64,000 nucleotides of DNA from Pseudomonas sp. ATCC 13867. GTDB lineage: Bacteria > Pseudomonadota > Gammaproteobacteria > Pseudomonadales > Pseudomonadaceae. The notes beneath the pieces are model-generated. The model ran no database searches. It was not told the DNA's origin and worked only from the letters and a program-made list of their open reading frames with translations. This document shows positions 1 through 64,000 of this stretch, piece by piece (within the stretch, counting starts at the first letter, position 1; every line of letters starts with the position of its first letter). The stretch lies in assembly GCF_000349845.1 (NCBI RefSeq), contig NC_020829.1, positions 4,409,001-4,473,000 of the forward strand, given 5' to 3'. The translations under genes were made by a program, and so were the position numbers.

Positions 1-1
1 G

Positions 2-628
2 GAATTGGTTTCCTCCCTGCCCTTCGGTCAATTGTTTGCCGAGCTCTGGGGCTCCAAAAACGTCTGGTACTTCGCCGAGGAGGTATTCCTCAAGGCGGGC
101 GGTCGTGGCTCACGTACGCTCTGGCACCAGGACACCTCTTACCTGCCATGGGCGGGAAATCACTGGGGTAATGCCTGGATCAGCTTCGAGTCGGTACCCA
201 AGACGAATGCCCTGGAGATCATTCGCGGCTCACACCGCGGCCCACGCTACGACGGCACCACATTCCTCGACCCCAGTGATCCGACCCAGCCCCTGCATGG
301 CGGCGACACCCTGCCACGACTCCCCGATATCGAGGCGCAGCGCCGACAGGATCCGGACGCCTATGACGTTCTGTCCTTTGCCACCGAGCCCGGCGACATA
401 GTCGTGCTTCATCCCGGATCGCTACATGGCGGTGCTCCGGTCGACGAAACATTCCCGAATCGTCATACCTTCGTATTCCGCTTCTTCGGCGACGACGCGA
501 CCTTCCGTCCGCTGCCGAGCCAGAGTGCTTCGGGCTATCCCGAGCAGGGCGTCCTCTTCACAGAGGAACTGAAGTCCCTGAAACCAGGCGATGCCTTCCG
601 CCATCCGACCTTCCGCCAACTCGTATAA
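2..628 (+). CDS. Phytanoyl-CoA dioxygenase (PhyH) family protein, 5' end cut by window
   Basis: This is a partial Fe(II)/2-oxoglutarate-dependent dioxygenase whose reading frame is open to the left edge, so the true start lies outside the window. The metal-binding HxD is visible as WHQD (H41/D43 counting from the TTG at base 5). The distal histidine is H141 in SLHGGAP, and R153 is a candidate 2-oxoglutarate anchor. A typical IRGSH turn lies at about residues 73-77. Such enzymes hydroxylate or oxidatively cleave small organic substrates or acyl-CoAs in the cytoplasm. It is followed 17 bp later by a RidA-family gene and then an EthD-family gene on the same strand, suggesting one catabolic operon. 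The substrate is unknown. Confidence 0.85.
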   Translation, partial: ELVSSLPFGQLFAELWGSKNVWYFAEEVFLKAGGRGSRTLWHQDTSYLPWAGNHWGNAWISFESVPKTNALEIIRGSHRGPRYDGTTFLDPSDPTQPLHGGDTLPRLPDIEAQRRQDPDAYDVLSFATEPGDIVVLHPGSLHGGAPVDETFPNRHTFVFRFFGDDATFRPLPSQSASGYPEQGVLFTEELKSLKPGDAFRHPTFRQLV

Positions 629-645
629 AAAAGAGGACGCCTGTC

Positions 646-1062
646 ATGAGTAACCAGGATCTGAAGCGGCAACTGATCAACCCGCCGCATACCCAAGTGC
701 TGTACGACACCTATCATTTCTCCCAGGCCAACCGTGTTGGCAATATCGTCTGGGTCTCCGGCCAGGTGGGAATCGACGCCAACTTCGTTCCCGGCGCCGA
801 TATCACTGAGCAAGCGCACCTGGCCTTCCAGGCCCTGCGCGGGATTCTCGAGGAAGCGGGCGGCAGCCTGGCCGATGTGGTCGAGCTGATTACCTTCCAC
901 ACCGATCTGCAAGGCGAAGTCCATGCCTTCGGCCAGGTCAAGGACGAGTACTTCCCTGACCGCTATCCGGCCTGGAGCGCTGTCGGCATCACTCAGCTGT
1001 CGCTGCCTCAGTTGCGAGTGGAAGTCCGCGCGGTGGCAGTCATCGGCAGCGGCAAGGCCTGA
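646..1062 (+). CDS. RidA/YjgF/UK114 family protein
   Basis: At 138 aa this has normal length for the RidA family, which hydrolyses reactive enamine/imine intermediates in the archetypal members. A GAGGA Shine-Dalgarno lies upstream of the ATG. The family features SGQVGID and a C-terminal VEVRAVAVI strand are present. By eye, the arginine essential for deaminase activity in E. coli RidA (R105) aligns with glutamine in the segment GITQLSLPQL, so this may belong to the Rid subfamilies that lack that residue. Its place between a dioxygenase and an EthD protein, near amine oxidases, fits a role in amine or nitrogen-heterocycle catabolism, but that is inference. Confidence 0.85.
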   Translation: MSNQDLKRQLINPPHTQVLYDTYHFSQANRVGNIVWVSGQVGIDANFVPGADITEQAHLAFQALRGILEEAGGSLADVVELITFHTDLQGEVHAFGQVKDEYFPDRYPAWSAVGITQLSLPQLRVEVRAVAVIGSGKA

Positions 1063-1130
1063 TTCGCCGGCATTGAAATCAACCGGCGCCTCATCGAGGC
1101 GCCAATCACCTGCAGGAGCGAATTAGACAG

Positions 1131-1427
1131 ATGGCAACTCTCATCGTGAGCTACCCGGTCAGCGAAGGCGCAACCTTCGATCGTGACTACTACGTATCCC
1201 GGCATATCCCTCTGGCCCAATCGGCCTGGGGCGAGTTCGGCCTGCAATCCGCGGAGATCCTTTTCCCGGCGGCAGGACCGCAACCCCTCGCCGGCATGGT
1301 GATCATGCGCTTCGCGAATCAGTCGGACATCGATGCCGCACTCGCCTCCCCGAAAACCGCTGAGGTGGTGGGTGACGTCCCGAACTTCACCAACCTCACG
1401 CCTCAGATCTTTCGCGCAGACGACTGA
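1131..1427 (+). CDS. EthD family protein
   Basis: This 98 aa protein has the compact ferredoxin-like EthD pattern: an N-terminal beta strand, then FDRDYYVSRHIPLAQ (the usual Y..H.PL motif, about residues 18-32), and a C-terminal strand running to the end. EthD proteins are small dimeric alpha/beta-barrel proteins found in many catabolic operons, and their biochemical role is often unclear. A good ribosome site (GCAGGAGCG) precedes the ATG. The gene follows the RidA-like gene by 68 bp and is probably the last gene of the dioxygenase-RidA-EthD operon. Confidence 0.8.
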   Translation: MATLIVSYPVSEGATFDRDYYVSRHIPLAQSAWGEFGLQSAEILFPAAGPQPLAGMVIMRFANQSDIDAALASPKTAEVVGDVPNFTNLTPQIFRADD

Positions 1428-1578
1428 GCTTGGGGGTAGAGTTTCCATCGAGGCGCGGCCGCCCTTGGCGGCCTTTGATGCTTTCATCCAGCAAATTCCC
1501 TATGCTGAGCAACTCGGAAGGCTCCGGCTCTTCCCAGTGAACGAACTTCGCCCAGCCAGCCATAAAAGCGCCATTCCC

Positions 1579-2283
1579 ATGCCTGACACCCAACGCTCTC
1601 CCGCCACCACCGAAGCCCACGGCAAGTCCGAGCGACCTGCACGTCGCGGGCGCCCTGTGGGGAATCACGAAGAAAAGCGTACCGAACTCGTGAAAGCGGT
1701 GATCGAGGTGATCGCCAAGGAAGGTTACGCAGGCACCTCGATGCGCAGGGTTGCTCAGCATGCCGGTTGCACGACAGGAGCAGTGACCTACTACTTCGCA
1801 AACAAGGAGGAGATGGTCACGGCCGCGGCCCAGTCTCTGTTCGATGAGTTCGACACACTGCTGGACTTCAGCAAGGTAGGGATCGACGTCAGGACCATCA
1901 TCGACCAGTGGCTCAACTGGACCAAGGCTGACGAGCCGGATTCGTGGCTCGCCCTGTTCCAGCTACTGGCTCATGCCAGGCACGAACGGGCCTTTGCTGA
2001 CGTCCTGGAGCAGCGCTATTTCAGGTTCCGCGAAGTCTTTGCGTCGATCCTGGCCAAGGGCCAGGCCGAAGGCACCATCCGCGACGACATCGACGCCGAC
2101 CTGCTCGCCGACCAGATCAGCGCAATGGGCGACGGCTGGATGATGTCGCAGCCCATCGAGCCCGAGCGCTTCAATCCCAAGCGCAAGCAGGCACTCCTGG
2201 ACGCGGTCATTACCCTGATCTCCCCTCCCCAACCTAAAAGCGCCAAGCCTGCGTCCAAGGGTAAGCGCGCCACCTCGCGCTGA
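1579..2283 (+). CDS. TetR/AcrR family transcriptional regulator
   Basis: This is a 234 aa TetR-type repressor. The reading frame is open further upstream, but the ATG at 1579 (MPDTQRSPATTEA) gives a normal TetR length and the upstream part overlaps the EthD gene. The helix-turn-helix is clear at about residues 32-80, with SMRRVAQHAGCTTGAVTYYF followed by NKEEM. A basic stretch (RPARRGRPVG) precedes it and a basic tail (KGKRATSR) ends the protein. The gene sits between the dioxygenase operon and the first amine-oxidase pair, so it probably controls one or both. The ligand is unknown. Confidence 0.9.
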   Translation: MPDTQRSPATTEAHGKSERPARRGRPVGNHEEKRTELVKAVIEVIAKEGYAGTSMRRVAQHAGCTTGAVTYYFANKEEMVTAAAQSLFDEFDTLLDFSKVGIDVRTIIDQWLNWTKADEPDSWLALFQLLAHARHERAFADVLEQRYFRFREVFASILAKGQAEGTIRDDIDADLLADQISAMGDGWMMSQPIEPERFNPKRKQALLDAVITLISPPQPKSAKPASKGKRATSR

Positions 2284-2311
2284 CCTCATCGAAATTTCCT
2301 GAGTTTCCCTG

Positions 2312-2334
2312 CAAGGCCGGACACACCGGCCTTG
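2312..2334 (+). terminator. Stem-loop after the TetR gene
   Basis: A perfect 9-bp stem (CAAGGCCGG / CCGGCCTTG) with a 5-nt loop starts 29 bp after the TetR stop codon. The downstream run is only weakly T-rich (TAGCTCCTCT), so termination is plausible but not certain. Confidence 0.55.
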
Positions 2335-2461
2335 TAGCTCCTCTCCGGCGAGTGGCCGCACGCCGTTTGCCGCTCGATCGCCTCCCCGCTTCATCCCCGC
2401 CGACCATCATCGAATAGTTCGTCCCTTCTCCCCCTTTGCTAGGGCAGCATTGTGCGGTACT

Positions 2462-2485
2462 TTTACATAACAGTTGTGATAACAA
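2462..2485 (+). promoter_or_regulatory. Candidate operator upstream of amine oxidase A
   Basis: An AT-rich stretch 27-50 bp before the amine oxidase start contains TTTACATAACA. The identical 11-mer, on the opposite strand, forms one arm of the palindrome upstream of the acyl-CoA dehydrogenase operon (14972-14995). Here the second arm is imperfect (TGTGATAACAAA). The shared half-site suggests a common regulator, possibly the nearby TetR. No footprint or consensus supports this beyond the match itself. Confidence 0.4.
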
Positions 2486-2511
2486 ATAAAACGTACCCAC
2501 AGGTGTGAACG

Positions 2512-4005
2512 ATGGTCACAGAAAACGATAACAACGAGCTGTCGCTACAAGCTCGGCAGCGGCGGCAATTGATGCAAGCACTGGGAAGCGCAGCACTGCT
2601 CAGCGGGCTCGCGCTCAGCACGCGTGCCAATGCACAAGCGGCGCAGGATACCCAGGGCGATGTGCTCGACGTCGCCATCATCGGCGGCGGCCTCGCGGGG
2701 CTAACGGCAGGGCGCGACTTGCTCCGGGCCGGCAACCAGTCCTTCATCGTGCTTGAAGCACGCGATCGGGTCGGTGGACGCACCTATAACCACAACCTGG
2801 GTAACGGCGTGATATCCGAAGCAGGCGGTCAATGGATCGGCCCCGGTCAGACCGCCATTGTGGACCTGGCGCGTGAGCTCGAGGTCGACACCTTCCCCAC
2901 TTATTACCAGGGCAAGTCGGCCTACCTCATGGGTGACGCCAAGTACGAGGAAGACACGACCGATGGCGCCAAGACCAATCCAGTAATCGTCGAGAAGCTC
3001 AACGCGCTGGCCCGCAAGGTGCCCAGTAAGGCGCCCTGGAAAGCCGCCGATGCGGCGGCGCTGGACAAGCTTTCGGTCGGTGAATGGCTGAAGCAGCAGG
3101 GCGTCAGCAATGTCGACAAGTTCGGCTTCAACATGTCCGTGAGCCTGACCTTCGGTAGCCCGCCCGCCGGCATGGGACTTCTGCACTACCTGTCGATGAT
3201 CAACTCCTCCGACTGCAGCCTGGAGAAGCTCGAGGGCTTCAAGGGCGGCGCCCAGGAAACTCGCTTCGTGGGCGGCTCGCAGATCCTCAGCATCCGAATG
3301 GCCCAGACGCTCGGCAACAAGGTCAGTCTTTCCAGCCCGGTGCGCAGGATAGTTGGCTGGGATCGCGACATCGTCGAACTGCATACCGACAAGGGCATCG
3401 TCCGCGCGCGGACGGTTATCCTGGCCCTTAACCCGGCCCTGTGCGAGCAGATCACTTTCGATCCGCCGCTACCGGGCGGCCGCGCCGAGTTGCAACGACG
3501 CTGGCCAGCGCATGCACCCATGCGTAAGACGGTGCATGTCTACAAGCGCCCGTTCTGGCGGGACAAAGGCCTCAACGGCCAGATTGTACAGGTCGAGGGT
3601 CCGCTGATCCTTTCCTACGACAACTCGCCGCCTGACGGCAGCCTCGGGGTCCTGAGCGCCTTCGTTAAACCGGGGCAATTGCCTGTCGATCCCAAGGCCG
3701 CACAGGAAACCTTGTCCGCTATTTTCGCGCAGGCCATGGGTGACGAGGCGCTTCACCCCATGCAGTATCACGATCACGACTGGGGCAAGATCGACCCCTG
3801 GTCCCTGACCTGCATCTCGCCGATGCCACCCGGCTTCTGGACCAAACTGGGCGAATATCTGACCCCGTCAGTAGGCAGGTTGATCTGGTCAGGTACCGAA
3901 ACCGCCGACATCTGGGCCGGCTCAATGGATGGCGCCGTCCGCTCCGGACACCGCGCTGCGCTGGAAGCGCTGCAAGCGCTGACTCAGAGCCGGAGGACCG
4001 CATGA
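2512..4005 (+). CDS. Tat-exported flavin-containing amine oxidase/dehydrogenase (copy A)
   Basis: This is a 497 aa FAD-dependent amine oxidoreductase of the monoamine-oxidase fold. The N-terminus has twin arginines (R17-R18, RRQLMQ) followed by a hydrophobic stretch and an AxA-like site near residue 42, so export by Tat is likely. The Rossmann motif is DVAIIGGGLAG (about 53-63), with LEARDRVGGRT near 82-92. The C-terminal FAD motif is GTETADIWAG...MDGAVRSG. The stop codon overlaps the start of a diheme cytochrome c gene (ATGA), arguing that electrons pass to cytochrome c rather than O2, as shown for nicotine oxidoreductase NicA2 with CycN. Closely resembles the product of 6280-7779. The amine substrate is unknown. 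Confidence 0.88.
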   Translation: MVTENDNNELSLQARQRRQLMQALGSAALLSGLALSTRANAQAAQDTQGDVLDVAIIGGGLAGLTAGRDLLRAGNQSFIVLEARDRVGGRTYNHNLGNGVISEAGGQWIGPGQTAIVDLARELEVDTFPTYYQGKSAYLMGDAKYEEDTTDGAKTNPVIVEKLNALARKVPSKAPWKAADAAALDKLSVGEWLKQQGVSNVDKFGFNMSVSLTFGSPPAGMGLLHYLSMINSSDCSLEKLEGFKGGAQETRFVGGSQILSIRMAQTLGNKVSLSSPVRRIVGWDRDIVELHTDKGIVRARTVILALNPALCEQITFDPPLPGGRAELQRRWPAHAPMRKTVHVYKRPFWRDKGLNGQIVQVEGPLILSYDNSPPDGSLGVLSAFVKPGQLPVDPKAAQETLSAIFAQAMGDEALHPMQYHDHDWGKIDPWSLTCISPMPPGFWTKLGEYLTPSVGRLIWSGTETADIWAGSMDGAVRSGHRAALEALQALTQSRRTA

Positions 4006-4670
4006 TGAAACGAGTATTCGTCATTGGCGCCCTCACGGCAGCCGTTGCGCTGGTAGGCGCTGGCGCCGTCTACGGCCCTGAGATTTATGCGGGATACCGC
4101 TTCATGAATGCCCTCGACGAGCATGATGCCGAGTATCAGGCAAATGGCGGCGCCTGGCCGCAATTGCAGGACAGCTGCGCGCTTTGCCACGGGGACCATG
4201 GCCAACCGCAGAACGCCCAATTCGCATCGTTGGCCGGCCAGAGCGAAGCCTACATCGAGGAGCAGCTAAGGGCCTTCGCCGAAGGGCGCCGCCACAGCCC
4301 TCAAATGAGCCCATTGGCGGCGAACCTGAACGACGAGCAGATCAAGCAGTTGGCCCATTACTTCTCGCGGCAGAAGGCTGGTCGGACGGAAAGTCCCGCA
4401 AGCGACAAAGAGCTCGAGCAGCGAGGCCAGGCCACGGTCACCGCCAAGGGCTGCACTGCCTGCCATGGCGAAGGGCTTGCCGGCGGCCCTATTGCTCCGC
4501 GTATCGCAGGCCAGGGAAAGCTCTACCTGATTGATCAGCTCTCAGCCTTCAAACGTGGTGATCGCAAGGATCCGACGCAGGCCATGAATGCATTGGCCAG
4601 CTCTCTTTCCGAGGGAGAAATCCTCGCGGCAGCGCATTATCTGTCCACGCTTACTCCCGCCAAACAGTAA
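4002..4670 (+). CDS. Membrane-anchored diheme cytochrome c (copy A)
   Basis: This 222 aa protein starts with an uncleaved-looking membrane anchor (about residues 4-24) and has two c-type heme sites, CALCH (C59-H63) and CTACH (C151-H155). Candidate axial methionines are M102 and one near 195, giving a cytochrome c4-like tandem arrangement facing the periplasm. It overlaps the amine oxidase stop by 4 bp, so the two are translationally coupled. I infer that it takes electrons from the oxidase and passes them to the respiratory chain. The frame ends at a clear stop, and a strong hairpin terminator follows about 170 bp later. Confidence 0.9.
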   Translation: MMKRVFVIGALTAAVALVGAGAVYGPEIYAGYRFMNALDEHDAEYQANGGAWPQLQDSCALCHGDHGQPQNAQFASLAGQSEAYIEEQLRAFAEGRRHSPQMSPLAANLNDEQIKQLAHYFSRQKAGRTESPASDKELEQRGQATVTAKGCTACHGEGLAGGPIAPRIAGQGKLYLIDQLSAFKRGDRKDPTQAMNALASSLSEGEILAAAHYLSTLTPAKQ

Positions 4671-4840
4671 CCATTGCCCTTCTCGGTGGGCATGGACGCC
4701 CACCACTTTTTCCGGCCCTGTGATCAGGCCTCATCCCTTCTGCTATCGCTGCCAAGCCAGCGGCCTGAACAACCCATTCTTCCCCCGTCAGAACGATACT
4801 GCGCATCACCCTGCACAAGCGAACAATCAGTCATCCGAAA

Positions 4841-4872
4841 AGCAAAAGCCGCCTGGTCAGGCGGCTTTTGCT
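4841..4872. terminator. Bidirectional intrinsic terminator between convergent operons
   Basis: A perfect 13-bp stem (AGCAAAAGCCGCC / GGCGGCTTTTGCT) with a 6-nt loop includes A and T tracts on the two sides, so it can work in both directions. It separates the plus-strand oxidase-cytochrome pair from the minus-strand operon ending at 4923. Confidence 0.85.
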
Positions 4873-4922
4873 CAGGAGGCAATTGGGGTGCAGGTAGTGT
4901 TTGCCTGCGCCACAGATTGCAG

Positions 4923-5585
4923 TCAGCGGGCCGGTAGCATTTCCGACGAGCCTTTCAATCGCTCCAGCGCCCCATAGCCGTAGTAGAACTGACTCAGCAT
5001 GAAGGCCCAGGTGCTTAAGGCGAGAACATAGAAATTGAGAACCACGTTCGTCTCGTCGCCTGGAATCTTGTAGAAGTCATAGATGCTCGCAATCGCCTGG
5101 CCAGCGAGCATCGCGATGATTACGCCAAGTGCCTGGAGATAGGCTCCGACGCCAACCAGACGAGACGCGAAATAGACCAGGTAGATCGAGAAGAGCGACC
5201 ACATCGCGACATAGAAGTAAGGAAGAGGCTTGACCATGAAGTCCGCCAGGATGAGCACAAAGGTGGCGGCGAAGGTAACCAGGAACATCAGGAAGTCCTT
5301 GGACTTCGATGGCTTGTACCCATGTGTGACGGCCATCAGGCCAATGATGCTGATGATGGGAACGCCGAACCCTCTGGAAAAGGCATCGAGAAAGTGCGAA
5401 ATCTCGTAAGCGATGCCAGAGTTGGTCAGGAAGAAGATCAAGGCATTGGATGCTGAAAAGGCGATCACCAGGCATTCGACGCCCAGAAGATAGTTTCGCT
5501 TCTTCAGAAATTTATATCCGAATACGAATCCGGAGAGAACCAACAGGAAACAAGCAAAACACAACACCAAAGTTCTGGCGTCCAT
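4923..5585 (-). CDS. Integral membrane protein of unknown function in amine-oxidase operon
   Basis: This 220 aa, very hydrophobic protein has about six or seven predicted membrane spans (roughly residues 4-24, 35-55, 72-90, 100-118, 122-145, 148-168, 185-205) and no motif I can name. It is the third gene of the minus-strand operon after the amine oxidase and diheme cytochrome c, 28 bp downstream of the cytochrome. The plus-strand copy of the pair has no equivalent. It could be a membrane electron-transfer partner, a transporter for the amine or its product, or a sensor. None of these is shown by the sequence. Confidence 0.75.
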   Translation of the reverse strand: MDARTLVLCFACFLLVLSGFVFGYKFLKKRNYLLGVECLVIAFSASNALIFFLTNSGIAYEISHFLDAFSRGFGVPIISIIGLMAVTHGYKPSKSKDFLMFLVTFAATFVLILADFMVKPLPYFYVAMWSLFSIYLVYFASRLVGVGAYLQALGVIIAMLAGQAIASIYDFYKIPGDETNVVLNFYVLALSTWAFMLSQFYYGYGALERLKGSSEMLPAR

Positions 5586-5613
5586 AACGGCAACCTCGAA
5601 ATTGAATGGCTGA

Positions 5614-6270
5614 TCAATTGGCTTGCGGTGCTAGTGCCGCAAGGTAGTGGGCAACTGCCCGCCGATCGTCTGGGGAAAGTGTGGAGGTGATTGCTTTCAT
5701 CACTCCGCTGGGTTCGCTTCGTTTGCCGCTGGCGAACGCATCGAACTGGGCGATCAGATAGTCCACGCCCTGACCGGCAAGCCGTGGGAACTGCTCATGC
5801 CCCATCAGGTGCTCGCCGTGGCAAGCAATGCATCCTCCGGCCGCTACCAGCTGCTTTCCCTTATTGCGCAATGCCGGATCCGCCTGGAAGCTGCTGTTCT
5901 CCCGGGCTTGCTGCCTGGCGTAGTAATTCGCCAGCAGGTCAATCTCCTGCGCACTCAGCGTCATCGCCAGTGGCCCCATGTTCGGATAGGCCCTCTGTCC
6001 GTTCGCAAAATGCTGAAGCTGAGTCGCCAAATAGGTCACTGGCTGTCCCGCAAGACTGGGGTAACGCTGGTTAAGCGAACTACCCTTGACACCATGGCAG
6101 TTGACGCAGGTGTCCGTCAGATGCGGCCATGGACCGCCATCGGCCTCGTAGGCATTGGACGAATCGCTGATGTAGCTCTGCAGACGGTAGAGACCGAGAA
6201 CATCGCGACCATAGAAGGCCATCAGAATGGCCAGCACTGCAGCAACGCCAAGCAATATGAATTTCTTCAT
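5614..6270 (-). CDS. Membrane-anchored diheme cytochrome c (copy B)
   Basis: This 218 aa protein has an N-terminal membrane anchor (about residues 3-20) and two heme sites, CVNCH (C55-H59) and CIACH (C147-H151). M98 is a candidate axial ligand. It is a clear paralogue of the product of 4002-4670, with the same spacing of hemes and the same PSLAG/ASLAG block after the first heme. It lies 9 bp downstream of the second amine oxidase and is expected to accept its electrons in the periplasm. The next gene in the operon is the membrane protein at 4923-5585. Confidence 0.9.
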   Translation of the reverse strand: MKKFILLGVAAVLAILMAFYGRDVLGLYRLQSYISDSSNAYEADGGPWPHLTDTCVNCHGVKGSSLNQRYPSLAGQPVTYLATQLQHFANGQRAYPNMGPLAMTLSAQEIDLLANYYARQQARENSSFQADPALRNKGKQLVAAGGCIACHGEHLMGHEQFPRLAGQGVDYLIAQFDAFASGKRSEPSGVMKAITSTLSPDDRRAVAHYLAALAPQAN

Positions 6271-6279
6271 CGTCCGCTC

Positions 6280-7779
6280 CTACGCCTGACGCAATGCATT
6301 GAGGGCATGCAGAGCGCTCTGATGGCCGGAACGGACCGCGCCGTCCATATACCCGGCCCAGATGTCCGCCGTTTCCGTGCCCGACCAGATCAGGTTGCCG
6401 CAGGAAGGCCGCAGTGCCTCGCCATGGGTGCTCCAGAAACCCGGTGGAATTGCCGAGACACAGGTGATAGTCCAGGGATCGGCCTGCCCCCAGTCATGCT
6501 CGTGATACGACACCGGATGCAGCGCCTGCTCGCCCAGCGCCTGAGCGTAGATTTCCGCCTGCATGCGCTGCGCTGCCTGCCGATCGGAAGGAACCCGCGC
6601 ATTGGAGATGAAGGCGTTGATGACACCGATCTCACCGCCGGGTGGTGAGTTGTCCCAGGCCCAGATGACCGGGCCATCGACGGTCAACACATGACCGTTC
6701 AAACCCTTCTCCCGCCAGAACGGCCGGGAATAGACCATGGCACTCTTGCGTGCGGGGGAATGCGACGGCCAGGCCTGCTGCAACGCGGCGCGACCTTCGG
6801 GCAAGGGCGGGTCAAACGTGACCTGATGGCACAGCGCGGGATGGATGGCCACGATGACCCGGCGCGCGCGGATTTCCCCCTGGCCGGTGTGCAGCGTGAC
6901 GACTGGGCTATCCCAACCGGATATCTCGCGGACCGGACACGACAGGCGCACAAGGTCGCCCAACTGCTCGGCCATCTTCAGACAAAGTATCTGCGAGCCA
7001 CCGACCAGACGTGTGCCCTGGGCACTGTCCTTGATCGAGTCGAGCTTGTCGTATTCACAACTGGCGGAGTTGATCATCGAGAGGAAATGCAACAGCCCCA
7101 TCTTGGCCGGCGCCACGCCACCACTGAGCAGGAAACTGGCATTCCACCCGCCTCTATCCTCGGGCTTGATGTTCTGTCCGGCCAGCCAGTCGCCAGCCGA
7201 CATCTTGTCCAGCTCGGCGACCTTCGGAGATTTCCACGGTGCTCCCGAAGGCACGTCCCGTGACATTTCGCTGAGCTTGGCAGCGAGCGCAGGATCGGTG
7301 CCGAAAGTGCCCTTGAGATCGATCTCAAGGTGCCCCTCTCCGCCGAGAATGACGGTCCGGCCATCGTAGTAGGTCGGAAAGGTTCCAATCTCCAGCTCGC
7401 GCGCGAGATCGGCGACTGCGGTCTGTCCCGGCCCGATCCATTGGCCGCCGGCCTCGGAAATGAACCCCGACCCCAGATCATGGTTAAGGGTGCGTCCACC
7501 AACGCGATCGCGAGCCTCCAGGACAACGAAGGAGCGACACCCTGACAGATGCAGGTCCCTTGCAGCCGTCAGCCCGGCCAAGCCGGCACCAATGATGGCG
7601 ACATCCAGAACATCCTTCTCGCCTGCGGATGTCGCGGAGGTTCCGGCAGAAGGCTCCGCAGCAGCTGCCAGGCCCATCTTCAGCCCCAGCCCTCCGACGG
7701 CAGCGGTAGCCCCTGCAAACTTGAGTAATTGCCTTCGCCGTAAGTCGAAAGAACTATTCGAGGAGGACTTCTTAGTCAT
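6280..7779 (-). CDS. Tat-exported flavin-containing amine oxidase/dehydrogenase (copy B)
   Basis: This 499 aa paralogue of the oxidase at 2512-4005 has the same domain order. Its Tat signal is more canonical (RRRQLLK, residues 14-20, then a hydrophobic alanine/glycine-rich segment ending near 42). The FAD Rossmann motif is DVAIIGAGLAG (about 59-69), followed by LEARDRVGGRT and the C-terminal GTETADIWAG...GAVRSG. The substrate-side segments differ between the two copies, so they may prefer different amines. It leads a three-gene minus-strand operon. The 289 bp upstream of its start hold no other gene and are AT-rich near the start, as expected for a promoter. Confidence 0.88.
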   Translation of the reverse strand: MTKKSSSNSSFDLRRRQLLKFAGATAAVGGLGLKMGLAAAAEPSAGTSATSAGEKDVLDVAIIGAGLAGLTAARDLHLSGCRSFVVLEARDRVGGRTLNHDLGSGFISEAGGQWIGPGQTAVADLARELEIGTFPTYYDGRTVILGGEGHLEIDLKGTFGTDPALAAKLSEMSRDVPSGAPWKSPKVAELDKMSAGDWLAGQNIKPEDRGGWNASFLLSGGVAPAKMGLLHFLSMINSASCEYDKLDSIKDSAQGTRLVGGSQILCLKMAEQLGDLVRLSCPVREISGWDSPVVTLHTGQGEIRARRVIVAIHPALCHQVTFDPPLPEGRAALQQAWPSHSPARKSAMVYSRPFWREKGLNGHVLTVDGPVIWAWDNSPPGGEIGVINAFISNARVPSDRQAAQRMQAEIYAQALGEQALHPVSYHEHDWGQADPWTITCVSAIPPGFWSTHGEALRPSCGNLIWSGTETADIWAGYMDGAVRSGHQSALHALNALRQA

Positions 7780-8068
7780 GCTTTATACCTCACGAATTCT
7801 TGATTTTTATTACCCACAAAACAGCGTCTTTACGGCAATGAAAAATCGGCATCACATCTAAATAAATCTTTTAAAACCAATGCGTTGCCGAACCAGTGAA
7901 CTCCGGGTGCGGCCCGGAAAGCCCAAGTCAAATAATCGGTTCTTGTTTTTGACTTCGGATGCCGAAGTGACGCTTGAATGCGCACTCGACAAGCGATGCC
8001 GATATGCAAACCCGTCTCTGAAACGTTACTCATCCAGCACAGCGCACAAGCCCCACGCCTGTAGCGGC

Positions 8069-9445
8069 TTACACGTGGTGATCACCTCTGCTGCGAGCCT
8101 TGCGGTTGGTGTAGTCATCGAGCCGGTTCGCCGCACCCAGCGCCAGATTCATCACACACCATTGCAACGGGTCAGGAAGCATCGCCGGGGTCTTGTGCCG
8201 CAAGGCGGCCAGAAGTGGATGTTCGATACCACCGATTCGCTCGGCGAGCAGATGCCCCATGAGCGATTGAGTCCCCACCCCGTGTCCGGAACATCCGGCC
8301 GTGTATAGGATGTTCTGCTGCGCACCGGTCTCACCGACCACCGGCAACGCGTCGTAGGCAAAGCTGATGTAGCCACTCCAGCAGGCCTGGATACCAAGAC
8401 CACGCAAGGTTGGAAAACGATCGTTCAGCGCCAACGCCAGTTCGCGATAGGCGGCATGATCCGGTTCGTTCGGCGTTTGGGCGCCATATACGTAACGCAG
8501 CCGCTTGGTCGTCAGTACAAGCGTATTGCGGGCGGTAAGACGATGGCTCTCCATGGTGAAGTGCGAGGTCACGATCCCTTCACGATTGGGCCAACCCAGC
8601 GAGTCCAACTGTGCGGAGGAGAGCGGTTCGGTCTCGATTGCAGAAACCTTCAGCGGCATCACTTTGTTCTGCAGCAAGCCCAGCTGAGGCGTATAGGCGT
8701 TGGTTGCCAACACCAGGAAAGGAGCACTCGCCGTGCCTCGGGCTGTCCGGCACTGAATGGTCGGGCCTTCCTGGTACGACAGAAGAGCCGTGTTTTCATA
8801 CAGCTTCACCCCTGCCTGAATGGCCGCACGCCGCAACCCCATCACATATTTGCCCGGATTGAGCGTGCCACCGCCGGGGACATAGCAACCGAACAGGAAC
8901 GCGGGCGGTATTCCACGAGCGCGCATGGCGGCGTAATCGAGAAACTCACCGGGGGAGCCCAGTTCCAGGCCTGTACGCATACTCTCGCGAAGCTTCCTCT
9001 CCTGGGAGGGATGGACCCCGGCGCGGATGATGCCCGAGGCGTTGTAGTCGCAGTCGATCCCGAGTTCGCCGAGCCTCTTTTCGACATAGGAAACGCCCTG
9101 ATCGTAGAAGCGAACGATTTCCTTCGCCTGCTTGCGGCCAACGCGCTTGAGGAACAACTCGTATTCAAGCCCCTGGCCGCCGGCAAGGTACCCCGCGTTG
9201 CGGCCGCTGGCACCAAAGCCGGCGAAATCCTTCTCCAGCACTATCACCTTCGCGCCCAGTGCGGTGAGCTCCAGGGCAGTGGAGAGGCCGGCGAAACCGG
9301 CCCCCACCACTATCACATCGGCAGTGACGTGACCTTCGAGCTCCGGCTGCAAGTCGTCCGGTTTCTCGACCCAGCCGCCAAGACTGCGAAACGTTTGGGC
9401 TCCGGCGCCACGGCCGGCACTTTCATCTGGATAATTCCCACGCAT
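8069..9445 (-). CDS. FAD-dependent oxidoreductase, DAO/PuuB-like
   Basis: This 458 aa protein belongs to the D-amino-acid-oxidase fold (glycine oxidase / gamma-glutamylputrescine oxidase-like). The FAD-binding motif is DVIVVGAGFAG (about residues 43-53), followed by GASGRNAGYL, a signature of the PuuB-like group. There is no signal peptide, so it is cytoplasmic. A strong GGAGG Shine-Dalgarno lies before the ATG, 11 bp after the thiolase gene, making it the last gene of the acyl-CoA operon read from 14757. Likely role: oxidation of an amine or amino-acid-like intermediate, producing an imine or aldehyde. The substrate is not readable. Confidence 0.82.
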   Translation of the reverse strand: MRGNYPDESAGRGAGAQTFRSLGGWVEKPDDLQPELEGHVTADVIVVGAGFAGLSTALELTALGAKVIVLEKDFAGFGASGRNAGYLAGGQGLEYELFLKRVGRKQAKEIVRFYDQGVSYVEKRLGELGIDCDYNASGIIRAGVHPSQERKLRESMRTGLELGSPGEFLDYAAMRARGIPPAFLFGCYVPGGGTLNPGKYVMGLRRAAIQAGVKLYENTALLSYQEGPTIQCRTARGTASAPFLVLATNAYTPQLGLLQNKVMPLKVSAIETEPLSSAQLDSLGWPNREGIVTSHFTMESHRLTARNTLVLTTKRLRYVYGAQTPNEPDHAAYRELALALNDRFPTLRGLGIQACWSGYISFAYDALPVVGETGAQQNILYTAGCSGHGVGTQSLMGHLLAERIGGIEHPLLAALRHKTPAMLPDPLQWCVMNLALGAANRLDDYTNRKARSRGDHHV

Positions 9446-9456
9446 GGCCAGGCCTC

Positions 9457-10695
9457 CTATCGGCTCAGGATATGAATTGCGACAGCGCCCTCTTCCACAC
9501 CCACGAGTCCGCCGCCGTTCTCCTGAATCGCATGGCGCGCGCCCTCGACCTGACGTGCTCCCGCCTCCCCACGCAACTGGGTGGTGAGCTCGTAGAGCTG
9601 GCCGATGCCAGTCGCGCCGAGAGGATGCCCCTTGGATTCCAGGCCACCAGACGGGTTGATCGGAATCCGGCCGCCCACGGTGAAGTCACCGCGTTCGGCA
9701 CAGGGCCCGCCCTGCCCCATGGGAGCCAAACCAAGGTTTTCCGCCTGGATGATCTCGCCCATGGCGGATGCGTCGTGGACTTCGGCCACATGCATGTCCT
9801 GGGGGCCCAGACCGGCGATCTCGTAGGCCTGCAGCGCAGCCAGGTGGCTGACATGCTTCTCCGACTCGTCGATGCCCCGCAGCGTGAAGCTGCGGATCAC
9901 GCTGGCGGCGATCTTCACGCAGCGCCGCGGGTCGGCACCGATCCGTTTCAGGCCGGCCTCGGTGCAGATGATCGCGGCGGCGGCGCCGTCGGTCATGGGT
10001 GCGCACATCGGCAGGGTGATCGGATAGGTGATCGGCGGCGCCGCCAGCACTTCCTCGATGGTGAAGGGCTTGCGGAACTGGGAGTACGGGTTGTGCACCG
10101 AATGGTTATGGTTCTTCGCGCACACCGCCGCGATCTGCCGCTGGGTGGTGCCGTAGGTTTTCATGTGCCAACGGCAGAAGCCGGCGTAGATGGACATGAA
10201 GCGGCTGTACGGACGGTCGGACTCCGAGCCGGGCGGCGGCACTATTCCGTCCCCCATCTTCGACAGGATGGCGAAGTTTTCCTCCGCACGGGCTACGTCC
10301 CATCCCGCTTCGAACAGGGCGAAGGACTTCGCCTTGTCGGCCACCACCATCTTCTCGCAGCCCAGGGCCAGCGCAACATCGGTCGCGCCAGCACGCAGGC
10401 TCTGCACCGCCAGGTGGACAGCAGTGCTGCCAGATGCGCAGGCGTTCTCCACGTTGTAGGCCGGCACACCTTCGATGCCGATCTTGCTCATGACCACCTG
10501 CCCGGGAATGGACAGCTGGCCCTGCAAGGCTCCGTTGGTGATGCCGGCGTAGAAGACGGCCCCGATATCGGAGCGTTGTGCGCCGGAATCAGCCAACGCA
10601 CCGTTGAGCGCTTCCAGGGCCAGCTCTTCAAGCTTGCGGTCCGGATGGCGACCGAATTCGGTCATGGCAATGCCGGCGATATAGATTGGTTCCAT
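9457..10695 (-). CDS. SCP2-type thiolase (thiolase family protein)
   Basis: This 412 aa thiolase is of the sterol-carrier-protein-X class. The nucleophile is C86 in NVENACASGS and a GHPLGATG histidine motif lies near residue 348. The C-terminus has ENGGGLVGVEEGA rather than the CxGGG of classical thiolases, which is typical of SCP2-type enzymes acting on branched or side-chain acyl-CoAs. It follows the acyl-CoA synthetase by 17 bp and precedes the FAD oxidoreductase by 11 bp. Expected reaction: thiolytic or retro-Claisen cleavage of a 3-oxoacyl-CoA in the cytoplasm. Confidence 0.87.
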   Translation of the reverse strand: MEPIYIAGIAMTEFGRHPDRKLEELALEALNGALADSGAQRSDIGAVFYAGITNGALQGQLSIPGQVVMSKIGIEGVPAYNVENACASGSTAVHLAVQSLRAGATDVALALGCEKMVVADKAKSFALFEAGWDVARAEENFAILSKMGDGIVPPPGSESDRPYSRFMSIYAGFCRWHMKTYGTTQRQIAAVCAKNHNHSVHNPYSQFRKPFTIEEVLAAPPITYPITLPMCAPMTDGAAAAIICTEAGLKRIGADPRRCVKIAASVIRSFTLRGIDESEKHVSHLAALQAYEIAGLGPQDMHVAEVHDASAMGEIIQAENLGLAPMGQGGPCAERGDFTVGGRIPINPSGGLESKGHPLGATGIGQLYELTTQLRGEAGARQVEGARHAIQENGGGLVGVEEGAVAIHILSR

Positions 10696-10712
10696 CAGAG
10701 CTCTCCTCGACC

Positions 10713-12272
10713 TCAGATCTGCCGGTTGGCGGCTTGCCAGTAGCGTGCGCGCAGGTCCTTCTTCAGGACCTTGCCAACCGGGCTTCGTGGCAGGGCATCA
10801 ACGAAGTCGACGGTCTTGGGCGCCTTCACCGACCCCAGGCGCTCCTTGCACAGCGCAATCAGCTCTTCGGCGCTGACGCTCTGCCCGGTGGCCAGTTCCA
10901 CCACCGCCTTGACGCTCTCGCCCCACTTCTCGTCCGGCACGCCGATCACCGCGCAGTCCTGCACCGCCGGGTGACCCCAGAGCACTTGCTCAACCTCGCT
11001 CGGGTACACGTTGAAACCACCGGAAATGATCATGTCCTTCTTGCGGTCGGTGATGTGGAGGTAGCCATCGGCATCAAGGTGACCGATATCGCCGGTATGC
11101 AGCCAGCCGTCGATGATGGTTTCCGCGGTCTTCTGCGGGTCCTTGTAGTAGCCCTTCATGATCAGGTCGCCACGCACGCAGATCTCACCCGTCTCGCCCT
11201 GCGGCAGGATCTGGTTGTCGTCGTTCATGATCTCGACCCGGATCAGCGGGTTGGGCCTGCCGACCGAGGACAGCCGCTCGTTGCCTGCGACAGCGCCATC
11301 GACGAAGTGCTCGCCTGGCGTCAGGTGTGCGATGGCGCCTGGTGCTTCGGTCTGGCCATAGCCTTCCATCATGACCGGCCCGAAGACCTCGATGGCCTGG
11401 CGCAGCTTCTCCACCGACATCGGTGCCGCGCCGTAGAGGAAATAGCGCAGCGACGAGAAGTCGACCTTCTTGTTCAGGTCGGGAATGTCCAGCAGTCGAT
11501 AGATCACGGTCGGCGGCAGGAAGAACTCCGTGACCTTGTATTGCGGAATCGCAGCCAGCAGCAGCTGCGGATCGGGCTTGGTGATCACCACCACGGTGCC
11601 GCCCCTTGCCGTGCAGGGGAAGGACAGCATGCCGGCGGTATGGGTCATCGGCGCCGCCGCCAGGTTCACCGGCCGGATGTCCGCCGGATAAGGGGTATTG
11701 ATCATGAAATGCGCGAAGCTGGTCTGTACGCTCCGATGCGTGTTCATGACCCCCTTGGGCAAGCCTGTAGTGCCACCGGTGGGACCGACCCAAATCACAT
11801 CGTCGGGGTCAACGGCGACCCGCGGATCGGTGCTCGGTTGGTCCTGGACGAAGCTCTGGAGCGACTCCGCACCATCTACATCCCCATCGACGCAAATCCA
11901 TAGGCGGACCTTGGGCAGCTGCGGGCGCAAGGAGGTAATGGCTTCGGCGAATTCACGCTGGAAGAACAGGATTTCGCAGTCGAACGCGTCCAGCACATAG
12001 CGGTTTTCCTCGGGCGCGTTGCGCGCGCCCACCGGAATCCAGCATTGATTGGCACGCCACAGTCCCAGCGCGCAGAGCCAGGCCGTCACATCGTTGGCCG
12101 CCCAGACGGCGCCCTTGGTTCCGGACGCGAAGCCCCTGGCCAGAAGGGCATTAGCAATGCGGCAGGACATTTCACCCGCTTCGGTGAAGGTCGTGACCTC
12201 ACCGTCCTGGATGTAGGCCGCGCCGTTCGGATTGCTCCGCCAGCCGCGGTCGAAGAAATCGATAATCGCCAT
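10713..12272 (-). CDS. Acyl-CoA synthetase (AMP-forming)
   Basis: This 519 aa member of the ANL superfamily activates a carboxylic acid to its CoA thioester with ATP. The open frame extends further, but the ATG at 12272 (MAIIDFFDRG) is chosen because the extension would overlap the upstream gene. The P-loop VGPTGGTTGLPKG lies at residues 162-174. GYGQTEAPG, GWLHTGDIG, DRKKDMIISGG and the catalytic-lysine region PRSPVGKVLKKDL follow in the right order. It starts 10 bp after the saccharopine-dehydrogenase-like gene. The acid could be short, aromatic or alicyclic, and the specificity cannot be read. Confidence 0.9.
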   Translation of the reverse strand: MAIIDFFDRGWRSNPNGAAYIQDGEVTTFTEAGEMSCRIANALLARGFASGTKGAVWAANDVTAWLCALGLWRANQCWIPVGARNAPEENRYVLDAFDCEILFFQREFAEAITSLRPQLPKVRLWICVDGDVDGAESLQSFVQDQPSTDPRVAVDPDDVIWVGPTGGTTGLPKGVMNTHRSVQTSFAHFMINTPYPADIRPVNLAAAPMTHTAGMLSFPCTARGGTVVVITKPDPQLLLAAIPQYKVTEFFLPPTVIYRLLDIPDLNKKVDFSSLRYFLYGAAPMSVEKLRQAIEVFGPVMMEGYGQTEAPGAIAHLTPGEHFVDGAVAGNERLSSVGRPNPLIRVEIMNDDNQILPQGETGEICVRGDLIMKGYYKDPQKTAETIIDGWLHTGDIGHLDADGYLHITDRKKDMIISGGFNVYPSEVEQVLWGHPAVQDCAVIGVPDEKWGESVKAVVELATGQSVSAEELIALCKERLGSVKAPKTVDFVDALPRSPVGKVLKKDLRARYWQAANRQI

Positions 12273-12282
12273 CTTCGTCACT

Positions 12283-13413
12283 TCACAGCTGGGTAATGGA
12301 TGCGCGAGCCAGACCACGCTGCTCGAGGAAGCCGAGCATGTAGCGATGGCCGAAGGCTTTCGAGGTCGATGCGAAGCCCACCTTGGCGGTGTCGTTATCC
12401 AGCAGGCGAACCACGGCTGCGGCATGAAGCGCGCCGGTGGCGATGTAGGGCTTCACGCCATGAACGGTGGCGCGTACGGCCGACAGGTGGCCACGACCGA
12501 TGGCGAAGTCGACGGTGCGCTGCAGCGGGCCGCGCTCACGCGGCGGCATGACCGGGGTCGTGGAGTCGACGAGACTCTTGATCACCGCGTCCTGCTGTTC
12601 CTTGGGCAGGTGCTTGTATTCGGCCTCCCACTTCTCGCCCAGCGCATGCACGCTCTGCATGACCGGGTTGTCGTAGAAGCCGACGCAAGAGATGCAGCTA
12701 CGCACACGCGGATCGTTCTCGAAGTACACCGGCAGCGAAGTACCGCCCCACGGCAAGCAGAACACGGACTCCATCAGGTCCGGCGAAACCACATTGAAGC
12801 TGGAACGCGGCGAGTGCGGGACCAGTTTGTTCTCCCACAGATAGTGGGCTTCCTGGCGATAGGTTTCGAAGATGGTGGCAGCCGAACCCACGGACACACC
12901 GGCGGCACCGCGCGGGCCACGGGTCAGGGTCGCGGTTTCCAGCGCATCGATGCCCTGGGTTTCCAGTGCCAGCTCGGCCGCGATCTCGGCGTAGGTGTAC
13001 ATGTAGGCGACCGAGGGCGACAGCAGCAGGCCAGCCTGGCGGAACAGCTCACCGTAGTTATCGCGCAGGGCGCGGATGTGCTGCTGCTCACCGGCCGGGT
13101 CCAGGTAGTGGCAGCCCGCCTTGAGGGCAGCCTCGACGGTAACCTGACCGAAGTTTGCGAACGGACCGACGGTGCTGCAGACCACGCGGGCCCCCTTGAA
13201 CACCTTGACCAGCGCCTCGACCTCGTGGGGGCACTCGACCAGCTCATAGGTGGCGGACTCGAGGCCGACCACACGCTCGGCCATCATTTCCTTGGCGCGG
13301 GCGGCATTGCGGGCAACCGCGGTGAACGGAATGCCTTGGTCGATCAGCCAATCCATGATCAGCATGCCGGTGTAACCGCTGGCGCCATAGACAACGACAG
13401 GATATTTAGCCAT
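12283..13413 (-). CDS. Saccharopine dehydrogenase-like NAD(P)-binding oxidoreductase
   Basis: This 376 aa protein has an N-terminal Rossmann motif VVYGASGYTGMLI (about residues 7-19) of the saccharopine-dehydrogenase / trans-acting enoyl reductase family. It also has the family-typical CSTVGPFANFG and ACHYLDPAGE-like region (here CHYLDPAGEQQH). Such proteins reduce or oxidise C=C or C=N bonds with NAD(P)H. In a CoA-dependent catabolic operon either an enoyl reduction or an imine step is possible. It lies between the acyl-CoA dehydrogenase (60 bp upstream) and the acyl-CoA synthetase (10 bp downstream). The function is not certain beyond the family. Confidence 0.8.
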   Translation of the reverse strand: MAKYPVVVYGASGYTGMLIMDWLIDQGIPFTAVARNAARAKEMMAERVVGLESATYELVECPHEVEALVKVFKGARVVCSTVGPFANFGQVTVEAALKAGCHYLDPAGEQQHIRALRDNYGELFRQAGLLLSPSVAYMYTYAEIAAELALETQGIDALETATLTRGPRGAAGVSVGSAATIFETYRQEAHYLWENKLVPHSPRSSFNVVSPDLMESVFCLPWGGTSLPVYFENDPRVRSCISCVGFYDNPVMQSVHALGEKWEAEYKHLPKEQQDAVIKSLVDSTTPVMPPRERGPLQRTVDFAIGRGHLSAVRATVHGVKPYIATGALHAAAVVRLLDNDTAKVGFASTSKAFGHRYMLGFLEQRGLARASITQL

Positions 13414-13473
13414 TGCGAGTTCCTCGCTTTCTTATTGAATGGTTTTTGTTGGTGGTGAAACGGCCGGACCCGA

Positions 13474-14757
13474 TCAGGCCTGGGACCAGCCTTCGGCATA
13501 GAGCTGCTGCGCAAGCAGCCCCAGACGCATGGTCAGGATGCGGTTCTCACCGTCTTCGATGAGCGCGGACTGGGTGTCGCGCAGCAGCTTCTCGATCGGG
13601 TACTCGAGGGTGGTGCCGTTGCCGCCGAAGAGGCGGAACGCTTCCTCCACCACCGCCAGCGTCTCTTCGGTCACGGTGACCTTGGCAGAGGCAGTGGCAT
13701 AGGGATGGGTTAGCGGCGAGAGACGAGCAAAGCTCAGTGAGCGACGAGCGACCGCACGGGCGGTTTCCACTCGACGGAGCATTTCGCCCAGGCGCAGTCG
13801 CGTCATTTGGTGGTCGATCAGCATGCGGCCGCCCTGGCGACGCTCATGGCAGTACTGCAGCGCCAGCTCGAATGCAGCCCGGGCAACGCCGGTGAAGACC
13901 TGGCTCATGTGGGTGCCGGCGTAGGACCAGGAAGAGCTCACAGCGCCGTAGTAGCCATCTTTCTCGGCAATGGCGAAGCGCCGCGGGATACGCACGTCAT
14001 CGAAGTAGATTTCGCCCTGGGGCAGCGAGCGCTGGCCGATCTTCGCCAGCGGCTTGCCCTTGGAAACGCCCTTGATATCAAGCGGCACGATCACAGCGAT
14101 GCCATTGGGCAGGCCATCGTCAGCGTAGAAACCGTCACCGTAGTCGGCGCACATCAGGCCGAAGGCGACCTGAGCCACCGCGCCGTTGGACACCCAGGCC
14201 GAGCTCTGGCCATTGATGATGATCTCGTCGCCGACGACCTTGGCGGTCAGGTTGCCAATGTTGGCAGGCGTGCCGGCAGGCCAGTCGCGCTTGATATCCA
14301 GCAGTTGGTTGTCGCTGCCGCGATCCGGCTGGGTGGCCATCCAGCACCCGATACGCCCCTGGCACAGCTCGACCAGCTCGGCGCTGCCGGCGGCGGCAGC
14401 CATCTGCAGCGGGAAGCCGGCGCAGCCGAGCGATACGCCCAGGCCTGCATCGCCCCAACCCAGCTCCTCGCCAATCATGGACTCGATGCGTACCGCCATT
14501 TCCGGCGGCAGCTCGGCCAGCAGCGCGGGATCGAGCCCCAGCTTCGCGAACTCGCCAAATACCGAATAGAAGGGCGAGCCGGGAGCGATGACTTCTTCCG
14601 CGCTCATGCGATCCAGCTCGCGCCCGATCGGCCGCAGTACGTCTTTTGCGAAGCGATGCACCGAGGCCTGGATCGCGGCCTCTTCTTCAGACAGTGGGGT
14701 TTCGAATCCGCTCAGACCGACGGCAGGCAAGGTCAGGTTGGGCTTCAGAGAAATCAT
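13474..14757 (-). CDS. Acyl-CoA dehydrogenase family protein
   Basis: This 427 aa flavoprotein is the probable first gene of the operon. The ATG at 14757 is chosen over the upstream open frame because AGGAGGTGTC sits at ideal spacing before it. The acyl-CoA dehydrogenase pattern is seen in the N-terminal helical domain, the mid-beta region (WMATQPDRGSDNQL) and the C-terminal FGGNGTTLEYPIEKLLRD. The segment ALIEDGENR occupies the place of the catalytic YEGT, with a glutamate retained. It probably introduces a double bond into an acyl-CoA from the synthetase product. The 402 bp upstream contain a strong palindrome (14972-14995). Confidence 0.88.
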   Translation of the reverse strand: MISLKPNLTLPAVGLSGFETPLSEEEAAIQASVHRFAKDVLRPIGRELDRMSAEEVIAPGSPFYSVFGEFAKLGLDPALLAELPPEMAVRIESMIGEELGWGDAGLGVSLGCAGFPLQMAAAAGSAELVELCQGRIGCWMATQPDRGSDNQLLDIKRDWPAGTPANIGNLTAKVVGDEIIINGQSSAWVSNGAVAQVAFGLMCADYGDGFYADDGLPNGIAVIVPLDIKGVSKGKPLAKIGQRSLPQGEIYFDDVRIPRRFAIAEKDGYYGAVSSSWSYAGTHMSQVFTGVARAAFELALQYCHERRQGGRMLIDHQMTRLRLGEMLRRVETARAVARRSLSFARLSPLTHPYATASAKVTVTEETLAVVEEAFRLFGGNGTTLEYPIEKLLRDTQSALIEDGENRILTMRLGLLAQQLYAEGWSQA

Positions 14758-14971
14758 GGCGACACCTCCTGGGAAGGCACCTGACAGGTCATCCGTTGGA
14801 GACCGGACAGGCAGTAGAGGCGACCGGAGAACGCGAACGTCGGCGAGCTGCTGCAAGGCATTGGGGCGGCAGTGAGATTCCCACTGCACATCGATCCAGC
14901 TGCGAGCTCTCGGCGCTCGTCCTCCTGGTCAGCCTGTTGTTGTTTGAGGTCAATCTAACAAGCCGTCTATT

Positions 14972-14995
14972 TTTACGCAACAAGTGTTATGTAAA
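14972..14995. promoter_or_regulatory. Palindromic operator candidate upstream of acyl-CoA operon
   Basis: A 24-bp inverted repeat has arms TTTACGCAACA and TGTTATGTAAA (9 of 11 paired positions match) and lies about 215 bp before the acyl-CoA dehydrogenase start. The right arm is the reverse complement of the 11-mer found upstream of amine oxidase A at 2462-2472. Size and symmetry suit a TetR-type dimer. The rest of the 14758-15159 gap shows no gene. Confidence 0.5.
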
Positions 14996-15159
14996 TATTT
15001 GACCGCCAGTCGCAACGAGAGTCGAAGGCGTCAGTCAGGCGCGCCAAATGCCAACCGGAAGCACTCGGCACGTTGATAGATCAGAGAGGTTCAAGCCCCT
15101 TTAGAGGCTTGTCAGCGGCGCACTCGGAGCCTGCCCAGCTCCCGACTGAAAATCCCTTT

Positions 15160-16020
15160 TCAGCCGTTCGGAGTGTCACCTGGCGCACTGCTGCGTCGCC
15201 ACAGCGAGCCGCTCCGCAGGCCTCGATGGCGGAAGGGTTGGAACCCTGTCATCTGTCTCAGGCGAGGGGACATGTCACGGACAATTTCGGCGGGTATCTG
15301 GAGCGGGTGGGCATCCAGGGGCACCAGCGAGGCAATGTTGAACAACGCTACGGCTAGCCTCTGCCTGTCAGCCTGCGAGACGTTAGCGCCAATGCCATGC
15401 ACAAGCTTGCCGCTGCAGAAAAGAACCGCCCCGGCCTTCAGCGGCACGGGTATCGTCGACTCCGGCTGATAGGGCTCGCAGAAATCCCACTCGTGACTGC
15501 CCGGAATCAGCCGAACAGCGCCGGAGGCTTGAGTCGAGTCGCCCAGCGCGACGTACATACTGCACGTCACTTCCTCCGCGCCCGGGCCGTATGGAAGGAA
15601 AATCGGGTAGTGATACAGGCTGCGTCCCAGCGGCAATGCCTCATCGCCGGGACGGCTCTCCAATACCTCGGAGCAGCTCAGCCACATGGCACCGCTGCTC
15701 CCGCCCAGAAGAGCCAGGACCAGTGCATTGATGTTGTCCTGATCCAGGAAGGCATCTCGGAAGGTCTTGCTCAGCGTCACCAGGTTCGCCACGTGAGCCG
15801 AGCATCGGCCGGACTCGTGACCACCCAGGCCTTGCGCAAGATCAGCCGCAATGGCTGCATCGATTTCCACATTGATGGCGGCGACCTGCCGGGCACTGAG
15901 CACTCCTTCGAGAATCACTGCCCCGTCCTTCTGGACAATGTCGATCACATCGTCGACCGACGTGTCGCCAGGCACCGTCTGCAGCCCCCGCACGACGGTG
16001 TTTCCCTCAGGGTAATCCAT
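15160..16020 (-). CDS. Phytanoyl-CoA dioxygenase-like protein with altered metal site
   Basis: This 286 aa PhyH-fold protein starts at the ATG at 16020 (MDYPEGN), preceded by GAGGAGC; the longer frame has no ribosome site. The conserved RLIPGSHEWDF (about 170-180), LVHGIGANVS (distal H208) and R221 are present. However, the position of the usual HxD reads H137-Y-P139, so the metal-binding aspartate appears to be absent. Loss of this residue is known from Fe/2OG halogenases (Asp to Ala/Gly) and from inactive members. Which applies here is unclear. It stands alone downstream of an AraC gene on the same strand. Confidence 0.75.
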   Translation of the reverse strand: MDYPEGNTVVRGLQTVPGDTSVDDVIDIVQKDGAVILEGVLSARQVAAINVEIDAAIAADLAQGLGGHESGRCSAHVANLVTLSKTFRDAFLDQDNINALVLALLGGSSGAMWLSCSEVLESRPGDEALPLGRSLYHYPIFLPYGPGAEEVTCSMYVALGDSTQASGAVRLIPGSHEWDFCEPYQPESTIPVPLKAGAVLFCSGKLVHGIGANVSQADRQRLAVALFNIASLVPLDAHPLQIPAEIVRDMSPRLRQMTGFQPFRHRGLRSGSLWRRSSAPGDTPNG

Positions 16021-16271
16021 TGCTTGCTCCTCGCTCGCGGGTGCTCTGAATGCGGAGGCTGCCTGGTATCGACAGGAGGAAAAGCATCGCCTGGCACGAA
16101 TACGCAATACCCGTGCACGCTGCTGCTTCAGCGCCCCGGCAGGAAATCTAGCAATGCGGAATATTTTTAACAACGACCGTTATTTCAATGTATTCAGGAC
16201 GCTGGGGTCCGCCGACTCACGTTGCCATCACCGACCGGCCCCGATTCACGGAGCGGATGAAAATTGGAAAC

Positions 16272-17321
16272 TCAGTCCCCGTGGCCAGTGCGGGCGGACC
16301 GGTAGCGCCCAGGACTCATGCCAGTCCACTGGCGGAAGACACGATGGAAAGCACTGGGCTCCTGAAAGCCGCAACGAATGGCGATTTCCGTGATACTCAG
16401 CTCGGTATCATCAAGAAGCTCGAAGGCAAGGGCCTTGCGCACCTCGTGCTTGAGCAACTGGTAAGAAAAACCTTCACGCTCAAGCTGTCGACGGAAAGCA
16501 GAATCCGTCATCGACAGGCTGCGCGCCATGTCTGTCAGCGAAAGCCAATCCTGCTCACTTCCGGCCTTCAGGCGTCGATAGACCTTGGCGGACAGACCGC
16601 TGCGATTGCGGAAGCGAACCACCACGCCTTCCGGTGCATGACGCAGGAACTGCTTGAGCCCGGCAAAGTTGCGCACCACCGGCAGGCCGAGTTGCGAGGC
16701 GTCGAACTCCACTTCGGTGTGCGTGGCGTCAAACTGAATCCAGTGCCCCCACAGCAGCGGGTCCGTTCTGTGGGGCGGGCGGGAATGCCCGAACTGGGTT
16801 CGCTCCAGGTTGATCCGCCTTCCCACAAGCCAGCAGGCAACGCCCATGACCATGCTGAGGTATACCTCCTCGGCGACGCCCCGGATGGAGCTCTCATCGA
16901 TCCGGTTGTCGAGCACGATCACCGCGCGATCACCGCGTATCTCCAGCCGCGCCCGGATATCCGCGAGGAACAGGCCGAGGCCCGACAGGCACTGATTCAG
17001 CGCGCGCCCAAGGTCGGGCTCATGCAGCGCGCTTCGGCAGATCATGGCGAAACTGCCGCGCGGCATGCCGCGTGAATCGAAGGCGAAAAACTCGTCGCCG
17101 AGCTCTTCGGTGAGCGACAGCCACAAGCGTGTTACCGCATCGGCGGGCACACCATGCAGAGGGTCGAGCAGCCAGGACGGATCGATCCCCGCTGCATCCA
17201 GCAGTTCCCTTACCCGCTGTGGGCGAGAGGCCAGACGATGCAGGGCAGTCGTCACGAAATACGCGGCGACCGAGTCGCTCTGGCGAAGTACTCCGGACTC
17301 GGTGTCACTCTTTTCGATCAT
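16272..17321 (-). CDS. AraC family regulator with Arabinose_bd-type N-terminal domain
   Basis: This 349 aa protein has an N-terminal effector domain of the Arabinose_bd / OruR type (about residues 20-210) and a C-terminal double helix-turn-helix (about 240-340). The latter includes TDSAFRRQLEREGFSYQLL and the signature AIRCGFQEPSAFHRVFRQWTGMSPGRYR. Regulators of this type usually activate a neighbouring catabolic operon in response to its substrate. It lies upstream of the dioxygenase-like gene at 15160-16020 on the same strand and divergent from the thiolase at 17423, so either may be its target. Confidence 0.88.
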   Translation of the reverse strand: MIEKSDTESGVLRQSDSVAAYFVTTALHRLASRPQRVRELLDAAGIDPSWLLDPLHGVPADAVTRLWLSLTEELGDEFFAFDSRGMPRGSFAMICRSALHEPDLGRALNQCLSGLGLFLADIRARLEIRGDRAVIVLDNRIDESSIRGVAEEVYLSMVMGVACWLVGRRINLERTQFGHSRPPHRTDPLLWGHWIQFDATHTEVEFDASQLGLPVVRNFAGLKQFLRHAPEGVVVRFRNRSGLSAKVYRRLKAGSEQDWLSLTDMARSLSMTDSAFRRQLEREGFSYQLLKHEVRKALAFELLDDTELSITEIAIRCGFQEPSAFHRVFRQWTGMSPGRYRSARTGHGD

Positions 17322-17422
17322 CTGCAGTATCCATTTTCGTCAACGGCGGCTGCGCGATTCAGGCATAGGAGGTTGCTTACCCGCGTCCTAGACTCCCGGC
17401 CATACAGCCAGGAGCCACAACC

Positions 17423-18607
17423 ATGAACAAACCTGAAGTCTTCGTCGTCAGCGCGGTCCGCACCGCCATCGGAACCTTCGGCGGCACGCTGAAGGACACG
17501 CCCCCCGCCCAACTGGCCACGCTGGTCACACAGGAGGCCCTGTCGCGCGCCAACTGCGATCCGCAAAGCGTGAACCATGTGGTATTCGGCCATGTCATTC
17601 CCACCACTCCCAAGGATGCCTACATCAGCCGGGTGGCGGCGCTTCAGGCAGGCATTCCCAAGGAGGCCCCGGCCTTCACCGTCAACCGTCTGTGCGGCTC
17701 CGGCCTGCAAGCCATTGTCAGCGCAGCCCAAGGCCTGCTTCTGGACGACTCCCGTGTTGCCATCGCCGGCGGTGCCGAATGCATGAGCCAGGCCGGCTAT
17801 CTGGTACCCAGCGCTCGCTGGGGCGCACGCATGGGTGATGTGAAGATGCTCGACTACATGCTCGGTGCGCTGCAAGACCCGCTGCATGGCATCCACATGG
17901 GCATTACAGCAGAGAACATCGCCAAGCTGCACGACATCAGCCGCGAAGACCAGGACGCCCTCGCCCTGCTGAGCCAGCAGCGCGCAGCCCGCGCCATCGC
18001 CGAAGGGCGCTTCGCCGGCCAGATCGTTCCCGTGCAGATCAAGACCCGCAAGGGTGTCTCGGCATTCGAAGTCGATGAGCATGTCCGTGCCGATGCGAGC
18101 CTTGAGCAACTGGCCAAGATGAAGCCCGCCTTCACTGAAGGTGGCTCCGTCACCGCGGGCAACGCCTCCGGCCTGAACGACGGCGCAGCGGCCCTGCTCC
18201 TCGCCAGCGGCGATGCAGTGAAGAGCGACAACCTGCAACCCATGGCACGTATTGTCGCTTACGCTCACGCGGGCGTTGAACCGACCGTCATGGGCCTCGG
18301 CCCGATCCCCGCCACCCGCCTGGCGTTGCAACGCGCGGGCCTGAGCGTGAGTGATCTCGACGTCATCGAATCCAACGAGGCCTTCGCAGCACAGGCCTGT
18401 GCCGTGTCGCGCGAGCTGGGCTTCGATCCGGAGAAGGTCAATCCGAACGGGTCGGGCATTTCCCTGGGGCATCCGATCGGTGCTTCCGGCGCCATCATCG
18501 CCACCAAGGCGATCCACGAACTCCACCGCATCAAGGGGCGCTACGCGTTGGCGACCATGTGTATCGGTGGCGGGCAAGGTATTGCTGTCATCTTCGAGCG
18601 CGTCTGA
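17423..18607 (+). CDS. Acetyl-CoA C-acyltransferase (thiolase II)
   Basis: This 394 aa classical thiolase has all active-site parts: nucleophile C91 in NRLCGSGLQ, NEAFAAQ, GHPIGASGA with the general-base histidine, and the second cysteine in CIGGGQG near the C-terminus. Length and motifs fit 3-ketoacyl-CoA / acetoacetyl-CoA thiolases of beta-oxidation. It is transcribed divergently from the AraC regulator, with a 101-bp gap, and is followed by a hairpin and a TetR gene. It could supply the last cleavage of the acyl-CoA pathway encoded in this window. Confidence 0.92.
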   Translation: MNKPEVFVVSAVRTAIGTFGGTLKDTPPAQLATLVTQEALSRANCDPQSVNHVVFGHVIPTTPKDAYISRVAALQAGIPKEAPAFTVNRLCGSGLQAIVSAAQGLLLDDSRVAIAGGAECMSQAGYLVPSARWGARMGDVKMLDYMLGALQDPLHGIHMGITAENIAKLHDISREDQDALALLSQQRAARAIAEGRFAGQIVPVQIKTRKGVSAFEVDEHVRADASLEQLAKMKPAFTEGGSVTAGNASGLNDGAAALLLASGDAVKSDNLQPMARIVAYAHAGVEPTVMGLGPIPATRLALQRAGLSVSDLDVIESNEAFAAQACAVSRELGFDPEKVNPNGSGISLGHPIGASGAIIATKAIHELHRIKGRYALATMCIGGGQGIAVIFERV

Positions 18608-18635
18608 CCGGTCTGGCGCTCTTGAAGCCGTTCTC

Positions 18636-18663
18636 CCCTGCAGTGGCGAATGCCGCTGCAGGG
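18636..18663 (+). terminator. Stem-loop between thiolase and TetR genes
   Basis: A near-perfect 12-bp stem (CCCTGCAGTGGC / GCCGCTGCAGGG, one wobble or mismatch) with a GAAT loop lies 29 bp after the thiolase stop. No clear T-run follows, so it may attenuate rather than stop transcription into the TetR gene. Confidence 0.45.
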
Positions 18664-18688
18664 TGTCCCAAACGCACAGGTACGAACC

Positions 18689-19279
18689 ATGAATACAGCC
18701 AAGTGCTTGCTGCCCTCCTCCAGCTCCCGCTTCGAACGCAATCGTCCCAAGGCGCTCGATCTCTTCGCTGAGCGCGGCTTCGCCCAGGTCAGCCTGCGTG
18801 AGCTGGCACGACACCTTGAGCTGACCGCCGGCTCGCTTTACACCCATTGCGCCAGCAAGGAAGAGCTGCTGTTGGAGTTCATCGAGGAGCACTACCTGGC
18901 CCTCCTGTCTTTGTTCGACCGGCGCCACCGCAGGGAGTGTCCCAAGGCCACCCTGGAAGTCACCGTTCTGGGACTGGTCTCGCGGCACGCCGCCTACCCC
19001 CAATACTTCCAACTGGCAACGCGCGATATCGGCTACCTGGAGTCCGAGCAACGGCAGTACATCGAACTGCTTCGTCATCAGTTGGAGCAAAAACTGGCGG
19101 CCGCCCTAGTCGCAGCGGGATACCTGAACACTTCGTCCAACGGCATCCCGGTGCTGGAGCTCTTCGAGCACCTGCCCATCTGGCTGTCCCGTTATCCGCT
19201 GGATCGTGAGCAACAGGCCGCGCGACTCATGCAAGTACTGACCGCCCCCCTCGCGCGCAAGCCGGGGATCAGCCGCTGA
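18689..19279 (+). CDS. TetR/AcrR family transcriptional regulator
   Basis: This 196 aa regulator starts at the ATG at 18689 (MNTAKCLL); the frame opens at 18650, but that part overlaps the hairpin. The DNA-binding domain is clear at about residues 14-60 (LDLFAERGFAQVSLRELARH, then TAGSLYTHCASKEELLL). The C-terminal ligand domain is divergent. The gene is downstream of the thiolase, and its stop lies inside a hairpin shared with the convergent PAS-MCP gene. Confidence 0.88.
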   Translation: MNTAKCLLPSSSSRFERNRPKALDLFAERGFAQVSLRELARHLELTAGSLYTHCASKEELLLEFIEEHYLALLSLFDRRHRRECPKATLEVTVLGLVSRHAAYPQYFQLATRDIGYLESEQRQYIELLRHQLEQKLAAALVAAGYLNTSSNGIPVLELFEHLPIWLSRYPLDREQQAARLMQVLTAPLARKPGISR

Positions 19280-19284
19280 TCCCC
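19264..19284. terminator. Stem-loop at convergent gene ends
   Basis: GGGGATCAGC and GCTGATCCCC form a perfect 10-bp inverted repeat separated by one base, spanning the stop codon of the TetR gene and lying 19 bp before the end of the convergent PAS-MCP gene. It could work as a terminator for both, though no T-run is present. Confidence 0.45.
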
Positions 19285-19303
19285 GCGTCTTCAGCCGCAT
19301 CGA

Positions 19304-20284
19304 TCAGCCGGTCCTGGAGGACAGCATTTCCTGGATCCGCTGGGTGGCGTCGCGTGTTCTGCCTGCCAGCTTCTTGACCTCATCCGCCACGACGGAAAAT
19401 CCTCTGCCGACCTCGCCCGCCCGCGCGGCTTCGATTGCCGCGTTCAATGCCAGCATGTTCGTCTGATCGGCAATGGCCTTGATCACGCCCACCACCTGGG
19501 CGATCTGTTCGTACGTTGACTGAATGCTGGCGAGCTCCCTTGCATGCAGGGCCGCGGCGAGTTTCTCGTCCGAAATGTCGCGGACGGCACCCAGCAGGCA
19601 GCAGAGCTTTCCGCTCGCATCCTTCATGCCCTGCCCGCGCTCTCGGAACCACACCTCGCCCCTGGACTTGTGTTTCATCCGGTACTCGACGACATAGGGC
19701 GCGCTGAAGTCGTCCCGCAGGACGTAATCCGTGACCACCTTGACGATCTGCTGCAGGTCCTCCGGATTGACGATGGAAAAGTAGCTGTCCCAGGAATCGG
19801 GAAGGTCCTGCTGCGAATAGCCGATAAGATCGCGAAATTGCCTTGACCAACTTAGCTGGTTGGCAGGGTTCTCCGGATCTCCGTCAATCACGCTGAGTTC
19901 CCAGCAGCCCTCGGTGAGAACCTGCTGGGTGAGGTCCCAGACCTTTTCCCTGGCATGGTGATCGGCGAGCTCACCTTGCAGGTCAGCCAGCTGCGAGGCG
20001 CTCTTGTCAGCCTCTCTGCATAGCGCCAGCAGTTCGGATTGGCTCTGCTGCAACCGTTGCTCCAGCTCTCGGCGAGACGCTCGCTCAGCATCCAGTTCGC
20101 TTTGCTCGAAGGCTGCCTTCAACGGCAGAGCGAGCCGGCTTTCCAGGGCTTCCAATATTCCGCCAAGGGCGGGATGGCGGTCAGCCAGGCGCGTCCGATC
20201 TTTCTCTGCCGGCTGGCCGGCGAGCAGCGACTGAATCAGGGTGCCAACGTCATCGGCCAGTGCGTCCAGCTTTTGTCCGAACAA
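19304..20284 (-). CDS. Short cytoplasmic PAS domain / methyl-accepting chemotaxis-like protein
   Basis: The frame is open back to 20401, but that extension would read through a terminator hairpin. I therefore choose the TTG at 20284, which has GGAGG 6 nt upstream, giving 326 aa. The order is: a helical N-terminal part (coiled coil about 80-120), a PAS domain of the PAS_3 type (about 125-235, including the PAC-like GAVRDIS), and a short MCP tip with [30 protein letters not shown]. No membrane segment is seen. It carries only the signalling tip and its immediate helices rather than a full MCP cytoplasmic domain. It may report a redox or ligand signal to the chemotaxis array, with methylation sites doubtful. 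Confidence 0.82.
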
Positions 20285-20363
20285 TCTACGCCTCCACTCC
20301 ACGAGTCTTGCCCGCTGGCACGCGTGCTTGCCGGGCCCGCCGGGTGATGTCTCGACTTCATCG

Positions 20364-20388
20364 AAAATAAAAAAGGGGCCGAAGCCCC
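20364..20388 (-). terminator. UUCG-tetraloop terminator of the envelope operon
   Basis: Read on the minus strand, the stem GGGGC-TTCG-GCCCC is followed by TTTTTTATTTT. This classical intrinsic terminator lies 47 bp after the stop of the YCF48-like gene, the last gene of the operon read from 26919. Confidence 0.85.
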
Positions 20389-20434
20389 TAAAAGGGAGCA
20401 ATCCTTGGAGGCCACTGAGGACCTCGCGTTACCG

Positions 20435-21394
20435 TCAGGGCACAGGCACTACGCCGCGCTGGGAAAACAGCGCAACGCTGCCGTCAGGCTCCAGCACCGC
20501 CGTGGTCAGCGGCGCGCCCTCGGCGGCCTTCTGCTCCTGGAAGCTATGTCCGCCATCGCTGCTACGCACCAGAAGACCATCCAGCCCTACGGCCAGCACC
20601 TGCTGGCCAGACACTACAACCCTGGTGACCGAGCCCTTGCTCTGCACCGGAATGCGCTGCCAGTCCTGTCCAAGGGCGGAGCCCTGCATCAGGGTTCCGC
20701 GCTGTCCGCCAACCAGCAGGCTGCCATCGGCCAGCACCGCTCCCGACCAGAGCGTGCCGCTATAGCCGGTATCGATGTATCGCCAGGTCCTGCCGCGATC
20801 CTCCGAAGCCAGCAGCTGTCCGTGCTCGGCCGTCGCATAGAGGGTGCCCTTGCCGTCGCTGAAGAGCCCCATCAGGTTCAGGTCCGCACGCTTGGAGCCG
20901 GGCGGCGGAGCGAGCTTCTGCTCGCTCCATGTCTTGCCGCCATCATCCGTGGTCAGCACCAGCGACCACAGCCCCACGGCCACCCCCTGCTGGGCATTGA
21001 AGAAATGCACGGCAAACAGCGGCCGATCCACGTCGCTGGCCATGCGCTGGATCTGCCATGACTCCCCGCCATCAGAAGTGACGAGAATCGCCCCCCAATG
21101 GCCGACCGCCCAGCCATGATCGGCATCGACGAAGGACACCCCCGTCAGAGGCGTGGAGAGGGGGACTGAACGCGCCTGGCGAAAGTTCTTGCCCTGGTCG
21201 TCGGACAACAGCACTTCGCCGTGATCTCCCACAGCCACCAGGCGATTTTTCGCCCAGGTCGCGTCCAGCATGGCAGCAGCGGTGGCATAGCTCGCGGCTA
21301 CCGCAGGCACCGGCTGCAGGTCTTCAGCCTGCGTGGCAGATATCGGTAGGAGTGCCCCAAACAGCACGCCGATGAATGCAATTTCGTAACGCAT
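20435..21394 (-). CDS. YCF48/BNR-repeat family exported protein
   Basis: This 319 aa protein has an N-terminal signal peptide (about residues 1-23, ending ISATQA) and repeated beta-propeller blades. These carry BNR-like motifs such as SDDQGKNF, TSDGGESW, TTDDGGKTW, SEDRGRTW and SSDGGHSF. It resembles the YCF48 / photosystem-stability-factor fold, which in proteobacteria occurs next to RND (MMPL) proteins. The ATG at 21394 is used because the signal peptide begins there. It lies 10 bp after the RND gene, and a periplasmic partner role with the pump and the DUF1302/DUF1329 proteins is likely. Confidence 0.85.
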   Translation of the reverse strand: MRYEIAFIGVLFGALLPISATQAEDLQPVPAVAASYATAAAMLDATWAKNRLVAVGDHGEVLLSDDQGKNFRQARSVPLSTPLTGVSFVDADHGWAVGHWGAILVTSDGGESWQIQRMASDVDRPLFAVHFFNAQQGVAVGLWSLVLTTDDGGKTWSEQKLAPPPGSKRADLNLMGLFSDGKGTLYATAEHGQLLASEDRGRTWRYIDTGYSGTLWSGAVLADGSLLVGGQRGTLMQGSALGQDWQRIPVQSKGSVTRVVVSGQQVLAVGLDGLLVRSSDGGHSFQEQKAAEGAPLTTAVLEPDGSVALFSQRGVVPVP

Positions 21395-21404
21395 TGACCT
21401 CTCC

Positions 21405-23825
21405 TCAGTGCGCCAACGCGCCAACCATGCGCACGGGGCGCTTGCGCGGGAACACCCGCTCAAGCCAGACGGCGAATGCCGGCAGGACGGTCATGGCCAT
21501 CACCATGTTGACGATGAACATGAAGGCCAGGAGCTTGCCCATGTCGGCCTGGAACTTGAGTTGCGAGAACGACCAGGTGGCGACGCCGACGGCCAGGGTG
21601 ATCGCGGTGAAGATAGTCGCCACCCCGACTTCCAGCAGTGCATGCTCCACCGCCTTGACGATCGGCTGACCATTGGCCTGGTGCATCTGCAAACGGTTGT
21701 AGATGTAGAAGGCGTAATCCACCCCGATGCCTACTGCGAGCACCATCACCGGCAAGGTCGCGATGGTGAGCCCGATCTGCAACTCCTCCATGAACCAATA
21801 ACCAATGAAGGTGCCAATGGTCAGAGGCAGGCAGCAGACCAGGACGGCCCTCAGGTCGCGATAAACGGCGAAGACCAGCAGCGCGATGGCGGCGTAAACG
21901 TACAGCAGCATCGGCGTTTCACTCTTCTCCACCTCTTCGTTGATTGCTGCGAGCAGGCCGGCGTTGCCGGATGCCAGGCGAATGGTGATGCCCGGCATCG
22001 GATACTGGGTGCGGAACGCCTTGGCCGCCTCGACGACACGGTTGATGGTGGTGGCCTTGTGGTCGGCCAGGAACAGGTGAACGGCCGTCATGCTGCAGTC
22101 GGAGCGCATCAGGCCCGCGACCCTTGCGATCTCGGTCGCCATCGACGAGTAGTTGGCCGGATCGATGGGCACCGCGTTCATCTTCGGATTGCCCTCGTTA
22201 TAGCCCTCGTTGAACTGGCGCATGCTGTTGGAGAACGAAGCCACCGACAGGACCCCGGGAACGCCCTGCATCGCCCAGACGAATCGATCCTGGTACTGCC
22301 CCAGCGCCACATCTTCGCAGGCCGTGCCACCGGCGCCCTCCTTCGGCTTGTCCTCGAACACCACCGAGAACCAGTCGAGCCCAATGTCGTAGTTGGACGC
22401 GATGGCGACCGCATCGCGATTGAAGCGGGCATCCGCGCGAAGCTCAGGTGCACCGGCCTGCAAGGTTCCCACCACGCGGTCGCGGCTCTGCCAGACGGCG
22501 GCAGCGAAGACCACGACGGCAAGGCAAAGCACCAGCTTTGCATTGCGCCACTCGGCCAGTCGGGCCAGGCCATGTAGCCAGCGCGCACGACGCTCACGCG
22601 AGAGTTCCTCGGCAGCGGCGTAGGTACCCTCGACACGCAGCATCGACGCCACCAGCGGCAGCATCACCAGATTGGTGACGATCTTGAAACCCACGCCGAG
22701 CGAGGCGGTGATCGCCAGCTCCCGCACCATCGGGATGGGGATCAGCAACAAGGTGACGAAGGACACGAACGCCGTCACCAGCGCCAGGGTTCCTGGAATC
22801 AGCAGACCACTGAAGCTGGAGCGCGCGGCCTGGTCGACAGACTTGCCGCAGGCGATCTCACGCACGATGAAGTTGATCTGCTGCACACCGTGGGAAACCC
22901 CGATCGCGAATACCAGGAATGGCACCAGCACAGCCAGTGGGTCCAGGCCATAGCCCAACAGACGGAGGCTGCCGAACTGCCAGATTAGCGAGGTGAGCGA
23001 GCAGCCCAGGGCCAGCAGGGTGAAGCGCACTGAATGGCAGTACCAGTAAACGGCAGCGGCCGTCAGCAAAAGCGCCAGCAGGCAGAACTCCAGTACCGAG
23101 GAGGCACCTTTGGCGATGTCGCCGATCTGCTTGGCGAAGCCGATGATCTGGATTTCGAAATCACCGTCCTCGAACTTTTCCCTCAGTTGCTTCTCCAGCA
23201 CGTCGTTGTAGGACACATAGTCCAGGCGCTGGCCCTTGGCGTCATACTCCTCGAGATCGGCTGTGATCATCGCGCTGCTCTGATCACGCGATACCAGGGT
23301 GCCGATGAAGCCACCCTGGGTTGTCGAGTTGGCGATCTTGCCGATGGTCTTATCGTCGAGTCGCTCGGGCGTCACCGTCCCTGGAATTAACGGATCGGCA
23401 CGGAAGCCTTCCTCGGTGATCTCGTTGACAAAGGCATTGGGCGTCCACAGCGAACGTACACTGCTTCGCGAAACGTTCGGCAGGAAATTCACCGCTTGGG
23501 TCACGTCATACAGCCGCTGCAGTCCAGCCTTGTTCCATATCTCGCCCTTGCGGGCCTTGACCACCACAGTCAGGCGGTTGGCGCCCAAAAGGTCGCCGCG
23601 ATAGGTTTTGAAGGTCTCGATGTATTCGTGGCCGATGGGCAGCTGCTTCTCGAAGCCGGCGTCCATGCGCAACTGCACGGCGAACCAGCCCATGATCAAG
23701 GTGAACACTGCCAGGCACGCCAGCACCAGCCGGCGATGCCCGAACAGCCCGTTCTCGATACGCGGGAGCATACGGCGCTCCCGCTGACCGGACAGATTTA
23801 CGGATGCGTTCACATCAGACCTCAC
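21405..23825 (-). CDS. RND superfamily (MMPL-type) transporter
   Basis: This 806 aa membrane protein has the duplicated RND/MMPL layout. One span lies near residues 29-50, followed by a large periplasmic loop, then a cluster of five spans at about 235-400. A second single span follows near 425-450, then a loop and a last cluster at about 640-790. The start is GTG, overlapping the DUF1302 stop by 4 bp (GTGA). MMPL/HpnN-type proteins move hydrophobic molecules such as lipids, hopanoids or steroids. With DUF1302, DUF1329 and YCF48 it forms a recurrent envelope set. Cargo and direction are unknown. Confidence 0.9.
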   Translation of the reverse strand: MRSDVNASVNLSGQRERRMLPRIENGLFGHRRLVLACLAVFTLIMGWFAVQLRMDAGFEKQLPIGHEYIETFKTYRGDLLGANRLTVVVKARKGEIWNKAGLQRLYDVTQAVNFLPNVSRSSVRSLWTPNAFVNEITEEGFRADPLIPGTVTPERLDDKTIGKIANSTTQGGFIGTLVSRDQSSAMITADLEEYDAKGQRLDYVSYNDVLEKQLREKFEDGDFEIQIIGFAKQIGDIAKGASSVLEFCLLALLLTAAAVYWYCHSVRFTLLALGCSLTSLIWQFGSLRLLGYGLDPLAVLVPFLVFAIGVSHGVQQINFIVREIACGKSVDQAARSSFSGLLIPGTLALVTAFVSFVTLLLIPIPMVRELAITASLGVGFKIVTNLVMLPLVASMLRVEGTYAAAEELSRERRARWLHGLARLAEWRNAKLVLCLAVVVFAAAVWQSRDRVVGTLQAGAPELRADARFNRDAVAIASNYDIGLDWFSVVFEDKPKEGAGGTACEDVALGQYQDRFVWAMQGVPGVLSVASFSNSMRQFNEGYNEGNPKMNAVPIDPANYSSMATEIARVAGLMRSDCSMTAVHLFLADHKATTINRVVEAAKAFRTQYPMPGITIRLASGNAGLLAAINEEVEKSETPMLLYVYAAIALLVFAVYRDLRAVLVCCLPLTIGTFIGYWFMEELQIGLTIATLPVMVLAVGIGVDYAFYIYNRLQMHQANGQPIVKAVEHALLEVGVATIFTAITLAVGVATWSFSQLKFQADMGKLLAFMFIVNMVMAMTVLPAFAVWLERVFPRKRPVRMVGALAH

Positions 23826-25465
23826 AGGGTGCGCGATACGACGAAGCCGACGTAGTCACGATCGCCCAGCAGTTGGTCGTAAGGCGTCGCGCCGCCCATG
23901 AACTTCGCGTAGTTGAACGACACCTGCCAGCTCGCAGGATTGCGCACGAAGTTCAGGTACAGGTTCATCGAGCTTGCACCGTCGGTCCAGGTCTGCGAGA
24001 GGTTCGGCGTGCGCCCGCCCAATCCGCGCGAATAGAAGACGCCCGGGGTGACCTGCCAGCCCGGCAGCAAGGTGTTCTCGTAGGTCAGGCTGTAATCCAG
24101 GCTGATGCCGGAGGACGTCTTGTCACCCTTGGAGGTCGGGGCGACATTCGGGTCCTTGATCCAGCTGTAGGTACCCGGCGCGGTCGGCTCGCCGTCGTAC
24201 TCGTCGTTCAGGCCAGGGTAGTGAACCACCACCAGTTCGCTCACCAGGGTCCCGGTGCTGGCGCCGGTAAGCTCAAGCCAACGTGAAGAGTTCTGCGGAG
24301 TCTGGCTGTACAGCCCGGTCAGGTGCCACTGGAGCTTCTTCTCGTCCTTCCAGCATTTACCGCGGCTGCCCTGGCAATAATCGATGTAGGGGTTGAGGGT
24401 AACTGCGTCTTTCGGGCGATAGGACAGCTCCGTGCCCACGGCCCAGTCACCTACCGGCATGTTGGCGCTGATGCCATAGAGCATGCGGTCTTCCGGGTAT
24501 TGCCACTCCTGCAGCGCAGCACCGGTGTTCGGGTCGAACTGAATATCGAGGGCTGGCAACTTGTCGTGATAACGCATCACATAGGCGCCCAGGTTCAGGT
24601 CGCTGTCACGCGGCTGCCAGTGCACGGCGATCCCCCACTGGCCGCTGTTGCGTGCGTTCTTGCTGTGCAGCCCATAGGCCTGCATGCCGTCACCCAGCCC
24701 GTTGGTGGTCGACCAGTAGCTTCCCACTGGAGGGACTTCGCTTTTGTTCCAGTCGAACTGGTAATAGGTCTCGACGTTGACCCCGCCCCCCACGCCAGAG
24801 GCGAGACTGAGCATCGGAGCGGGCAGCACCGCTTCCTTCAACTGGGTGCCGGGGCGCATCAGTGCCGCGATGTCATAGGCGTTGGTGTTGTTGATCCCGC
24901 CCAGGGTGAAGATGCTTTCGCCCCAGTTGATGACCTGGTTACCCAGTCGGGCCCGTACGCGCTGCTCGCCGACATCGAAGCTCTTGCTCACCCAGAGATC
25001 GAGCAGGCGTGCCTTGAAACGAAGGTCGTCATGAGCATTGTCGGTGAGGCCGTTCTTGTGGACGTCCGGCGGCGAACCGTAGCTCAGGGCGCCCGTCGTG
25101 TCGGTCGCGGCAAAGTCGCGGATCCAGCTGCCACGTGCCATGAAGGTGTAGTCGTCGGGAAACTTCAGCAGGAGCTCGTGGGTGCCCTTGATGTAGTTGG
25201 TGAACAGATCACCCTTGTCGTAGTTGAGGTCGCCCTGGTCGCCGAAACCGGCAACCGGGGACTGGCAGCCGCTGGGCGGATGGTGCCCGGTGGCGCCAGC
25301 GGTGATCAGATCGCAGTCCTGTGATTCAGTACGGACAGCCATGCCGGCCGCGATGGTGGAGTCGAAGGACCCACGAACATTCTCCGTCTCGAAGGTGAAC
25401 GCCATGGCCAGCGGAGCGCTGCACGCGAGGGCAAGCCCTGCGGATTTCGTAATTATTCTTTTCAT
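23822..25465 (-). CDS. DUF1302 family outer-membrane-type protein
   Basis: This 547 aa protein has a cleavable signal peptide (residues 1-22, ending AMA) followed by the DUF1302 start FETENVRGSFDSTIAAGMAVR. Many alternating aromatic strands run to a C-terminal aromatic-type end (FVVSRTL). DUF1302 proteins are predicted beta-barrels of the outer membrane, often beside DUF1329 genes. It sits between DUF1329 and the RND transporter, overlapping the latter by 4 bp. Likely role: passage of a hydrophobic compound across the outer membrane. A relative is found at 53969-55777. Confidence 0.9.
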   Translation of the reverse strand: MKRIITKSAGLALACSAPLAMAFTFETENVRGSFDSTIAAGMAVRTESQDCDLITAGATGHHPPSGCQSPVAGFGDQGDLNYDKGDLFTNYIKGTHELLLKFPDDYTFMARGSWIRDFAATDTTGALSYGSPPDVHKNGLTDNAHDDLRFKARLLDLWVSKSFDVGEQRVRARLGNQVINWGESIFTLGGINNTNAYDIAALMRPGTQLKEAVLPAPMLSLASGVGGGVNVETYYQFDWNKSEVPPVGSYWSTTNGLGDGMQAYGLHSKNARNSGQWGIAVHWQPRDSDLNLGAYVMRYHDKLPALDIQFDPNTGAALQEWQYPEDRMLYGISANMPVGDWAVGTELSYRPKDAVTLNPYIDYCQGSRGKCWKDEKKLQWHLTGLYSQTPQNSSRWLELTGASTGTLVSELVVVHYPGLNDEYDGEPTAPGTYSWIKDPNVAPTSKGDKTSSGISLDYSLTYENTLLPGWQVTPGVFYSRGLGGRTPNLSQTWTDGASSMNLYLNFVRNPASWQVSFNYAKFMGGATPYDQLLGDRDYVGFVVSRTL

Positions 25466-25494
25466 GTTGGCTCTCGATCGACATCGACTACGGG

Positions 25495-26919
25495 TTAACG
25501 CTCGCTGATCGAGCGCAGGTTGTCGGAGGTGTAGAAGTCAGGCTTCAGGCGCGGATTGCCGGCGCTCTCGGTCAGCCAGCGATGGTCATCCTTGCCCGCC
25601 CCGATGGAGGTCATGTCGTAGGCATAACGGCCATCGATCATGTTGAACTGCACAGAGGCCGCCATGTCGCAGCTACCGGTCTCGTAGACCGGAATCGTGA
25701 AGCCTTCGCGGACTTTCCAGATCTGGCCCTGCTTGTCGTAGTCAACCGCCATCAGACCGTTCCAGCTGTCCTCGTCGACGTAGAACAGGCGCTTGGGCTC
25801 CTGATGGCGCATGCCGTCGCGGACAGTTGCTTCAACCACCCACACGCGATGCAGCTCGTAACGGCGGTATTCGGGGGCGATGGAATCACGCTTGGCGACA
25901 TCCTCGAGCTTGGCCGAGGTGTCATAGGCACCGAAGGCGTTGTAGGGAACCAGCATTTCCTTCTTGCCCAGCAGCTTCCAGTCGAAGCGATCGAGCGGAC
26001 CGTAGAAGATGTTCGTTTCGTCCACGGTGTATTGGTTGTCCAGGCCGATCTGCGGGGCGTCGTAAGAGTACGCCGGCATGCGGCGCACGCGGCGCTGACC
26101 AGGGAAGTAGTAGTAAGTGGTCGCTTCCTCGCCTGCCTTGCTGATGGACACCGCCGCTTGGCCGGCGAAGGAGGCGGGTTCGTTGTAGGCGAAGAAGGTG
26201 CCCACTTCGACTTGGCCGGTCGATGCGAAGGAAGCACTCCCCTTGCCACCCCAAGGCATGAACATGAACATGTCGATCGAGGTGTGCAGCCAATCCTCGC
26301 TGCCGCGACGAGGTGAGATACCAGCCGTATCCTTGGGCATGGACAACCCCACGCCCCGGTAGCGCATCTTCATGTTCCACATGACTTCGGCGCCGGTGGT
26401 CGGCATGGGGAACGGCACGCCCGGCAGGCTCGCTTCCTGGAGCACCAGGCCGGAACTATCCAGCGTGGCGGACCCAACGTTCTTGCGCGTGTTTTGCTCG
26501 ACGAAGTCCGGCGCACCGCAGCTTCGACGAGTCGGGTACACATCCATGCGATAGCCGGGAATCTTCTTGAACAATTCCAACTGCCCAGGGGAAAGCTTGC
26601 TTTCATACTGGGAAACGTTGCTCGCCGTGATGCTGTACAGCGGCTTGTCGCTCTTGAACTTCCAATGCTGGCCACGCACCTGGCCATAGCTCCAGTCACC
26701 ACCCTGCGGCCCCGGCTGCGTCCAGGCGGGGATGCTGCCATCGGCGTTGGCCGCAACTTCTCCACCCAACGGAGTCAGCTTGGTACCCAGCAATGCGGCG
26801 TCCTTGTCCGCAGCATGAACCGAACAGATGGCGGCCGAGGCCACCACCGCCGCGATCAGACTTCTGACTTCAATACCGCTCGATTTACCCGCAGTTGCAC
26901 GCTGAAACACGCTTTTCAT
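25495..26919 (-). CDS. DUF1329 family exported protein
   Basis: This 474 aa protein starts at the ATG at 26919, which has GAGGA before it; the longer frame lacks one. A signal peptide of about 36 residues ends in VHAADKDAA. DUF1329 hallmarks are LGTKLTPLGGEVAANADGSIP near the N-terminus, the central GQRRVRRMP and KLLGKKEMLVPYN, and YELHRVWVVEATVRDGMRH further on. The fold is thought to be LolA/LolB-like and to bind hydrophobic ligands in the periplasm. It is the first gene of the four-gene envelope operon and faces a divergent TetR gene. Confidence 0.9.
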   Translation of the reverse strand: MKSVFQRATAGKSSGIEVRSLIAAVVASAAICSVHAADKDAALLGTKLTPLGGEVAANADGSIPAWTQPGPQGGDWSYGQVRGQHWKFKSDKPLYSITASNVSQYESKLSPGQLELFKKIPGYRMDVYPTRRSCGAPDFVEQNTRKNVGSATLDSSGLVLQEASLPGVPFPMPTTGAEVMWNMKMRYRGVGLSMPKDTAGISPRRGSEDWLHTSIDMFMFMPWGGKGSASFASTGQVEVGTFFAYNEPASFAGQAAVSISKAGEEATTYYYFPGQRRVRRMPAYSYDAPQIGLDNQYTVDETNIFYGPLDRFDWKLLGKKEMLVPYNAFGAYDTSAKLEDVAKRDSIAPEYRRYELHRVWVVEATVRDGMRHQEPKRLFYVDEDSWNGLMAVDYDKQGQIWKVREGFTIPVYETGSCDMAASVQFNMIDGRYAYDMTSIGAGKDDHRWLTESAGNPRLKPDFYTSDNLRSISER

Positions 26920-26991
26920 TGGAAAGTCCTCATGAGCCTCAACCGGTGGCGAGCACTTCCCGAGGGGATACATCGGATAGCGGCACGCACC

Positions 26992-27030
26992 TAATCAAAC
27001 GACCTGATCAATTGACCAAGTCATATGACC
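26992..27030. repeat. Three tandem 13-bp repeats in divergent promoter region
   Basis: TAATCAAACGACC, TGATCAATTGACC and AAGTCATATGACC follow each other without gaps and share TCA at positions 4-6 and GACC at positions 10-13. They contain the perfect palindrome GTCATATGAC at 27020-27029. They lie about 75-110 bp before the DUF1329 start and 340 bp before the TetR gene. Tandem sites of this kind suggest cooperative binding by a regulator. Another small inverted repeat, AACTG-ctaa-CAGTT, is at 27198-27211. The rest of the 26920-27370 gap shows no gene. Confidence 0.55.
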
Positions 27031-27370
27031 AAAGCAAGCCATGTGCCAACCCCTTGAATCCTATATATCTCCTTTTATTTCAAAGTCTTAGATAAAAACA
27101 AAATCTTACTCTCGCTACCGTTAGACCCAGGCCCGCACCACTATGCGACAGCTCTGCGCACCAACATGGGAATTAACGGAACACATGTTACCGAAATAAC
27201 TGCTAACAGTTTGCCGTGATAGCCAAGGCCCGAGCTGTCGAGAGGAAAAATCCATTAGGCCGCCCTCTTTTGGCCCATGACGACCGCGACGAGCTTGATG
27301 TAGCATCCGCCGCGTCGGACCCCTGAGCCGTAATGGACGGAACGACCGACACCAAGGAGACTGCTTAGTT

Positions 27371-27988
27371 ATGGCCAGAATGGGCGCGGATCTGCGCAGA
27401 CAGGATTTCGTCGAAGCGACTGTGAAGGTAATTGCGGAGCATGGTGTCGCGAATGCTACAACGCGCCGAATCGCCGCTGCCGCGGGCTGTCCTTTGGCCT
27501 CGCTGCACTACCTGTTCCACACCAAAGAAGATCTGTTCTACGCAGTTTTCGAGACGCTCTTCAACCTGCCTCAGCAAGCCCTGGAGCACGGCCCTATCGG
27601 CACCACCGAGGCGGAAGCAGCGGCGGGCTTGCTGCGCAATTTGGTGCACTGGTTTATCGCCCATCCCGATTCGGCAGCAGCGCAATACGATCTGTTCATC
27701 TGGGCGAATCGCAATGCACCCGAGATGGCGGCATCGATCTATGCGGAAGCCCTTGTGTCTACCCAGCAAGCTATTGAACGCTCGGTCGGCTATTCGGTAG
27801 ACCAGGAACTTCTTGGCGTAGTCAGCCGGCTGATGGTGCAACTGCTTGACGGCCTGATCATCGCTTGGAGCGCACATCGCGACGACGATCGTCTAAGAGA
27901 TGAAACCGAAACTGCCTGTGAAGCTCTGGGCATGCTAGTGAGCAGCAGACTTCCACGTAAGAAGGCCGCTCGCCGTACAGCAAGCTAA
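27371..27988 (+). CDS. TetR/AcrR family transcriptional regulator
   Basis: This 205 aa regulator has an N-terminal helix-turn-helix (about residues 12-58: FVEATVKVIAEHGVANATTRRI, then CPLASLHYLFHTKEDL), a helical ligand domain and a basic C-terminus (RKKAARRTAS). AAGGAGA lies about 10 bp before the ATG. It is divergent from the DUF1329-DUF1302-RND-YCF48 operon and is the best candidate for its repressor, acting on sites in the shared 451-bp intergenic region. Confidence 0.9.
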   Translation: MARMGADLRRQDFVEATVKVIAEHGVANATTRRIAAAAGCPLASLHYLFHTKEDLFYAVFETLFNLPQQALEHGPIGTTEAEAAAGLLRNLVHWFIAHPDSAAAQYDLFIWANRNAPEMAASIYAEALVSTQQAIERSVGYSVDQELLGVVSRLMVQLLDGLIIAWSAHRDDDRLRDETETACEALGMLVSSRLPRKKAARRTAS

Positions 27989-28026
27989 CGCAGTTTCCTT
28001 GCCAGGATTAGAGCTGATAATTACGA

Positions 28027-28044
28027 GGGGGCCTGCAGGCCCCC
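28027..28044. terminator. Perfect GC-rich palindrome between convergent genes
   Basis: GGGGGCC-TGCA-GGCCCCC forms a strong stem-loop 38 bp after the TetR stop and 24 bp before the end of the convergent kinase gene. On the plus strand it is followed by TTCGCGTTTTCAT, a weak T-run. It probably terminates transcription. Confidence 0.65.
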
Positions 28045-28068
28045 TTCGCGTTTTCATTACCCTCGAAA

Positions 28069-29139
28069 CTACAGAGGGGATCGGTCGATAACACTCAGGC
28101 TCACCTGTTCCAGCAGCCGGTTCATCTGGATGAATTGAGCGAAACGCGGGTCCTGCGTCTGGCCGTGGAAGAAGCGGTAGTAGATCTGCTGAACGATGCC
28201 TGCGAGGCGGAACAGGCCGTAGGTGTAGTAGAAGTCCAGGTTCCTGATCGGCGGCATGCCAGCGCGCTCGGCGTAGTAGTCGGCGAAGGCCTGGCGGCTC
28301 AGCATACCCGGCAGGTGGCTGGGCTGGCGGCGTATCAGCTGCATGGATTCGGGATCACCCGCCTCGATCCAATAGGACAGCGTATTGCCGAGGTCCATTA
28401 GCGGATCGCCCAGAGTGGTCAGCTCCCAATCAAGCACACCGACGATTCTCATCGGGTCGCGCGGATCGAGGATGACATTGTCGAAGCGGTAGTCATTGTG
28501 CACGATGGCCGGCTTGTGATGGTCAATCGGCATCTTCTCGCGAAGCCAAACTTTGACCTGCTCCCAGGCTGGCGCGTCAGGTGTCAGGGCCTTTTCGTAG
28601 CGATCGATCCAACCGCTGATCTGACGTTGCACATAGCCTTCAGGCTTCCCCAGGTTGCCCAGACCGCAGGCCTGGTAATCGACGTTGTGAAGCTCGACCA
28701 GACGGTCAATGAAGTTCCTGCACAGCCTGTTGGTCTGCTGCTCATCGAGGCTTAGCTCAGGGGGCAATTCGGCGCGCAGGATGAGGCCTTTTACCCGCTC
28801 CATCACATAGAACTCGGCGCCGATCACCGATTCATCAGTACAGTGCAGATAGGCCTCGGGGCAGTAGGGAAACCCCGCATTGAGCCGGTCGAGGATACGG
28901 AATTCGCGCCCCATATCGTGTGCCGATTTGACCTTGCGACCGAACGGCGGGCGGCGCAGCACCAACTCGTGACTGGGATACTCCAGCAGATAGGTCAGGT
29001 TCGAGGCGCCTCCGGAAAACTGGCTGATACGTGGAGTACCGGAAAGCCCCGAAATGCCCGCCTTGAGGTAAGGGTCGATGCGGGCGATGTCCAGTTCCTC
29101 GCCCAGGCGGGTCCCTACGGTTTGATCTGTCAGCGTCAT
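28069..29139 (-). CDS. APH-family kinase, ACAD10/LvaA-like (putative hydroxyacyl-CoA kinase)
   Basis: This 356 aa aminoglycoside-phosphotransferase-fold kinase has the Brenner motif VHNDYRFDN (H214, D216, N221) and the metal-binding D237 in VLDWEL. The N-terminal ISQFSGGASNLTYLL is the nucleotide loop of the ACAD10/ACAD11-type subgroup rather than of antibiotic kinases. In P. putida the related LvaA phosphorylates a 4-hydroxyacyl-CoA so that an acyl-CoA-dehydrogenase-like partner can remove the phosphate. The ATG at 29139 follows GGGAAAAG. It overlaps no gene but is only 34 bp after the SDR, so both are probably in one operon with the FadB-like gene. Confidence 0.82.
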   Translation of the reverse strand: MTLTDQTVGTRLGEELDIARIDPYLKAGISGLSGTPRISQFSGGASNLTYLLEYPSHELVLRRPPFGRKVKSAHDMGREFRILDRLNAGFPYCPEAYLHCTDESVIGAEFYVMERVKGLILRAELPPELSLDEQQTNRLCRNFIDRLVELHNVDYQACGLGNLGKPEGYVQRQISGWIDRYEKALTPDAPAWEQVKVWLREKMPIDHHKPAIVHNDYRFDNVILDPRDPMRIVGVLDWELTTLGDPLMDLGNTLSYWIEAGDPESMQLIRRQPSHLPGMLSRQAFADYYAERAGMPPIRNLDFYYTYGLFRLAGIVQQIYYRFFHGQTQDPRFAQFIQMNRLLEQVSLSVIDRSPL

Positions 29140-29173
29140 TCTTTTCCCTTTGTGTTCATGGGTTCTCGCCGAA

Positions 29174-29956
29174 TCACAGGCTGCTGAGCAGATGGCCGCC
29201 ATCCGCCGCCAGGACGCTGCCGGTCATGAAGGAGCCTGCATCGCTGGCCAGCAGCAGGAACGGCCCTTCCAGCTCTCTCAGCTCGCCTAACCGACGCATG
29301 GGAACCAACTGGCGGATGTAGTCCACGCCCTTCTCGCTGTCGAAGAAGGCTTCGTTCATTTCGGTTCTGAAATAGCCGGGAGCGATGGCATTCACGCGAA
29401 TCTGGAAGCGCGCAAGCTCCAACGCCAGCGACTTAGTTAATTGCACAACGCCGGCCTTGGCGGCGCAGTAATGGCTGTACCCCGTCCCGACGCGCAATCC
29501 CAGAATCGACGCGACGTTGACGATACTGCCACCCTTCCCTGCCTTCACCAGGCGCTGCGCGGCAACCTGAGCGACACGCCAGACGCCGTCGAGATTGGTG
29601 GACAGCATTGCACGCCAGTCTTCCTCGCTAATCTCCAACGGCCGCTTGCCGTTGCCGATCCCAGCGTTGTTGAGCACGACATCGATGACTCCGAAATGCG
29701 CCTCCGCGGCATCGAAGACCGCTTCAACGCTGTCGCGGCTGGTGACGTCCATGGCCACGGGCAGGGACTGCCCCCCTTCCCACTCGATATCCATGGACAG
29801 TTGTTCAAGTCGATCGACCCGGCGCGCTGCCAGGACTACCCGAGCGCCGGCACGAACGACAACTCTTGCCAAGTGCGCACCGATTCCGCTGGAGGCGCCA
29901 GTGATCAGCACCGTGCGCCCGGCGAGGGAAAAACTCTGGTTCGTACTCTCTTCCAT
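29174..29956 (-). CDS. SDR family oxidoreductase
   Basis: This 260 aa classical short-chain dehydrogenase has the cofactor motif TGASSGIG (about 19-26), NNAG at 96-99 and the catalytic triad S150, Y163, K167 (YSHYCAAK). A GxFxTEM-like loop (GYFRTEM) and a C-terminal DGGHLLSSL end match the family. It probably oxidises or reduces a hydroxyacyl-CoA or related alcohol with NAD(P). It lies between the FadB-like gene (171 bp upstream) and the APH-type kinase (34 bp downstream). Confidence 0.9.
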   Translation of the reverse strand: MEESTNQSFSLAGRTVLITGASSGIGAHLARVVVRAGARVVLAARRVDRLEQLSMDIEWEGGQSLPVAMDVTSRDSVEAVFDAAEAHFGVIDVVLNNAGIGNGKRPLEISEEDWRAMLSTNLDGVWRVAQVAAQRLVKAGKGGSIVNVASILGLRVGTGYSHYCAAKAGVVQLTKSLALELARFQIRVNAIAPGYFRTEMNEAFFDSEKGVDYIRQLVPMRRLGELRELEGPFLLLASDAGSFMTGSVLAADGGHLLSSL

Positions 29957-30127
29957 TGATGTCTCTCAAAGGCTAGAAAGGACCGCTATCACCGGCGATA
30001 TGGGTACGCCCATGAAGCCTGGGTCCTGGCTCTACAAATAGGGTTCCCTTTCGCTTCGGGAGAAAACCAAGACGAGGGATGCGTGGTCCCCGCCACCGAC
30101 CGGCTCCCCCGAAGCGCAAGGGAATAC

Positions 30128-32239
30128 TCAGAATCTCTCGATCCGGGTTTTACCGGCGGCAACCAGGCGCTTCAGCAGCGGCGCGGGTTGGAACCACATT
30201 TCGCCGTAGGCTCCCAGCTCGCTGCGATAGCGCTGGATGCTCGCCAGCACTCGCTCCAACCCAAGCTGCTCGGCGTAGTGCATCGGCCCGCCAAGATGAG
30301 CAGGGAAGCCGTAGCCATTGATCCATACCAGATCTATGTCACTGGCCCGCAGGGCGATACCCTCGTCCAGCAACTGGATGCCTTCGTTGATCAGCATGAA
30401 GAGACAGCGATCATGAATTTCCTCATCGCAGACAGCACGACGCGAGATATTCAGCTCCTGGGACAGGCGTTCGGCCAGTGCAACCACTTCGGGGTCCTCC
30501 TGCCGCTCCCGCCCCTCGTAGCGATAGAACCCGCGACCGCTTTTCTGGCCATGGCGCTTCAACACCGTAAGCTCGTCACCGATCCGGCAGTAGCTCTCGT
30601 CATGAGCGGTGGCGGCCTGATTGGCCTGGCGGATCAGGTAAAGCACGTCGACGCCAGCGAGGTCCTGCATGCTGAAAATCCCCATGTTCAGCCCCAGCTC
30701 GGTCAACACCTTGTCAACCTGCGCGGGCGTGGCGCCCTCGAGAAGCAGACGTTGTGCCTCACGGGAATATGGCTCCAACATGCGGTTGCCGATGAAGCCG
30801 AAGCAGACCCCGGAAACCACCGCCAGCTTGCCGATACGCTTGGCGATCGCCATGGTCGTGGCGAGCACATCAGGCGCAGTCGCCTTGCCACGCACCACCT
30901 CCAGCAGGCGCATGACGTTCGCCGGACTGAAGAAGTGCAGACCGATCACGTCCTGCGGGCGGGAAACCGACATGGCAATCGCATCGACATCCAACGAAGA
31001 AGTGTTCGTAGCCAGGATGGCGCCCGGCTTGCACACCCGGTCCAAGGTACGGAATACCTGCTGCTTGATCTCCATCTTCTCGAACACTGCCTCGATCACC
31101 AGATCGGCATCGGCCAGCTCGGCGTAATCTAGCGTGCCGTGCAGCAGCTCCATCCGTGCTTCGACCTGGTCGGCGCTCAGCTTCCCGCGCTTGACGCTGA
31201 TCTCGTAGTTCTTGCGAATCATCGTCAGGCCGCGATCAAGCGCGGCGCCCTGCTGCTCCAACAGCATCACCGGGATACCGGCATTGACGAAATTCATTGC
31301 GATACCGCCGCCCATGGTGCCGGCACCAATGACGGCGACTTTACGGATGCTGCGTAGCGGAAGGTCAGGAGCTATGTTCGGAATGCGGCCGGCCTCGCGC
31401 TCAGCAAAGAACACATGGCGCAGAGCCTGCGACTGCGAAGATGCTTCGGCCTGCTTGAACAGGCTCAGCTCGCGAGCAAGCCCTTCCCTGAGCGGAAGCA
31501 GGCAAGCTGCCTCCACCGCCGCCAGCACAAGGCGCGGAGCCAGGCGATTCTTCCAGAGCGATTCCTGACGCTCTCGGAAGGAAGCAAAGAAGCCGTCAGG
31601 CAAATCCTCGGCGGGCCTCGGACAATGCTCTGGCGGTAGTGCTGGAGCAGACATCGCGATCAGCTCCCGGGCATAGGTTTCCGCCTCGTCGAGCAAGTGT
31701 TTCGCTTCGCTTGCCAGGCGATCCAGGATCCCAAGCAGACGTGCGCGCTCCGCGTCGATCTGCTCGCCCGAAAGAATCAGATTCAAAGCTGATTCGGCGC
31801 CAATCAGCCGCGGAAGGCGCTGGGTGCCTCCGGCCCCCGGCAGCAATCCAAGATTGATTTCCGGCAGCCCGACGCGCGTCCCCGGCTCACCGACCCGATA
31901 ACCGCAGGCGAGCGCGAGCTCGAGCCCGCCGCCCAGGGCCAGCTTGCCGATGGCGGCGATCACCGGCTTGTCGATCTCACTGATGCGCATCAGGGTGTCG
32001 GGCAGGCTAGGTTCGGCGAAGGCTGCATCGGTACCGAACTCCGCGATATCCGCCCCTGCGCAGAACAAGCCATCTGCGCCATGGAGGATGATCGCCTTCA
32101 CTTCGGCATCGGCAGCCGCACGCTCACAAGCCGAGAGAATGGCCGCGCGCAGACGTTGGCTGAGGGCGTTGACGGGGGCTCGGCAGAGGCCAACGAAGGC
32201 CACGCCGTCTTCGAGGCGGTACTGGATCAATTCGCTCAT
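30128..32239 (-). CDS. FadB-like enoyl-CoA hydratase / 3-hydroxyacyl-CoA dehydrogenase fusion
   Basis: This 703 aa MFE-1-type fusion has an N-terminal crotonase domain (about 1-190) keeping both catalytic glutamates (E107 in GGLELAL, E127 in GLPEINLGLLPGAGGTQ). The NAD-binding domain of 3-hydroxyacyl-CoA dehydrogenase (KVAVIGAGTMGGG near residue 298) follows, then the C-terminal dimer domain in two halves. It catalyses hydration of an enoyl-CoA and oxidation of the 3-hydroxyacyl-CoA. It is shorter than the trifunctional FadB of the main beta-oxidation complex and stands with an SDR and a kinase, suggesting a specialised pathway. Confidence 0.92.
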   Translation of the reverse strand: MSELIQYRLEDGVAFVGLCRAPVNALSQRLRAAILSACERAAADAEVKAIILHGADGLFCAGADIAEFGTDAAFAEPSLPDTLMRISEIDKPVIAAIGKLALGGGLELALACGYRVGEPGTRVGLPEINLGLLPGAGGTQRLPRLIGAESALNLILSGEQIDAERARLLGILDRLASEAKHLLDEAETYARELIAMSAPALPPEHCPRPAEDLPDGFFASFRERQESLWKNRLAPRLVLAAVEAACLLPLREGLARELSLFKQAEASSQSQALRHVFFAEREAGRIPNIAPDLPLRSIRKVAVIGAGTMGGGIAMNFVNAGIPVMLLEQQGAALDRGLTMIRKNYEISVKRGKLSADQVEARMELLHGTLDYAELADADLVIEAVFEKMEIKQQVFRTLDRVCKPGAILATNTSSLDVDAIAMSVSRPQDVIGLHFFSPANVMRLLEVVRGKATAPDVLATTMAIAKRIGKLAVVSGVCFGFIGNRMLEPYSREAQRLLLEGATPAQVDKVLTELGLNMGIFSMQDLAGVDVLYLIRQANQAATAHDESYCRIGDELTVLKRHGQKSGRGFYRYEGRERQEDPEVVALAERLSQELNISRRAVCDEEIHDRCLFMLINEGIQLLDEGIALRASDIDLVWINGYGFPAHLGGPMHYAEQLGLERVLASIQRYRSELGAYGEMWFQPAPLLKRLVAAGKTRIERF

Positions 32240-32369
32240 GGATAGAGGTCCTACTTATTGCGCGGGCAGGCTCGACCATTCGTAGCGCCCATGCAGATCA
32301 TGGACGCTCTCGCTCAGAGGAATGGAAGCCGGCCCGGAATGCAGCTGATGACGATCGGATTTGACGCTT

Positions 32370-32516
32370 TCAGAAGCGGCCGAATATCTGGCCAATGCTC
32401 ACAATCGGATGTGCCGTCGGCTGTTGGGCAACGACGAGCAGGATCGGCGATTTGATGGAGTGAATAGCGCCAGCGGCCAAGGCAACAGCCAGGCAGGCGA
32501 AAAGAACTCGACGCAT
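32370..32516 (-). CDS. Small exported or membrane protein, 48 aa
   Basis: A short frame begins MRRVLFACLAVALAAGAIHS, a good signal-anchor or signal-peptide start, and is preceded by GGAGG at 6-7 nt (GGAGGTTGTCA before the ATG), one of the best ribosome sites in this part of the window. The frame is open further upstream, but only this start has a ribosome site. It lies in the otherwise empty 455 bp between the FadB-like gene and the AraC gene, on the FadB strand. No family is recognised. The remainder of this gap shows nothing else. Confidence 0.5.
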   Translation of the reverse strand: MRRVLFACLAVALAAGAIHSIKSPILLVVAQQPTAHPIVSIGQIFGRF

Positions 32517-32694
32517 TGACAACCTCCAGCATTCGCGAGGTGCGGATGCAGGTTTCTTGTTATTGGCAAGATCGATTCTGCTGAGCGAGCAGTGGAAAAG
32601 CTTTGCAGATGACGCCACAAAAAAGACAATGCATGACAACATCACTCATCGGATTTCACCGGCAGAAAAACACAGCTGCCGCCTAATTCAGGTA

Positions 32695-33771
32695 ATGGCG
32701 ATGACTTCCTTCGTGCGCGGTATCGCCCTTCTCGGGCTCGCCCCCTTCCTCACCGCTCAGGGGCTCGATCCTCGCCTAATGCTGGAGCTCGCTGGCCTCC
32801 CAATCGACGCCCAGGATGGCCTGATACCGGGCACCCGCTTCAATGCCTTGCTTGAGGTCTGCGCCGAGCGCTCCGGCAACCCGCTGTTCGGGCTGCAATA
32901 TGGCCTTAGCCAGGGCGCCCAGGGACTGGGGGACCTTGCCTACGTGATACGCAGCACCGGCTCGGTCGGGGAGGCTCTCAATGCTTTGGTGCGATGCCTG
33001 CATACCCATAGCGATGGCGCCGAAATCCGGCTTGAAAATCGTGCGGGTGTCGCTCACTTCCTCTACGACGTAACGGACGATGACATTACTTCGGCAAGAC
33101 AAACCGTCGAGTTGGCCATTGGCATGGGCGCGCGGATCATGCAGAGCCTGCTTGGCAACAGCTGGAAACCGGCCGGGCTGCTGCTACGTCATTCGGCAGG
33201 AGGACATTCAGGCGCGTATCGGAGCCTGCTTGGGGTCACTCCTCGATTTGATTGCCCGATGAACGCCTGGCTCTTCGATGCTTCGCTGCTGGAGGTCAAA
33301 CTGGATGCCACGGACGAGCGCTTCCATCAATTGATGCAACAGCACATCGATGAACTGTCGCGGATCACCTTGGCGGAAGTTCCAGCCTATGTGCAGAAGC
33401 TTCTGCGAAACCAGCTGCCTACAGGCCAACTGACCCTGGAGCGAATCGCCGAGCACATGCTAATCAGCCCACGTACGCTACAACGCTATCTGCGGGCTGA
33501 AGGTACAGGCTTTCAGGAGCTACTCGATAAGACCCGCAAATCCATGGCAACGCGCTATCTCTGCGACTCATCCGTCAACCTGACTCGGCTTGCAGAGCTG
33601 CTTGGCTACGCAGACCTGAGTGCATTTTCCCGAGCATTTGACCGTTGGTATGGCGTCGGCCCGCAGCAATGGCGACAACTGTATCGACAGGGCCGGCAAC
33701 CAATGGATCTAGGCACGGACTACTCCCCTGCCACCTTTCGCCAGCCTAAAACGCCGGGCATCCAGTCATGA
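32695..33771 (+). CDS. AraC family regulator (Arabinose_bd type), first of tandem pair
   Basis: This is a regulator of about 358 aa. The frame is open from 32557, but alignment with its downstream paralogue favours a start at MAMTSFVRG (32695); an alternative ATG is at 32629. The N-terminal effector domain (about 5-215) has the block ERSGNPLFGLQYGLSQGAQGLG, which is nearly repeated in the next gene. The C-terminal HTH (about 250-345) has LISPRTLQRYLRAEG and the signature LAELLGYADLSAFSRAFDRWYG. It overlaps the next AraC gene by 4 bp. Divergent from the FadB-SDR-kinase operon, which it may control. Confidence 0.85.
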   Translation: MAMTSFVRGIALLGLAPFLTAQGLDPRLMLELAGLPIDAQDGLIPGTRFNALLEVCAERSGNPLFGLQYGLSQGAQGLGDLAYVIRSTGSVGEALNALVRCLHTHSDGAEIRLENRAGVAHFLYDVTDDDITSARQTVELAIGMGARIMQSLLGNSWKPAGLLLRHSAGGHSGAYRSLLGVTPRFDCPMNAWLFDASLLEVKLDATDERFHQLMQQHIDELSRITLAEVPAYVQKLLRNQLPTGQLTLERIAEHMLISPRTLQRYLRAEGTGFQELLDKTRKSMATRYLCDSSVNLTRLAELLGYADLSAFSRAFDRWYGVGPQQWRQLYRQGRQPMDLGTDYSPATFRQPKTPGIQS

Positions 33772-34814
33772 ACCCCAACCCATTCATTCGCGCTATCGGC
33801 CTTACTGGCTTCGACGAGTTTGCTAACGCCCAGGGCCTCAACGCGAAGGGATTGCTGCGCGACGTATCGCTCCCGGAAAGCCTCCTGAGTCGCCCGGAAG
33901 GAATCCTGTCCTACCGCCGCTACTGTGCACTTCTCGAACTATGCCGACAACGTTCGGGGAACCCTCTGTTCGGCCTGCAATTGGGGCTGCATCAGGGCGT
34001 CGACGTATTTGGTGAACTGCTCTTCCTGATCCGCAACTGCGAGACGGTAGGCAATGCGCTTTACGAACTGGGCAATTACTTCGCGCTGTACAACGGAGCA
34101 GCGGAAATTGTGCTGAGAGTGGATGGCAACCTCGTAACCCTCGACCATCACGTGAAGGAACGCTACATGCCTGGCCTAGATCAGGCTGAAGAGTTGGCCT
34201 GCGGGGTCGCGCTTGAGCTCATGCGCGCGTTGGTGGGCAAGGACTGGCAACCGCGAGCGGTGCTGCTCCGGCACGCCCCCCTCAGCGACATTTCCAGCTA
34301 TCTGCGGCAGCTTGATATCGCGCCAATCTTCGATAGCAACGTCACTGGCATTCAGTTTGATACTTCAGTGCTTTCCGTAGCACTCAATGCAGCCAACGAG
34401 CATCTCCATCACCTGCTCGAAGAACACATCCGCCGAATGGAACGTCTGGCTACCGGTGAACTACCCAATTACATCCGGCAGCTATTGCGAGACTTACTAC
34501 CTGGTGGGCAGGCCACTGTCGAGAAGGTTGCCGACTGCATGATCCTCACTCCACGAACGCTACAACGTCGCCTGGCCCAGGAAGGAATCACGTTCCAGCG
34601 GATACTCGACGATACACGTCAGACAATGGCACGGAGCTACCTGGAGAACCCTATCCTGAGCGTGGCGCAGATCGCAGAGCTACTCGGGTATGCAGACTCA
34701 AGCGTCTTTTCCCGGGCCTTCCACCGCTGGTTCGGGACGACACCGCTTGAATGGCAGCGACAGCACTGCACAAAACGTCAGCCGCTTCTATTGCAAAAGC
34801 GCAGAAAGAGTTAG
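33768..34814 (+). CDS. AraC family regulator (Arabinose_bd type), second of tandem pair
   Basis: This 348 aa paralogue of the preceding gene has the same two-domain order: effector domain with QRSGNPLFGLQLGLHQGVDVFG, then HTH with ILTPRTLQRRLAQEG and IAELLGYADSSVFSRAFHRWFG. Its ATG overlaps the stop of the first gene (ATGA), so the two are made together and could act in concert or form heterodimers. The pair probably arose by tandem duplication. The effector and target are unknown. Confidence 0.88.
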   Translation: MNPNPFIRAIGLTGFDEFANAQGLNAKGLLRDVSLPESLLSRPEGILSYRRYCALLELCRQRSGNPLFGLQLGLHQGVDVFGELLFLIRNCETVGNALYELGNYFALYNGAAEIVLRVDGNLVTLDHHVKERYMPGLDQAEELACGVALELMRALVGKDWQPRAVLLRHAPLSDISSYLRQLDIAPIFDSNVTGIQFDTSVLSVALNAANEHLHHLLEEHIRRMERLATGELPNYIRQLLRDLLPGGQATVEKVADCMILTPRTLQRRLAQEGITFQRILDDTRQTMARSYLENPILSVAQIAELLGYADSSVFSRAFHRWFGTTPLEWQRQHCTKRQPLLLQKRRKS

Positions 34815-34885
34815 CGGAATCTTGTGTGCAAGGCTCCTTGAAACCAGTCGATTGGAGCCCGCGAAATCTGGCACAGATAACTGAT

Positions 34886-35200
34886 TCATGCCCTGCCTGA
34901 ATCGGGGCTGCTTGAGCGCAGATAGTCAGGCGTCAGTACGCCCTGCAGGCTATGCATCGCAGGCTCCAGCAGTTCTGCCATCCGCATCGCCAAAGGCGTT
35001 GCCTCCAGGTACCGACAGCGTGGCAAAAATAGCGGGTCAGAAAATTTGCACCGCAGCTTTCGAAGCGAATTGCTGATCGCAGGCTGAGTGACGCTCAGCA
35101 TTTGGGCTGCGCGAGAAACGCTCTTCTCCCGGTACACCACCATAAAGGTCACCAGCGAATTCAGATCGACCTCACGTAAGACCTGCTCATCAAAGCGCAT
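34886..35200 (-). CDS. LysR-type DNA-binding domain only (truncated LysR)
   Basis: This 104 aa protein corresponds to the N-terminal winged helix of LysR regulators (SLVTFMVVYREKSVSRAAQ..., TQPAISNSLRKL..., then LFLPRCRYLEATPLAMRMAEL). It stops shortly after the linker helix, while full LysR proteins are near 300 aa. No effector domain can be found in any frame downstream, where the AraC gene ends 71 bp away. The start at 35200 has GGAGGTGG at good spacing and overlaps the upstream monooxygenase-like gene by 11 bp. It could be a decayed remnant or a working stand-alone DNA-binding protein. Confidence 0.7.
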   Translation of the reverse strand: MRFDEQVLREVDLNSLVTFMVVYREKSVSRAAQMLSVTQPAISNSLRKLRCKFSDPLFLPRCRYLEATPLAMRMAELLEPAMHSLQGVLTPDYLRSSSPDSGRA

Positions 35201-35498
35201 TAGCCCCACCTCCATTGCGGGTGGAAAACTGCAGGGCTCTGCTGAACTTGGCGAGCAGCTGAATCAGATCGGTCAAATCGCGACAGCCCATATGGTTCTC
35301 CATGTCCTCCTCACTGGCCCACTGGCTCTGCAGTATCCAGAGATCGGGCTGCTCATGGCTTCGAGTAAAGCGATACTCAAGGCACCCTCTTGCGGCGCGC
35401 AGTCGACTTAGGCACGCAAGGATGCTGCTTTCCAGAGATAGATCCTTAATCGATGAAATAAGGACTTCCAGGGTACCGACCACTTTCTTCTGCAACAT
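35190..35498 (-). CDS. ABM-type (antibiotic biosynthesis monooxygenase-like) small protein
   Basis: This 102 aa protein has the ferredoxin-like ABM pattern: an N-terminal strand with VGTLEVLI, a central GCLEYRFTRSHEQPDLWILQSQWASEEDMENHM (typical YE/W..E motifs), and a C-terminal helix. Such proteins are heme- or cofactor-free monooxygenases, or small dimeric proteins of uncertain role. GAGG precedes the ATG. Its end overlaps the LysR-like fragment, so they form a two-gene unit. Confidence 0.7.
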   Translation of the reverse strand: MLQKKVVGTLEVLISSIKDLSLESSILACLSRLRAARGCLEYRFTRSHEQPDLWILQSQWASEEDMENHMGCRDLTDLIQLLAKFSRALQFSTRNGGGANAL

Positions 35499-36404
35499 GA
35501 TCTCAGCCTCGAACGTGCGGCCTCAAAGAGCCCCGACACTGTTGAAACACATCCTTTACGCGGACTCCTAGAGCCAGCCTCATGCTGGCGGAACCAGGGC
35601 AGAGCTATCCGAACGGCACTCGTATCGTTTGCGACTCAGGCGTGTCGATCAGGATCTCACCGGCACTTCGGATGTCCGGAGCCGGCAAACAAATGATTCC
35701 ATTAAGACTCATATGAGTCAATAATGTCTCACAAAAGATCATTAAGGCACGACCAGCGGTCTGGTCCGCTGGAACTCCCTCACTGGGCGACAAGTTCGAC
35801 GGGCTGGCTGAGCTAGGGTTGCAAATCGCTGGCGGCGAACAGACTGGTGGACTGCAGAACATCTATGCGTAAGGAGCGGGTGATGACTAAGCAGCCCGAA
35901 TGCCCAATGTCGATGTTGCGGCGAGCTCTATTTCTGATTCGCCGCTATGAAATTCTTTCATCGCACAGGCGGCGCAGGGCTGTCCCGACAAGCCCCACTG
36001 ATGCCGAGTCTCTTTCGCAGCATGCAGCTGAGCTTCCGGTCCTGGGTTGCAAAAAGTGACATTCGATCGAGGCATTTTCCGACATCGGCATCCAGCTGCC
36101 ATCTCCCTAGACTTGATATCGCCCAGGCGCGTGCCGTTCCGCTGCTCAGTCAGTCGACAGATGACCGATAAGGCAGCCATGACAAACATGTCGTCAGCGC
36201 AGCTCCAGCTGCAATCAGGCCGTTCGGCAGTTCGCTCACGAGCATCCAAATTCGGATCAGGGGAGGGACGCTATGTGCTGACAATCACGTGGTTGGTGGT
36301 GTGCAGGCTTCGCAGCGATCTTCGCGTGCATATGGTTTGTAGGTACGAGATTCAGTGAATAACGCGGGGCGCTTTTTCGCGTCCCTCTGTACGAGTGGAT
36401 AACA
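35499..36404. other. Intergenic region of about 0.9 kb without a convincing gene
   Basis: Short frames occur on both strands, but none has a good ribosome site or a protein-like composition. A perfect 14-bp palindrome, GACTCATATGAGTC, lies at 35706-35719, upstream of the ABM/LysR unit. A hairpin (GGGGCGC-tttttc-GCGTCCC, one mismatch) is at 36366-36385, just before the acyl-CoA dehydrogenase. Base composition is lower in GC than the gene that follows. It may be decayed sequence. Confidence 0.5.
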
Positions 36405-38183
36405 ATGTCTGACTACAAAGCTCCCCTGCGTGACATGCAATTCGTCCTCAATGAGGTCTTCGAGGTTGCCAAGCTCTGGGCAGAACTGCCGGCGCTGGCC
36501 GAGACCGTCGACGCCGAGACCGCCAGCGCGATTCTCGAAGAGGCCGGCAAGGTCACCGCAGGCGTGATCGCCCCGCTGAACCGCAGCGGCGACGAAGAAG
36601 GCTGCAGCTGGAGCGCCGAGGGCGTGAAGACCCCGGCCGGCTTCCCCGAGGCCTACCGCACCTACGCCGAAGGCGGCTGGGTGGGCGTGGGCGGCGCGCC
36701 GGAATTCGGCGGCATGGGCATGCCCAAGGTGATTGGCGCCCAGGTCGAGGAAATGGTCAACGCGGCCAACCTGTCCTTCGGCCTGTACCCGATGCTGACC
36801 GCCGGCGCCTGCCTGTCGCTGCTCAACCACGCCAGCGAAGAACTCAAGGCCAAGTTCCTGCCGAACATGTACGCCGGCACCTGGGCGGGCTCCATGTGCC
36901 TGACCGAGCCGCACGCCGGCACCGACCTGGGCATGATCCGCACCAAGGCCGAACCGCAGGCCGATGGCAGCTTCAAGATTTCCGGCACCAAGATCTTCAT
37001 CACCGGCGGCGAGCACGACCTCACCGAGAACATCATCCACCTGGTGCTGGCCAAACTGCCCGACGCGCCGGCCGGTTCCAAGGGCATCTCGCTGTTCCTG
37101 GTGCCGAAGGTGATGGTCAACGCAGACGGCTCCCTGGCCGAGCGCAATGCCGTGTCCTGTGGCTCCATCGAGCACAAGATGGGCATCAAGGGCTCCGCCA
37201 CCTGCGTGATGAACTTCGACGGCGCCACCGGCTGGATCGTCGACGAGCCGAACAAGGGCCTGGCCGCCATGTTCACCATGATGAACTACGAGCGCCTGGG
37301 CGTGGGCATCCAGGGCCTGGCCACCGGCGAGCGTTCCTACCAGAGCGCCGTGGAATACGCCCGCGAGCGTATCCAGAGCCGCGCACCGACCGGCCCGGTC
37401 GCCAAGGACAAGGCCGCCGACCCGATCATCGTGCATCCGGACGTGCGTCGCATGCTGCTGACCATGAAGGCGCTGAACGAGGGCGGCCGCGCCTTCTCCA
37501 GCTACGTTGCGATGCAGCTGGACACCGCCAAGTACAGCGAAGAGCCGACCACCCGCAAGCGCGCCGAGGAACTGGTCGCCCTGCTGACCCCGGTGGCCAA
37601 GGCCTTCCTCACCGACATGGGCCTGGAAACCACCATTCATGGCCAGCAGATCTTCGGCGGCCACGGCTTCATCCGCGAGTGGGGCCAGGAGCAGTTGGTG
37701 CGCGACTGCCGCATCACCCAGATCTACGAAGGCACCAACGGCATCCAGGCGCTGGACCTGATGGGCCGCAAGATCGTCGGCAGCGGCGGCGCCTACGCCA
37801 AGCTGTTCACCGACGAGATCCGTGCATTCACCGCCTCGGCCTCGGCCGAGCTTTCCGAGTTCACCGGCCCGCTGAACGCCGCCGTGCAGAACCTGGACGA
37901 ACTGACCGCCTGGGTGCTGGACCGCGCCAAGGGCAACCCGAACGAGATCGGCGCCGCGTCGGTCGAGTATCTGCACGCATTCGGCTACACCGCCTACGCG
38001 TACATGTGGGCCCTGATGGCTCGCGCTGCGCTGGGCAAGGAAGGCCAGGACGAGTTCTACGCCAGCAAGCTGGGCACCGCGCGCTTCTACTTCGCCCGCC
38101 TGCTGCCGCGCATCCACTCCCTGAGCGCTTCGGTGAAGGCGGGCAGCGAGTCGCTGTACCTGCTGGACGCCTCGCAGCTCTGA
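36405..38183 (+). CDS. Acyl-CoA dehydrogenase, long type with C-terminal extension (FadE-like)
   Basis: This 592 aa flavoprotein of the long acyl-CoA dehydrogenase class has an additional C-terminal domain, as in several FadE paralogues of Pseudomonas. Motifs in order are MCLTEPHAGTDLGMIRT (about 165-181), FITGGEHD, the central MNYERLGVGIQGLA, GGHGFIREW, and the catalytic glutamate in QIYEGTNGIQALDLMGRK. It is cytosolic and catalyses the first step of beta-oxidation. Codon use is strongly GC-rich, unlike the flanking stretches on both sides, marking it as core-genome DNA next to the island. Confidence 0.93.
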   Translation: MSDYKAPLRDMQFVLNEVFEVAKLWAELPALAETVDAETASAILEEAGKVTAGVIAPLNRSGDEEGCSWSAEGVKTPAGFPEAYRTYAEGGWVGVGGAPEFGGMGMPKVIGAQVEEMVNAANLSFGLYPMLTAGACLSLLNHASEELKAKFLPNMYAGTWAGSMCLTEPHAGTDLGMIRTKAEPQADGSFKISGTKIFITGGEHDLTENIIHLVLAKLPDAPAGSKGISLFLVPKVMVNADGSLAERNAVSCGSIEHKMGIKGSATCVMNFDGATGWIVDEPNKGLAAMFTMMNYERLGVGIQGLATGERSYQSAVEYARERIQSRAPTGPVAKDKAADPIIVHPDVRRMLLTMKALNEGGRAFSSYVAMQLDTAKYSEEPTTRKRAEELVALLTPVAKAFLTDMGLETTIHGQQIFGGHGFIREWGQEQLVRDCRITQIYEGTNGIQALDLMGRKIVGSGGAYAKLFTDEIRAFTASASAELSEFTGPLNAAVQNLDELTAWVLDRAKGNPNEIGAASVEYLHAFGYTAYAYMWALMARAALGKEGQDEFYASKLGTARFYFARLLPRIHSLSASVKAGSESLYLLDASQL

Positions 38184-38649
38184 GGGTCAATTCGCGCTTC
38201 AGAAAGTTGTTGCACGCGATTGAGCCATACCTTTCCGGCCGCTAGCTGTCTCCTATGAGGGGCAGCTATGGGTTCAGGCTGTGTGAAAACGTCGAAGTGC
38301 TTACACCAGTTCCGGGACAGACCAAGACCAAAGTATCTAGACCGGTATGTCCCTATAGACATCATCGACAACGCCTTGGGTTCAAGTCATAGAGGCTTAT
38401 CTGGCGTGCATCGAATGGGAATCTATCAGTAAGTCACTCTCACGAACCTTCACGTGGCACTGGTGATCAGCCAGACTGTAATTGATCTGCACAAGGGGGC
38501 GCTGGCAGCGCTCCCTTCGCACTCTAGATCCCACGGTAGTAGCTGTCCTGATATGCAGGTCAAATCTTCAGCGTCACGTTGCGTAGAAGCGCATATCGGG
38601 ACCGCAATAGCGCAAACTGAGAGCGGCCCCCCAGTAACGGAGAGCATCG
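38184..38649. other. Left flank of island, no gene seen
   Basis: No convincing reading frame is present. An imperfect hairpin (AGCTGTCTCCT / AGGGGCAGCT) lies at about 38244-38267, a possible terminator for the acyl-CoA dehydrogenase gene. Composition is intermediate between the host gene and the cargo. The left end of the GInt island should lie in this interval, but the AT-rich 3' end known for such elements is not evident. Confidence 0.4.
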
Positions 38650-39465
38650 ATGCCAGCTTTGATTCTGCCCGCTGTAGTCGAACTGGTAATGCAACTGGGT
38701 AAGCTAATTGTTCAAGAGGCCTCGCGACCCGGCGGCCCACGCGGGGCGATTGATAAAGCGGACGTTGATGTCGAGATAGAAGAGCTTCTGCGAAAAGGGC
38801 TGATGGAGATTTTGCCCTGCGATTTCGTTGGTGAAGAGACTGGCGTGCACCTCAGCGGCGATCCATCTTGCTGGGTGGTCGATCCCAACGACGGCACATC
38901 CGATTTTCTCCGGACAGGGATGGGCTCTGCCATCTCTGTTGGACTGCTTCATGAGCAGCAACCAGTTTTGGGCGTCGTACACGCCCCATTCACGCAGCAA
39001 GGGTCGGACTGCATAGCCTGGCAACAAGGCAGCGTAGGAATCTGGCGCAACGGTACGATCCTCACTCCGAAACCTCTGCAGCCGCTAGTGTCCGGCACCA
39101 CAGTTTTCGTAAGCGCGGCGGCAGAGGCCCATCTAAACCTGAACAATGAGCTTTGCGCTCCAGCCCTCTGCCATCCGATGACCAGTGTTGCCTACCGATT
39201 GGCTCGAGTAGCCGCAGGTGACGGCATTGCTGCAATCTCGCTGTATCCGGTCGCCCCTCACGATGTTGTAGCTGGACATGCTCTGTTACGTGCGGCCGGA
39301 GGCGACCTGCTTGATCATCAAGGATTCGCCATCCAGTACAACAGATACGCGCTGTTTACCGGCCAAGTGCTGGGATGTTTTGGGGGCGAGCCTGCGGCCT
39401 GCCAGCAACTCAGTAAGCGAAATTGGCGACGTCTCGTGCCGACCTATTTGGCCGAGCAAGCCTGA
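38650..39465 (+). CDS. Inositol monophosphatase / CysQ-like family protein (island cargo)
   Basis: This 271 aa protein of the FIG/IMPase phosphatase superfamily has the metal-binding motifs VGEET (E62-E63) and VVDPNDGTSDF (D78, D81), plus a C-terminal PHDVVAGHALLRAAGG in place of the usual WDxAAG. All three metal-site parts are thus present, so Mg-dependent hydrolysis of a phosphate monoester, such as inositol phosphate or 3'-phosphoadenosine 5'-phosphate, is plausible. A GGAG site precedes the ATG. It is convergent with the HAD gene, with 9 bp between their stops. Its presence as GInt cargo is unusual for a housekeeping family. Confidence 0.82.
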   Translation: MPALILPAVVELVMQLGKLIVQEASRPGGPRGAIDKADVDVEIEELLRKGLMEILPCDFVGEETGVHLSGDPSCWVVDPNDGTSDFLRTGMGSAISVGLLHEQQPVLGVVHAPFTQQGSDCIAWQQGSVGIWRNGTILTPKPLQPLVSGTTVFVSAAAEAHLNLNNELCAPALCHPMTSVAYRLARVAAGDGIAAISLYPVAPHDVVAGHALLRAAGGDLLDHQGFAIQYNRYALFTGQVLGCFGGEPAACQQLSKRNWRRLVPTYLAEQA

Positions 39466-39474
39466 CACCCTTTC

Positions 39475-40128
39475 TCAAGTTCGCCGGTGTAATTTCAATA
39501 AGAACTGAGAAAACGAAGTGAGGTCCGCGAAGGTGTCGACATCTGCTCTACCGGATCGATTTAGGTGAAAGCCTCGCATGCCGAATCGTCGGGGGCCAAG
39601 ACAATCAGCCTCGAGCGTATCGCCAATCATGACCATGCTTGATAATGGGCAGTTCAGTTGCAGAGACACCTGCTCGTAGATCGCGCGCTCCGGCTTAACG
39701 GCGCCTACCCTAAAGCTCCAGGAATACGCATCAAGGTGAGGGAGGAGGAGCATTACAGGGAGAGCATATGGTGCTGCGAGATTCGAACAAACAGCAACAC
39801 TTATTCCAGCGTCCTGCAGAATTCGGATAGCTGGTAGAGAGTCGGGATAGAGCTTGATACTACCCAACTCGCAGAGCAGATCATGCTCCAATTCCGCTAG
39901 CTGAGAGAGTGTGACTTCAACCTCGAAGCGCTGAGCCGCCGCAGCAAGTCCCAAGTCCTCACACATAAGAATTCGCGCATCATCAGGGGTTGGCCGACGC
40001 CCCATATTCCTGGCAAGCTTCATCAGTTTGAGGAAAGGATGTTTGCGATCACCTATGCGAAGCAAGGTGCCAAACACATCAAAAACAACAACTTCTGGCA
40101 TAGCAAAATAGGCATTTGAGTTATGCAT
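39475..40128 (-). CDS. HAD family hydrolase (island cargo)
   Basis: This 217 aa HAD protein has motif I VFDVFGTLL (nucleophile D17), motif II CSNL near residue 114, a lysine in KPERAIYEQ, and motif IV GDTLEAD. The residue two after the nucleophile is F rather than D, a pattern more usual in haloacid-dehalogenase-like members than in phosphatases, so phosphatase activity should not be assumed. It follows the DUF6088 gene by 26 bp on the same strand and is likely co-transcribed with it. The start has GGGAAG at 6-7 nt. Confidence 0.82.
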   Translation of the reverse strand: MHNSNAYFAMPEVVVFDVFGTLLRIGDRKHPFLKLMKLARNMGRRPTPDDARILMCEDLGLAAAAQRFEVEVTLSQLAELEHDLLCELGSIKLYPDSLPAIRILQDAGISVAVCSNLAAPYALPVMLLLPHLDAYSWSFRVGAVKPERAIYEQVSLQLNCPLSSMVMIGDTLEADCLGPRRFGMRGFHLNRSGRADVDTFADLTSFSQFLLKLHRRT

Positions 40129-40154
40129 TTGCGGCTTCCCACAAACTATCTAGC

Positions 40155-40760
40155 TTAGCATTTAGACGACAGTTCCTTTATTGCTATCTCACACTGCCGC
40201 CGCATCCAGCTTGGCATTTTGGATTCCATTAACTTTTCCAGCTCCTCACAAGGCAGACGCCGAAGAATCATAGAGCATATCGTGCCATCGAGCGACAGCT
40301 TACCAAGTTGAAACATAGCCACGAGTGCTAATCCCGCTAGTGACTCAGGATTCTGCAACCAGTCTTTGCGAGCATGGAAAAGTTCAACAGCCAGCCCTCC
40401 AATGACTAACGTCCTGGTGCGACCGCTAGTATAAAAAGTAGGAAACACTAAGATCCTTGTACCGACGCCAAATCGTCTTAATGCTTCCAATCCATGAACC
40501 TGAAAGATCTCTCCACTTGAACTGGAAATAAGGCGCAAAACCTTAATACACCCAGGGCATATTTTTCCAATATCCTTATGGACTAACGGCCGCACGTATA
40601 CCCCTCGTGAGATCCTTTCAATCACACCAGTTTTAGCTAGGCGGCGGAGAGCACCATTTACAGAGCCCCGAGACCCGAGCCCTTCGAATTTCCCGCATAA
40701 GAATGGCTCTCCTATCTTTACTCTCTTGATTCGAACTAAAACTTTATCGACAACAGACAT
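40155..40760 (-). CDS. DUF6088 / AbiEi-like winged-helix protein (island cargo)
   Basis: This 201 aa protein has an N-terminal winged helix with SRGSVNGALRRLAKTGVIER and SRGVYVRP (about residues 30-58), the hallmark of DUF6088 and AbiEi-type antitoxins. A domain follows with VHGLEALRRFGVGTRILVFPTFYTSGRTR, matching the LGLSTQ..-type segment of that family. Such proteins repress their own operon and neutralise a nucleotidyltransferase toxin (AbiEii). No AbiEii-like gene is present here. The next gene is a HAD protein instead, so the partner is either that protein or lost. Confidence 0.72.
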   Translation of the reverse strand: MSVVDKVLVRIKRVKIGEPFLCGKFEGLGSRGSVNGALRRLAKTGVIERISRGVYVRPLVHKDIGKICPGCIKVLRLISSSSGEIFQVHGLEALRRFGVGTRILVFPTFYTSGRTRTLVIGGLAVELFHARKDWLQNPESLAGLALVAMFQLGKLSLDGTICSMILRRLPCEELEKLMESKMPSWMRRQCEIAIKELSSKC

Positions 40761-40892
40761 ATCCCCCCCGTGAGAGTTAGTATCTCTCTACGACCAGTAA
40801 GTACTCCACGCTGCCACTGCGGTGAATCATACACATCCCAATATCAAACACACAGCGATAGACAATCTCAACCAGACCCAAAGCGGAGAAAT

Positions 40893-41441
40893 TCACCTAC
40901 GGCGACCAAGAGGATTAGATAAGCGTCTTATATTCGATGAGTAGACTGTTTTTTCAATATTAACAACCGCTCCCCAGTCGCCTGGTTCAGAGAAAATGCA
41001 TTGTTGGCTTTCTGTCAAATAAACCACCCCCAAACGGCCGGCCATCAAATCAGAAACATGAAATATCTCATCAACCACATCAACACACCAAACCAACTTA
41101 TCATGAAACAATCGAGATGATTTTATATAAATTCTTTCTATTTCAAATTCAGCATCCTGCCTATAAATCAATCCTTTTAGATCTGCAAGATTGCTAATCG
41201 TGAGGAATAACTTTCTAGGTGTGCTCTTGCGACGAACTGATATATCGAGAAGAAGCACCGGCGCACTCGATCCGAATGCGCAATCACTACCAAGACCTGC
41301 CGTCCTCCTTTGATCAGCATCTTCAAGCCATTGTGGTCGTCGCACTACATATCCTCCGAGCTCTGAGATTGGCAAAGGCAGCACAAGAAACCAGGCAAAT
41401 GAGAATAGATCACTTCCATGACTAAGATATCTGGTAGTCAT
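40893..41441 (-). CDS. Hypothetical protein (island cargo)
   Basis: This 182 aa protein has no family I recognise. It is moderately hydrophobic at its N-terminus (LFSFAWFLVLPLPI, about residues 12-25). It then has alternating charged and hydrophobic strands and no cysteine cluster or catalytic motif. Its codons are AT-rich, like the recombinase genes. It starts 46 bp from the divergent XRE gene, and the pair could form a regulated unit. The start is uncertain, since no clear ribosome site precedes the ATG. Confidence 0.6.
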   Translation of the reverse strand: MTTRYLSHGSDLFSFAWFLVLPLPISELGGYVVRRPQWLEDADQRRTAGLGSDCAFGSSAPVLLLDISVRRKSTPRKLFLTISNLADLKGLIYRQDAEFEIERIYIKSSRLFHDKLVWCVDVVDEIFHVSDLMAGRLGVVYLTESQQCIFSEPGDWGAVVNIEKTVYSSNIRRLSNPLGRRR

Positions 41442-41487
41442 ATCGCGTTCAACAGCGCTTTATCGCTCTCTTTTGCGGGGGGGCGAG

Positions 41488-41811
41488 ATGGAGACGAAAA
41501 AACCGTTTGGACAGGCCTTGAGGTTGGCCAGGCTGAAGAAAGGGCTGTTGCAAGAGAATTTCGAAACCGTCAGCAGTCGCCAGACGGTCAGTTTCCTTGA
41601 GCGAGGTAAATCAAGCGTGACACTACAGAAACTCGACGATCTCTGCTCCGTTCTCGAGGTTCACCCCGCGACAATGGTTGCATTCACCTATCTGCTCGGT
41701 GGTCCAACTCAGAATGCTTCCGTGGAGGAGCTGACTCAAATCATCAGTGAGGAATTAAAATCCTTAGAGCACTTTAAAGATCTCTTATCTCAAAGCGATC
41801 TTCAACTTTAA
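41488..41811 (+). CDS. XRE family HTH transcriptional regulator
   Basis: This 107 aa protein has a Cro/CI-type helix-turn-helix (about residues 9-62: ALRLARLKKGLLQENFE..., SSRQTVSFLERGKSSVTLQKLDDLCSVLEV) and a short acidic helical tail. The ATG at 41488 is chosen because a G-rich ribosome site (GGGGGGCGAG) lies immediately before it. It is convergent with ginD, with 8 bp between stops, and divergent from the unknown gene at 40893-41441. It may control the cargo or the gin operon. Confidence 0.85.
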   Translation: METKKPFGQALRLARLKKGLLQENFETVSSRQTVSFLERGKSSVTLQKLDDLCSVLEVHPATMVAFTYLLGGPTQNASVEELTQIISEELKSLEHFKDLLSQSDLQL

Positions 41812-41819
41812 GAAGGCGC

Positions 41820-42239
41820 TTACTTAACCATTAAAGAGAAATTCAACTTAGTAAACCCAATGTTTTCAAGCTCAAAAATTAGATTCCCTAGATCAGCAGA
41901 TGAATAATATATAGCCTCGAAAATTTTTACGTGCTGCGCACGCAAGCTGTTATATTTTACGCGAGAAACCTCCAATTCAGCTTGTAGCTTTTGCACTTTC
42001 TCTCTTAACAGATCAACTTCCCTTCCCCCATCAGACTGGCGCCGCTCGGTTTCATATCTTTTTAAGACCGAGTCCAAAAAACATTGTTTCTTGCGAATAG
42101 TCTCACGTGACACATTGGCATCGCGAGCAAAACCCGACTGCGTATAGGTATAAATTCGACCGCTAGCCGCTTCGCCCTCAATCAACGACATGAGTCTAAC
42201 CTCTAAATATTGTTCTAGCCTCAGCCCACGCAATTGCAT
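41820..42239 (-). CDS. ginD: GinD, small HTH/coiled-coil protein of the GInt integration operon
   Basis: This 139 aa protein has an N-terminal HTH-like part (YTYTQSGFARDANVSRETIRKK, about residues 30-51) and a long charged coiled coil (about 65-110). It resembles the small third component (TnpC-like) that accompanies tyrosine recombinases of Tn554-type elements. It is the fourth gene of the gin operon, 12 bp after ginC. In studied GInts the fourth gene is needed for integration and excision. The assignment rests on position, size and architecture. Confidence 0.75.
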   Translation of the reverse strand: MQLRGLRLEQYLEVRLMSLIEGEAASGRIYTYTQSGFARDANVSRETIRKKQCFLDSVLKRYETERRQSDGGREVDLLREKVQKLQAELEVSRVKYNSLRAQHVKIFEAIYYSSADLGNLIFELENIGFTKLNFSLMVK

Positions 42240-42251
42240 AAACCCTCCGAG

Positions 42252-44396
42252 TCACTTCTTGCTATTTTCTTTGGAAGATAATGCCAAATACCTCCCCGTG
42301 GAACTTGACACCTTAGAAAAATGAATGAACTGGGGACTATCACTTTTGCCAATCTCTTTCAACCTTCTAATGAACCTCTCGGAGCTGTCATGAATCTTTC
42401 TAATCTGCGCAATTTGACTAAGGTTCTGGACATCTATAACAAGATGCTCACAAGCTTCATCTTCCTTTCCATGAGAGAAGCAAGAGAGATGATGCGGGCA
42501 AGGATTTAATGCAAGATTCATCGTACATACACCATGAGGCATGTAGTTCAATAGAGAAGTCGATGCCTCAAGGTATTGCTCTGCCCTGCCTTCATCCACA
42601 ACCCTTAGCCTCTTATATGTATCAGTAATGTAACCGGCCGCTTCACCTGATCGAATTGAATCTCTAGTTTTCCGTATCGATGCTACTCTATCTCGAATAC
42701 CAACATGATCATAAACAGCGGTTTGCTCCGAACTTTTCCGCCCAAGCAACAATGCAACCTGTGTATCTGTCAGCCCACCCCTCTTATAAACAGTATTAAG
42801 CCAATGCCTCACATCGTGCCAACTGAACCTTGCCATCTCACCTGTTCTAGAATCGACCACTTTATGCCTAACCAAGAACCCCTCTCTCTTTTTACTTCCA
42901 CTCAACCACTCGGTGAACATACCAACACTCACGACCGTAAAACTCCCACGTTTAACCTTATAACTATTTAGCAAATTTTCAGAAACCACATAGAGTGCGT
43001 CTTTGGGATGCAAAACACTTGCACCTGTTTCGCTCATAATTACTGGATTTACCTTCTTAACGAAGTCCTCCCGGTTTACGTCTGGATATATATCTGGAGA
43101 ATAAACCCGACAATTCAACTGACAAACAAGCGCATCATCCAAAATATCCTTAATCTCACAAACATAATCACCCACGCTAAATTCCAAATTACGATTCAAA
43201 ACTTCAATACCTATCGCAAGCGGATTCATCCTGACTCGGCCCTGCCATTTATCGCTAAACTCATTTACTACGACAGCTTCTCGCTTTGCGTTGAAGAGGA
43301 GATACTTCCCATCAACTGCCGCTTGCTGCCTCACGACTAGGTCGCGAAATGCACGATCAGTCATACCAAGTGAATTCGATGCCTTGGAATAAGAGCCAGC
43401 CGCCTCAAGAACGGCCATGACATCCAACTCTCTCTTGAGGCTATGCGACCAAACCGCTTTGGGATTGACCAGAACATTTCCTGCAGTCCACTCGTGGCAA
43501 AACTGCATGACGAAAAACCTCAAAGCATCACGATCGGATACAATCTTTGGCCAATTTAACTTCGGATTATTTTCTAGAGATTCCGCAATTGAGCGCCCAG
43601 CATCCGTACACTTTTCAATAAACTTTATTATCCGCTTTACAGTAGGAACCAAAACTTGCGGGAAGTGTCTTACACCCAATCTTCCAGATTTCTCAACGTA
43701 AATTTTCACGACATAAACCCCTTCCAAAAAAATTAGGCAATTTTTTGGAAGCCCTGCCAATTCGCCAATCCTTAACCCCAGAATTGAACACAGAATTAGA
43801 GAGTATGTATAAAAACGGTCCACCTTAGTCAGCCGAGATAAACTTGCAATACTAAATACTTTAAAAATCACCTCATCAGGGATTAACTTATCCTTTTTAC
43901 CACTCTCGGTTCCCCACCTCCCGTAATCCACCACCCGTCGATCAGATCCTTCATAGCTAACTCTCATGCCAAACCTAGCTAGTAGCCACTTAGAGAACAG
44001 CTGAAGTGGACTTCTTACTCCGCGCTTGAACTGCTTCTCTCCCAACTCAGCCGCGCGATAGAAATCACCATCCGATATTTCCTCCAATTTCTTTTGGCGA
44101 ACAACATTGTCCAGAGCAGCCAAACTCCTAACTAAGTTATCAATATACGCAACTGAGACTCCATCTAACGCTCGCTTATCCAATACAAACAGCTTAACGG
44201 CCACTTTAAGCTCATAATTACGATAACCCTCAAAGCTCACACTTAGAGAACTGAAGTTCCCTGGCCGAGACAACCAACCAACAAGATTCCATCTATCCGA
44301 CTGTACATTTTGATGTTCCGGAAGAAATCCAGAATAGACATCTAAAAAACAACCGAGGCTAGCGACTGACATGATTCTCGTCCTCTTCGCACTCAA
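42252..44396 (-). CDS. ginC: GinC, large tyrosine recombinase
   Basis: This 714 aa tyrosine recombinase has catalytic R in LGLRIGELAGLP (about residues 211-222), HDVRHWLNT (HxxR) and the nucleophile tyrosine in SSEQTAVYDHVG. It is far longer than phage integrases because of insertions between the catalytic blocks and a C-terminal domain after the tyrosine. That domain includes a possible zinc site (CTMNLALNPCPHHLSC near residue 640). It overlaps ginB by 38 bp and is followed closely by ginD, so the four genes form one transcription unit. Confidence 0.85.
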   Translation of the reverse strand: MSAKRTRIMSVASLGCFLDVYSGFLPEHQNVQSDRWNLVGWLSRPGNFSSLSVSFEGYRNYELKVAVKLFVLDKRALDGVSVAYIDNLVRSLAALDNVVRQKKLEEISDGDFYRAAELGEKQFKRGVRSPLQLFSKWLLARFGMRVSYEGSDRRVVDYGRWGTESGKKDKLIPDEVIFKVFSIASLSRLTKVDRFYTYSLILCSILGLRIGELAGLPKNCLIFLEGVYVVKIYVEKSGRLGVRHFPQVLVPTVKRIIKFIEKCTDAGRSIAESLENNPKLNWPKIVSDRDALRFFVMQFCHEWTAGNVLVNPKAVWSHSLKRELDVMAVLEAAGSYSKASNSLGMTDRAFRDLVVRQQAAVDGKYLLFNAKREAVVVNEFSDKWQGRVRMNPLAIGIEVLNRNLEFSVGDYVCEIKDILDDALVCQLNCRVYSPDIYPDVNREDFVKKVNPVIMSETGASVLHPKDALYVVSENLLNSYKVKRGSFTVVSVGMFTEWLSGSKKREGFLVRHKVVDSRTGEMARFSWHDVRHWLNTVYKRGGLTDTQVALLLGRKSSEQTAVYDHVGIRDRVASIRKTRDSIRSGEAAGYITDTYKRLRVVDEGRAEQYLEASTSLLNYMPHGVCTMNLALNPCPHHLSCFSHGKEDEACEHLVIDVQNLSQIAQIRKIHDSSERFIRRLKEIGKSDSPQFIHFSKVSSSTGRYLALSSKENSKK

Positions 44397-45840
44397 TAAT
44401 TTTTATGACATCCTCTATCGCCTGATACACCCTCTCGAAGTCACTTACTACTTTACTTCGCTCGTGCACTCCTGGTACCGAATTCCATCTAGTGTATTCG
44501 GACTGCACAAAGTCTCTAGCCCGCCTATGGTCGCCATCTTTCCAAGCAATGAAGAATTTGCAACCATTATAACAACTAAAGAAGGGGTGTTTGGTGCATA
44601 CCGTGGAGCATGAGCACTCCCCAACTACTGCAGGCCTTTCGCCCAAAGGAACAAAAATCTCATTGCCACTAATACTCTCCGATATTACTCCTTTGAAGAA
44701 GGTCTCATTTAGACTAGAGAACATGCCTCCTAGACGATTATCGACCTTCTCTGTCAGAGGTCTAAGCTCACTCCCAATAGCATCGATGTAAACATACGAG
44801 GCATTTTCAGAGTCATGCTCAAGAATATACTGTATCTCTTTAGCTGATGCCCCTCTCAATGCCAAGGAAGTTGCCCCACTATGCCTAATCCTTGTCGCTG
44901 TCAAAATCATGTTTTGTTTAGTTCGCGGACTGATCAGGCACCGTCTTTCTATCCATCTTCCAATAGAAGAGCTCGCCCATCCTCTAGGGTCATCAAATCG
45001 GCTAGCTTTGCTGGTAACAAACAGCCTACCTTCCAGTGCCTGCTTCTCCGCAACCCCTGGTATTCTTCCAAATTTCTTAATTGCTTCAGCAAGGGCGTCG
45101 CTGATTGGCCAAAGCTCAGGCTTTCTTCCTGACTGATATTTCCACTTTGGAACCAAAAGAAAGTAATCACTGCCATTTGTATCTTCCGCGGCATTCCACA
45201 GCCCATCATTTGGTATAGCTACAATCTGACCGAATCTTTTCACTGTTTCTATTAGTGACCAGATTACAAGGCGCAGAGAACAGTTATCCCAAGTTTCATC
45301 CTCAGGCTCCCTCATTACGTTAATCCGTAATAGCTCAGATTCTGCGGTGACTAACGCTCCGATTTCAGAATCCCAATCAAGAACCTCCTGGTACTTTGTT
45401 CGCTCATAAGATGCAGAGAGCCTATCTAATAGATATTCACCAAGAGAGTTTGCTCCTGCCAACTTTTTAGCAGCACAGAATTTATATATCCTCCTTATGG
45501 TCATGACCTTTGTTTCGGATCTTGTTCCTTTTGCATGCAGCCATAACGACCTCCAGTCACATTCCGAAATGGAGGAAAAGTCGCTCCAGCTTGGATTCCA
45601 TTCATCAGAGAGAAGCCCCAAAGCTAAACTTACTTGAACCATTATTCCAGGAGTAACCTCAAGTAACTTCCTACGCAAATACTTAGATACCGAGACAAGT
45701 ACGACTTCTGGCACCTTAAATTTGGAAAAATCGATGCAATATGTGATACCTCGCCACCTTGTAACCCACCTATCACCACAAGCGTCAATGGAAATACCTA
45801 ACCGCATGTTTATCAGTGGAAATCCTGAAGAGTCAATCAC
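44359..45840 (-). CDS. ginB: GinB, tyrosine recombinase with partly degenerate catalytic site
   Basis: This 493 aa protein of the tyrosine recombinase superfamily has a C-terminal catalytic domain with TRIRHSGATSLALRG in the HxxR region, ILEHDSENASYVYID carrying the nucleophile tyrosine, and a cysteine-rich tail (CSCSTVCTKHPFFSCYNGC, a possible metal site). In the HxxR box the first histidine appears as threonine, and the first catalytic arginine region is hard to place (VKRFGQIV), so activity may depend on the partner recombinases. It overlaps ginA by 4 bp and ginC by 38 bp. Confidence 0.82.
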   Translation of the reverse strand: MIDSSGFPLINMRLGISIDACGDRWVTRWRGITYCIDFSKFKVPEVVLVSVSKYLRRKLLEVTPGIMVQVSLALGLLSDEWNPSWSDFSSISECDWRSLWLHAKGTRSETKVMTIRRIYKFCAAKKLAGANSLGEYLLDRLSASYERTKYQEVLDWDSEIGALVTAESELLRINVMREPEDETWDNCSLRLVIWSLIETVKRFGQIVAIPNDGLWNAAEDTNGSDYFLLVPKWKYQSGRKPELWPISDALAEAIKKFGRIPGVAEKQALEGRLFVTSKASRFDDPRGWASSSIGRWIERRCLISPRTKQNMILTATRIRHSGATSLALRGASAKEIQYILEHDSENASYVYIDAIGSELRPLTEKVDNRLGGMFSSLNETFFKGVISESISGNEIFVPLGERPAVVGECSCSTVCTKHPFFSCYNGCKFFIAWKDGDHRRARDFVQSEYTRWNSVPGVHERSKVVSDFERVYQAIEDVIKIIECEEDENHVSR

Positions 45841-47033
45841 ATCGACGCTCTCCTATTAAAACCTATAAGCCCTTTTACCGCAGCGTCCCGAATGGCTCTT
45901 CGAGTATATATATTCAATGATTTTTCAGACTTCCACCCCCCCCAATACCTCAAAGACTCATAGGCTGCTTTGTCACCTTCTGGTATCTCGGAGTACCACT
46001 TGTTAAAAAACGTGTGACGAACCATGTGCCATCTAAAATCCATCCCCAGAGCATCGGAAACTTTTAGAGCCAATTTTCGGACAGCGGAATACGAAAGCGG
46101 GAGACATCCCACACCATGGGAAACGAATAAATAATTATGCGAGACAGACTCTAAATTCCTACTCCCTCCAATCTCAGACCAACATCTAAACCTTGACACA
46201 TAATCTTCCAAAGCATCAGGAAGATTACTGTCTTTATCAATAAACCCAAGATCTCTTGACAGGGTTTTCACTTTTGGCGAATAAACTCCCCTCGGGTCAT
46301 ATTCGCTAAGGTCTCGCTCATCCAGTCGTACAACTCGCAGATATGGATCACTACCAAAGAGATACAGATCCTGGAGCCTTAAAGCTAATATCTCACCTAT
46401 TCGCAAACCAAATTCCCAGGCTATCCTCCAAATCAGATAGTCTCTGAAACATTGAGGAGAAATATTCTCCCTTGATGAGTTTCTATCTACATAAAGATGC
46501 CTCTCAATCCCTGAATAACACCTCATATCAAAATCAGAAAATTCCAGATCGTGCCCGTTAACTCTAAACGGGACATCCCAAAAAATTTTTAACACCTCCA
46601 ATGCATCTTTCGTATCCAGGACTGCAGCATTTCCCTTGCGGCCTGACATATTTCGCAGAACGTGCCAAAAAGCGAATTTTCGGGCACTACAAAAAATCTG
46701 ATAAATATAATCACTAGAAAGAGGCTCACCACTCCGTAAATCCTTCAACCCTTTCAACCAGCGACCAAATGAAACTACACCAACTCGATTGAGACCAAAC
46801 CCACACAACATCAGTTTATCGATGTCGACACCTTCTCGATTCCCCCACGTAAACAGGTAGGCAAGTTGCTGCATAATTGTCCTTCCACTACCTCGCTGGC
46901 CGCCGCCTCTAGCAAATAGATACGCTTCATACAAAGACGCACTGAAAGGTGGACTATGCATATTTCCACTCAGCACGTATCTGACACACCCATTGAGAGA
47001 AAACTTCTCCACTACGAAATCTAGGCGACTCAT
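45837..47033 (-). CDS. ginA: GinA, tyrosine recombinase
   Basis: This 398 aa recombinase is the first gene of the gin operon. The catalytic residues are readable: R in EFGLRIGEILAL, K in SPKVKTLSRDL, HMVRHTF (HxxR), a GGW in YWGGWKSEKS, and the nucleophile tyrosine in LNIYTRRA. The N-terminal part (about 1-150) is the core-binding domain. It lies next to the AT-rich island end (47034-47405), as expected for GInts, where the recombinase operon abuts one border. Low GC content matches the other gin genes. Confidence 0.86.
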   Translation of the reverse strand: MSRLDFVVEKFSLNGCVRYVLSGNMHSPPFSASLYEAYLFARGGGQRGSGRTIMQQLAYLFTWGNREGVDIDKLMLCGFGLNRVGVVSFGRWLKGLKDLRSGEPLSSDYIYQIFCSARKFAFWHVLRNMSGRKGNAAVLDTKDALEVLKIFWDVPFRVNGHDLEFSDFDMRCYSGIERHLYVDRNSSRENISPQCFRDYLIWRIAWEFGLRIGEILALRLQDLYLFGSDPYLRVVRLDERDLSEYDPRGVYSPKVKTLSRDLGFIDKDSNLPDALEDYVSRFRCWSEIGGSRNLESVSHNYLFVSHGVGCLPLSYSAVRKLALKVSDALGMDFRWHMVRHTFFNKWYSEIPEGDKAAYESLRYWGGWKSEKSLNIYTRRAIRDAAVKGLIGFNRRASM

Positions 47034-47310
47034 TGCCCATCCCTCTTAAACAAGAAGAATAGGATTTTAGAACTACGAATAGCAGATAGTTTTAAAACCA
47101 CGAGCATATGAATTGGTCGCAGTTCAAAAGATTGAATGAGCGGAAGACCAGCAATTAACTTTCGTAAGGACTCGATAGACATAGCTATACCTCGACGGAT
47201 TGTCGGGCACAGCTACCGTCTCGTCATCTAGATATGGACTGATCGAGAAGCAGGTTAACCGTGGACCATGAGCATTACGCTGATGCACGCTCAAACTTTA
47301 ATCGCAGCAC

Positions 47311-47382
47311 TTGAATATTTAAAGCCGATCATAATTGAATTTAGAAATTAGCAATCTCACGAATATTCAATTTAAGAATTAA
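47311..47382. repeat. AT-rich repeats at the gin-proximal island end (candidate recombination site)
   Basis: The 378 bp between ginA and the 71-aa gene hold no gene. At its outer end are a perfect 9-bp inverted repeat, TTGAATATT (47311-47319) and AATATTCAA (47362-47370), and an imperfect direct repeat, AATTTAGAAATTAG (47338-47351) and AATTTAAGAATTAA (47369-47382), 31 bp apart. Clustered repeats just inside an island end are typical of recombinase binding sites. The change to GC-rich DNA follows at about 47390. Confidence 0.55.
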
Positions 47383-47411
47383 CAACTAGGCACCTTCCGG
47401 TATAGAAAATC

Positions 47412-47627
47412 ATGGATAAGGCAGAAGCCGACCGGCACGACAAGATGCTGGAGCTGGCGGAAACGCTTGCCGAGGTTCTGCAGAAGGCGGTGCCTTCGCT
47501 CAAGGAGGAGCAGGTCGAGGAAATCGGCATTTTCATGGCCAAGAACCGCGACGCCTTCGCCCGCGCCTTCAAGAACCAGCCCGATGCGTTGAACGAGATT
47601 TTCAGCGAGGCCGCGGCCGAAGAGTAA
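47412..47627 (+). CDS. Conserved small protein, 71 aa, unknown function
   Basis: This short, highly charged, probably helical protein (MDKAEADRHDKMLELAETL...; acidic end SEAAAEE) has strong GC-type codon use, marking it as host DNA. I do not recognise a family. No Shine-Dalgarno is visible upstream, because the AT-rich island end stops only about 7-20 bp before the ATG. The island may therefore have replaced its native 5' region. A long inverted repeat follows its stop. Confidence 0.7.
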   Translation: MDKAEADRHDKMLELAETLAEVLQKAVPSLKEEQVEEIGIFMAKNRDAFARAFKNQPDALNEIFSEAAAEE

Positions 47628-47634
47628 GCCGACC

Positions 47635-47691
47635 CATCGCGGACGAAGTCCGACGTCGAGGTGCAGCTTTCGTAGGACTTCGTCCGCGATG
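47635..47691. repeat. 17-bp perfect inverted repeat (REP-like), possible terminator
   Basis: CATCGCGGACGAAGTCC (47635-47651) pairs perfectly with GGACTTCGTCCGCGATG (47675-47691) across a 23-nt loop. The sequence is of the GGACTTCGTCCGCGA type seen among Pseudomonas REP palindromes. It begins 7 bp after the stop of the 71-aa gene and may also protect or end its transcript. Confidence 0.75.
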
Positions 47692-47772
47692 TACCGGCAG
47701 GGCCGGTGCCGGGAATGTCTCCACGCGAACCGCGGCAGTCACCTTGAACACCTCATTCCTCCGCGATGGATT

Positions 47773-47796
47773 TCGTGGACAAGGTCCGCTCCTAAG
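47773..47796. repeat. REP-like singlet
   Basis: Read on the minus strand, TTAGGAGCGGACCTTGTCCA matches the Pseudomonas REP pattern TAGGAGCGGACCTTGTCCGCG. It lies in the gap before the leucine dehydrogenase gene end and is related to the inverted repeat 80 bp to its left. Confidence 0.55.
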
Positions 47797-47812
47797 GGAA
47801 TGCATGGCTCCT

Positions 47813-48847
47813 TCAGTGCCCTGAATATTCCCCGTAGAGAATCCGCTCGGCCAGCTTGTCGGCGATTCGCGCCGGCGACAGGTGATCGGCCTGGGCATGG
47901 GCGTACACCTCGGTCAACCGCTCGGCGATCCGCGACAAGTGCGCGGTGATGGTCGGCAACGACTCGTCCTGGTGCTGCAATGCGACGTAGATCAGCCCGC
48001 CGGAGTTGATCACGTAATCCGGCGCGTAGAGGATCCCCCGCCCCTCCAGCTCGTCGGCCACCACCGGCTGCGCCAACTGATTGTTCGCCGCGCCCGCCAC
48101 CGCCGCACAGCGCAGGTGGCCCACCACCTGCGATGTCAGCACCCCGCCCAGCCCGCACGGCGCGAGAATGTCGCAAGGCGTGGTGAGCAGCGCTTCGTTG
48201 GGCACCGGGCGTGCGCCCAGTTGCTCCACCGCCAGTTGCACCTTTCCCGAATCGATATCGCTCACCAGCAGCTCCGCGCCGGCGGCGGCCAGGTGCTCGG
48301 CCAGCGCATAGCCCACATGTCCCAGGCCCTGGATGGCGACCCGCAGGCCTTCCAGGTCGTCGCTGCCCAGGCGTGCCTGGGCGCTGGCGCGGATGCCGGA
48401 GAACACCCCCAGCGCCGTGTGCGGCGAGGGATCGCCGCCGCTGGTGGTGCTGGTCACATGGCGGGTGTACTGGGCAATGCAGTCCATGTCCGCGCTGGAG
48501 GTGCCGCTGTCCACTGCGGTGATGTAGGCGCCGCCCAGGGAATCGATGAAACGCCCGAAGGCTTCGAACAGTTCGCCTCGATTGGCCACGTGCGGCGGGC
48601 GAATGATCACCGCCTTGCCGCCGCCCTGGCGAAGGCCGGCCAGCGCGGCCTTGTAGCTCATGCCCTGGGCCAGCCGCGCGGCATCGCGCAGGGCGGCGTC
48701 CTGGCTGGGATAGGGTAGATAGCGGCAACCACCCAGCGCCGGCCCGAGCCGGGAATTGTGGATGGCGATGATGGCCTTGAGTCCCGTGGCCGGGTCCTGG
48801 GTGAGATGCAGCGACTCGAGCCGGGTGGCTTCCATCATGTCGAACAT
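47813..48847 (-). CDS. ldh: Leucine dehydrogenase (Glu/Leu/Phe/Val dehydrogenase family)
   Basis: This 344 aa amino-acid dehydrogenase has the substrate-binding LGGCRYLPY (about residues 38-46), the catalytic lysine region MSYKAALAGLRQGGGKAVI (about 63-81), and the NAD motif IQGLGHVGYALAE near 170. Length matches leucine dehydrogenase, which deaminates branched-chain amino acids with NAD. Phenylalanine or valine as substrate cannot be excluded. The order with the neighbouring SirB1-like and MalT-like genes agrees with my memory of P. aeruginosa PA3418-PA3420. Confidence 0.85.
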   Translation of the reverse strand: MFDMMEATRLESLHLTQDPATGLKAIIAIHNSRLGPALGGCRYLPYPSQDAALRDAARLAQGMSYKAALAGLRQGGGKAVIIRPPHVANRGELFEAFGRFIDSLGGAYITAVDSGTSSADMDCIAQYTRHVTSTTSGGDPSPHTALGVFSGIRASAQARLGSDDLEGLRVAIQGLGHVGYALAEHLAAAGAELLVSDIDSGKVQLAVEQLGARPVPNEALLTTPCDILAPCGLGGVLTSQVVGHLRCAAVAGAANNQLAQPVVADELEGRGILYAPDYVINSGGLIYVALQHQDESLPTITAHLSRIAERLTEVYAHAQADHLSPARIADKLAERILYGEYSGH

Positions 48848-48990
48848 GGCGGCGCTCCCTTGCTGTTGACCGGGCGCCCTTGCATCAGGGCCCTAACAGT
48901 ATAGGCAGTCCGCGGGGAGCGTAGCGCCACCGGAGACTGGACGAGCGCAGCCCCCAGCGGTTACAACCGCAGGGTCAGCCGGAGAACGCC

Positions 48991-49800
48991 ATGAACCCGC
49001 GTCAAGCCTGCCTCGCCTGTCTTGCCCAGGAGCCACCGGCCCTGTTCGAGGCTGCGTTGTGGATCGCCGCCGAGCACCTGCCGCAGCACAGCCCGGAACA
49101 GATACGCCGCCTGTTCGACAGCCTGGCGCACCAGGTCGCGGTGGCGCTTCCGGCAAGCACCACGGATGCCGAGCGGGCCCAGGCGCTGCTGCGCCGGCTG
49201 AGCGAACTGGGCTTCGCCGAGGACGACGAGTTCCCCCTGCAACCCCGCGCCGCCCTGCTCCCTCAGGTGCTGCAACGCCGCCACGGCCAGCCCCTGTCGC
49301 TGGCGCTGATCGCTCTGGAGCTGGCGCGCCAGCAGGGCATCGCCCTGGTCGGCGTGAACTTCCCCGGACGCTTCCTGCTGCGCGTTCCCGGCGCCGATCA
49401 CCTGCTCGATCCGGCCACCGGCCGGCGCCTCTACACCCGCGACTGCCGGGACCTGCTGGTGCGCCAGTTGGGACCGCAGGTGGAACTGTCCGCCGCGCAC
49501 CTGCAAACCGCCAGTGCCGCCGAGATGCTGCAGCGCCTGTCGCGCAATCTGCGGCAACTGCACCAGGGCATCGGCGAACCGCTGGCCGCGCTGAAGGACG
49601 CCCAGCGCGTGCTGGAGCTGGGCCCGCCGAGCGCCGGCGACCACCTGGCCCGCGCCGACCTCTACCACGCCCTGGAGTGCCCGCAGGCCGAACGCTACGA
49701 CCTGGAGCGAGCCATGCTGCTCAGCGACGATCCCGCCGAGCACATGCGCCTGGCCCAGCGCCTGGCGGAAATCAGCGTGCCGCCCAAGGCCCTGCACTGA
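48991..49800 (+). CDS. SirB1 family / transglutaminase-like protein with TPR tail
   Basis: This 269 aa cytoplasmic protein has the SirB1 pattern: FDSLAHQVAVAL, then LLPQVLQRRHGQPLSLALIALELARQQGIALVGVNFPGRFLLRV (about residues 90-133), the conserved core of the family. A tetratricopeptide-like C-terminal part follows (LKDAQRVLELGPPSAGDHLARADLYHALE). Its biochemical function is unknown. It is divergent from the leucine dehydrogenase gene and convergent with the LuxR-type regulator. Confidence 0.82.
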   Translation: MNPRQACLACLAQEPPALFEAALWIAAEHLPQHSPEQIRRLFDSLAHQVAVALPASTTDAERAQALLRRLSELGFAEDDEFPLQPRAALLPQVLQRRHGQPLSLALIALELARQQGIALVGVNFPGRFLLRVPGADHLLDPATGRRLYTRDCRDLLVRQLGPQVELSAAHLQTASAAEMLQRLSRNLRQLHQGIGEPLAALKDAQRVLELGPPSAGDHLARADLYHALECPQAERYDLERAMLLSDDPAEHMRLAQRLAEISVPPKALH

Positions 49801-49806
49801 GCCTCG

Positions 49807-49853
49807 GGGCCTGACCAGGGTCTCGCGAGCCGGGGCAGGACAAGGCGCGGCGG
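49807..49853. repeat. GC-shifted relative of the 58.4-kb MITE-like end
   Basis: This 47-bp stretch aligns without gaps to the first 47 bp of the element at 58369-58567, sharing TCTCGCGAGC and GACAAGGCGC-like cores (about 34 of 47 positions). Nearly all differences are A/T in the other copy and G/C here. It lies between the convergent SirB1 and LuxR genes. The matching right end is not seen. Confidence 0.5.
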
Positions 49854-49857
49854 GCGC

Positions 49858-52386
49858 TCAGACCTTCAGCAAGCCCAGTTCCTTCGCCCGCGCCACCGCC
49901 TGGGTACGCCGTTCGACGCCGAGCTTGCCGTTGATCCGCCGGGCGTGGGTCTTCACCGTGTGCAGCGAAATGTAGAGACGTTCGCCGATCTCCAGGTTCG
50001 AACAGCCGCGTGCAATCAGTTCCAGCACGGACAGCTCGCGCAGGCTGAGCAGGCTGTGCGGCGGCATCTCGCCGGAACAGGGGCGCAGGCCGAACAGCGC
50101 CGGCTGGCGACGCTGGGTTTCCCGCAGCGTGGCGAGCAGGCCGAAGCGCTGTACCAGCGCCACTCCCTCGTCGAGCGCGACGCGGGCTTCGTCCAGGTCG
50201 CCGGCGATGTAATGGACTTCGGCCAGCGCCAGCCAGACATCGCAGGCCAAGGTGTTGCGTCCCTGCCGCAGCAAGTCGGGCAACATTGCGGACAACCGCT
50301 GCCGCGCCCCCTCGACGTCGCCGTCGTAGAGTTCGGCGAGCGCCAGGTAGTGCTCCACCCGCAGGATCAGGTCGGGCGTGGCCGCCGGCGGGTTCAGGCG
50401 GTCCGTGCGGCAGCGCGAGGCGACCCGCAGCAACACCTCGCGCGCCTGTGCTGCACGCCCCTGGCGCAGGCTCAGGGCGCCGCTGAGCAGCAACAGCGAG
50501 CCACGGTACATGGCCTCCGGCACATGTTGCAGCTGCATCAGCCGTTCCACTTCCAGCAGACGGTTGAAGGCGCCATCGATGTCGTCGTCCAGCGCGTCCA
50601 GCCAGGCCATGCCGGTGAGGCCGTAGATCAGGTTCGGGTCATGGCTGCGGCGGGTCTCGGTGAGGCCGACGATGAACAGCTCGCGCGCCTCGTCGTTGCG
50701 TCCCTGGCGCAGGCTCAGCCAGCCGCGCCGCAGGGCCACGCGTCCGGCCATCGCATTGCCGGTCACGCGCATTTCGTCCAGGTAGTCCTGCACCCGCGCC
50801 AGCAGCGCGTCGGCCCGCTGCAGCTCGCCGCGCTGCTCCAGCCACTGTGCGCGGTCCAGTTCCAGCAGCGCTTCGAAGGTCAGGCTGCCGTGCAGCCGCG
50901 CGACCTTGAGCGCATCCCGGTTGATCAGGCGGGCTTCGGCCAGGCGCCCGTCGGCCTGGGCCTGCTGGGTCAGCGCCGACAGGCAGATCAGCTTCTGCGC
51001 CCAGGCATCCTCCGGCAGGCATTCCAGCGCTTCGCGCAGTTGCTCGTGTGCGCCGGCGTGCCCCCGGGCGTGGGTGAGGATTCCGGCCAGACCCTGCCAC
51101 TGTGCGACCAACGCGCGCTGCCGGCGCTCGCCGGGCAGCGGTAGGAAGCGGGTGAAGCCCGAGAGCAGCGCCTTGACGTCGTCCAGCCGGCCGACGAACA
51201 ACAGCGTCCAGGCGTTGAGCACCAGCAGGCGCGGCGTACTGCACAGCAGCTCGTCCGGCAGCGTTTCGCGCAGCTTGAGCACCCGCTCGATGGTGCGCCC
51301 GTACAGCAGGTGCTCCTCGGTGAAGTGTTGCAGCAGGCTGGCGGCCACGTCGGGTTGCTCGGCGAGCAGCGCGTGCTCGAGCGCCGCGTGGAGGTCGTCG
51401 CACTGGCTGAACCACTGGCAGGCCCGGCGGTGCAACATCGTCGCCGGCCAGCGGGACAGGCTCGCCAGGGCCGGCGCCAGCATCGGCGCGACCTGGAACC
51501 AGCGCTGGGTGTTGTCCACCGGTTCGATCAGCGCGCCCCAGGCGAGCAGGCCATCCAGCCCCTGGCCGGGCGCGTCGAACAGGTAGTCGCTGAGCTCGCG
51601 GCCGAAGCGCGGGACGATGGCCAGCGCGCAGAGAATGTCCGCCAGCGGCTCGGGCAGCGTGGCCAGTACTTCCCGCTGCAGGTAGTCCTGCAGCAGCGCA
51701 CTGCCGCTCTCCGCCATCAGCGTGGCGCAGGGCGCCAGGCCATCGCCGGCCAGGCTCAGCAATCGCAGGCGGACGCCAGCGAACCAGCCTCGGGTCGCTT
51801 CGTGCAGCGCTTCGCGCTGGGCCTGCGGCCATTCCAGGCCGGATGCCTGCAGGTAGCGATCGAGCTCGCCCTGGGTCAGCGCGAGGGCCGAAGCGTCCAG
51901 CTCCAGCAGCTCGCCTTCGAGCAGCAGGCGTGTGAGGTTGCACATCGGTCGCCGTCGGCTGGCCAGCCACCAGCCGATCTGCGGGGAGGCCACGGCGAGC
52001 AGGCGGTCGAAACACTCGTCGAGCGCGGCATCCGGCGTCCGGGGATAGTCGTCGAGCATCAGCCAGACCGGCTCGCTCGCCGTCTCCAGCCAGGCGCTCA
52101 GCGCTTCTTCGCCGTCTCGGAGCACACCGAGCGCTTCCGCCAGCCGCTCGCAGAACTGCGCGGGCTCCAGCGCCCGGCCACCGAGCCCCAGCCAGACCAC
52201 GCGGGTGCCGGCCGGCGCCTGGCGCGCGCACTCGCTCAGCAGCACCGTCTTGCCACAGCCGGGCGGCGCCACCAGCAGGCGCAGGCGGCATTCGGCGGAA
52301 TCCAGGCTGCTCCGCAGGCGATCGCGGGACAGGTACTGGCGAGGCAGTCGCGGCAGCGCCGCGCTGTGCAGGGCGATTGTCGACAT
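49858..52386 (-). CDS. MalT-type large LuxR family ATP-dependent regulator (LAL)
   Basis: This 842 aa regulator starts at the ATG at 52386, after GGAAGAAG. The N-terminal NTPase has Walker A VAPPGCGKTVLL (about 37-48) and a Walker B-like VWLMLDDYPR. A long helical TPR-like region (about 330-760) follows. The C-terminal LuxR helix-turn-helix is LSLRELSVLELIARGCSNLEIGERLYISLHTVKTHARRI. Such MalT-like activators respond to an inducer and ATP. It lies 187 bp upstream of nothing but the terminator of the DUF1329/DUF1302 pair on the same strand, and is the nearest candidate to regulate it, together with the AraC gene at 56008. Confidence 0.9.
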   Translation of the reverse strand: MSTIALHSAALPRLPRQYLSRDRLRSSLDSAECRLRLLVAPPGCGKTVLLSECARQAPAGTRVVWLGLGGRALEPAQFCERLAEALGVLRDGEEALSAWLETASEPVWLMLDDYPRTPDAALDECFDRLLAVASPQIGWWLASRRRPMCNLTRLLLEGELLELDASALALTQGELDRYLQASGLEWPQAQREALHEATRGWFAGVRLRLLSLAGDGLAPCATLMAESGSALLQDYLQREVLATLPEPLADILCALAIVPRFGRELSDYLFDAPGQGLDGLLAWGALIEPVDNTQRWFQVAPMLAPALASLSRWPATMLHRRACQWFSQCDDLHAALEHALLAEQPDVAASLLQHFTEEHLLYGRTIERVLKLRETLPDELLCSTPRLLVLNAWTLLFVGRLDDVKALLSGFTRFLPLPGERRQRALVAQWQGLAGILTHARGHAGAHEQLREALECLPEDAWAQKLICLSALTQQAQADGRLAEARLINRDALKVARLHGSLTFEALLELDRAQWLEQRGELQRADALLARVQDYLDEMRVTGNAMAGRVALRRGWLSLRQGRNDEARELFIVGLTETRRSHDPNLIYGLTGMAWLDALDDDIDGAFNRLLEVERLMQLQHVPEAMYRGSLLLLSGALSLRQGRAAQAREVLLRVASRCRTDRLNPPAATPDLILRVEHYLALAELYDGDVEGARQRLSAMLPDLLRQGRNTLACDVWLALAEVHYIAGDLDEARVALDEGVALVQRFGLLATLRETQRRQPALFGLRPCSGEMPPHSLLSLRELSVLELIARGCSNLEIGERLYISLHTVKTHARRINGKLGVERRTQAVARAKELGLLKV

Positions 52387-52517
52387 GGGCTTCTTCCGGC
52401 CATTTGCTGCGAGCCAGACTATGCCCAGGCGCGGACCGGGCAAAGGACCATCAGCCGCACTCATGGCCTGTCATAGCGCGGGCTGCTCCAGGCCCGGCGC
52501 AGACGCTGCGCCGCTCG

Positions 52518-52555
52518 AAAAAAAGAAGCCCGGCGGCTCGTGCGAGACGCCGGGC
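52518..52555 (-). terminator. Intrinsic terminator of the DUF1302-DUF1329 unit
   Basis: On the minus strand, GCCCGGCG and CGCCGGGC form a stem, followed by TTCTTTTTTT. It lies 18 bp after the stop of the DUF1329 gene. Confidence 0.85.
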
Positions 52556-52573
52556 AAGGAGCGAGAGAGCCGG

Positions 52574-53944
52574 TCAGCGCACGCCGGTGTTGCGCAGCGC
52601 CGCCGGGGTGAAGTCGGCCATGCTGGCCTTGACGCCGAACTGATAGCCACGCTTCTCCTCGTTGTTCAGGCCGAAGGTCACGTAGCGGCCGGCGAGCACG
52701 TCGTAGAGCGATTCGGCGGAATAGCCGGTGGCGAGTTCCGGGTAGAAGGTCATCGAGTGGCCCTCACCCACGCGCCACAGTTGGCCACGGCCGTCGTACA
52801 GCTCCGACTCGGCGATCTGCCAGCTGTCCTCGTCGAGGTAGAAGCGGCGGGTGGCGTAGATGTTGCGTTCGCCGGACTTCAGGGTGCCCACCACTTCCCA
52901 CACGCGGTGCAGTTCGTAACGGGTCAGGTCCTGGTTGATGTGGCCGGGTTTGACGATGTCGTCGTACGTGAGCTGCGGCGAGTTCAGCCGGTAGCTGTTG
53001 TACGGGATGTACATCTCGCGCTTGCCCACCAGTTTCCAGTCGTAACGGTCCGGGGCGCCGGAGAACATGTCGTAGTTGTCCGAGGTGCGCATGCCGTCGG
53101 AGGCGGTGCCGGGACCGTCATAGGCCACCTGCGGGGCGCGGCGCACTCGGCGCTGGCCGGCGTTGTAGATCCAGGCCAGGCGCGGCTCCTTGACCTGGTC
53201 CAGGGTTTCGTGGACCAGCAGCACGTTGCCGGCCAGGCGCGCCGGGGCGGTGACCTGCTGCTTGAAGTAGGTGAGGATGTTGCCGGTCTTGCCCTCGTCC
53301 TGGTCGGACATGCTCTGCGGCACCGCGATCGACTCCTCGAAGCGGATCGGCGTGTAGCTGCCATTGGTCTGCGGCACCACCTGCACCACCACGCGGGAAA
53401 TGTTGCCGCCGTGGTAGCGGGTCAGGTGGTTCCACAGCGCCTGCACGCCGTTTTTCGGAATCGGGAAGGCGTAGTAGCGGCTCTTCTCGAAGTTCTCCAG
53501 GCCGTTGCCGTCGTTGATCGGCTGGACGAACTCGGCGCTGCGCTTGATGGCACCGTAGATGTCGTCGGGCAGCGCGAAGGTGCGGTGGCTCTTGTACACC
53601 GGGATCTTGTAGGTATCCGGGTAGCGCTTGAACAGCGCCAGTTGGCCGGCGGAGAGCTTGTCCTTGTACTGCCCGGCGTTCTGCGCGGTGATGGTGAACA
53701 GCGGCTGCTCGCCGGCGAACGGGTCGGCGAGGAAGCCCTTGGCGTCCACCTTGGCGGCGTCGCGGGCGATGCCGCCGGTCCAGGCCGGGATGCTGCCGTC
53801 GGCGTTGCCTTCCTTCTGCGAGCCCATTGGCGTGAGGCTGCTGCCCAGCTTGGCCACCTCGTCGGCGGAGACCGCGGCCATCACCCCGCAGGACAGCAGG
53901 CTCAAGGCCAGCGCGCCGCATTGAAGGATTCTTGTCGTTCTCAT
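52574..53944 (-). CDS. DUF1329 family exported protein (second copy)
   Basis: This 456 aa protein has a signal peptide (about residues 1-23, ending GVMA). DUF1329 landmarks are LGSSLTPMGSQKEGNADGSIPAW near the N-terminus, the central GQRRVRRAP and KLVGKREMYIPYN, and YELHRVWEVVGTLKSGERN. It is a paralogue of the product of 25495-26919, with the same motif order. A periplasmic LolA/LolB-like ligand carrier is the usual suggestion for the family. It follows the DUF1302 gene by 24 bp and is closed by a terminator. No RND gene is attached to this pair. Confidence 0.92.
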   Translation of the reverse strand: MRTTRILQCGALALSLLSCGVMAAVSADEVAKLGSSLTPMGSQKEGNADGSIPAWTGGIARDAAKVDAKGFLADPFAGEQPLFTITAQNAGQYKDKLSAGQLALFKRYPDTYKIPVYKSHRTFALPDDIYGAIKRSAEFVQPINDGNGLENFEKSRYYAFPIPKNGVQALWNHLTRYHGGNISRVVVQVVPQTNGSYTPIRFEESIAVPQSMSDQDEGKTGNILTYFKQQVTAPARLAGNVLLVHETLDQVKEPRLAWIYNAGQRRVRRAPQVAYDGPGTASDGMRTSDNYDMFSGAPDRYDWKLVGKREMYIPYNSYRLNSPQLTYDDIVKPGHINQDLTRYELHRVWEVVGTLKSGERNIYATRRFYLDEDSWQIAESELYDGRGQLWRVGEGHSMTFYPELATGYSAESLYDVLAGRYVTFGLNNEEKRGYQFGVKASMADFTPAALRNTGVR

Positions 53945-53968
53945 ACGTCGGTTCCTTGGTCAGGCAGG

Positions 53969-55777
53969 TCAGAAGTTCACGCCGAAGCTGAGCGACACGA
54001 AGTCGCGGTCGACGATGGTGTTGTAATCGCCGCCGAAGAAGTTCGTGTAGTTCAGGCTCGCGGTGTAGGTGTTCTGGTACTCGGCGTCGAGGCCGACGCT
54101 GGCGGCCTTGCTGCCTTCGTTGAAGACCGGGCCGTAGCCATGCACGTCATGGGACCAGGCCACGTTGGGCTTGAGGTTCACCCCGGCGAAGACGTTGTTG
54201 TAGTCCCAGATGGCGCGGGCGCGGTACCCCCAGGACGACGAGGTGTAGAAGCCGCCGCTGCCGTACTCGGCGTCGGCCGCCGCGTTCTCCGGCACGCCAT
54301 ACACCGAATCGCGGCCGTAGCGCTCACCGACGTCGTTGGTCATGCCACCGACGTAGGTCACGCCGACCTCGCCGACCACCGTGACGCGGTCGGCGCCCAG
54401 GGTCTGGTCGAAGAAGTGGGTGAAGGTGGTCTGTGCCTGGGTCACTTCCTTGCGCACATAGCCGTGGTTGACCTGGCCGGCCTGGGCCAGGGCGCCGGGC
54501 ACGCCGCCGCTGGCGAGTCCGTCGGCCACTGTGGTGGCCAAAAGCGGCGTCAGGTCGGTGGTGTTGAGCTGCAGCGGCATGTTCGGCCGGTAGCTGATCT
54601 CGCCGTTCCACGCGGTGCCGGTGGGCAGGGTGGTGGAGAAGCTCAGGCCGTACAGGCGGATGTCTTCAGGGTATTCGAGGAAGTAGTTGCCGCGCCCCAG
54701 CAGGATCGGCTGGGCCAGCGCCGAGGCGCCTGCCGAGATGGCGGTCAGCGCGTTGCCGATATCGGCGGCGCTGGCGTTCTTCATGCTCACGATGGGCGTG
54801 CGGCTGTGGTAGTTCATGGCGTACGCGCCGTATTCGACGTCATCGCCCAGCCAGCGCAGGGTCAGGCCCCACTGCCCGGAGTCGCGGGCATCGCGGTCGG
54901 CGCCGCGCGGCACCATCAGGCCCTCGGGGGTCACGGTCACGCCCAGGGAATTGAGCAGCGCCTTGGTCGCCGGGGCGTTCAGCGCGCTGACGGTGTTCTT
55001 GTCGAGGATGTTGTAGTTGCTGTTGCAGCCATCGGCGGCCACGTCGGTGGTGGAGAAGAAGGTGCCGCAGTTGTCGAGCACCGTCTGGTCCCACTCCAGC
55101 TGGTAGAAGCCTTCCACCGAGAGGCTGTCGGTGAGGCTCTGCGACAGGTAGAGCATGTTCACCGGGATCAGGCCTTCCTTGATTTCCGAGCCGGGCCGGC
55201 GGAAGGCGGAGACGTCGATGGGGTTGATGGCGTTGATGCTGTTGCCGATGAAGGTGCTCTCGCCCCAGCTCACCACTTGCTTGCCCAGGCGCACGGTGCC
55301 GGGCATCTCGGCGATGGAATAGTTGTAGTAGCCGAAGGCGTCGAGCAGTTGCGCCCCGGACGACTTGGCGCCCTCCTTGCGGCCATCGTCGGAGATGTCC
55401 TTCCAGGCCACGCTTTCATCCTTGAGGCGGAAGTCGTACCAGTACTTGCCACGGGTGAAGACGCCGAAGTCTCCGTATTTCAGCTCCAGGTCGTGGATGC
55501 CCTTGAAGATCTTCGAGAAGGTGTGGCCCTTGCGGAAGTTCAGGCGCCCGTCGTCGTTGGTCTGGGTCATCCCGTGGCCGCCGTTGGCGGAGCCGATCAG
55601 ATCCTGCTTGGGACTCTGGGTACTCCAGCTGGCCCCCACGGACAGGCTGGAATCGAACTGTCCTTCGATTTCCCCAATGTTGAATGAAACGGCCTGAGCC
55701 TGGGTGGCGCATCCCAGGGCGACGGCGGTGGCGAGCAGTTGCGGTTGGAAGAATCCGCGCCTTGTTTTTGTTGTCAT
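53969..55777 (-). CDS. DUF1302 family outer-membrane-type protein (second copy)
   Basis: This 602 aa protein has a signal peptide (about residues 1-29, ending AQA) and the DUF1302 start VSFNIGEIEGQFDSSLSVGASW. Many beta-barrel-like strands end in SLSFGVNF, with the terminal phenylalanine typical of outer-membrane proteins. A relative of the protein at 23822-25465, about 55 residues longer. It is the first gene of a two-gene unit and is divergent from an AraC-type gene across a 230-bp regulatory region. Confidence 0.92.
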   Translation of the reverse strand: MTTKTRRGFFQPQLLATAVALGCATQAQAVSFNIGEIEGQFDSSLSVGASWSTQSPKQDLIGSANGGHGMTQTNDDGRLNFRKGHTFSKIFKGIHDLELKYGDFGVFTRGKYWYDFRLKDESVAWKDISDDGRKEGAKSSGAQLLDAFGYYNYSIAEMPGTVRLGKQVVSWGESTFIGNSINAINPIDVSAFRRPGSEIKEGLIPVNMLYLSQSLTDSLSVEGFYQLEWDQTVLDNCGTFFSTTDVAADGCNSNYNILDKNTVSALNAPATKALLNSLGVTVTPEGLMVPRGADRDARDSGQWGLTLRWLGDDVEYGAYAMNYHSRTPIVSMKNASAADIGNALTAISAGASALAQPILLGRGNYFLEYPEDIRLYGLSFSTTLPTGTAWNGEISYRPNMPLQLNTTDLTPLLATTVADGLASGGVPGALAQAGQVNHGYVRKEVTQAQTTFTHFFDQTLGADRVTVVGEVGVTYVGGMTNDVGERYGRDSVYGVPENAAADAEYGSGGFYTSSSWGYRARAIWDYNNVFAGVNLKPNVAWSHDVHGYGPVFNEGSKAASVGLDAEYQNTYTASLNYTNFFGGDYNTIVDRDFVSLSFGVNF

Positions 55778-55859
55778 GCGGCTCTCCTGACGGTGTCGAG
55801 GTGGCTACACCCTACAAAGGCCCCCCGTGGGGAGTAAGCGCTCCAAGGTGGTATTCGCG

Positions 55860-55913
55860 ATGTCGCCCGAAAGAGTGAATCCCCCCTCTGGAACGGGCAT
55901 TTCCGGGCGACAT
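55860..55913. promoter_or_regulatory. Inverted repeat in DUF1302/AraC divergent region
   Basis: ATGTCGCCCG (55860-55869) and CGGGCGACAT (55904-55913) form a perfect 10-bp inverted repeat with 34 bp between arms. They lie about 83 bp before the DUF1302 start and 95 bp before the AraC start. This is a candidate binding site for the adjacent AraC-type or MalT-type regulator. Confidence 0.45.
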
Positions 55914-56007
55914 TGGCGCAGGCAATGACAGGTCATCGAGCAACTGGATAGTGCATGGACATTGCCACTACCCGAATGACGCGGTTCTGGGGCATCCTTG
56001 GCACCCT

Positions 56008-56823
56008 ATGCAAGCCATCGACCAACGCCCCACCGACAGCCACCTCAGCGAGCAGACTCGCGAGGTGGTCCTGCGCTATCACCAGTGCTGGAAGCATCGC
56101 GACCTCGAAGCGGTGCTCGCGCTCTACCATCCGCAGGTGGAGTACAACGACTTCTTCCAGAACCGCTGCCTGGGCCTCTCCGAGCTGCGCGAGTACGTGC
56201 TCGGCACCATGCCCAGCCGTCCGGAGGAGTTCCTCGACCACATCGACCGCATCCGCGTGGACGGCGATACCGCGTTCATCCAGTACCGCATCGCCGTCAC
56301 CCTCAGCGGGCGCCTGGCGACCTTTCACTCCAGCGAAGCGATCACCGTGCGCGACGGCATGATCTGGCGGATCAACGAATACGCCTCGGTGGCGCGCGAA
56401 GGCGCCGAGAACCGCTCGCAGGCCAGCGACCCGCGCCCGGCCACCAGCCGCCTGGGCCTCTCGCCGCGTCAGCTGAGCCAGTTGGCCAACGACCTGGAGC
56501 ACTACTTCAGCAAGAGCCAGCCATACCTGGCCCCGGACCTGGACCTGACCCAGGTGGCCACCGCCACCGGCTACACCCGCAACCAGATTTCCTACCTGCT
56601 CAACCAGGTGATGGGGCTGAGCTTCTACCAGTACGTCAATCAGACGCGCCTCACCCACCTGCTCGGCCAACTGCGCCCGCCGCTGCCGGCGCGCATCGAC
56701 GAACTGGCCTTCTCCGCCGGCTTCAACTCGCTCTCGGCGTTCTACCGTTGCTTCCGCCAGCACACCGGGCAGTCTCCGCGCGAGTACCTCAAGCGCCTGC
56801 GCGACGAACAGAACGACGCCTGA
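56008..56823 (+). CDS. AraC family regulator with N-terminal SnoaL/NTF2-like domain
   Basis: This 271 aa protein starts at the ATG at 56008 (MQAIDQRPTD). The N-terminal 120 residues read as a SnoaL/NTF2-like fold (YHQCWKHRDLEAVLALYHPQVEYND..., then VTLSGRLATFHSSEAITVRDGMIWRINEY), an unusual sensor domain for AraC proteins. The C-terminal half has the AraC double HTH (VATATGYTRNQISYLLNQ..., ELAFSAGFNSLSAFYRCFRQHTGQSPREYL). It faces the DUF1302-DUF1329 pair and probably senses a small hydrophobic ligand. A hairpin (CCGGC-attt-GCCGG) follows its stop. Confidence 0.85.
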   Translation: MQAIDQRPTDSHLSEQTREVVLRYHQCWKHRDLEAVLALYHPQVEYNDFFQNRCLGLSELREYVLGTMPSRPEEFLDHIDRIRVDGDTAFIQYRIAVTLSGRLATFHSSEAITVRDGMIWRINEYASVAREGAENRSQASDPRPATSRLGLSPRQLSQLANDLEHYFSKSQPYLAPDLDLTQVATATGYTRNQISYLLNQVMGLSFYQYVNQTRLTHLLGQLRPPLPARIDELAFSAGFNSLSAFYRCFRQHTGQSPREYLKRLRDEQNDA

Positions 56824-56937
56824 CCGGCATTTGCCGGCGGGCGCGCGGGCACTCCCCGCGTACCCGCGCAGACGACAGGCCCCCGCGCCACTTCTAGGCT
56901 TGCCGACATTCCCCTCCCTTCCCTCCCGGAGTCGTCT

Positions 56938-58359
56938 ATGTCGGCATGGCGTCATATCAGTCTGTGGATGAACCAACTGGACGACGACCTCGTCCCGCGC
57001 CCGGCCCTGCACGGCGCCCTGGACGTCGACGTGGCCATCGCCGGCGCCGGCTACACCGGACTGTGGACCGCCTACTACCTGAAGCAGCGCGCGCCGCAGC
57101 TGAAGGTCGCCATCGTCGAAGCGGAAACCGCCGGCTTCGGCGCCTCGGGCCGCAACGGCGGCTGGCTGATGGGCAATCTCCTGGGCGAGGACCGCCTGCT
57201 CGCCGGGCTTGCGCCGGAACAGCGCCGCGCTTCCTACGACCTGCTGCACGACATCCCCGACGAAGTCGCCCGCGTACTGCAACGCGAAGGCATCGCCTGC
57301 GACTACCGCAAGGGCGGCGTGCTCTACACCGCCGCGCGCTACCCGGAGCAGGAAACCCGCCTGCGCGAGTACCTCGCGCACCTCTACGCCGAGGGCCTGA
57401 CCGAGGACGATTACCGCTGGCTCAACGCCAGTCAGCTCGCCGAGCAACTGCGCATTCCCAGCGCGCTGGGCGCCATCCACACCCCGCACTGCGCCACCAT
57501 CGACCCGGCCAAGCTGGTCCGTGGCCTGGCCCGCGCCGTGGAACGCCAGGGCGTGCAGATCTTCGAGAAGAGCCGCGTCACCCACTGGGCGCCCGGCCTG
57601 CTGCGCACCGACCAGGGCGAGCTGAAGGCGCACTGGGTGGTGCCGGCCATCGAAGGCTACGCCGCCGACCTGCCGCCGCTGGGCAACTACCAGTTGCCGG
57701 TGCAGAGCCTGCTGGTGGCCACCGAGCCGCTGCCCGAAGCGGCCTGGGCCGAGATCGGCCTGGAGAACGGCCAGGCCTTCAGCGAGTTCAGTCGCCAGGT
57801 CACCTATGGCCAGCGCACCGCCGACAACCGCCTGGCCTTCGGCGCCCGTGGCGGCTATCGCTTCGGCGGCCGGCTGCGCACCGATTTCAGCCTGACCGAC
57901 GATGAAGTGGGGCTGCGCCGTTACCTGTTCGGCGAACTCTTCCCACGCCTGAAAGACGTCCGCATCACCCATACCTGGGGCGGCAATCTCGGCATGTCGC
58001 GACGTTTCCACCCGCACATGCTGATCGACCGCCGCAACGGCATCGCCCTCTCCGGCGGCTACGGCGGCGAAGGCGTCGGCGCCACCAACCTGGGTGGCCG
58101 CACCCTGGCCGACCTGATCCTCGGCCAGCAGAGCGAACTGACCCGGCAGCCCTGGGTGATCGACGACCGCCGCGTGCAGGACGGCCTGCGCGGCTGGGAG
58201 CCCGAGCCCTGCCGCTGGCTGGGTTACAACGCGATCATCCGCAGTTTCGTGCACGAAGACGAAGTGTTGGCCAACCCGCACAGCGCCCCGTGGCGCCGCC
58301 GCCTGGCGGAAAAGCTCGCCGCGACGATGGAAGGCCTGATGACCTGGAAGGTCGGCTGA
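56938..58359 (+). CDS. FAD-dependent oxidoreductase, DAO/PuuB-like
   Basis: This 473 aa protein of the D-amino-acid-oxidase fold has the FAD motif DVAIAGAGYTG (about residues 31-41), the PuuB-type GASGRNGGWLMG (about 65-76), and the C-terminal GYGGEGVGATNLGG. There is no signal peptide, so it is cytoplasmic. Members oxidise gamma-glutamyl-amines, sarcosine-like or other secondary amines. It is followed directly by a MITE-like repeat and a cupin gene on the same strand, and both are probably expressed with it. Confidence 0.85.
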   Translation: MSAWRHISLWMNQLDDDLVPRPALHGALDVDVAIAGAGYTGLWTAYYLKQRAPQLKVAIVEAETAGFGASGRNGGWLMGNLLGEDRLLAGLAPEQRRASYDLLHDIPDEVARVLQREGIACDYRKGGVLYTAARYPEQETRLREYLAHLYAEGLTEDDYRWLNASQLAEQLRIPSALGAIHTPHCATIDPAKLVRGLARAVERQGVQIFEKSRVTHWAPGLLRTDQGELKAHWVVPAIEGYAADLPPLGNYQLPVQSLLVATEPLPEAAWAEIGLENGQAFSEFSRQVTYGQRTADNRLAFGARGGYRFGGRLRTDFSLTDDEVGLRRYLFGELFPRLKDVRITHTWGGNLGMSRRFHPHMLIDRRNGIALSGGYGGEGVGATNLGGRTLADLILGQQSELTRQPWVIDDRRVQDGLRGWEPEPCRWLGYNAIIRSFVHEDEVLANPHSAPWRRRLAEKLAATMEGLMTWKVG

Positions 58360-58368
58360 TCAGCCGTC

Positions 58369-58567
58369 AGAGTCTGTTCACGATCTCGCGAGCTAGAGCA
58401 GAACAAGGCGCAACGACCAACGGGAGTAACAGCCGAAGGCTGGCCCGAAGGGCGAGCGCCAGCGAGTCAAACATGCGAGGAAGCGGAGTTTACGAGCTGT
58501 AAATGAGCATTCCGAGCCTGTTTTTAACGCAGTTATGCCGACGCGCAGCAGATCGTGGACAGGCTCT
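58369..58567. mobile_element. MITE-like element, 199 bp, with terminal inverted repeats
   Basis: The ends AGAGTCTGTTCACGATCT (58369-58386) and AGATCGTGGACAGGCTCT (58550-58567) are 18-bp inverted repeats matching at 16 of 18 positions. The interior has no complete gene and is less GC-rich than its flanks. No target-site duplication is evident. It lies between the FAD oxidoreductase and the cupin gene, 9 bp after the former's stop. I recall similar sequences as scattered repeats in Pseudomonas genomes, but could not search. Confidence 0.65.
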
Positions 58568-58592
58568 TAGAAGAAACCCACTGGAGCCCCCA

Positions 58593-58943
58593 ATGAAACT
58601 CACCCACCTGAAGAACACCGCCCATGCCGAACTCGGCGCCGCCACTCCGGTCGCCGTGCCGCTGGGCGAGCCGGTATCGGAAACCCGCGTGGAATCCATC
58701 GAGCGCAGCGACCGCGTGGAAACCGGCATCTGGGAATGCACCCCCGGCCGCTGGCGCCGGCAGATCGTCGAGCAGGAGTTCTGCCACTTCATCTCCGGCC
58801 GCGGCACCTTCACCCCGGACGACGGCGGCGAGATCATCGCCTTCCAGGCCGGCGACGCCTTCCTGCTGCCGCAGAACAGCCTGGGCGTGTGGGATATCCA
58901 GGAAACCGTGCGCAAGACCTACGTGATCATCGAGCGCGATTGA
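58593..58943 (+). CDS. Cupin domain-containing protein
   Basis: This 116 aa single-cupin protein starts at the ATG at 58593 (MKLTHLKN), with GGAG 8-11 nt before it. Cupin motifs are EQEFCHFISGRGTFTPDDG (about residues 60-78) and FQAGDAFLLPQNSLGVWDI (about 83-101). The usual histidine cluster is reduced, so it may bind metal weakly or not at all. This pattern is common in DUF861-type cupins found next to PuuB-like oxidases. It probably works with the upstream FAD oxidoreductase. Confidence 0.82.
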   Translation: MKLTHLKNTAHAELGAATPVAVPLGEPVSETRVESIERSDRVETGIWECTPGRWRRQIVEQEFCHFISGRGTFTPDDGGEIIAFQAGDAFLLPQNSLGVWDIQETVRKTYVIIERD

Positions 58944-58953
58944 CCTGCTTTTC

Positions 58954-59032
58954 GTAGGAGCGAGCGTGCTCGCGAATAGGACTTACCGGCAGCAACGGAG
59001 CTGGACGGGTTCGCGAGCAAGCGCGCGCCTAC
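58954..59032. repeat. REPIN: inverted pair of Pseudomonas REP sequences
   Basis: GTAGGAGCGAGCGTGCTCGCGAA (split here only for reference: 58954-58976) and TTCGCGAGCAAGCGCGCGCC-TAC (59010-59032) are inverted and match at 20 of 23 positions. They lie between the convergent cupin and enoyl-CoA hydratase genes, where they may form a large hairpin. Confidence 0.75.
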
Positions 59033-59091
59033 AGGAATAGGCGTCCGCACCGGAACCGGCGCGTAGCTGCGATCCAGCGCGCCAGATCCCC

Positions 59092-59859
59092 TCAGAACTC
59101 CCCGTGCCGCCCTTTCCCGTCGGCAAAACGCTTCGCCCCCTCCACCGTCTCGCCGCTCTGGACCACCGTCATCCCGCCCTGAAATTCATTGGCCAGCGCC
59201 ACGTCGAAGGACAGGTTCCACTGCGTGAAAACGCTGTCCCGGTCGGCCAGCATGCAGCGCTGGGGAAACTCGGCGATCTCCCGCGCCAGCTCCTCCGCCG
59301 TTTCCAGCGCCTGCCCGCGCGGCACCACGCGGTTGGCCAGGCCCATCGTCAGTGCTTCGTGCGCCCCGACCGGACGGCCGGTGAGGATCATGTCCAGCGC
59401 CCGCCCCTGGCCGATGATGCGCGGCAGCCGCACGGTGCCGCCGTCGATCAGCGGCACCCCGAAGCGCCGGCAGAACACCCCGCACACCGCGTCCTCGGCC
59501 ATCACCCGCAGATCGGCCAGCAGCGCCAGTTCCAGCCCGCCCGCCACGGCGTAGCCTTCGATGGCGGCGATCAGCGGTTTGGACAGTTGCATGCGGCTCG
59601 GCCCCATCGGCCCGTCGCCCTCGGTCTCCAGGCGATTGCGCCGCTCGCCGTCCTCGGCCACCGCCGCCAGGTCGGCGCCCGCACAGAAGGTACCGCCGGC
59701 GCCGGTGAGTACCGCGACCCGCGCCTCCCGATCCTGCTCGAAATCGCGCAAGGCATCGGCCAGCGCCTGGGCGGTGGGCCGGTCGACCGCATTGCGTACC
59801 GCCGGCCGGGCGATGACCAGGGTGGTGACCGGGCCGTTCCTCTCGATAATCACACTCAT
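59092..59859 (-). CDS. Enoyl-CoA hydratase/isomerase family protein
   Basis: This 255 aa crotonase-fold protein has the oxyanion-hole segment FCAGADLAAVAE (about residues 56-67) and AVAGGLELAL with the first glutamate. At the place of the second catalytic glutamate of hydratases it has FGVPLIDGGTVRLPRIIG, where no glutamate is seen, so a hydratase reaction is not assured. Isomerase or hydrolase chemistry is possible. It is 151 bp downstream of an SDR gene on the same strand. Position agrees with PA3426 of P. aeruginosa by my memory. Confidence 0.88.
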   Translation of the reverse strand: MSVIIERNGPVTTLVIARPAVRNAVDRPTAQALADALRDFEQDREARVAVLTGAGGTFCAGADLAAVAEDGERRNRLETEGDGPMGPSRMQLSKPLIAAIEGYAVAGGLELALLADLRVMAEDAVCGVFCRRFGVPLIDGGTVRLPRIIGQGRALDMILTGRPVGAHEALTMGLANRVVPRGQALETAEELAREIAEFPQRCMLADRDSVFTQWNLSFDVALANEFQGGMTVVQSGETVEGAKRFADGKGRHGEF

Positions 59860-60010
59860 GGCGAACTCCTCAGGGCCTGTTTACGGTCTAGCAGGCAAGC
59901 ACCGTAGGCACCAATGCAAAGGGCCGACTTCATGCCGACCCTTTGCACCTTACTGCGTCCACCGCCGCGGAACAGCCCCACTGGCCATTCCGCCGGTCAG
60001 GCTGGCCGGA

Positions 60011-60922
60011 TCAACCGGCGTATTTCTGCAGGTTCGCCATCATCTCGCGCAGCGCCTCGACGTTGTCCGCCGGGTGCGCGGCGTTGTCGAAGTCACAGAT
60101 CTGCGCAAAGTTGGCCGCTACGTCCTCGACACTGAAGCCCTTGCGCGGGTCGAAGCCCACGCCCAGGCTGCGCTCCCAGCGGACCTTGCCGATCCAGCCG
60201 CCACCGACCTCGAACAGGCCGGAGGTTTCCTGGCAGGCCTCGCTGCCCAGGTACACCACCAGCGGGCTGACCAGTTCGGGCTTGAGCGCCTCGAACACCT
60301 GCGGCGGAATCAGGCCTTCGGTCATGCGGGTGCCGCCGGTGGGGGCGATGGCGTTGACGAAGATGTTGTTCTTGCGGCCTTCGATGGCCAGGTTGCGGGT
60401 CAGGCCGTAGAGGCCCAGCTTGGCCATGCCGTAGTTGCTCTGGCCGAAGTTGCCGTAGATGCCGGAGGTGGACGAGGTGAAGATCACCCGGCCATAGCCC
60501 TGCTCGCGCATGAACGGCCAGGCGGCGCGGGTCACCTTGTAGGCGCCTTCGACGTGGACCTTGTAGACCAGGTCCCAGTCGGCGTCTTCCATCTTGTGGA
60601 AGGTCTTGTCGCGCAGGATGCCGGCATTGTTCACCACCACGTCGATGCGGCCGAACTCCTCGACAGCCTGGCGGACGATCTTCTCGCCGTCGGTCACCGA
60701 GTCGTGGTTGGCGATGGCGGTGCCGCCGGCTTCGCGGATTTCCGCCACCACGCGGTCGGCAGCCGAGGCGCTGGCGCCTTCGCCGTGAGTGCTGCCACCC
60801 AGGTCGTTCACCACCACCTTGGCGCCATGCCTGGCGAACAGCAGGGCGTGGGCACGGCCGATACCACCACCGGCTCCGGTAACGATCACGACTTTTCCGT
60901 CGAAACGCAGGGCATCACTCAT
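60011..60922 (-). CDS. SDR family dehydrogenase, MFE-2/hydroxyacyl-CoA dehydrogenase-like
   Basis: This 303 aa short-chain dehydrogenase starts at the ATG at 60922, after GGAG. The cofactor motif is TGAGGGIGRAHA (about 15-26), followed by VNDLGGSTHGEGAS (typical of the peroxisomal multifunctional enzyme type 2 group), NNAG at 98-101, and the triad S151, Y164, K168 (SNYGMAK). Expected reaction: NAD-dependent oxidation of a 3-hydroxyacyl-CoA. The C-terminal part (RKGFSVEDVAANFAQI) is a short extension seen in this subgroup. Confidence 0.9.
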   Translation of the reverse strand: MSDALRFDGKVVIVTGAGGGIGRAHALLFARHGAKVVVNDLGGSTHGEGASASAADRVVAEIREAGGTAIANHDSVTDGEKIVRQAVEEFGRIDVVVNNAGILRDKTFHKMEDADWDLVYKVHVEGAYKVTRAAWPFMREQGYGRVIFTSSTSGIYGNFGQSNYGMAKLGLYGLTRNLAIEGRKNNIFVNAIAPTGGTRMTEGLIPPQVFEALKPELVSPLVVYLGSEACQETSGLFEVGGGWIGKVRWERSLGVGFDPRKGFSVEDVAANFAQICDFDNAAHPADNVEALREMMANLQKYAG

Positions 60923-61028
60923 GGCTGGAACTCCAGGCAGGTCTGTTTTTTCGAAGTGTCCAGCAGTCACGATTCGGTCACAAGCAAGACGACCAGGGCG
61001 AATGGTGTCCAATAAGGCAGGGGGATGA

Positions 61029-61322
61029 TCAGCGCAGCGGCAGGTTCACGTCCTCGCGCGGGCCGAGCTTGAACAGCCACCAGTCGTATTCGCCCCAGAA
61101 CAGCAACAGACCCACCGCCAGCAACAGTGCCGCAACGGCACCGGCGGCGGGCAGCCAGTGCCGGATCAGCCAGGCGAAATAGCAACCGGCCGCACCGCCG
61201 GCCAGCAACAGGAGCAGCAGGGGTACGGCGACCCAGGCGAAGTCCCGGCGCAGGTGCAGCAGTACCCGGTACAGCAACGAACCCTGCGGCTGGCGAACGG
61301 GAATGATGACTCTGAGCGGCAT
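61029..61322 (-). CDS. Small membrane protein, unknown function
   Basis: This 97 aa protein has two predicted membrane spans (about residues 29-52 and 57-77) and a conserved-looking C-terminus, WGEYDWWLFKLGPREDVNLPLR. No family is recognised. It lies between the SDR and the alpha/beta hydrolase genes on the same strand, 97 bp after the latter. Position agrees with PA3428 of P. aeruginosa by my memory. Confidence 0.7.
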   Translation of the reverse strand: MPLRVIIPVRQPQGSLLYRVLLHLRRDFAWVAVPLLLLLLAGGAAGCYFAWLIRHWLPAAGAVAALLLAVGLLLFWGEYDWWLFKLGPREDVNLPLR

Positions 61323-61419
61323 GGCGGCGATCTCTGGCTGGAAAGACCCACAACGCTACGTGCGCAGGACAACGCCGAGCCATCAGCCCATTCCGATATG
61401 GGCGAGGATCAATCCGAAT

Positions 61420-62298
61420 CTACGGCGTCCGCTCCTGACGAAACGCCAGATAATGCTCCAGCACCCGCTCCGGTGCCTCGACCTGCGGGTAGTGGCCGAT
61501 GCCGTCGAGCAGCACGGTATCCGGCTGCGGGATCAGTTCCCGGTAGCGCGCCACCATGTGCGCACCGGAAATCGGGTCGAGCGGCCCATCGATCACCCGC
61601 AGCGGCACCCGCGTGCGCTGCATGGCGCCGACCCAGCGCTCACGGTGTTCGCGGCGGTCGAGGATGTAGTGGATCAGCCGGTGCATCACGCGCTGCCCGT
61701 CGTTATGCCGGATCAGGCTCCAGAAGCTGTCCAGTTCCTCCGCCGAGGGCTGCGTTCGCGGGCCGAAGACCTTGGCGAAGTTCTGCGCCAGTCGCCGGCG
61801 GTCGAACAGTCGGCCGAATACGCCGCCCAGCGGGCTGAGCAGCAGCTTCTGCGACAGCACCGCACGGTGGGTTTCCGGGAACAGTCCACCATTGAGGAAC
61901 ACGCACGACGCCACACGCAAACGCCCATCCTCGTGCCTGGCCAACAGTTCCTGACCGACGCTGTTGCCATAGTCGTGCACCAGCAGGTGAATCGGCTCGC
62001 GCACCTTCAGGTGCTCCAGCAACGCCTGCTGCAACTCGGCCTGTTCGTGGATGCGGTAGTCGTGCCCGCGCGGTTTGGCGGAGTCGCCGAAGCCGAGCAT
62101 GTCGCAGGCGATCACCCGGTAGCGCTCGGCCAGCGGGCGCCACAGGTAATGCCAGTCCCAGGAGGCAGTGGGGAAGCCGTGGATCAGCAGCAGCGGCTCG
62201 CCGCTGCCGGCGCTCCAGTAGCGGATGTCGTGGCCCCGAAAGGTGAAGGAGCGGCCCTGTGCGCGCCAGTCGCACAGGGCGATGCCGGGCAGGCCCAT
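61420..62298 (-). CDS. Alpha/beta hydrolase, epoxide hydrolase / haloalkane dehalogenase-like
   Basis: This 292 aa hydrolase has oxyanion motif HGFPTASWDW (about residues 40-49) and the nucleophile elbow VHDYGNSVG with aspartate as nucleophile, which places it with epoxide hydrolases and haloalkane dehalogenases rather than serine esterases. The catalytic histidine is in GIGHYPQVEAPE near the C-terminus. It overlaps the upstream class II aldolase gene by one base (TGATG), so they are translationally coupled. The substrate is unknown. Confidence 0.88.
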   Translation of the reverse strand: MGLPGIALCDWRAQGRSFTFRGHDIRYWSAGSGEPLLLIHGFPTASWDWHYLWRPLAERYRVIACDMLGFGDSAKPRGHDYRIHEQAELQQALLEHLKVREPIHLLVHDYGNSVGQELLARHEDGRLRVASCVFLNGGLFPETHRAVLSQKLLLSPLGGVFGRLFDRRRLAQNFAKVFGPRTQPSAEELDSFWSLIRHNDGQRVMHRLIHYILDRREHRERWVGAMQRTRVPLRVIDGPLDPISGAHMVARYRELIPQPDTVLLDGIGHYPQVEAPERVLEHYLAFRQERTP

Positions 62299-63080
62299 CA
62301 GTCACGGTAGCCGGGGTTCTGCTGGTCCAGCTTGCGCAGCAACGCCGGCCACGCCAGCGCGCCGCCCAGGCCCTGCTTGCTGCGGGTGACGCCGGCCGCC
62401 ATCGCCATTGCGCCGTCGAGAATCTGCTGCGGGATCATGATCAACTCGGCGCCGCCGCCCTGGGCCAGCACCTGGATTTCGCAGGCGCGCTGCAGGACGA
62501 ACATCATCAGGAAGGTGTCGGCGATGGTCGGCCCGCAGCTCAGCAGGCCGTGGTTGGGCAGGATCATGAAGCCGGCCTCGCCCAGGTCCGCCTGCAGGCG
62601 CGCCTTCTCATCGTGGTTCAGCGCCACACCCTCGTAGCCGTGGTAGGCAAGGCTTGCGAGCACGAACAGCGACTGCTGGGAAATCGGCAGCAGGCCCTGC
62701 TTCTGCGCGGAGACGGCGATGCCGGCGGCGGTGTGGGTGTGCAGCACGCAGGAGACGTCGTGGCGGACTTCGTGGACGGCGCTGTGGATGGTGTAGCCGG
62801 CCGGGTTGATCTCGTAGGGGCTGTCCATCAGCTTCTTGCCGGAGACATCGACCTTCACCAGGCTGGACGCGGTGATCTCGTGGAACATCATGCCGAAGGG
62901 GTTGATCAGGAAGTCTTCGGTGCCGGGTACCTTGGCGGAGATATGGGTGAAGATCAGGTCATCCCAGCCGTGCATCGCGATCAGTCGGTAGCAGGCGGCC
63001 AGATCGACACGGGTCTGCCATTCGGCGGCGGAGACCTGCTCCTTGACGTTCACGGTGGGCAGCGGGTGTGCGGCGTGCAT
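62298..63080 (-). CDS. Class II aldolase/adducin family protein
   Basis: This 260 aa protein starts at the ATG at 63080 (MHAAHPLPTV); the longer frame reads into the regulatory gap. Metal-binding histidines are visible in VLHTHTAAG (about residues 115-123) and a further one in LPNHGLLSCG (about 170-179). The fold cleaves or isomerises sugar phosphates or aldols, with Zn. Many members of this long subgroup have unknown substrates. It is the first gene of a unit with the alpha/beta hydrolase. The 430 bp upstream contain a palindrome at 63144-63163. Confidence 0.88.
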   Translation of the reverse strand: MHAAHPLPTVNVKEQVSAAEWQTRVDLAACYRLIAMHGWDDLIFTHISAKVPGTEDFLINPFGMMFHEITASSLVKVDVSGKKLMDSPYEINPAGYTIHSAVHEVRHDVSCVLHTHTAAGIAVSAQKQGLLPISQQSLFVLASLAYHGYEGVALNHDEKARLQADLGEAGFMILPNHGLLSCGPTIADTFLMMFVLQRACEIQVLAQGGGAELIMIPQQILDGAMAMAAGVTRSKQGLGGALAWPALLRKLDQQNPGYRD

Positions 63081-63143
63081 GGTCGGTAGCCTCTTCGTTG
63101 TTGTTGTTCGATGGCGCAGTCTAGTCAGCGTGACGCAGAATGG

Positions 63144-63163
63144 ACTGTCACGGAACTGACAGT
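63144..63163. promoter_or_regulatory. Palindrome upstream of the aldolase gene
   Basis: ACTGTCA-cggaac-TGACAGT has perfect 7-bp arms and lies 64 bp before the class II aldolase start. It is a candidate operator for the minus-strand aldolase-hydrolase unit. The rest of the 63081-63510 gap shows no gene. Confidence 0.45.
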
Positions 63164-63510
63164 TGCACGTGCCGACGTCTGGCGAATGCCTGCCCATAAG
63201 CGCAGGCGAAGACACCGCCTTGCGCGATCTTGCGCGACGGATGTCCCCGCCTATAGTGGATAGAGTCACCCCTACTGCACCGGCGGAGTTCGGCGCAACG
63301 GCGACTCCCTCCAGAAGCGGCGTCCAGATGGTGCCGCAGGCAACTCGCCCCTCAGGGCCGGCGGAAGCGTGCCCCTCTCCACCCCCTGCCCGAGTGCCGT
63401 CCACGGCCCCAATCCGCCTGGAAACATTTCGCAATACCTTTTGCAGTGCCCTTCGAGAGTAGTACCCGGGAGTCGGGAGGAGACTCCATGCCGGTCAACG
63501 AGGATGTCCC

Positions 63511-64000
63511 GTGAAGAAGACCGCCATCATGCAGCCCTATTTCTTTCCGTACCTGGGCTATTTCAGCCTGATCAAGCACACCGACCTGTTCGTCCTGTTC
63601 GACACGGTGCAGTACATCCACCACGGCTGGATCGAGCGCAACCGCATCCTCAAGCCGCAGGACGGCTGGCTGTACATTCGCGTGCCGCGCGTCAAGCATC
63701 ACCGCGAGACGCTGATCAAGGACGTGCGCCTGGACAACCGCCAGGACTGGCGGCGCAGTTTCTTTTCGCAATTGGAGGTGTACCGCAAGGTCGCACCGCA
63801 CTACCACGACGTGCGGGAAATGATCGCAACGGCGCTGGACCACCCGTTCGACGACATCGTCTCGCTGAACAAGACCACCCTGGAGGCAACCTGCGCCTAC
63901 CTGGGCTTCCCCCGGCAGATGCCGGTGCTCTCGCGCATGGACCTGTCCCTGCAGCGCCCGCAGGCGCCGGACGAGTGGGCGCTGAATATCTGCAAGGCGC
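63511..64000 (+). CDS. WbqC-like family protein, 3' end cut by window
   Basis: This frame starts at GTG 63511 and runs off the right edge, giving 163 readable residues. The start VKKTAIMQPYFFPYLGYFSLI and the following DTVQYIHHGWIERNRIL are the signature of the WbqC (PF08889) family, whose genes occur in polysaccharide and glycan gene clusters and whose biochemical role is unclear. A GAGG site precedes the GTG. It is divergent from the class II aldolase gene and may begin a new cluster beyond the window. Confidence 0.88.
   Translation, partial: MKKTAIMQPYFFPYLGYFSLIKHTDLFVLFDTVQYIHHGWIERNRILKPQDGWLYIRVPRVKHHRETLIKDVRLDNRQDWRRSFFSQLEVYRKVAPHYHDVREMIATALDHPFDDIVSLNKTTLEATCAYLGFPRQMPVLSRMDLSLQRPQAPDEWALNICKA

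Follow-up and report, generated by a model that had tools for sequence, protein, structure and literature searches.

Near-obligate pairs of putative cytochrome-linked flavin amine dehydrogenases with a divided active-site cage in Pseudomonas, Burkholderia, and relatives

The window analyzed here, a stretch of 64,000 nucleotides from Pseudomonas sp. ATCC 13867, contains two genes for flavin amine oxidoreductases (FAO-A and FAO-B), each coupled to a cytochrome gene of its own. FAO-A (2512..4005, + strand; 497 aa) overlaps cytA (4002..4670, + strand; 222 aa) by 4 bases, and FAO-B (6280..7779, - strand; 499 aa) is followed after a gap of 9 bases by cytB (5614..6270, - strand; 218 aa). Both FAOs match the Pfam Amino_oxidase domain (E values of 1.6e-53 and 9.8e-52 for FAO-A and FAO-B) and bear the RR motifs of a Tat signal (RQRRQLM and RRRQLLK), while both c4-like cytochromes possess two CxxCH motifs and a single hydrophobic segment near the N terminus, which could be an anchor or a cleaved signal. 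The two pairs converge on a terminator-like hairpin 3' of cytA (4685..4704, + strand; GGTGGGC..GCCCACC, then ACTTTTT) and on a two-way terminator hairpin between the operons (4841..4872; -25.2 kcal/mol on one strand and -26.3 kcal/mol on the other, with 0 of 200 shuffles as good). As a terminator, the former is weak by pattern alone because the region has fewer such sites than its shuffles (3 found versus 5.3 expected). This layout of twin-arginine oxidase genes, closely spaced and anchored diheme partners, and opposite orientations around a terminator is the one already described in the initial annotation, which missed the third gene of the B operon. That gene starts 28 bp after cytB and codes for an uncharacterized membrane protein with seven predicted helices (MEM; 4923..5585, - strand), which matched no Pfam family and is also found where these FAOs are absent (7 of 26).

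On the + strand, the A operon is preceded by a PhyH-family dioxygenase truncated at the edge of the window (1..628; full gene L088:17726-18628), a Rid-family protein (Ribonuc_L-PSP; 646..1062) from a family that includes enamine/imine deaminases and is represented inside the locus for 13 of 20 A copies, an EthD-family protein (1131..1427), and a TetR-family regulator with a BetI-type C-terminal domain (1579..2283). The genes upstream of FAO-B, all on the - strand, code for a DAO-family FAD oxidoreductase (8069..9445), a thiolase-family protein (9457..10695), an AMP-binding acyl-CoA ligase whose true start is probably further in (10713..12425), a DUF5938/NAD(P)-binding protein (12283..13413), an acyl-CoA dehydrogenase (13474..14889), a second PhyH-family dioxygenase (15160..16173), and an AraC-family regulator (16272..17321). 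Still on the - strand are a YCF48/BNR protein, an MMPL/RND exporter, and DUF1302 and DUF1329 proteins (20435..26973), a set of the kind that accompanies hydrophobic compounds, and then an APH-domain protein, a short-chain dehydrogenase, and an enoyl-CoA hydratase/3-hydroxyacyl-CoA dehydrogenase (28069..32239).

The nearest solved structures of the two FAOs are MAO A/B, putrescine oxidase, and 8p84, with E values against MAO and putrescine oxidase of 1e-60 to 1e-86 (1.2e-60 for FAO-A against MAO-A; 9e-82 and 6e-86 for FAO-A and FAO-B against 8p84). They share with these the catalytic Lys and the Cys to which MAO attaches FAD but differ from MAO-type oxidases in their Tat export, their cytochrome partners, and, in FAO-A, the loss of the second cage Tyr. 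Against NicA2 (5ttj/6c71), the E values are 7.8e-23 and 1.9e-26, with 4.7e-28 for the related chain 7khn. By these scores, the pair is nearer to MAO and putrescine oxidase than to NicA2 and is not close kin of the latter, which corrects the comparison with NicA2 drawn in the initial annotation. For cytA, the nearest solved structures are those of cytochrome c4 (6q2u, 8uf3, and 1etp; E value of 5e-19), which likewise has two CxxCH motifs and two cytochrome c domains; unlike cytochrome c4, cytA and cytB each belong to a single FAO, with which they share an operon and a line of descent.

This arrangement is probably the one already in print as clade 1 (Akram et al., 2025; PMC12224317), as judged from shared features. 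According to that paper, clade 1 FAO dehydrogenases are slow with O2 and have a membrane-bound diheme c4-type partner; in common with the window, they combine a Tat-signal FAO with an adjacent diheme c4 cytochrome of ~20 kDa, and they occur in Pseudomonas and Burkholderia. The paper gives kO2 values of 160-590 M-1s-1, like free flavin, for three cytochrome-partnered members of clade 1. It also reports modest reduction by clade 1 enzymes of their own cytochromes in solution (290-2700 M-1s-1), on account of which c4 is a putative acceptor even in clade 1. Further, it calls the clades distant from human MAO, whereas FAO-A and FAO-B have better scores against MAO than against NicA2. Among the 10 PF01593 matches in a B. 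stagnalis genome, a diheme ORF adjoins only the two that belong to the FAO-A/B family; at L102, a very weak PF01593 match, the neighboring ORF of 98 aa has a single CxxCH. Since only those two adjoin a diheme ORF, the B. stagnalis clade 1 enzyme measured in PMC12224317 is very probably one of them. By analogy with these relatives, FAO-A and FAO-B would react slowly with O2 and pass electrons to a c4-type cytochrome, and of the earlier interpretation, which is supported in part, the reading as dehydrogenases that use cytochrome c is well supported by the clade 1 data and the B. stagnalis diheme adjacency. We found no mention of obligate pairs, of a split in the cage, or of a third gene for a membrane protein in the available text of PMC12224317, and a literature search at the level of titles gave no report of this gene cluster beyond that text. 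The sphingosine genes sphBCD, considered because they likewise combine a flavin enzyme with a cytochrome, were dropped as relatives on published descriptions: SphC is a flavin-dependent or FMN-linked oxidoreductase (PMC3900636, PMC11893366), and SphB is a cytochrome c, listed as mono-heme in a 2014 table (PMC3900636) and as a predicted lipoprotein in a 2025 paper (PMC11893366).

To what extent the two copies belong together was gauged from genomes sampled evenly within the Pseudomonadaceae (398) and the Burkholderiaceae (299), with matches at E<=1e-120 counted as copies. At least two FAO copies were present in all 19 pseudomonadaceous and all 37 burkholderiaceous carriers, and no single-copy carrier was found among these 56; the pairing is near-obligate, a new observation. 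Carriers include Pseudomonas, Burkholderia, Cupriavidus, Marinobacter, and relatives. A diheme ORF lies within 1 kb downstream in 161 of the 164 FAO copies examined, which indicates that the association of FAO and cytochrome is not due to chance; the three copies without one are the A copy of L034, the first copy of L035, and the second copy of L041 (contig ends; one CxxCH seen). A Tat-like motif is present in 163 of the 164 by motif pattern only, the pattern having been widened after a stricter version missed 13 of 70. The order and the orientation of A and B vary among carriers (convergent, divergent, or tandem), and some pairs are on different contigs. Most copies are linked, from adjacent to about 31 kb apart, and hence cotransfer as one island accounts for part of the pairing without functional need.

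The two copies are also old. FAO-A and FAO-B are 57-58% identical and cytA and cytB 41%, and in the FAO tree the A/B split is present in both gammaproteobacterial and betaproteobacterial carriers. A recent local duplication, as implied when the initial annotation called the pair duplicated, is thereby rejected: the split predates the spread to both groups of carriers, and the copies are nearly always kept together. The cytochrome tree divides into A, B, and C like the FAO partners, and A and B thus go back to an ancient duplication, with each FAO descending alongside a cytochrome clade of its own, which is likewise new here. All 19 A partners form one clade in the cytochrome tree; in the FAO tree, the A copies of Pseudomonas, Marinobacter, and Burkholderiaceae form no single clade under the root as drawn. 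A further pair, C1/C2, is separately derived: the AU test rejected a single old split that would place C1 with A (p-AU of 3.5e-8 for an A+C1 clade, a group picked after the tree was seen), and early gene conversion between tandem copies may be an alternative to a separate origin. Rows with identical ends were merged in the FAO tree, which excludes L036_7932 (cut by a contig end), L094 (the same gene as L029), and L061 (which yielded no sequence); the cytochrome tree excludes L041_7887 and the copies lacking a readable partner (L034_4191, L035_6034, and L036).

The copies also differ at a key position of the active site, in the aromatic cage. At the position of MAO-A Tyr444, the second cage Tyr, FAO-A has Ser471 (cage-open type) and FAO-B has Tyr477 (Tyr-cage type), while the first cage Tyr of MAO is replaced by Ile435 in FAO-A and Val441 in FAO-B, so that the two-tyrosine cage of MAO is absent from both. 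An acidic residue (Glu241/Asp247) occupies the place of the MAO-A Phe208 gate. The counterpart of the FAD-holding Cys of MAO (Cys434 in FAO-A, Cys440 in FAO-B) is aligned in all 164 copies read, and the Lys near flavin N5 (Lys339 and Lys345) is kept in all 164 as well. In 75 of the 78 genomes read, one copy has the second cage Tyr and another has Ser, Ala, Gly, or Thr there, a new observation (the A copy of G374, lost to the motif filter, is counted for the cage residue only and not for Tat or diheme); the three exceptions, G045, G140, and G853, have Tyr in both. By group, Tyr is found in 0 of 21 A, 30 of 30 B, 1 of 10 C1, and 9 of 9 C2 copies, where C1 comprises a nine-row clade plus L044_5544 at the base of C, the sole C1 copy with Tyr. 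Thus, the separately derived C1/C2 pair has the same split, and of 448 columns the cage column is where the parallel of A with C1 and B with C2 is strongest, with two columns opposing it at |score| >2. The split is not clean, since a further copy type (G060, G047, G853, and G1088) combines a Tyr cage with A-like residues at 220/232.

A comparable division is seen in Pseudomonas putida S16, where NicA2, Pnao, and CycN constitute two Tat-signal FAO dehydrogenases and a cytochrome c (PMC9396064). NicA2, which catalyzes step 1, has a Trp/Asn cage (Asn462), and Pnao, which catalyzes step 2, has a Trp/Phe cage (Phe470); the Asn/Phe position is probably the second cage position of FAO-A/B. The two systems differ in that NicA2 and Pnao share one small cytochrome (monoheme class I type) in one operon, whereas FAO-A and FAO-B each have their own diheme cytochrome in two operons.

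Taking these findings together, we propose, with somewhat better than even confidence, that FAO-A and FAO-B are cytochrome-c-dependent periplasmic amine dehydrogenases that form a nonredundant pair, with two C-N bonds in a single hydrophobic amine as their targets. Both would be exported and FAD dependent, each giving electrons singly to the membrane-tethered diheme cytochrome encoded beside it, from which they would go on to the respiratory chain instead of to O2. By analogy, the cage-open FAO-A (Ser/Ala/Gly) would probably act first, on a bulkier N-substituted or cyclic amine; the resulting imine would be hydrolyzed, perhaps with the help of the Rid protein, and the Tyr-cage FAO-B would then oxidize the simpler amine produced. 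The carbonyl product could enter acyl-CoA beta-oxidation, for which the cluster also carries genes, and we count the Rid protein, ligase, thiolase, and acyl-CoA dehydrogenase among the neighbors as support for such a route. Benzalkonium degradation was considered as a lead to the substrate, and a literature search on it gave nothing direct.

The specialization for two amines suggested in the initial annotation is possible, but two steps on one amine fit better. In its strict form, it would have the two dehydrogenases act on different amines or enantiomers in no common pathway, their joint retention being due solely to movement of the island as a unit. The separate transcription units with different neighbors (PhyH, Rid, EthD, and TetR for A; MEM and DAO for B), the spacing of mostly 4-31 kb in the Pseudomonadaceae sample, which makes cotransfer easy, and the patchy spread within the genus (3 of 25, own genome counted) are all in keeping with this. 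We nevertheless hold it to be unlikely, given that 56 of 56 carriers keep at least two copies despite differing order and orientation and some placement on different contigs, and that the C1/C2 pair repeats the same active-site split.

The near-obligate co-occurrence could also mean that A and B assemble into one heteromeric enzyme, a heterodimer that would carry two diheme cytochromes, since the relatives NicA2 and Pnao form homodimers according to PMC9396064 and such paralogs could pair. The separate operons, the copies on different contigs, and the separate cytochrome of each make this very improbable. Similarly, the kept Lys and the fact that the closest solved structures are oxidases might suggest periplasmic O2-using enzymes that produce H2O2, with the cytochromes serving something else; that Lys, which oxidases need near flavin N5, is also present in nearly all dehydrogenases, according to the available text of PMC12224317. 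With a coinherited diheme ORF adjoining 161 of 164 copies and the free-flavin-like O2 rates of the three clade 1 enzymes, we regard this as very improbable.

While the kind of enzyme is already known, the near-constant pairing and the active-site difference look as if the two copies served different steps of one breakdown pathway. As a more general and tentative proposal, held at somewhat less than even confidence, a two-enzyme periplasmic module may be required to remove nitrogen from one class of hydrophobic amines, with a cage-open and a Tyr-cage dehydrogenase and a diheme cytochrome for each. Its division of labor would have arisen in parallel at least twice in this family, in A/B and in C1/C2, and once more in NicA2/Pnao. 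If so, the cage residue would allow "first" and "second" amine dehydrogenases to be told apart in pathways not yet known, and MEM would be a new part of the route. Amine oxidases are usually annotated singly, and as oxidases; paired, cytochrome-linked copies that show one and the same split in two pairs of separate origin make substrate choice and step order in this superfamily testable by residue swaps. They point to an uncharacterized hydrophobic-amine catabolic route that extends across Pseudomonas, Burkholderia, Cupriavidus, Marinobacter, and relatives, and also to a seven-helix membrane protein, as yet unannotated, that is tied to this route.

In the window, the two Tat-signal flavin amine oxidoreductases, FAO-A and FAO-B, each precede a gene for a diheme cytochrome. 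FAO-A (2512-4005, plus strand) overlaps cytA (4002-4670, plus strand) by four bases. FAO-B (7779-6280, minus strand) ends 9 bases before cytB (6270-5614, minus strand), which is directly followed, after 28 bases, by MEM (5585-4923, minus strand), encoding a predicted membrane protein. The convergent oxidase/cytochrome pairs with these spacings are as the initial annotation placed them; MEM was absent from it. The A and B units meet at two hairpins (4685-4704 and 4841-4872), the second of which folds on both strands (-25.2 and -26.3 kcal/mol; none of 200 shuffles was as good). The source genome (5.70 Mb, single contig) has eight PF01593 matches, and a CxxCH ORF lies within about 1.5 kb only of FAO-A and FAO-B. 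Among the records listed, the nearest are Pseudomonas sp. 30_B (FAO-B 100% identical) and P. panipatensis (FAO-B 96%). A third FAO of this genome (G000:C1:4644973-4646307, in loci L087 and L001; 469 aa) keeps both MAO cage tyrosines and is without a Tat motif or a nearby cytochrome; within the genus, 16 of 25 genomes have FAOs that share about 40% identity with FAO-B.

Both proteins match the Pfam Amino_oxidase family, and the closest solved structure to each is 8p84, an entry named monoamine oxidase (E 9e-82 for FAO-A and 6e-86 for FAO-B); other near structures are MAO-A for FAO-A (E 1e-60) and putrescine oxidase for FAO-B (E 9e-63). The NicA2 sequence 5ttj is far weaker (E 7.8e-23 and 1.9e-26; related chain 7khn, 4.7e-28); 6c71, which groups with 5ttj, is named as NicA2 in PMC9396064. 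In the alignments, the FAD-bearing Cys of MAO (406 in MAO-A) is kept as Cys434 in FAO-A and Cys440 in FAO-B, as is the Lys near flavin N5 (Lys339 and Lys345). We take Tyr407 and Tyr444 of MAO-A to form the aromatic cage, Phe208 to be a gate, and Ile335 to be a selectivity residue. Tyr407 aligns with Ile435 in FAO-A and Val441 in FAO-B, and Tyr444, the second cage position, with Ser471 and Tyr477, respectively.

Each cytochrome has two CxxCH motifs and one N-terminal hydrophobic stretch, cytA being nearest to cytochrome c4 (E 5e-19). The initial annotation's reading of the FAOs as duplicated amine dehydrogenases feeding the respiratory chain is half right, and most of it has already been published: PMC12224317 (Akram et al. 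2025) describes, as clade 1, Tat-signal FAOs with membrane-bound diheme c4-type cytochromes of about 20 kDa, and the copies themselves represent an old split in the FAO tree. In a Burkholderia stagnalis genome, an adjacent diheme ORF is found at only two of 10 PF01593 matches; as both belong to the FAO-A/FAO-B family, the basic finding is of a known kind. In the FAO tree (74 rows), B is a clade of 30 rows (100/100), and C, mostly tandem pairs, is a clade of 19 (100/100), comprising the nine-row lines C1 (100/99) and C2 (98/90) and one basal row, L044_5544, which was counted with C1. The remaining rows are A, and whether they form a single group depends on how the tree is rooted. In a 66-row tree of the cytochromes, single branches set off the partners of A (19 rows; 99/97), B (30 rows; 99/97), and C (17 rows; 100/100). 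On these topologies, each FAO has moved together with its cytochrome as a unit, and the old split with joint descent of the cytochromes is a new point.

The second cage position divides the copies. In A it is Ser (10), Ala (9), or Gly (2), and in C1 Thr (7), Ser, Ala, or, in the basal row, Tyr (one each), whereas it is Tyr in all 30 B and all nine C2 rows. At least one small-residue and at least one Tyr copy occur in 75 of 78 genomes (51/54, G374, and 23/24), the exceptions being G045, G140, and G853; the two copies of G853 nonetheless differ at positions 220, 232, and 343. Against a clean cage rule, a further copy type in G060, G047, G853, and G1088 combines the cage Tyr with A-like residues at 220/232. 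When 448 columns were scored for A resembling C1 and B resembling C2 versus the reverse, 16 exceeded +2 and two fell below -2 (sign-flip p 1e-4); the strongest is the cage position, and the fifth strongest is B373, which aligns with Ile335. The Phe208-aligned position is acidic: Glu in 21 A, 10 C1, and nine C2 rows, and Asp in 30/30 B rows. A single A + C1 clade, a grouping picked after seeing the tree, is rejected (p-AU 3.5e-8); therefore, the same division either arose in parallel or was kept by early gene conversion, and selection is the likely cause under either origin. According to PMC9396064, the cages of the first and second nicotine-pathway enzymes hold Trp427/Asn462 (NicA2) and Trp434/Phe470 (Pnao). 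Since the cage residues are 35 (NicA2) and 36 (Pnao) residues apart, against 36 in these FAOs and 37 in MAO-A, spacing by itself suggests that the second residue corresponds to our cage column.

The copies also occur together. All 45 genomes reached through loci had at least two at E<=1e-120, and even samples of two families were taken to avoid the selection bias of such genomes. Among 398 Pseudomonadaceae genomes (source genome included; the best three candidates per genome scored, such that counts above three, though not single copies, could be hidden), 19 carriers have exactly two copies each. Among 299 Burkholderiaceae genomes (five candidates scored), 34 of 37 carriers have two, and one each has three, four, and five; neither sample contained a single-copy carrier. 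In a class-wide sample of 369, the source genome, with two copies, was the only carrier. The copies may be immediate neighbors or separated by as much as about 31 kb, and some are split between contigs. Their orientation varies as well: they converge in the window and diverge in Marinobacter, some Burkholderiaceae have them on the same strand, and Oxalobacteraceae and Ralstonia carry them in tandem. After matching to the cage tables by identical coordinates, 53 of 56 even-sample carriers (18/19 Pseudomonadaceae and 35/37 Burkholderiaceae) have both small and Tyr copies. The near-obligate pairing and the parallel active-site split are new and would be unexpected to a specialist; a literature search on the cluster and the available text of PMC12224317 yielded no statement of either.

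MEM, which matches no known family, is predicted with good confidence to have seven helices (pLDDT 88, pTM 0.84), and its role, docking or quinone-linked, is a guess. It lies directly 3' of cytB in 28 of 31 B loci (elsewhere in the locus in two, cut off in one) and is found in 26 of the 398 Pseudomonadaceae genomes: all 19 FAO carriers and seven others, in which it adjoins a DAO gene (six) or a diheme ORF (one). Outside the FAO setting (L152-L160), eight of nine MEM loci have an adjoining DAO gene (66-69% identical), often with another PhyH dioxygenase, DUF1302/DUF1329/RND genes, and an ORF that, by eye, resembles a flavin monooxygenase; these are probably sister pathways for related compounds.

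On the A side, the neighbors encode a PhyH-family dioxygenase and Rid-family, EthD-family, and TetR proteins. On the B side are MEM, a DAO-family oxidoreductase, thiolase, AMP-binding ligase, DUF5938 protein, and acyl-CoA dehydrogenase; farther out, a second PhyH protein, AraC regulator, YCF48/BNR protein, MMPL exporter, and DUF1302 and DUF1329 proteins; and beyond those, a short-chain dehydrogenase and then an enoyl-CoA hydratase/3-hydroxyacyl-CoA dehydrogenase. These neighbors recur among 57 loci from named genomes: 13 of 20 A copies have Rid in their locus, and, over 54 sources (53 loci and the window), DAO is present in 37 and aldehyde dehydrogenase in nine. In some Pseudomonas (L046:3223-4371, L052:3270-4418, L055:3256-4404), the stretch separating FAO-A from the EthD/TetR genes encodes a chemoreceptor and a solute-binding protein (Pfam SBP match for the L046 copy; PotF-like by eye), which hints at sensing of the amine outside the cytoplasm.

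Positions 1-36000 look horizontally acquired because their third-position GC (~0.61-0.82) is lower than that of the genes at 47800-64000 (~0.80-0.93) and FAO-A/B occur in three of 25 genomes of the genus, source genome included. In an AT-rich patch (44-46% GC), three overlapping minus-strand ORFs (42252-47033; 714, 493, and 398 aa) look by layout like a recombinase trio beside the catabolic island; the 398-aa ORF matches Phage_integrase, and the other two match no Pfam family. The patch also holds a DUF6088/AbiEi_4-type protein (40155-40760, minus strand) adjoining a HAD hydrolase. Judged by codon composition, clear long genes are sparse in the 10 kb upstream of the window (L088:5000-15000; C1:4396001-4406000).

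Three rival readings bear on these observations. One, that the FAOs are O2-using oxidases, can be set beside the rate constants in PMC12224317. The clade 1 FAOs of B. metallica, P. aeruginosa, and B. stagnalis, which all have a partner, gave 160-590 M-1s-1 with O2 and first constants of 290-2700 M-1s-1 with cytochrome; a P. otitidis FAO with no partner nearby gave 4500 M-1s-1 with O2. The cytochrome rates are low, a reason for caution, and the authors note that the missing membrane may account for this. Another rival is a heteromeric enzyme formed by FAO-A and FAO-B, and the third has the two acting on unrelated amines and merely sharing an island. We infer from the gene content a pathway that would convert a hydrophobic amine first to an aldehyde or ketone, next to an acid, then to an acyl-CoA, and finally to products of beta-oxidation. 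Likeliest is that FAO-A and FAO-B are periplasmic cytochrome-linked dehydrogenases: both would pass electrons to cytochrome, the cage-open FAO-A and the Tyr-cage FAO-B acting successively on two C-N bonds of one amine.
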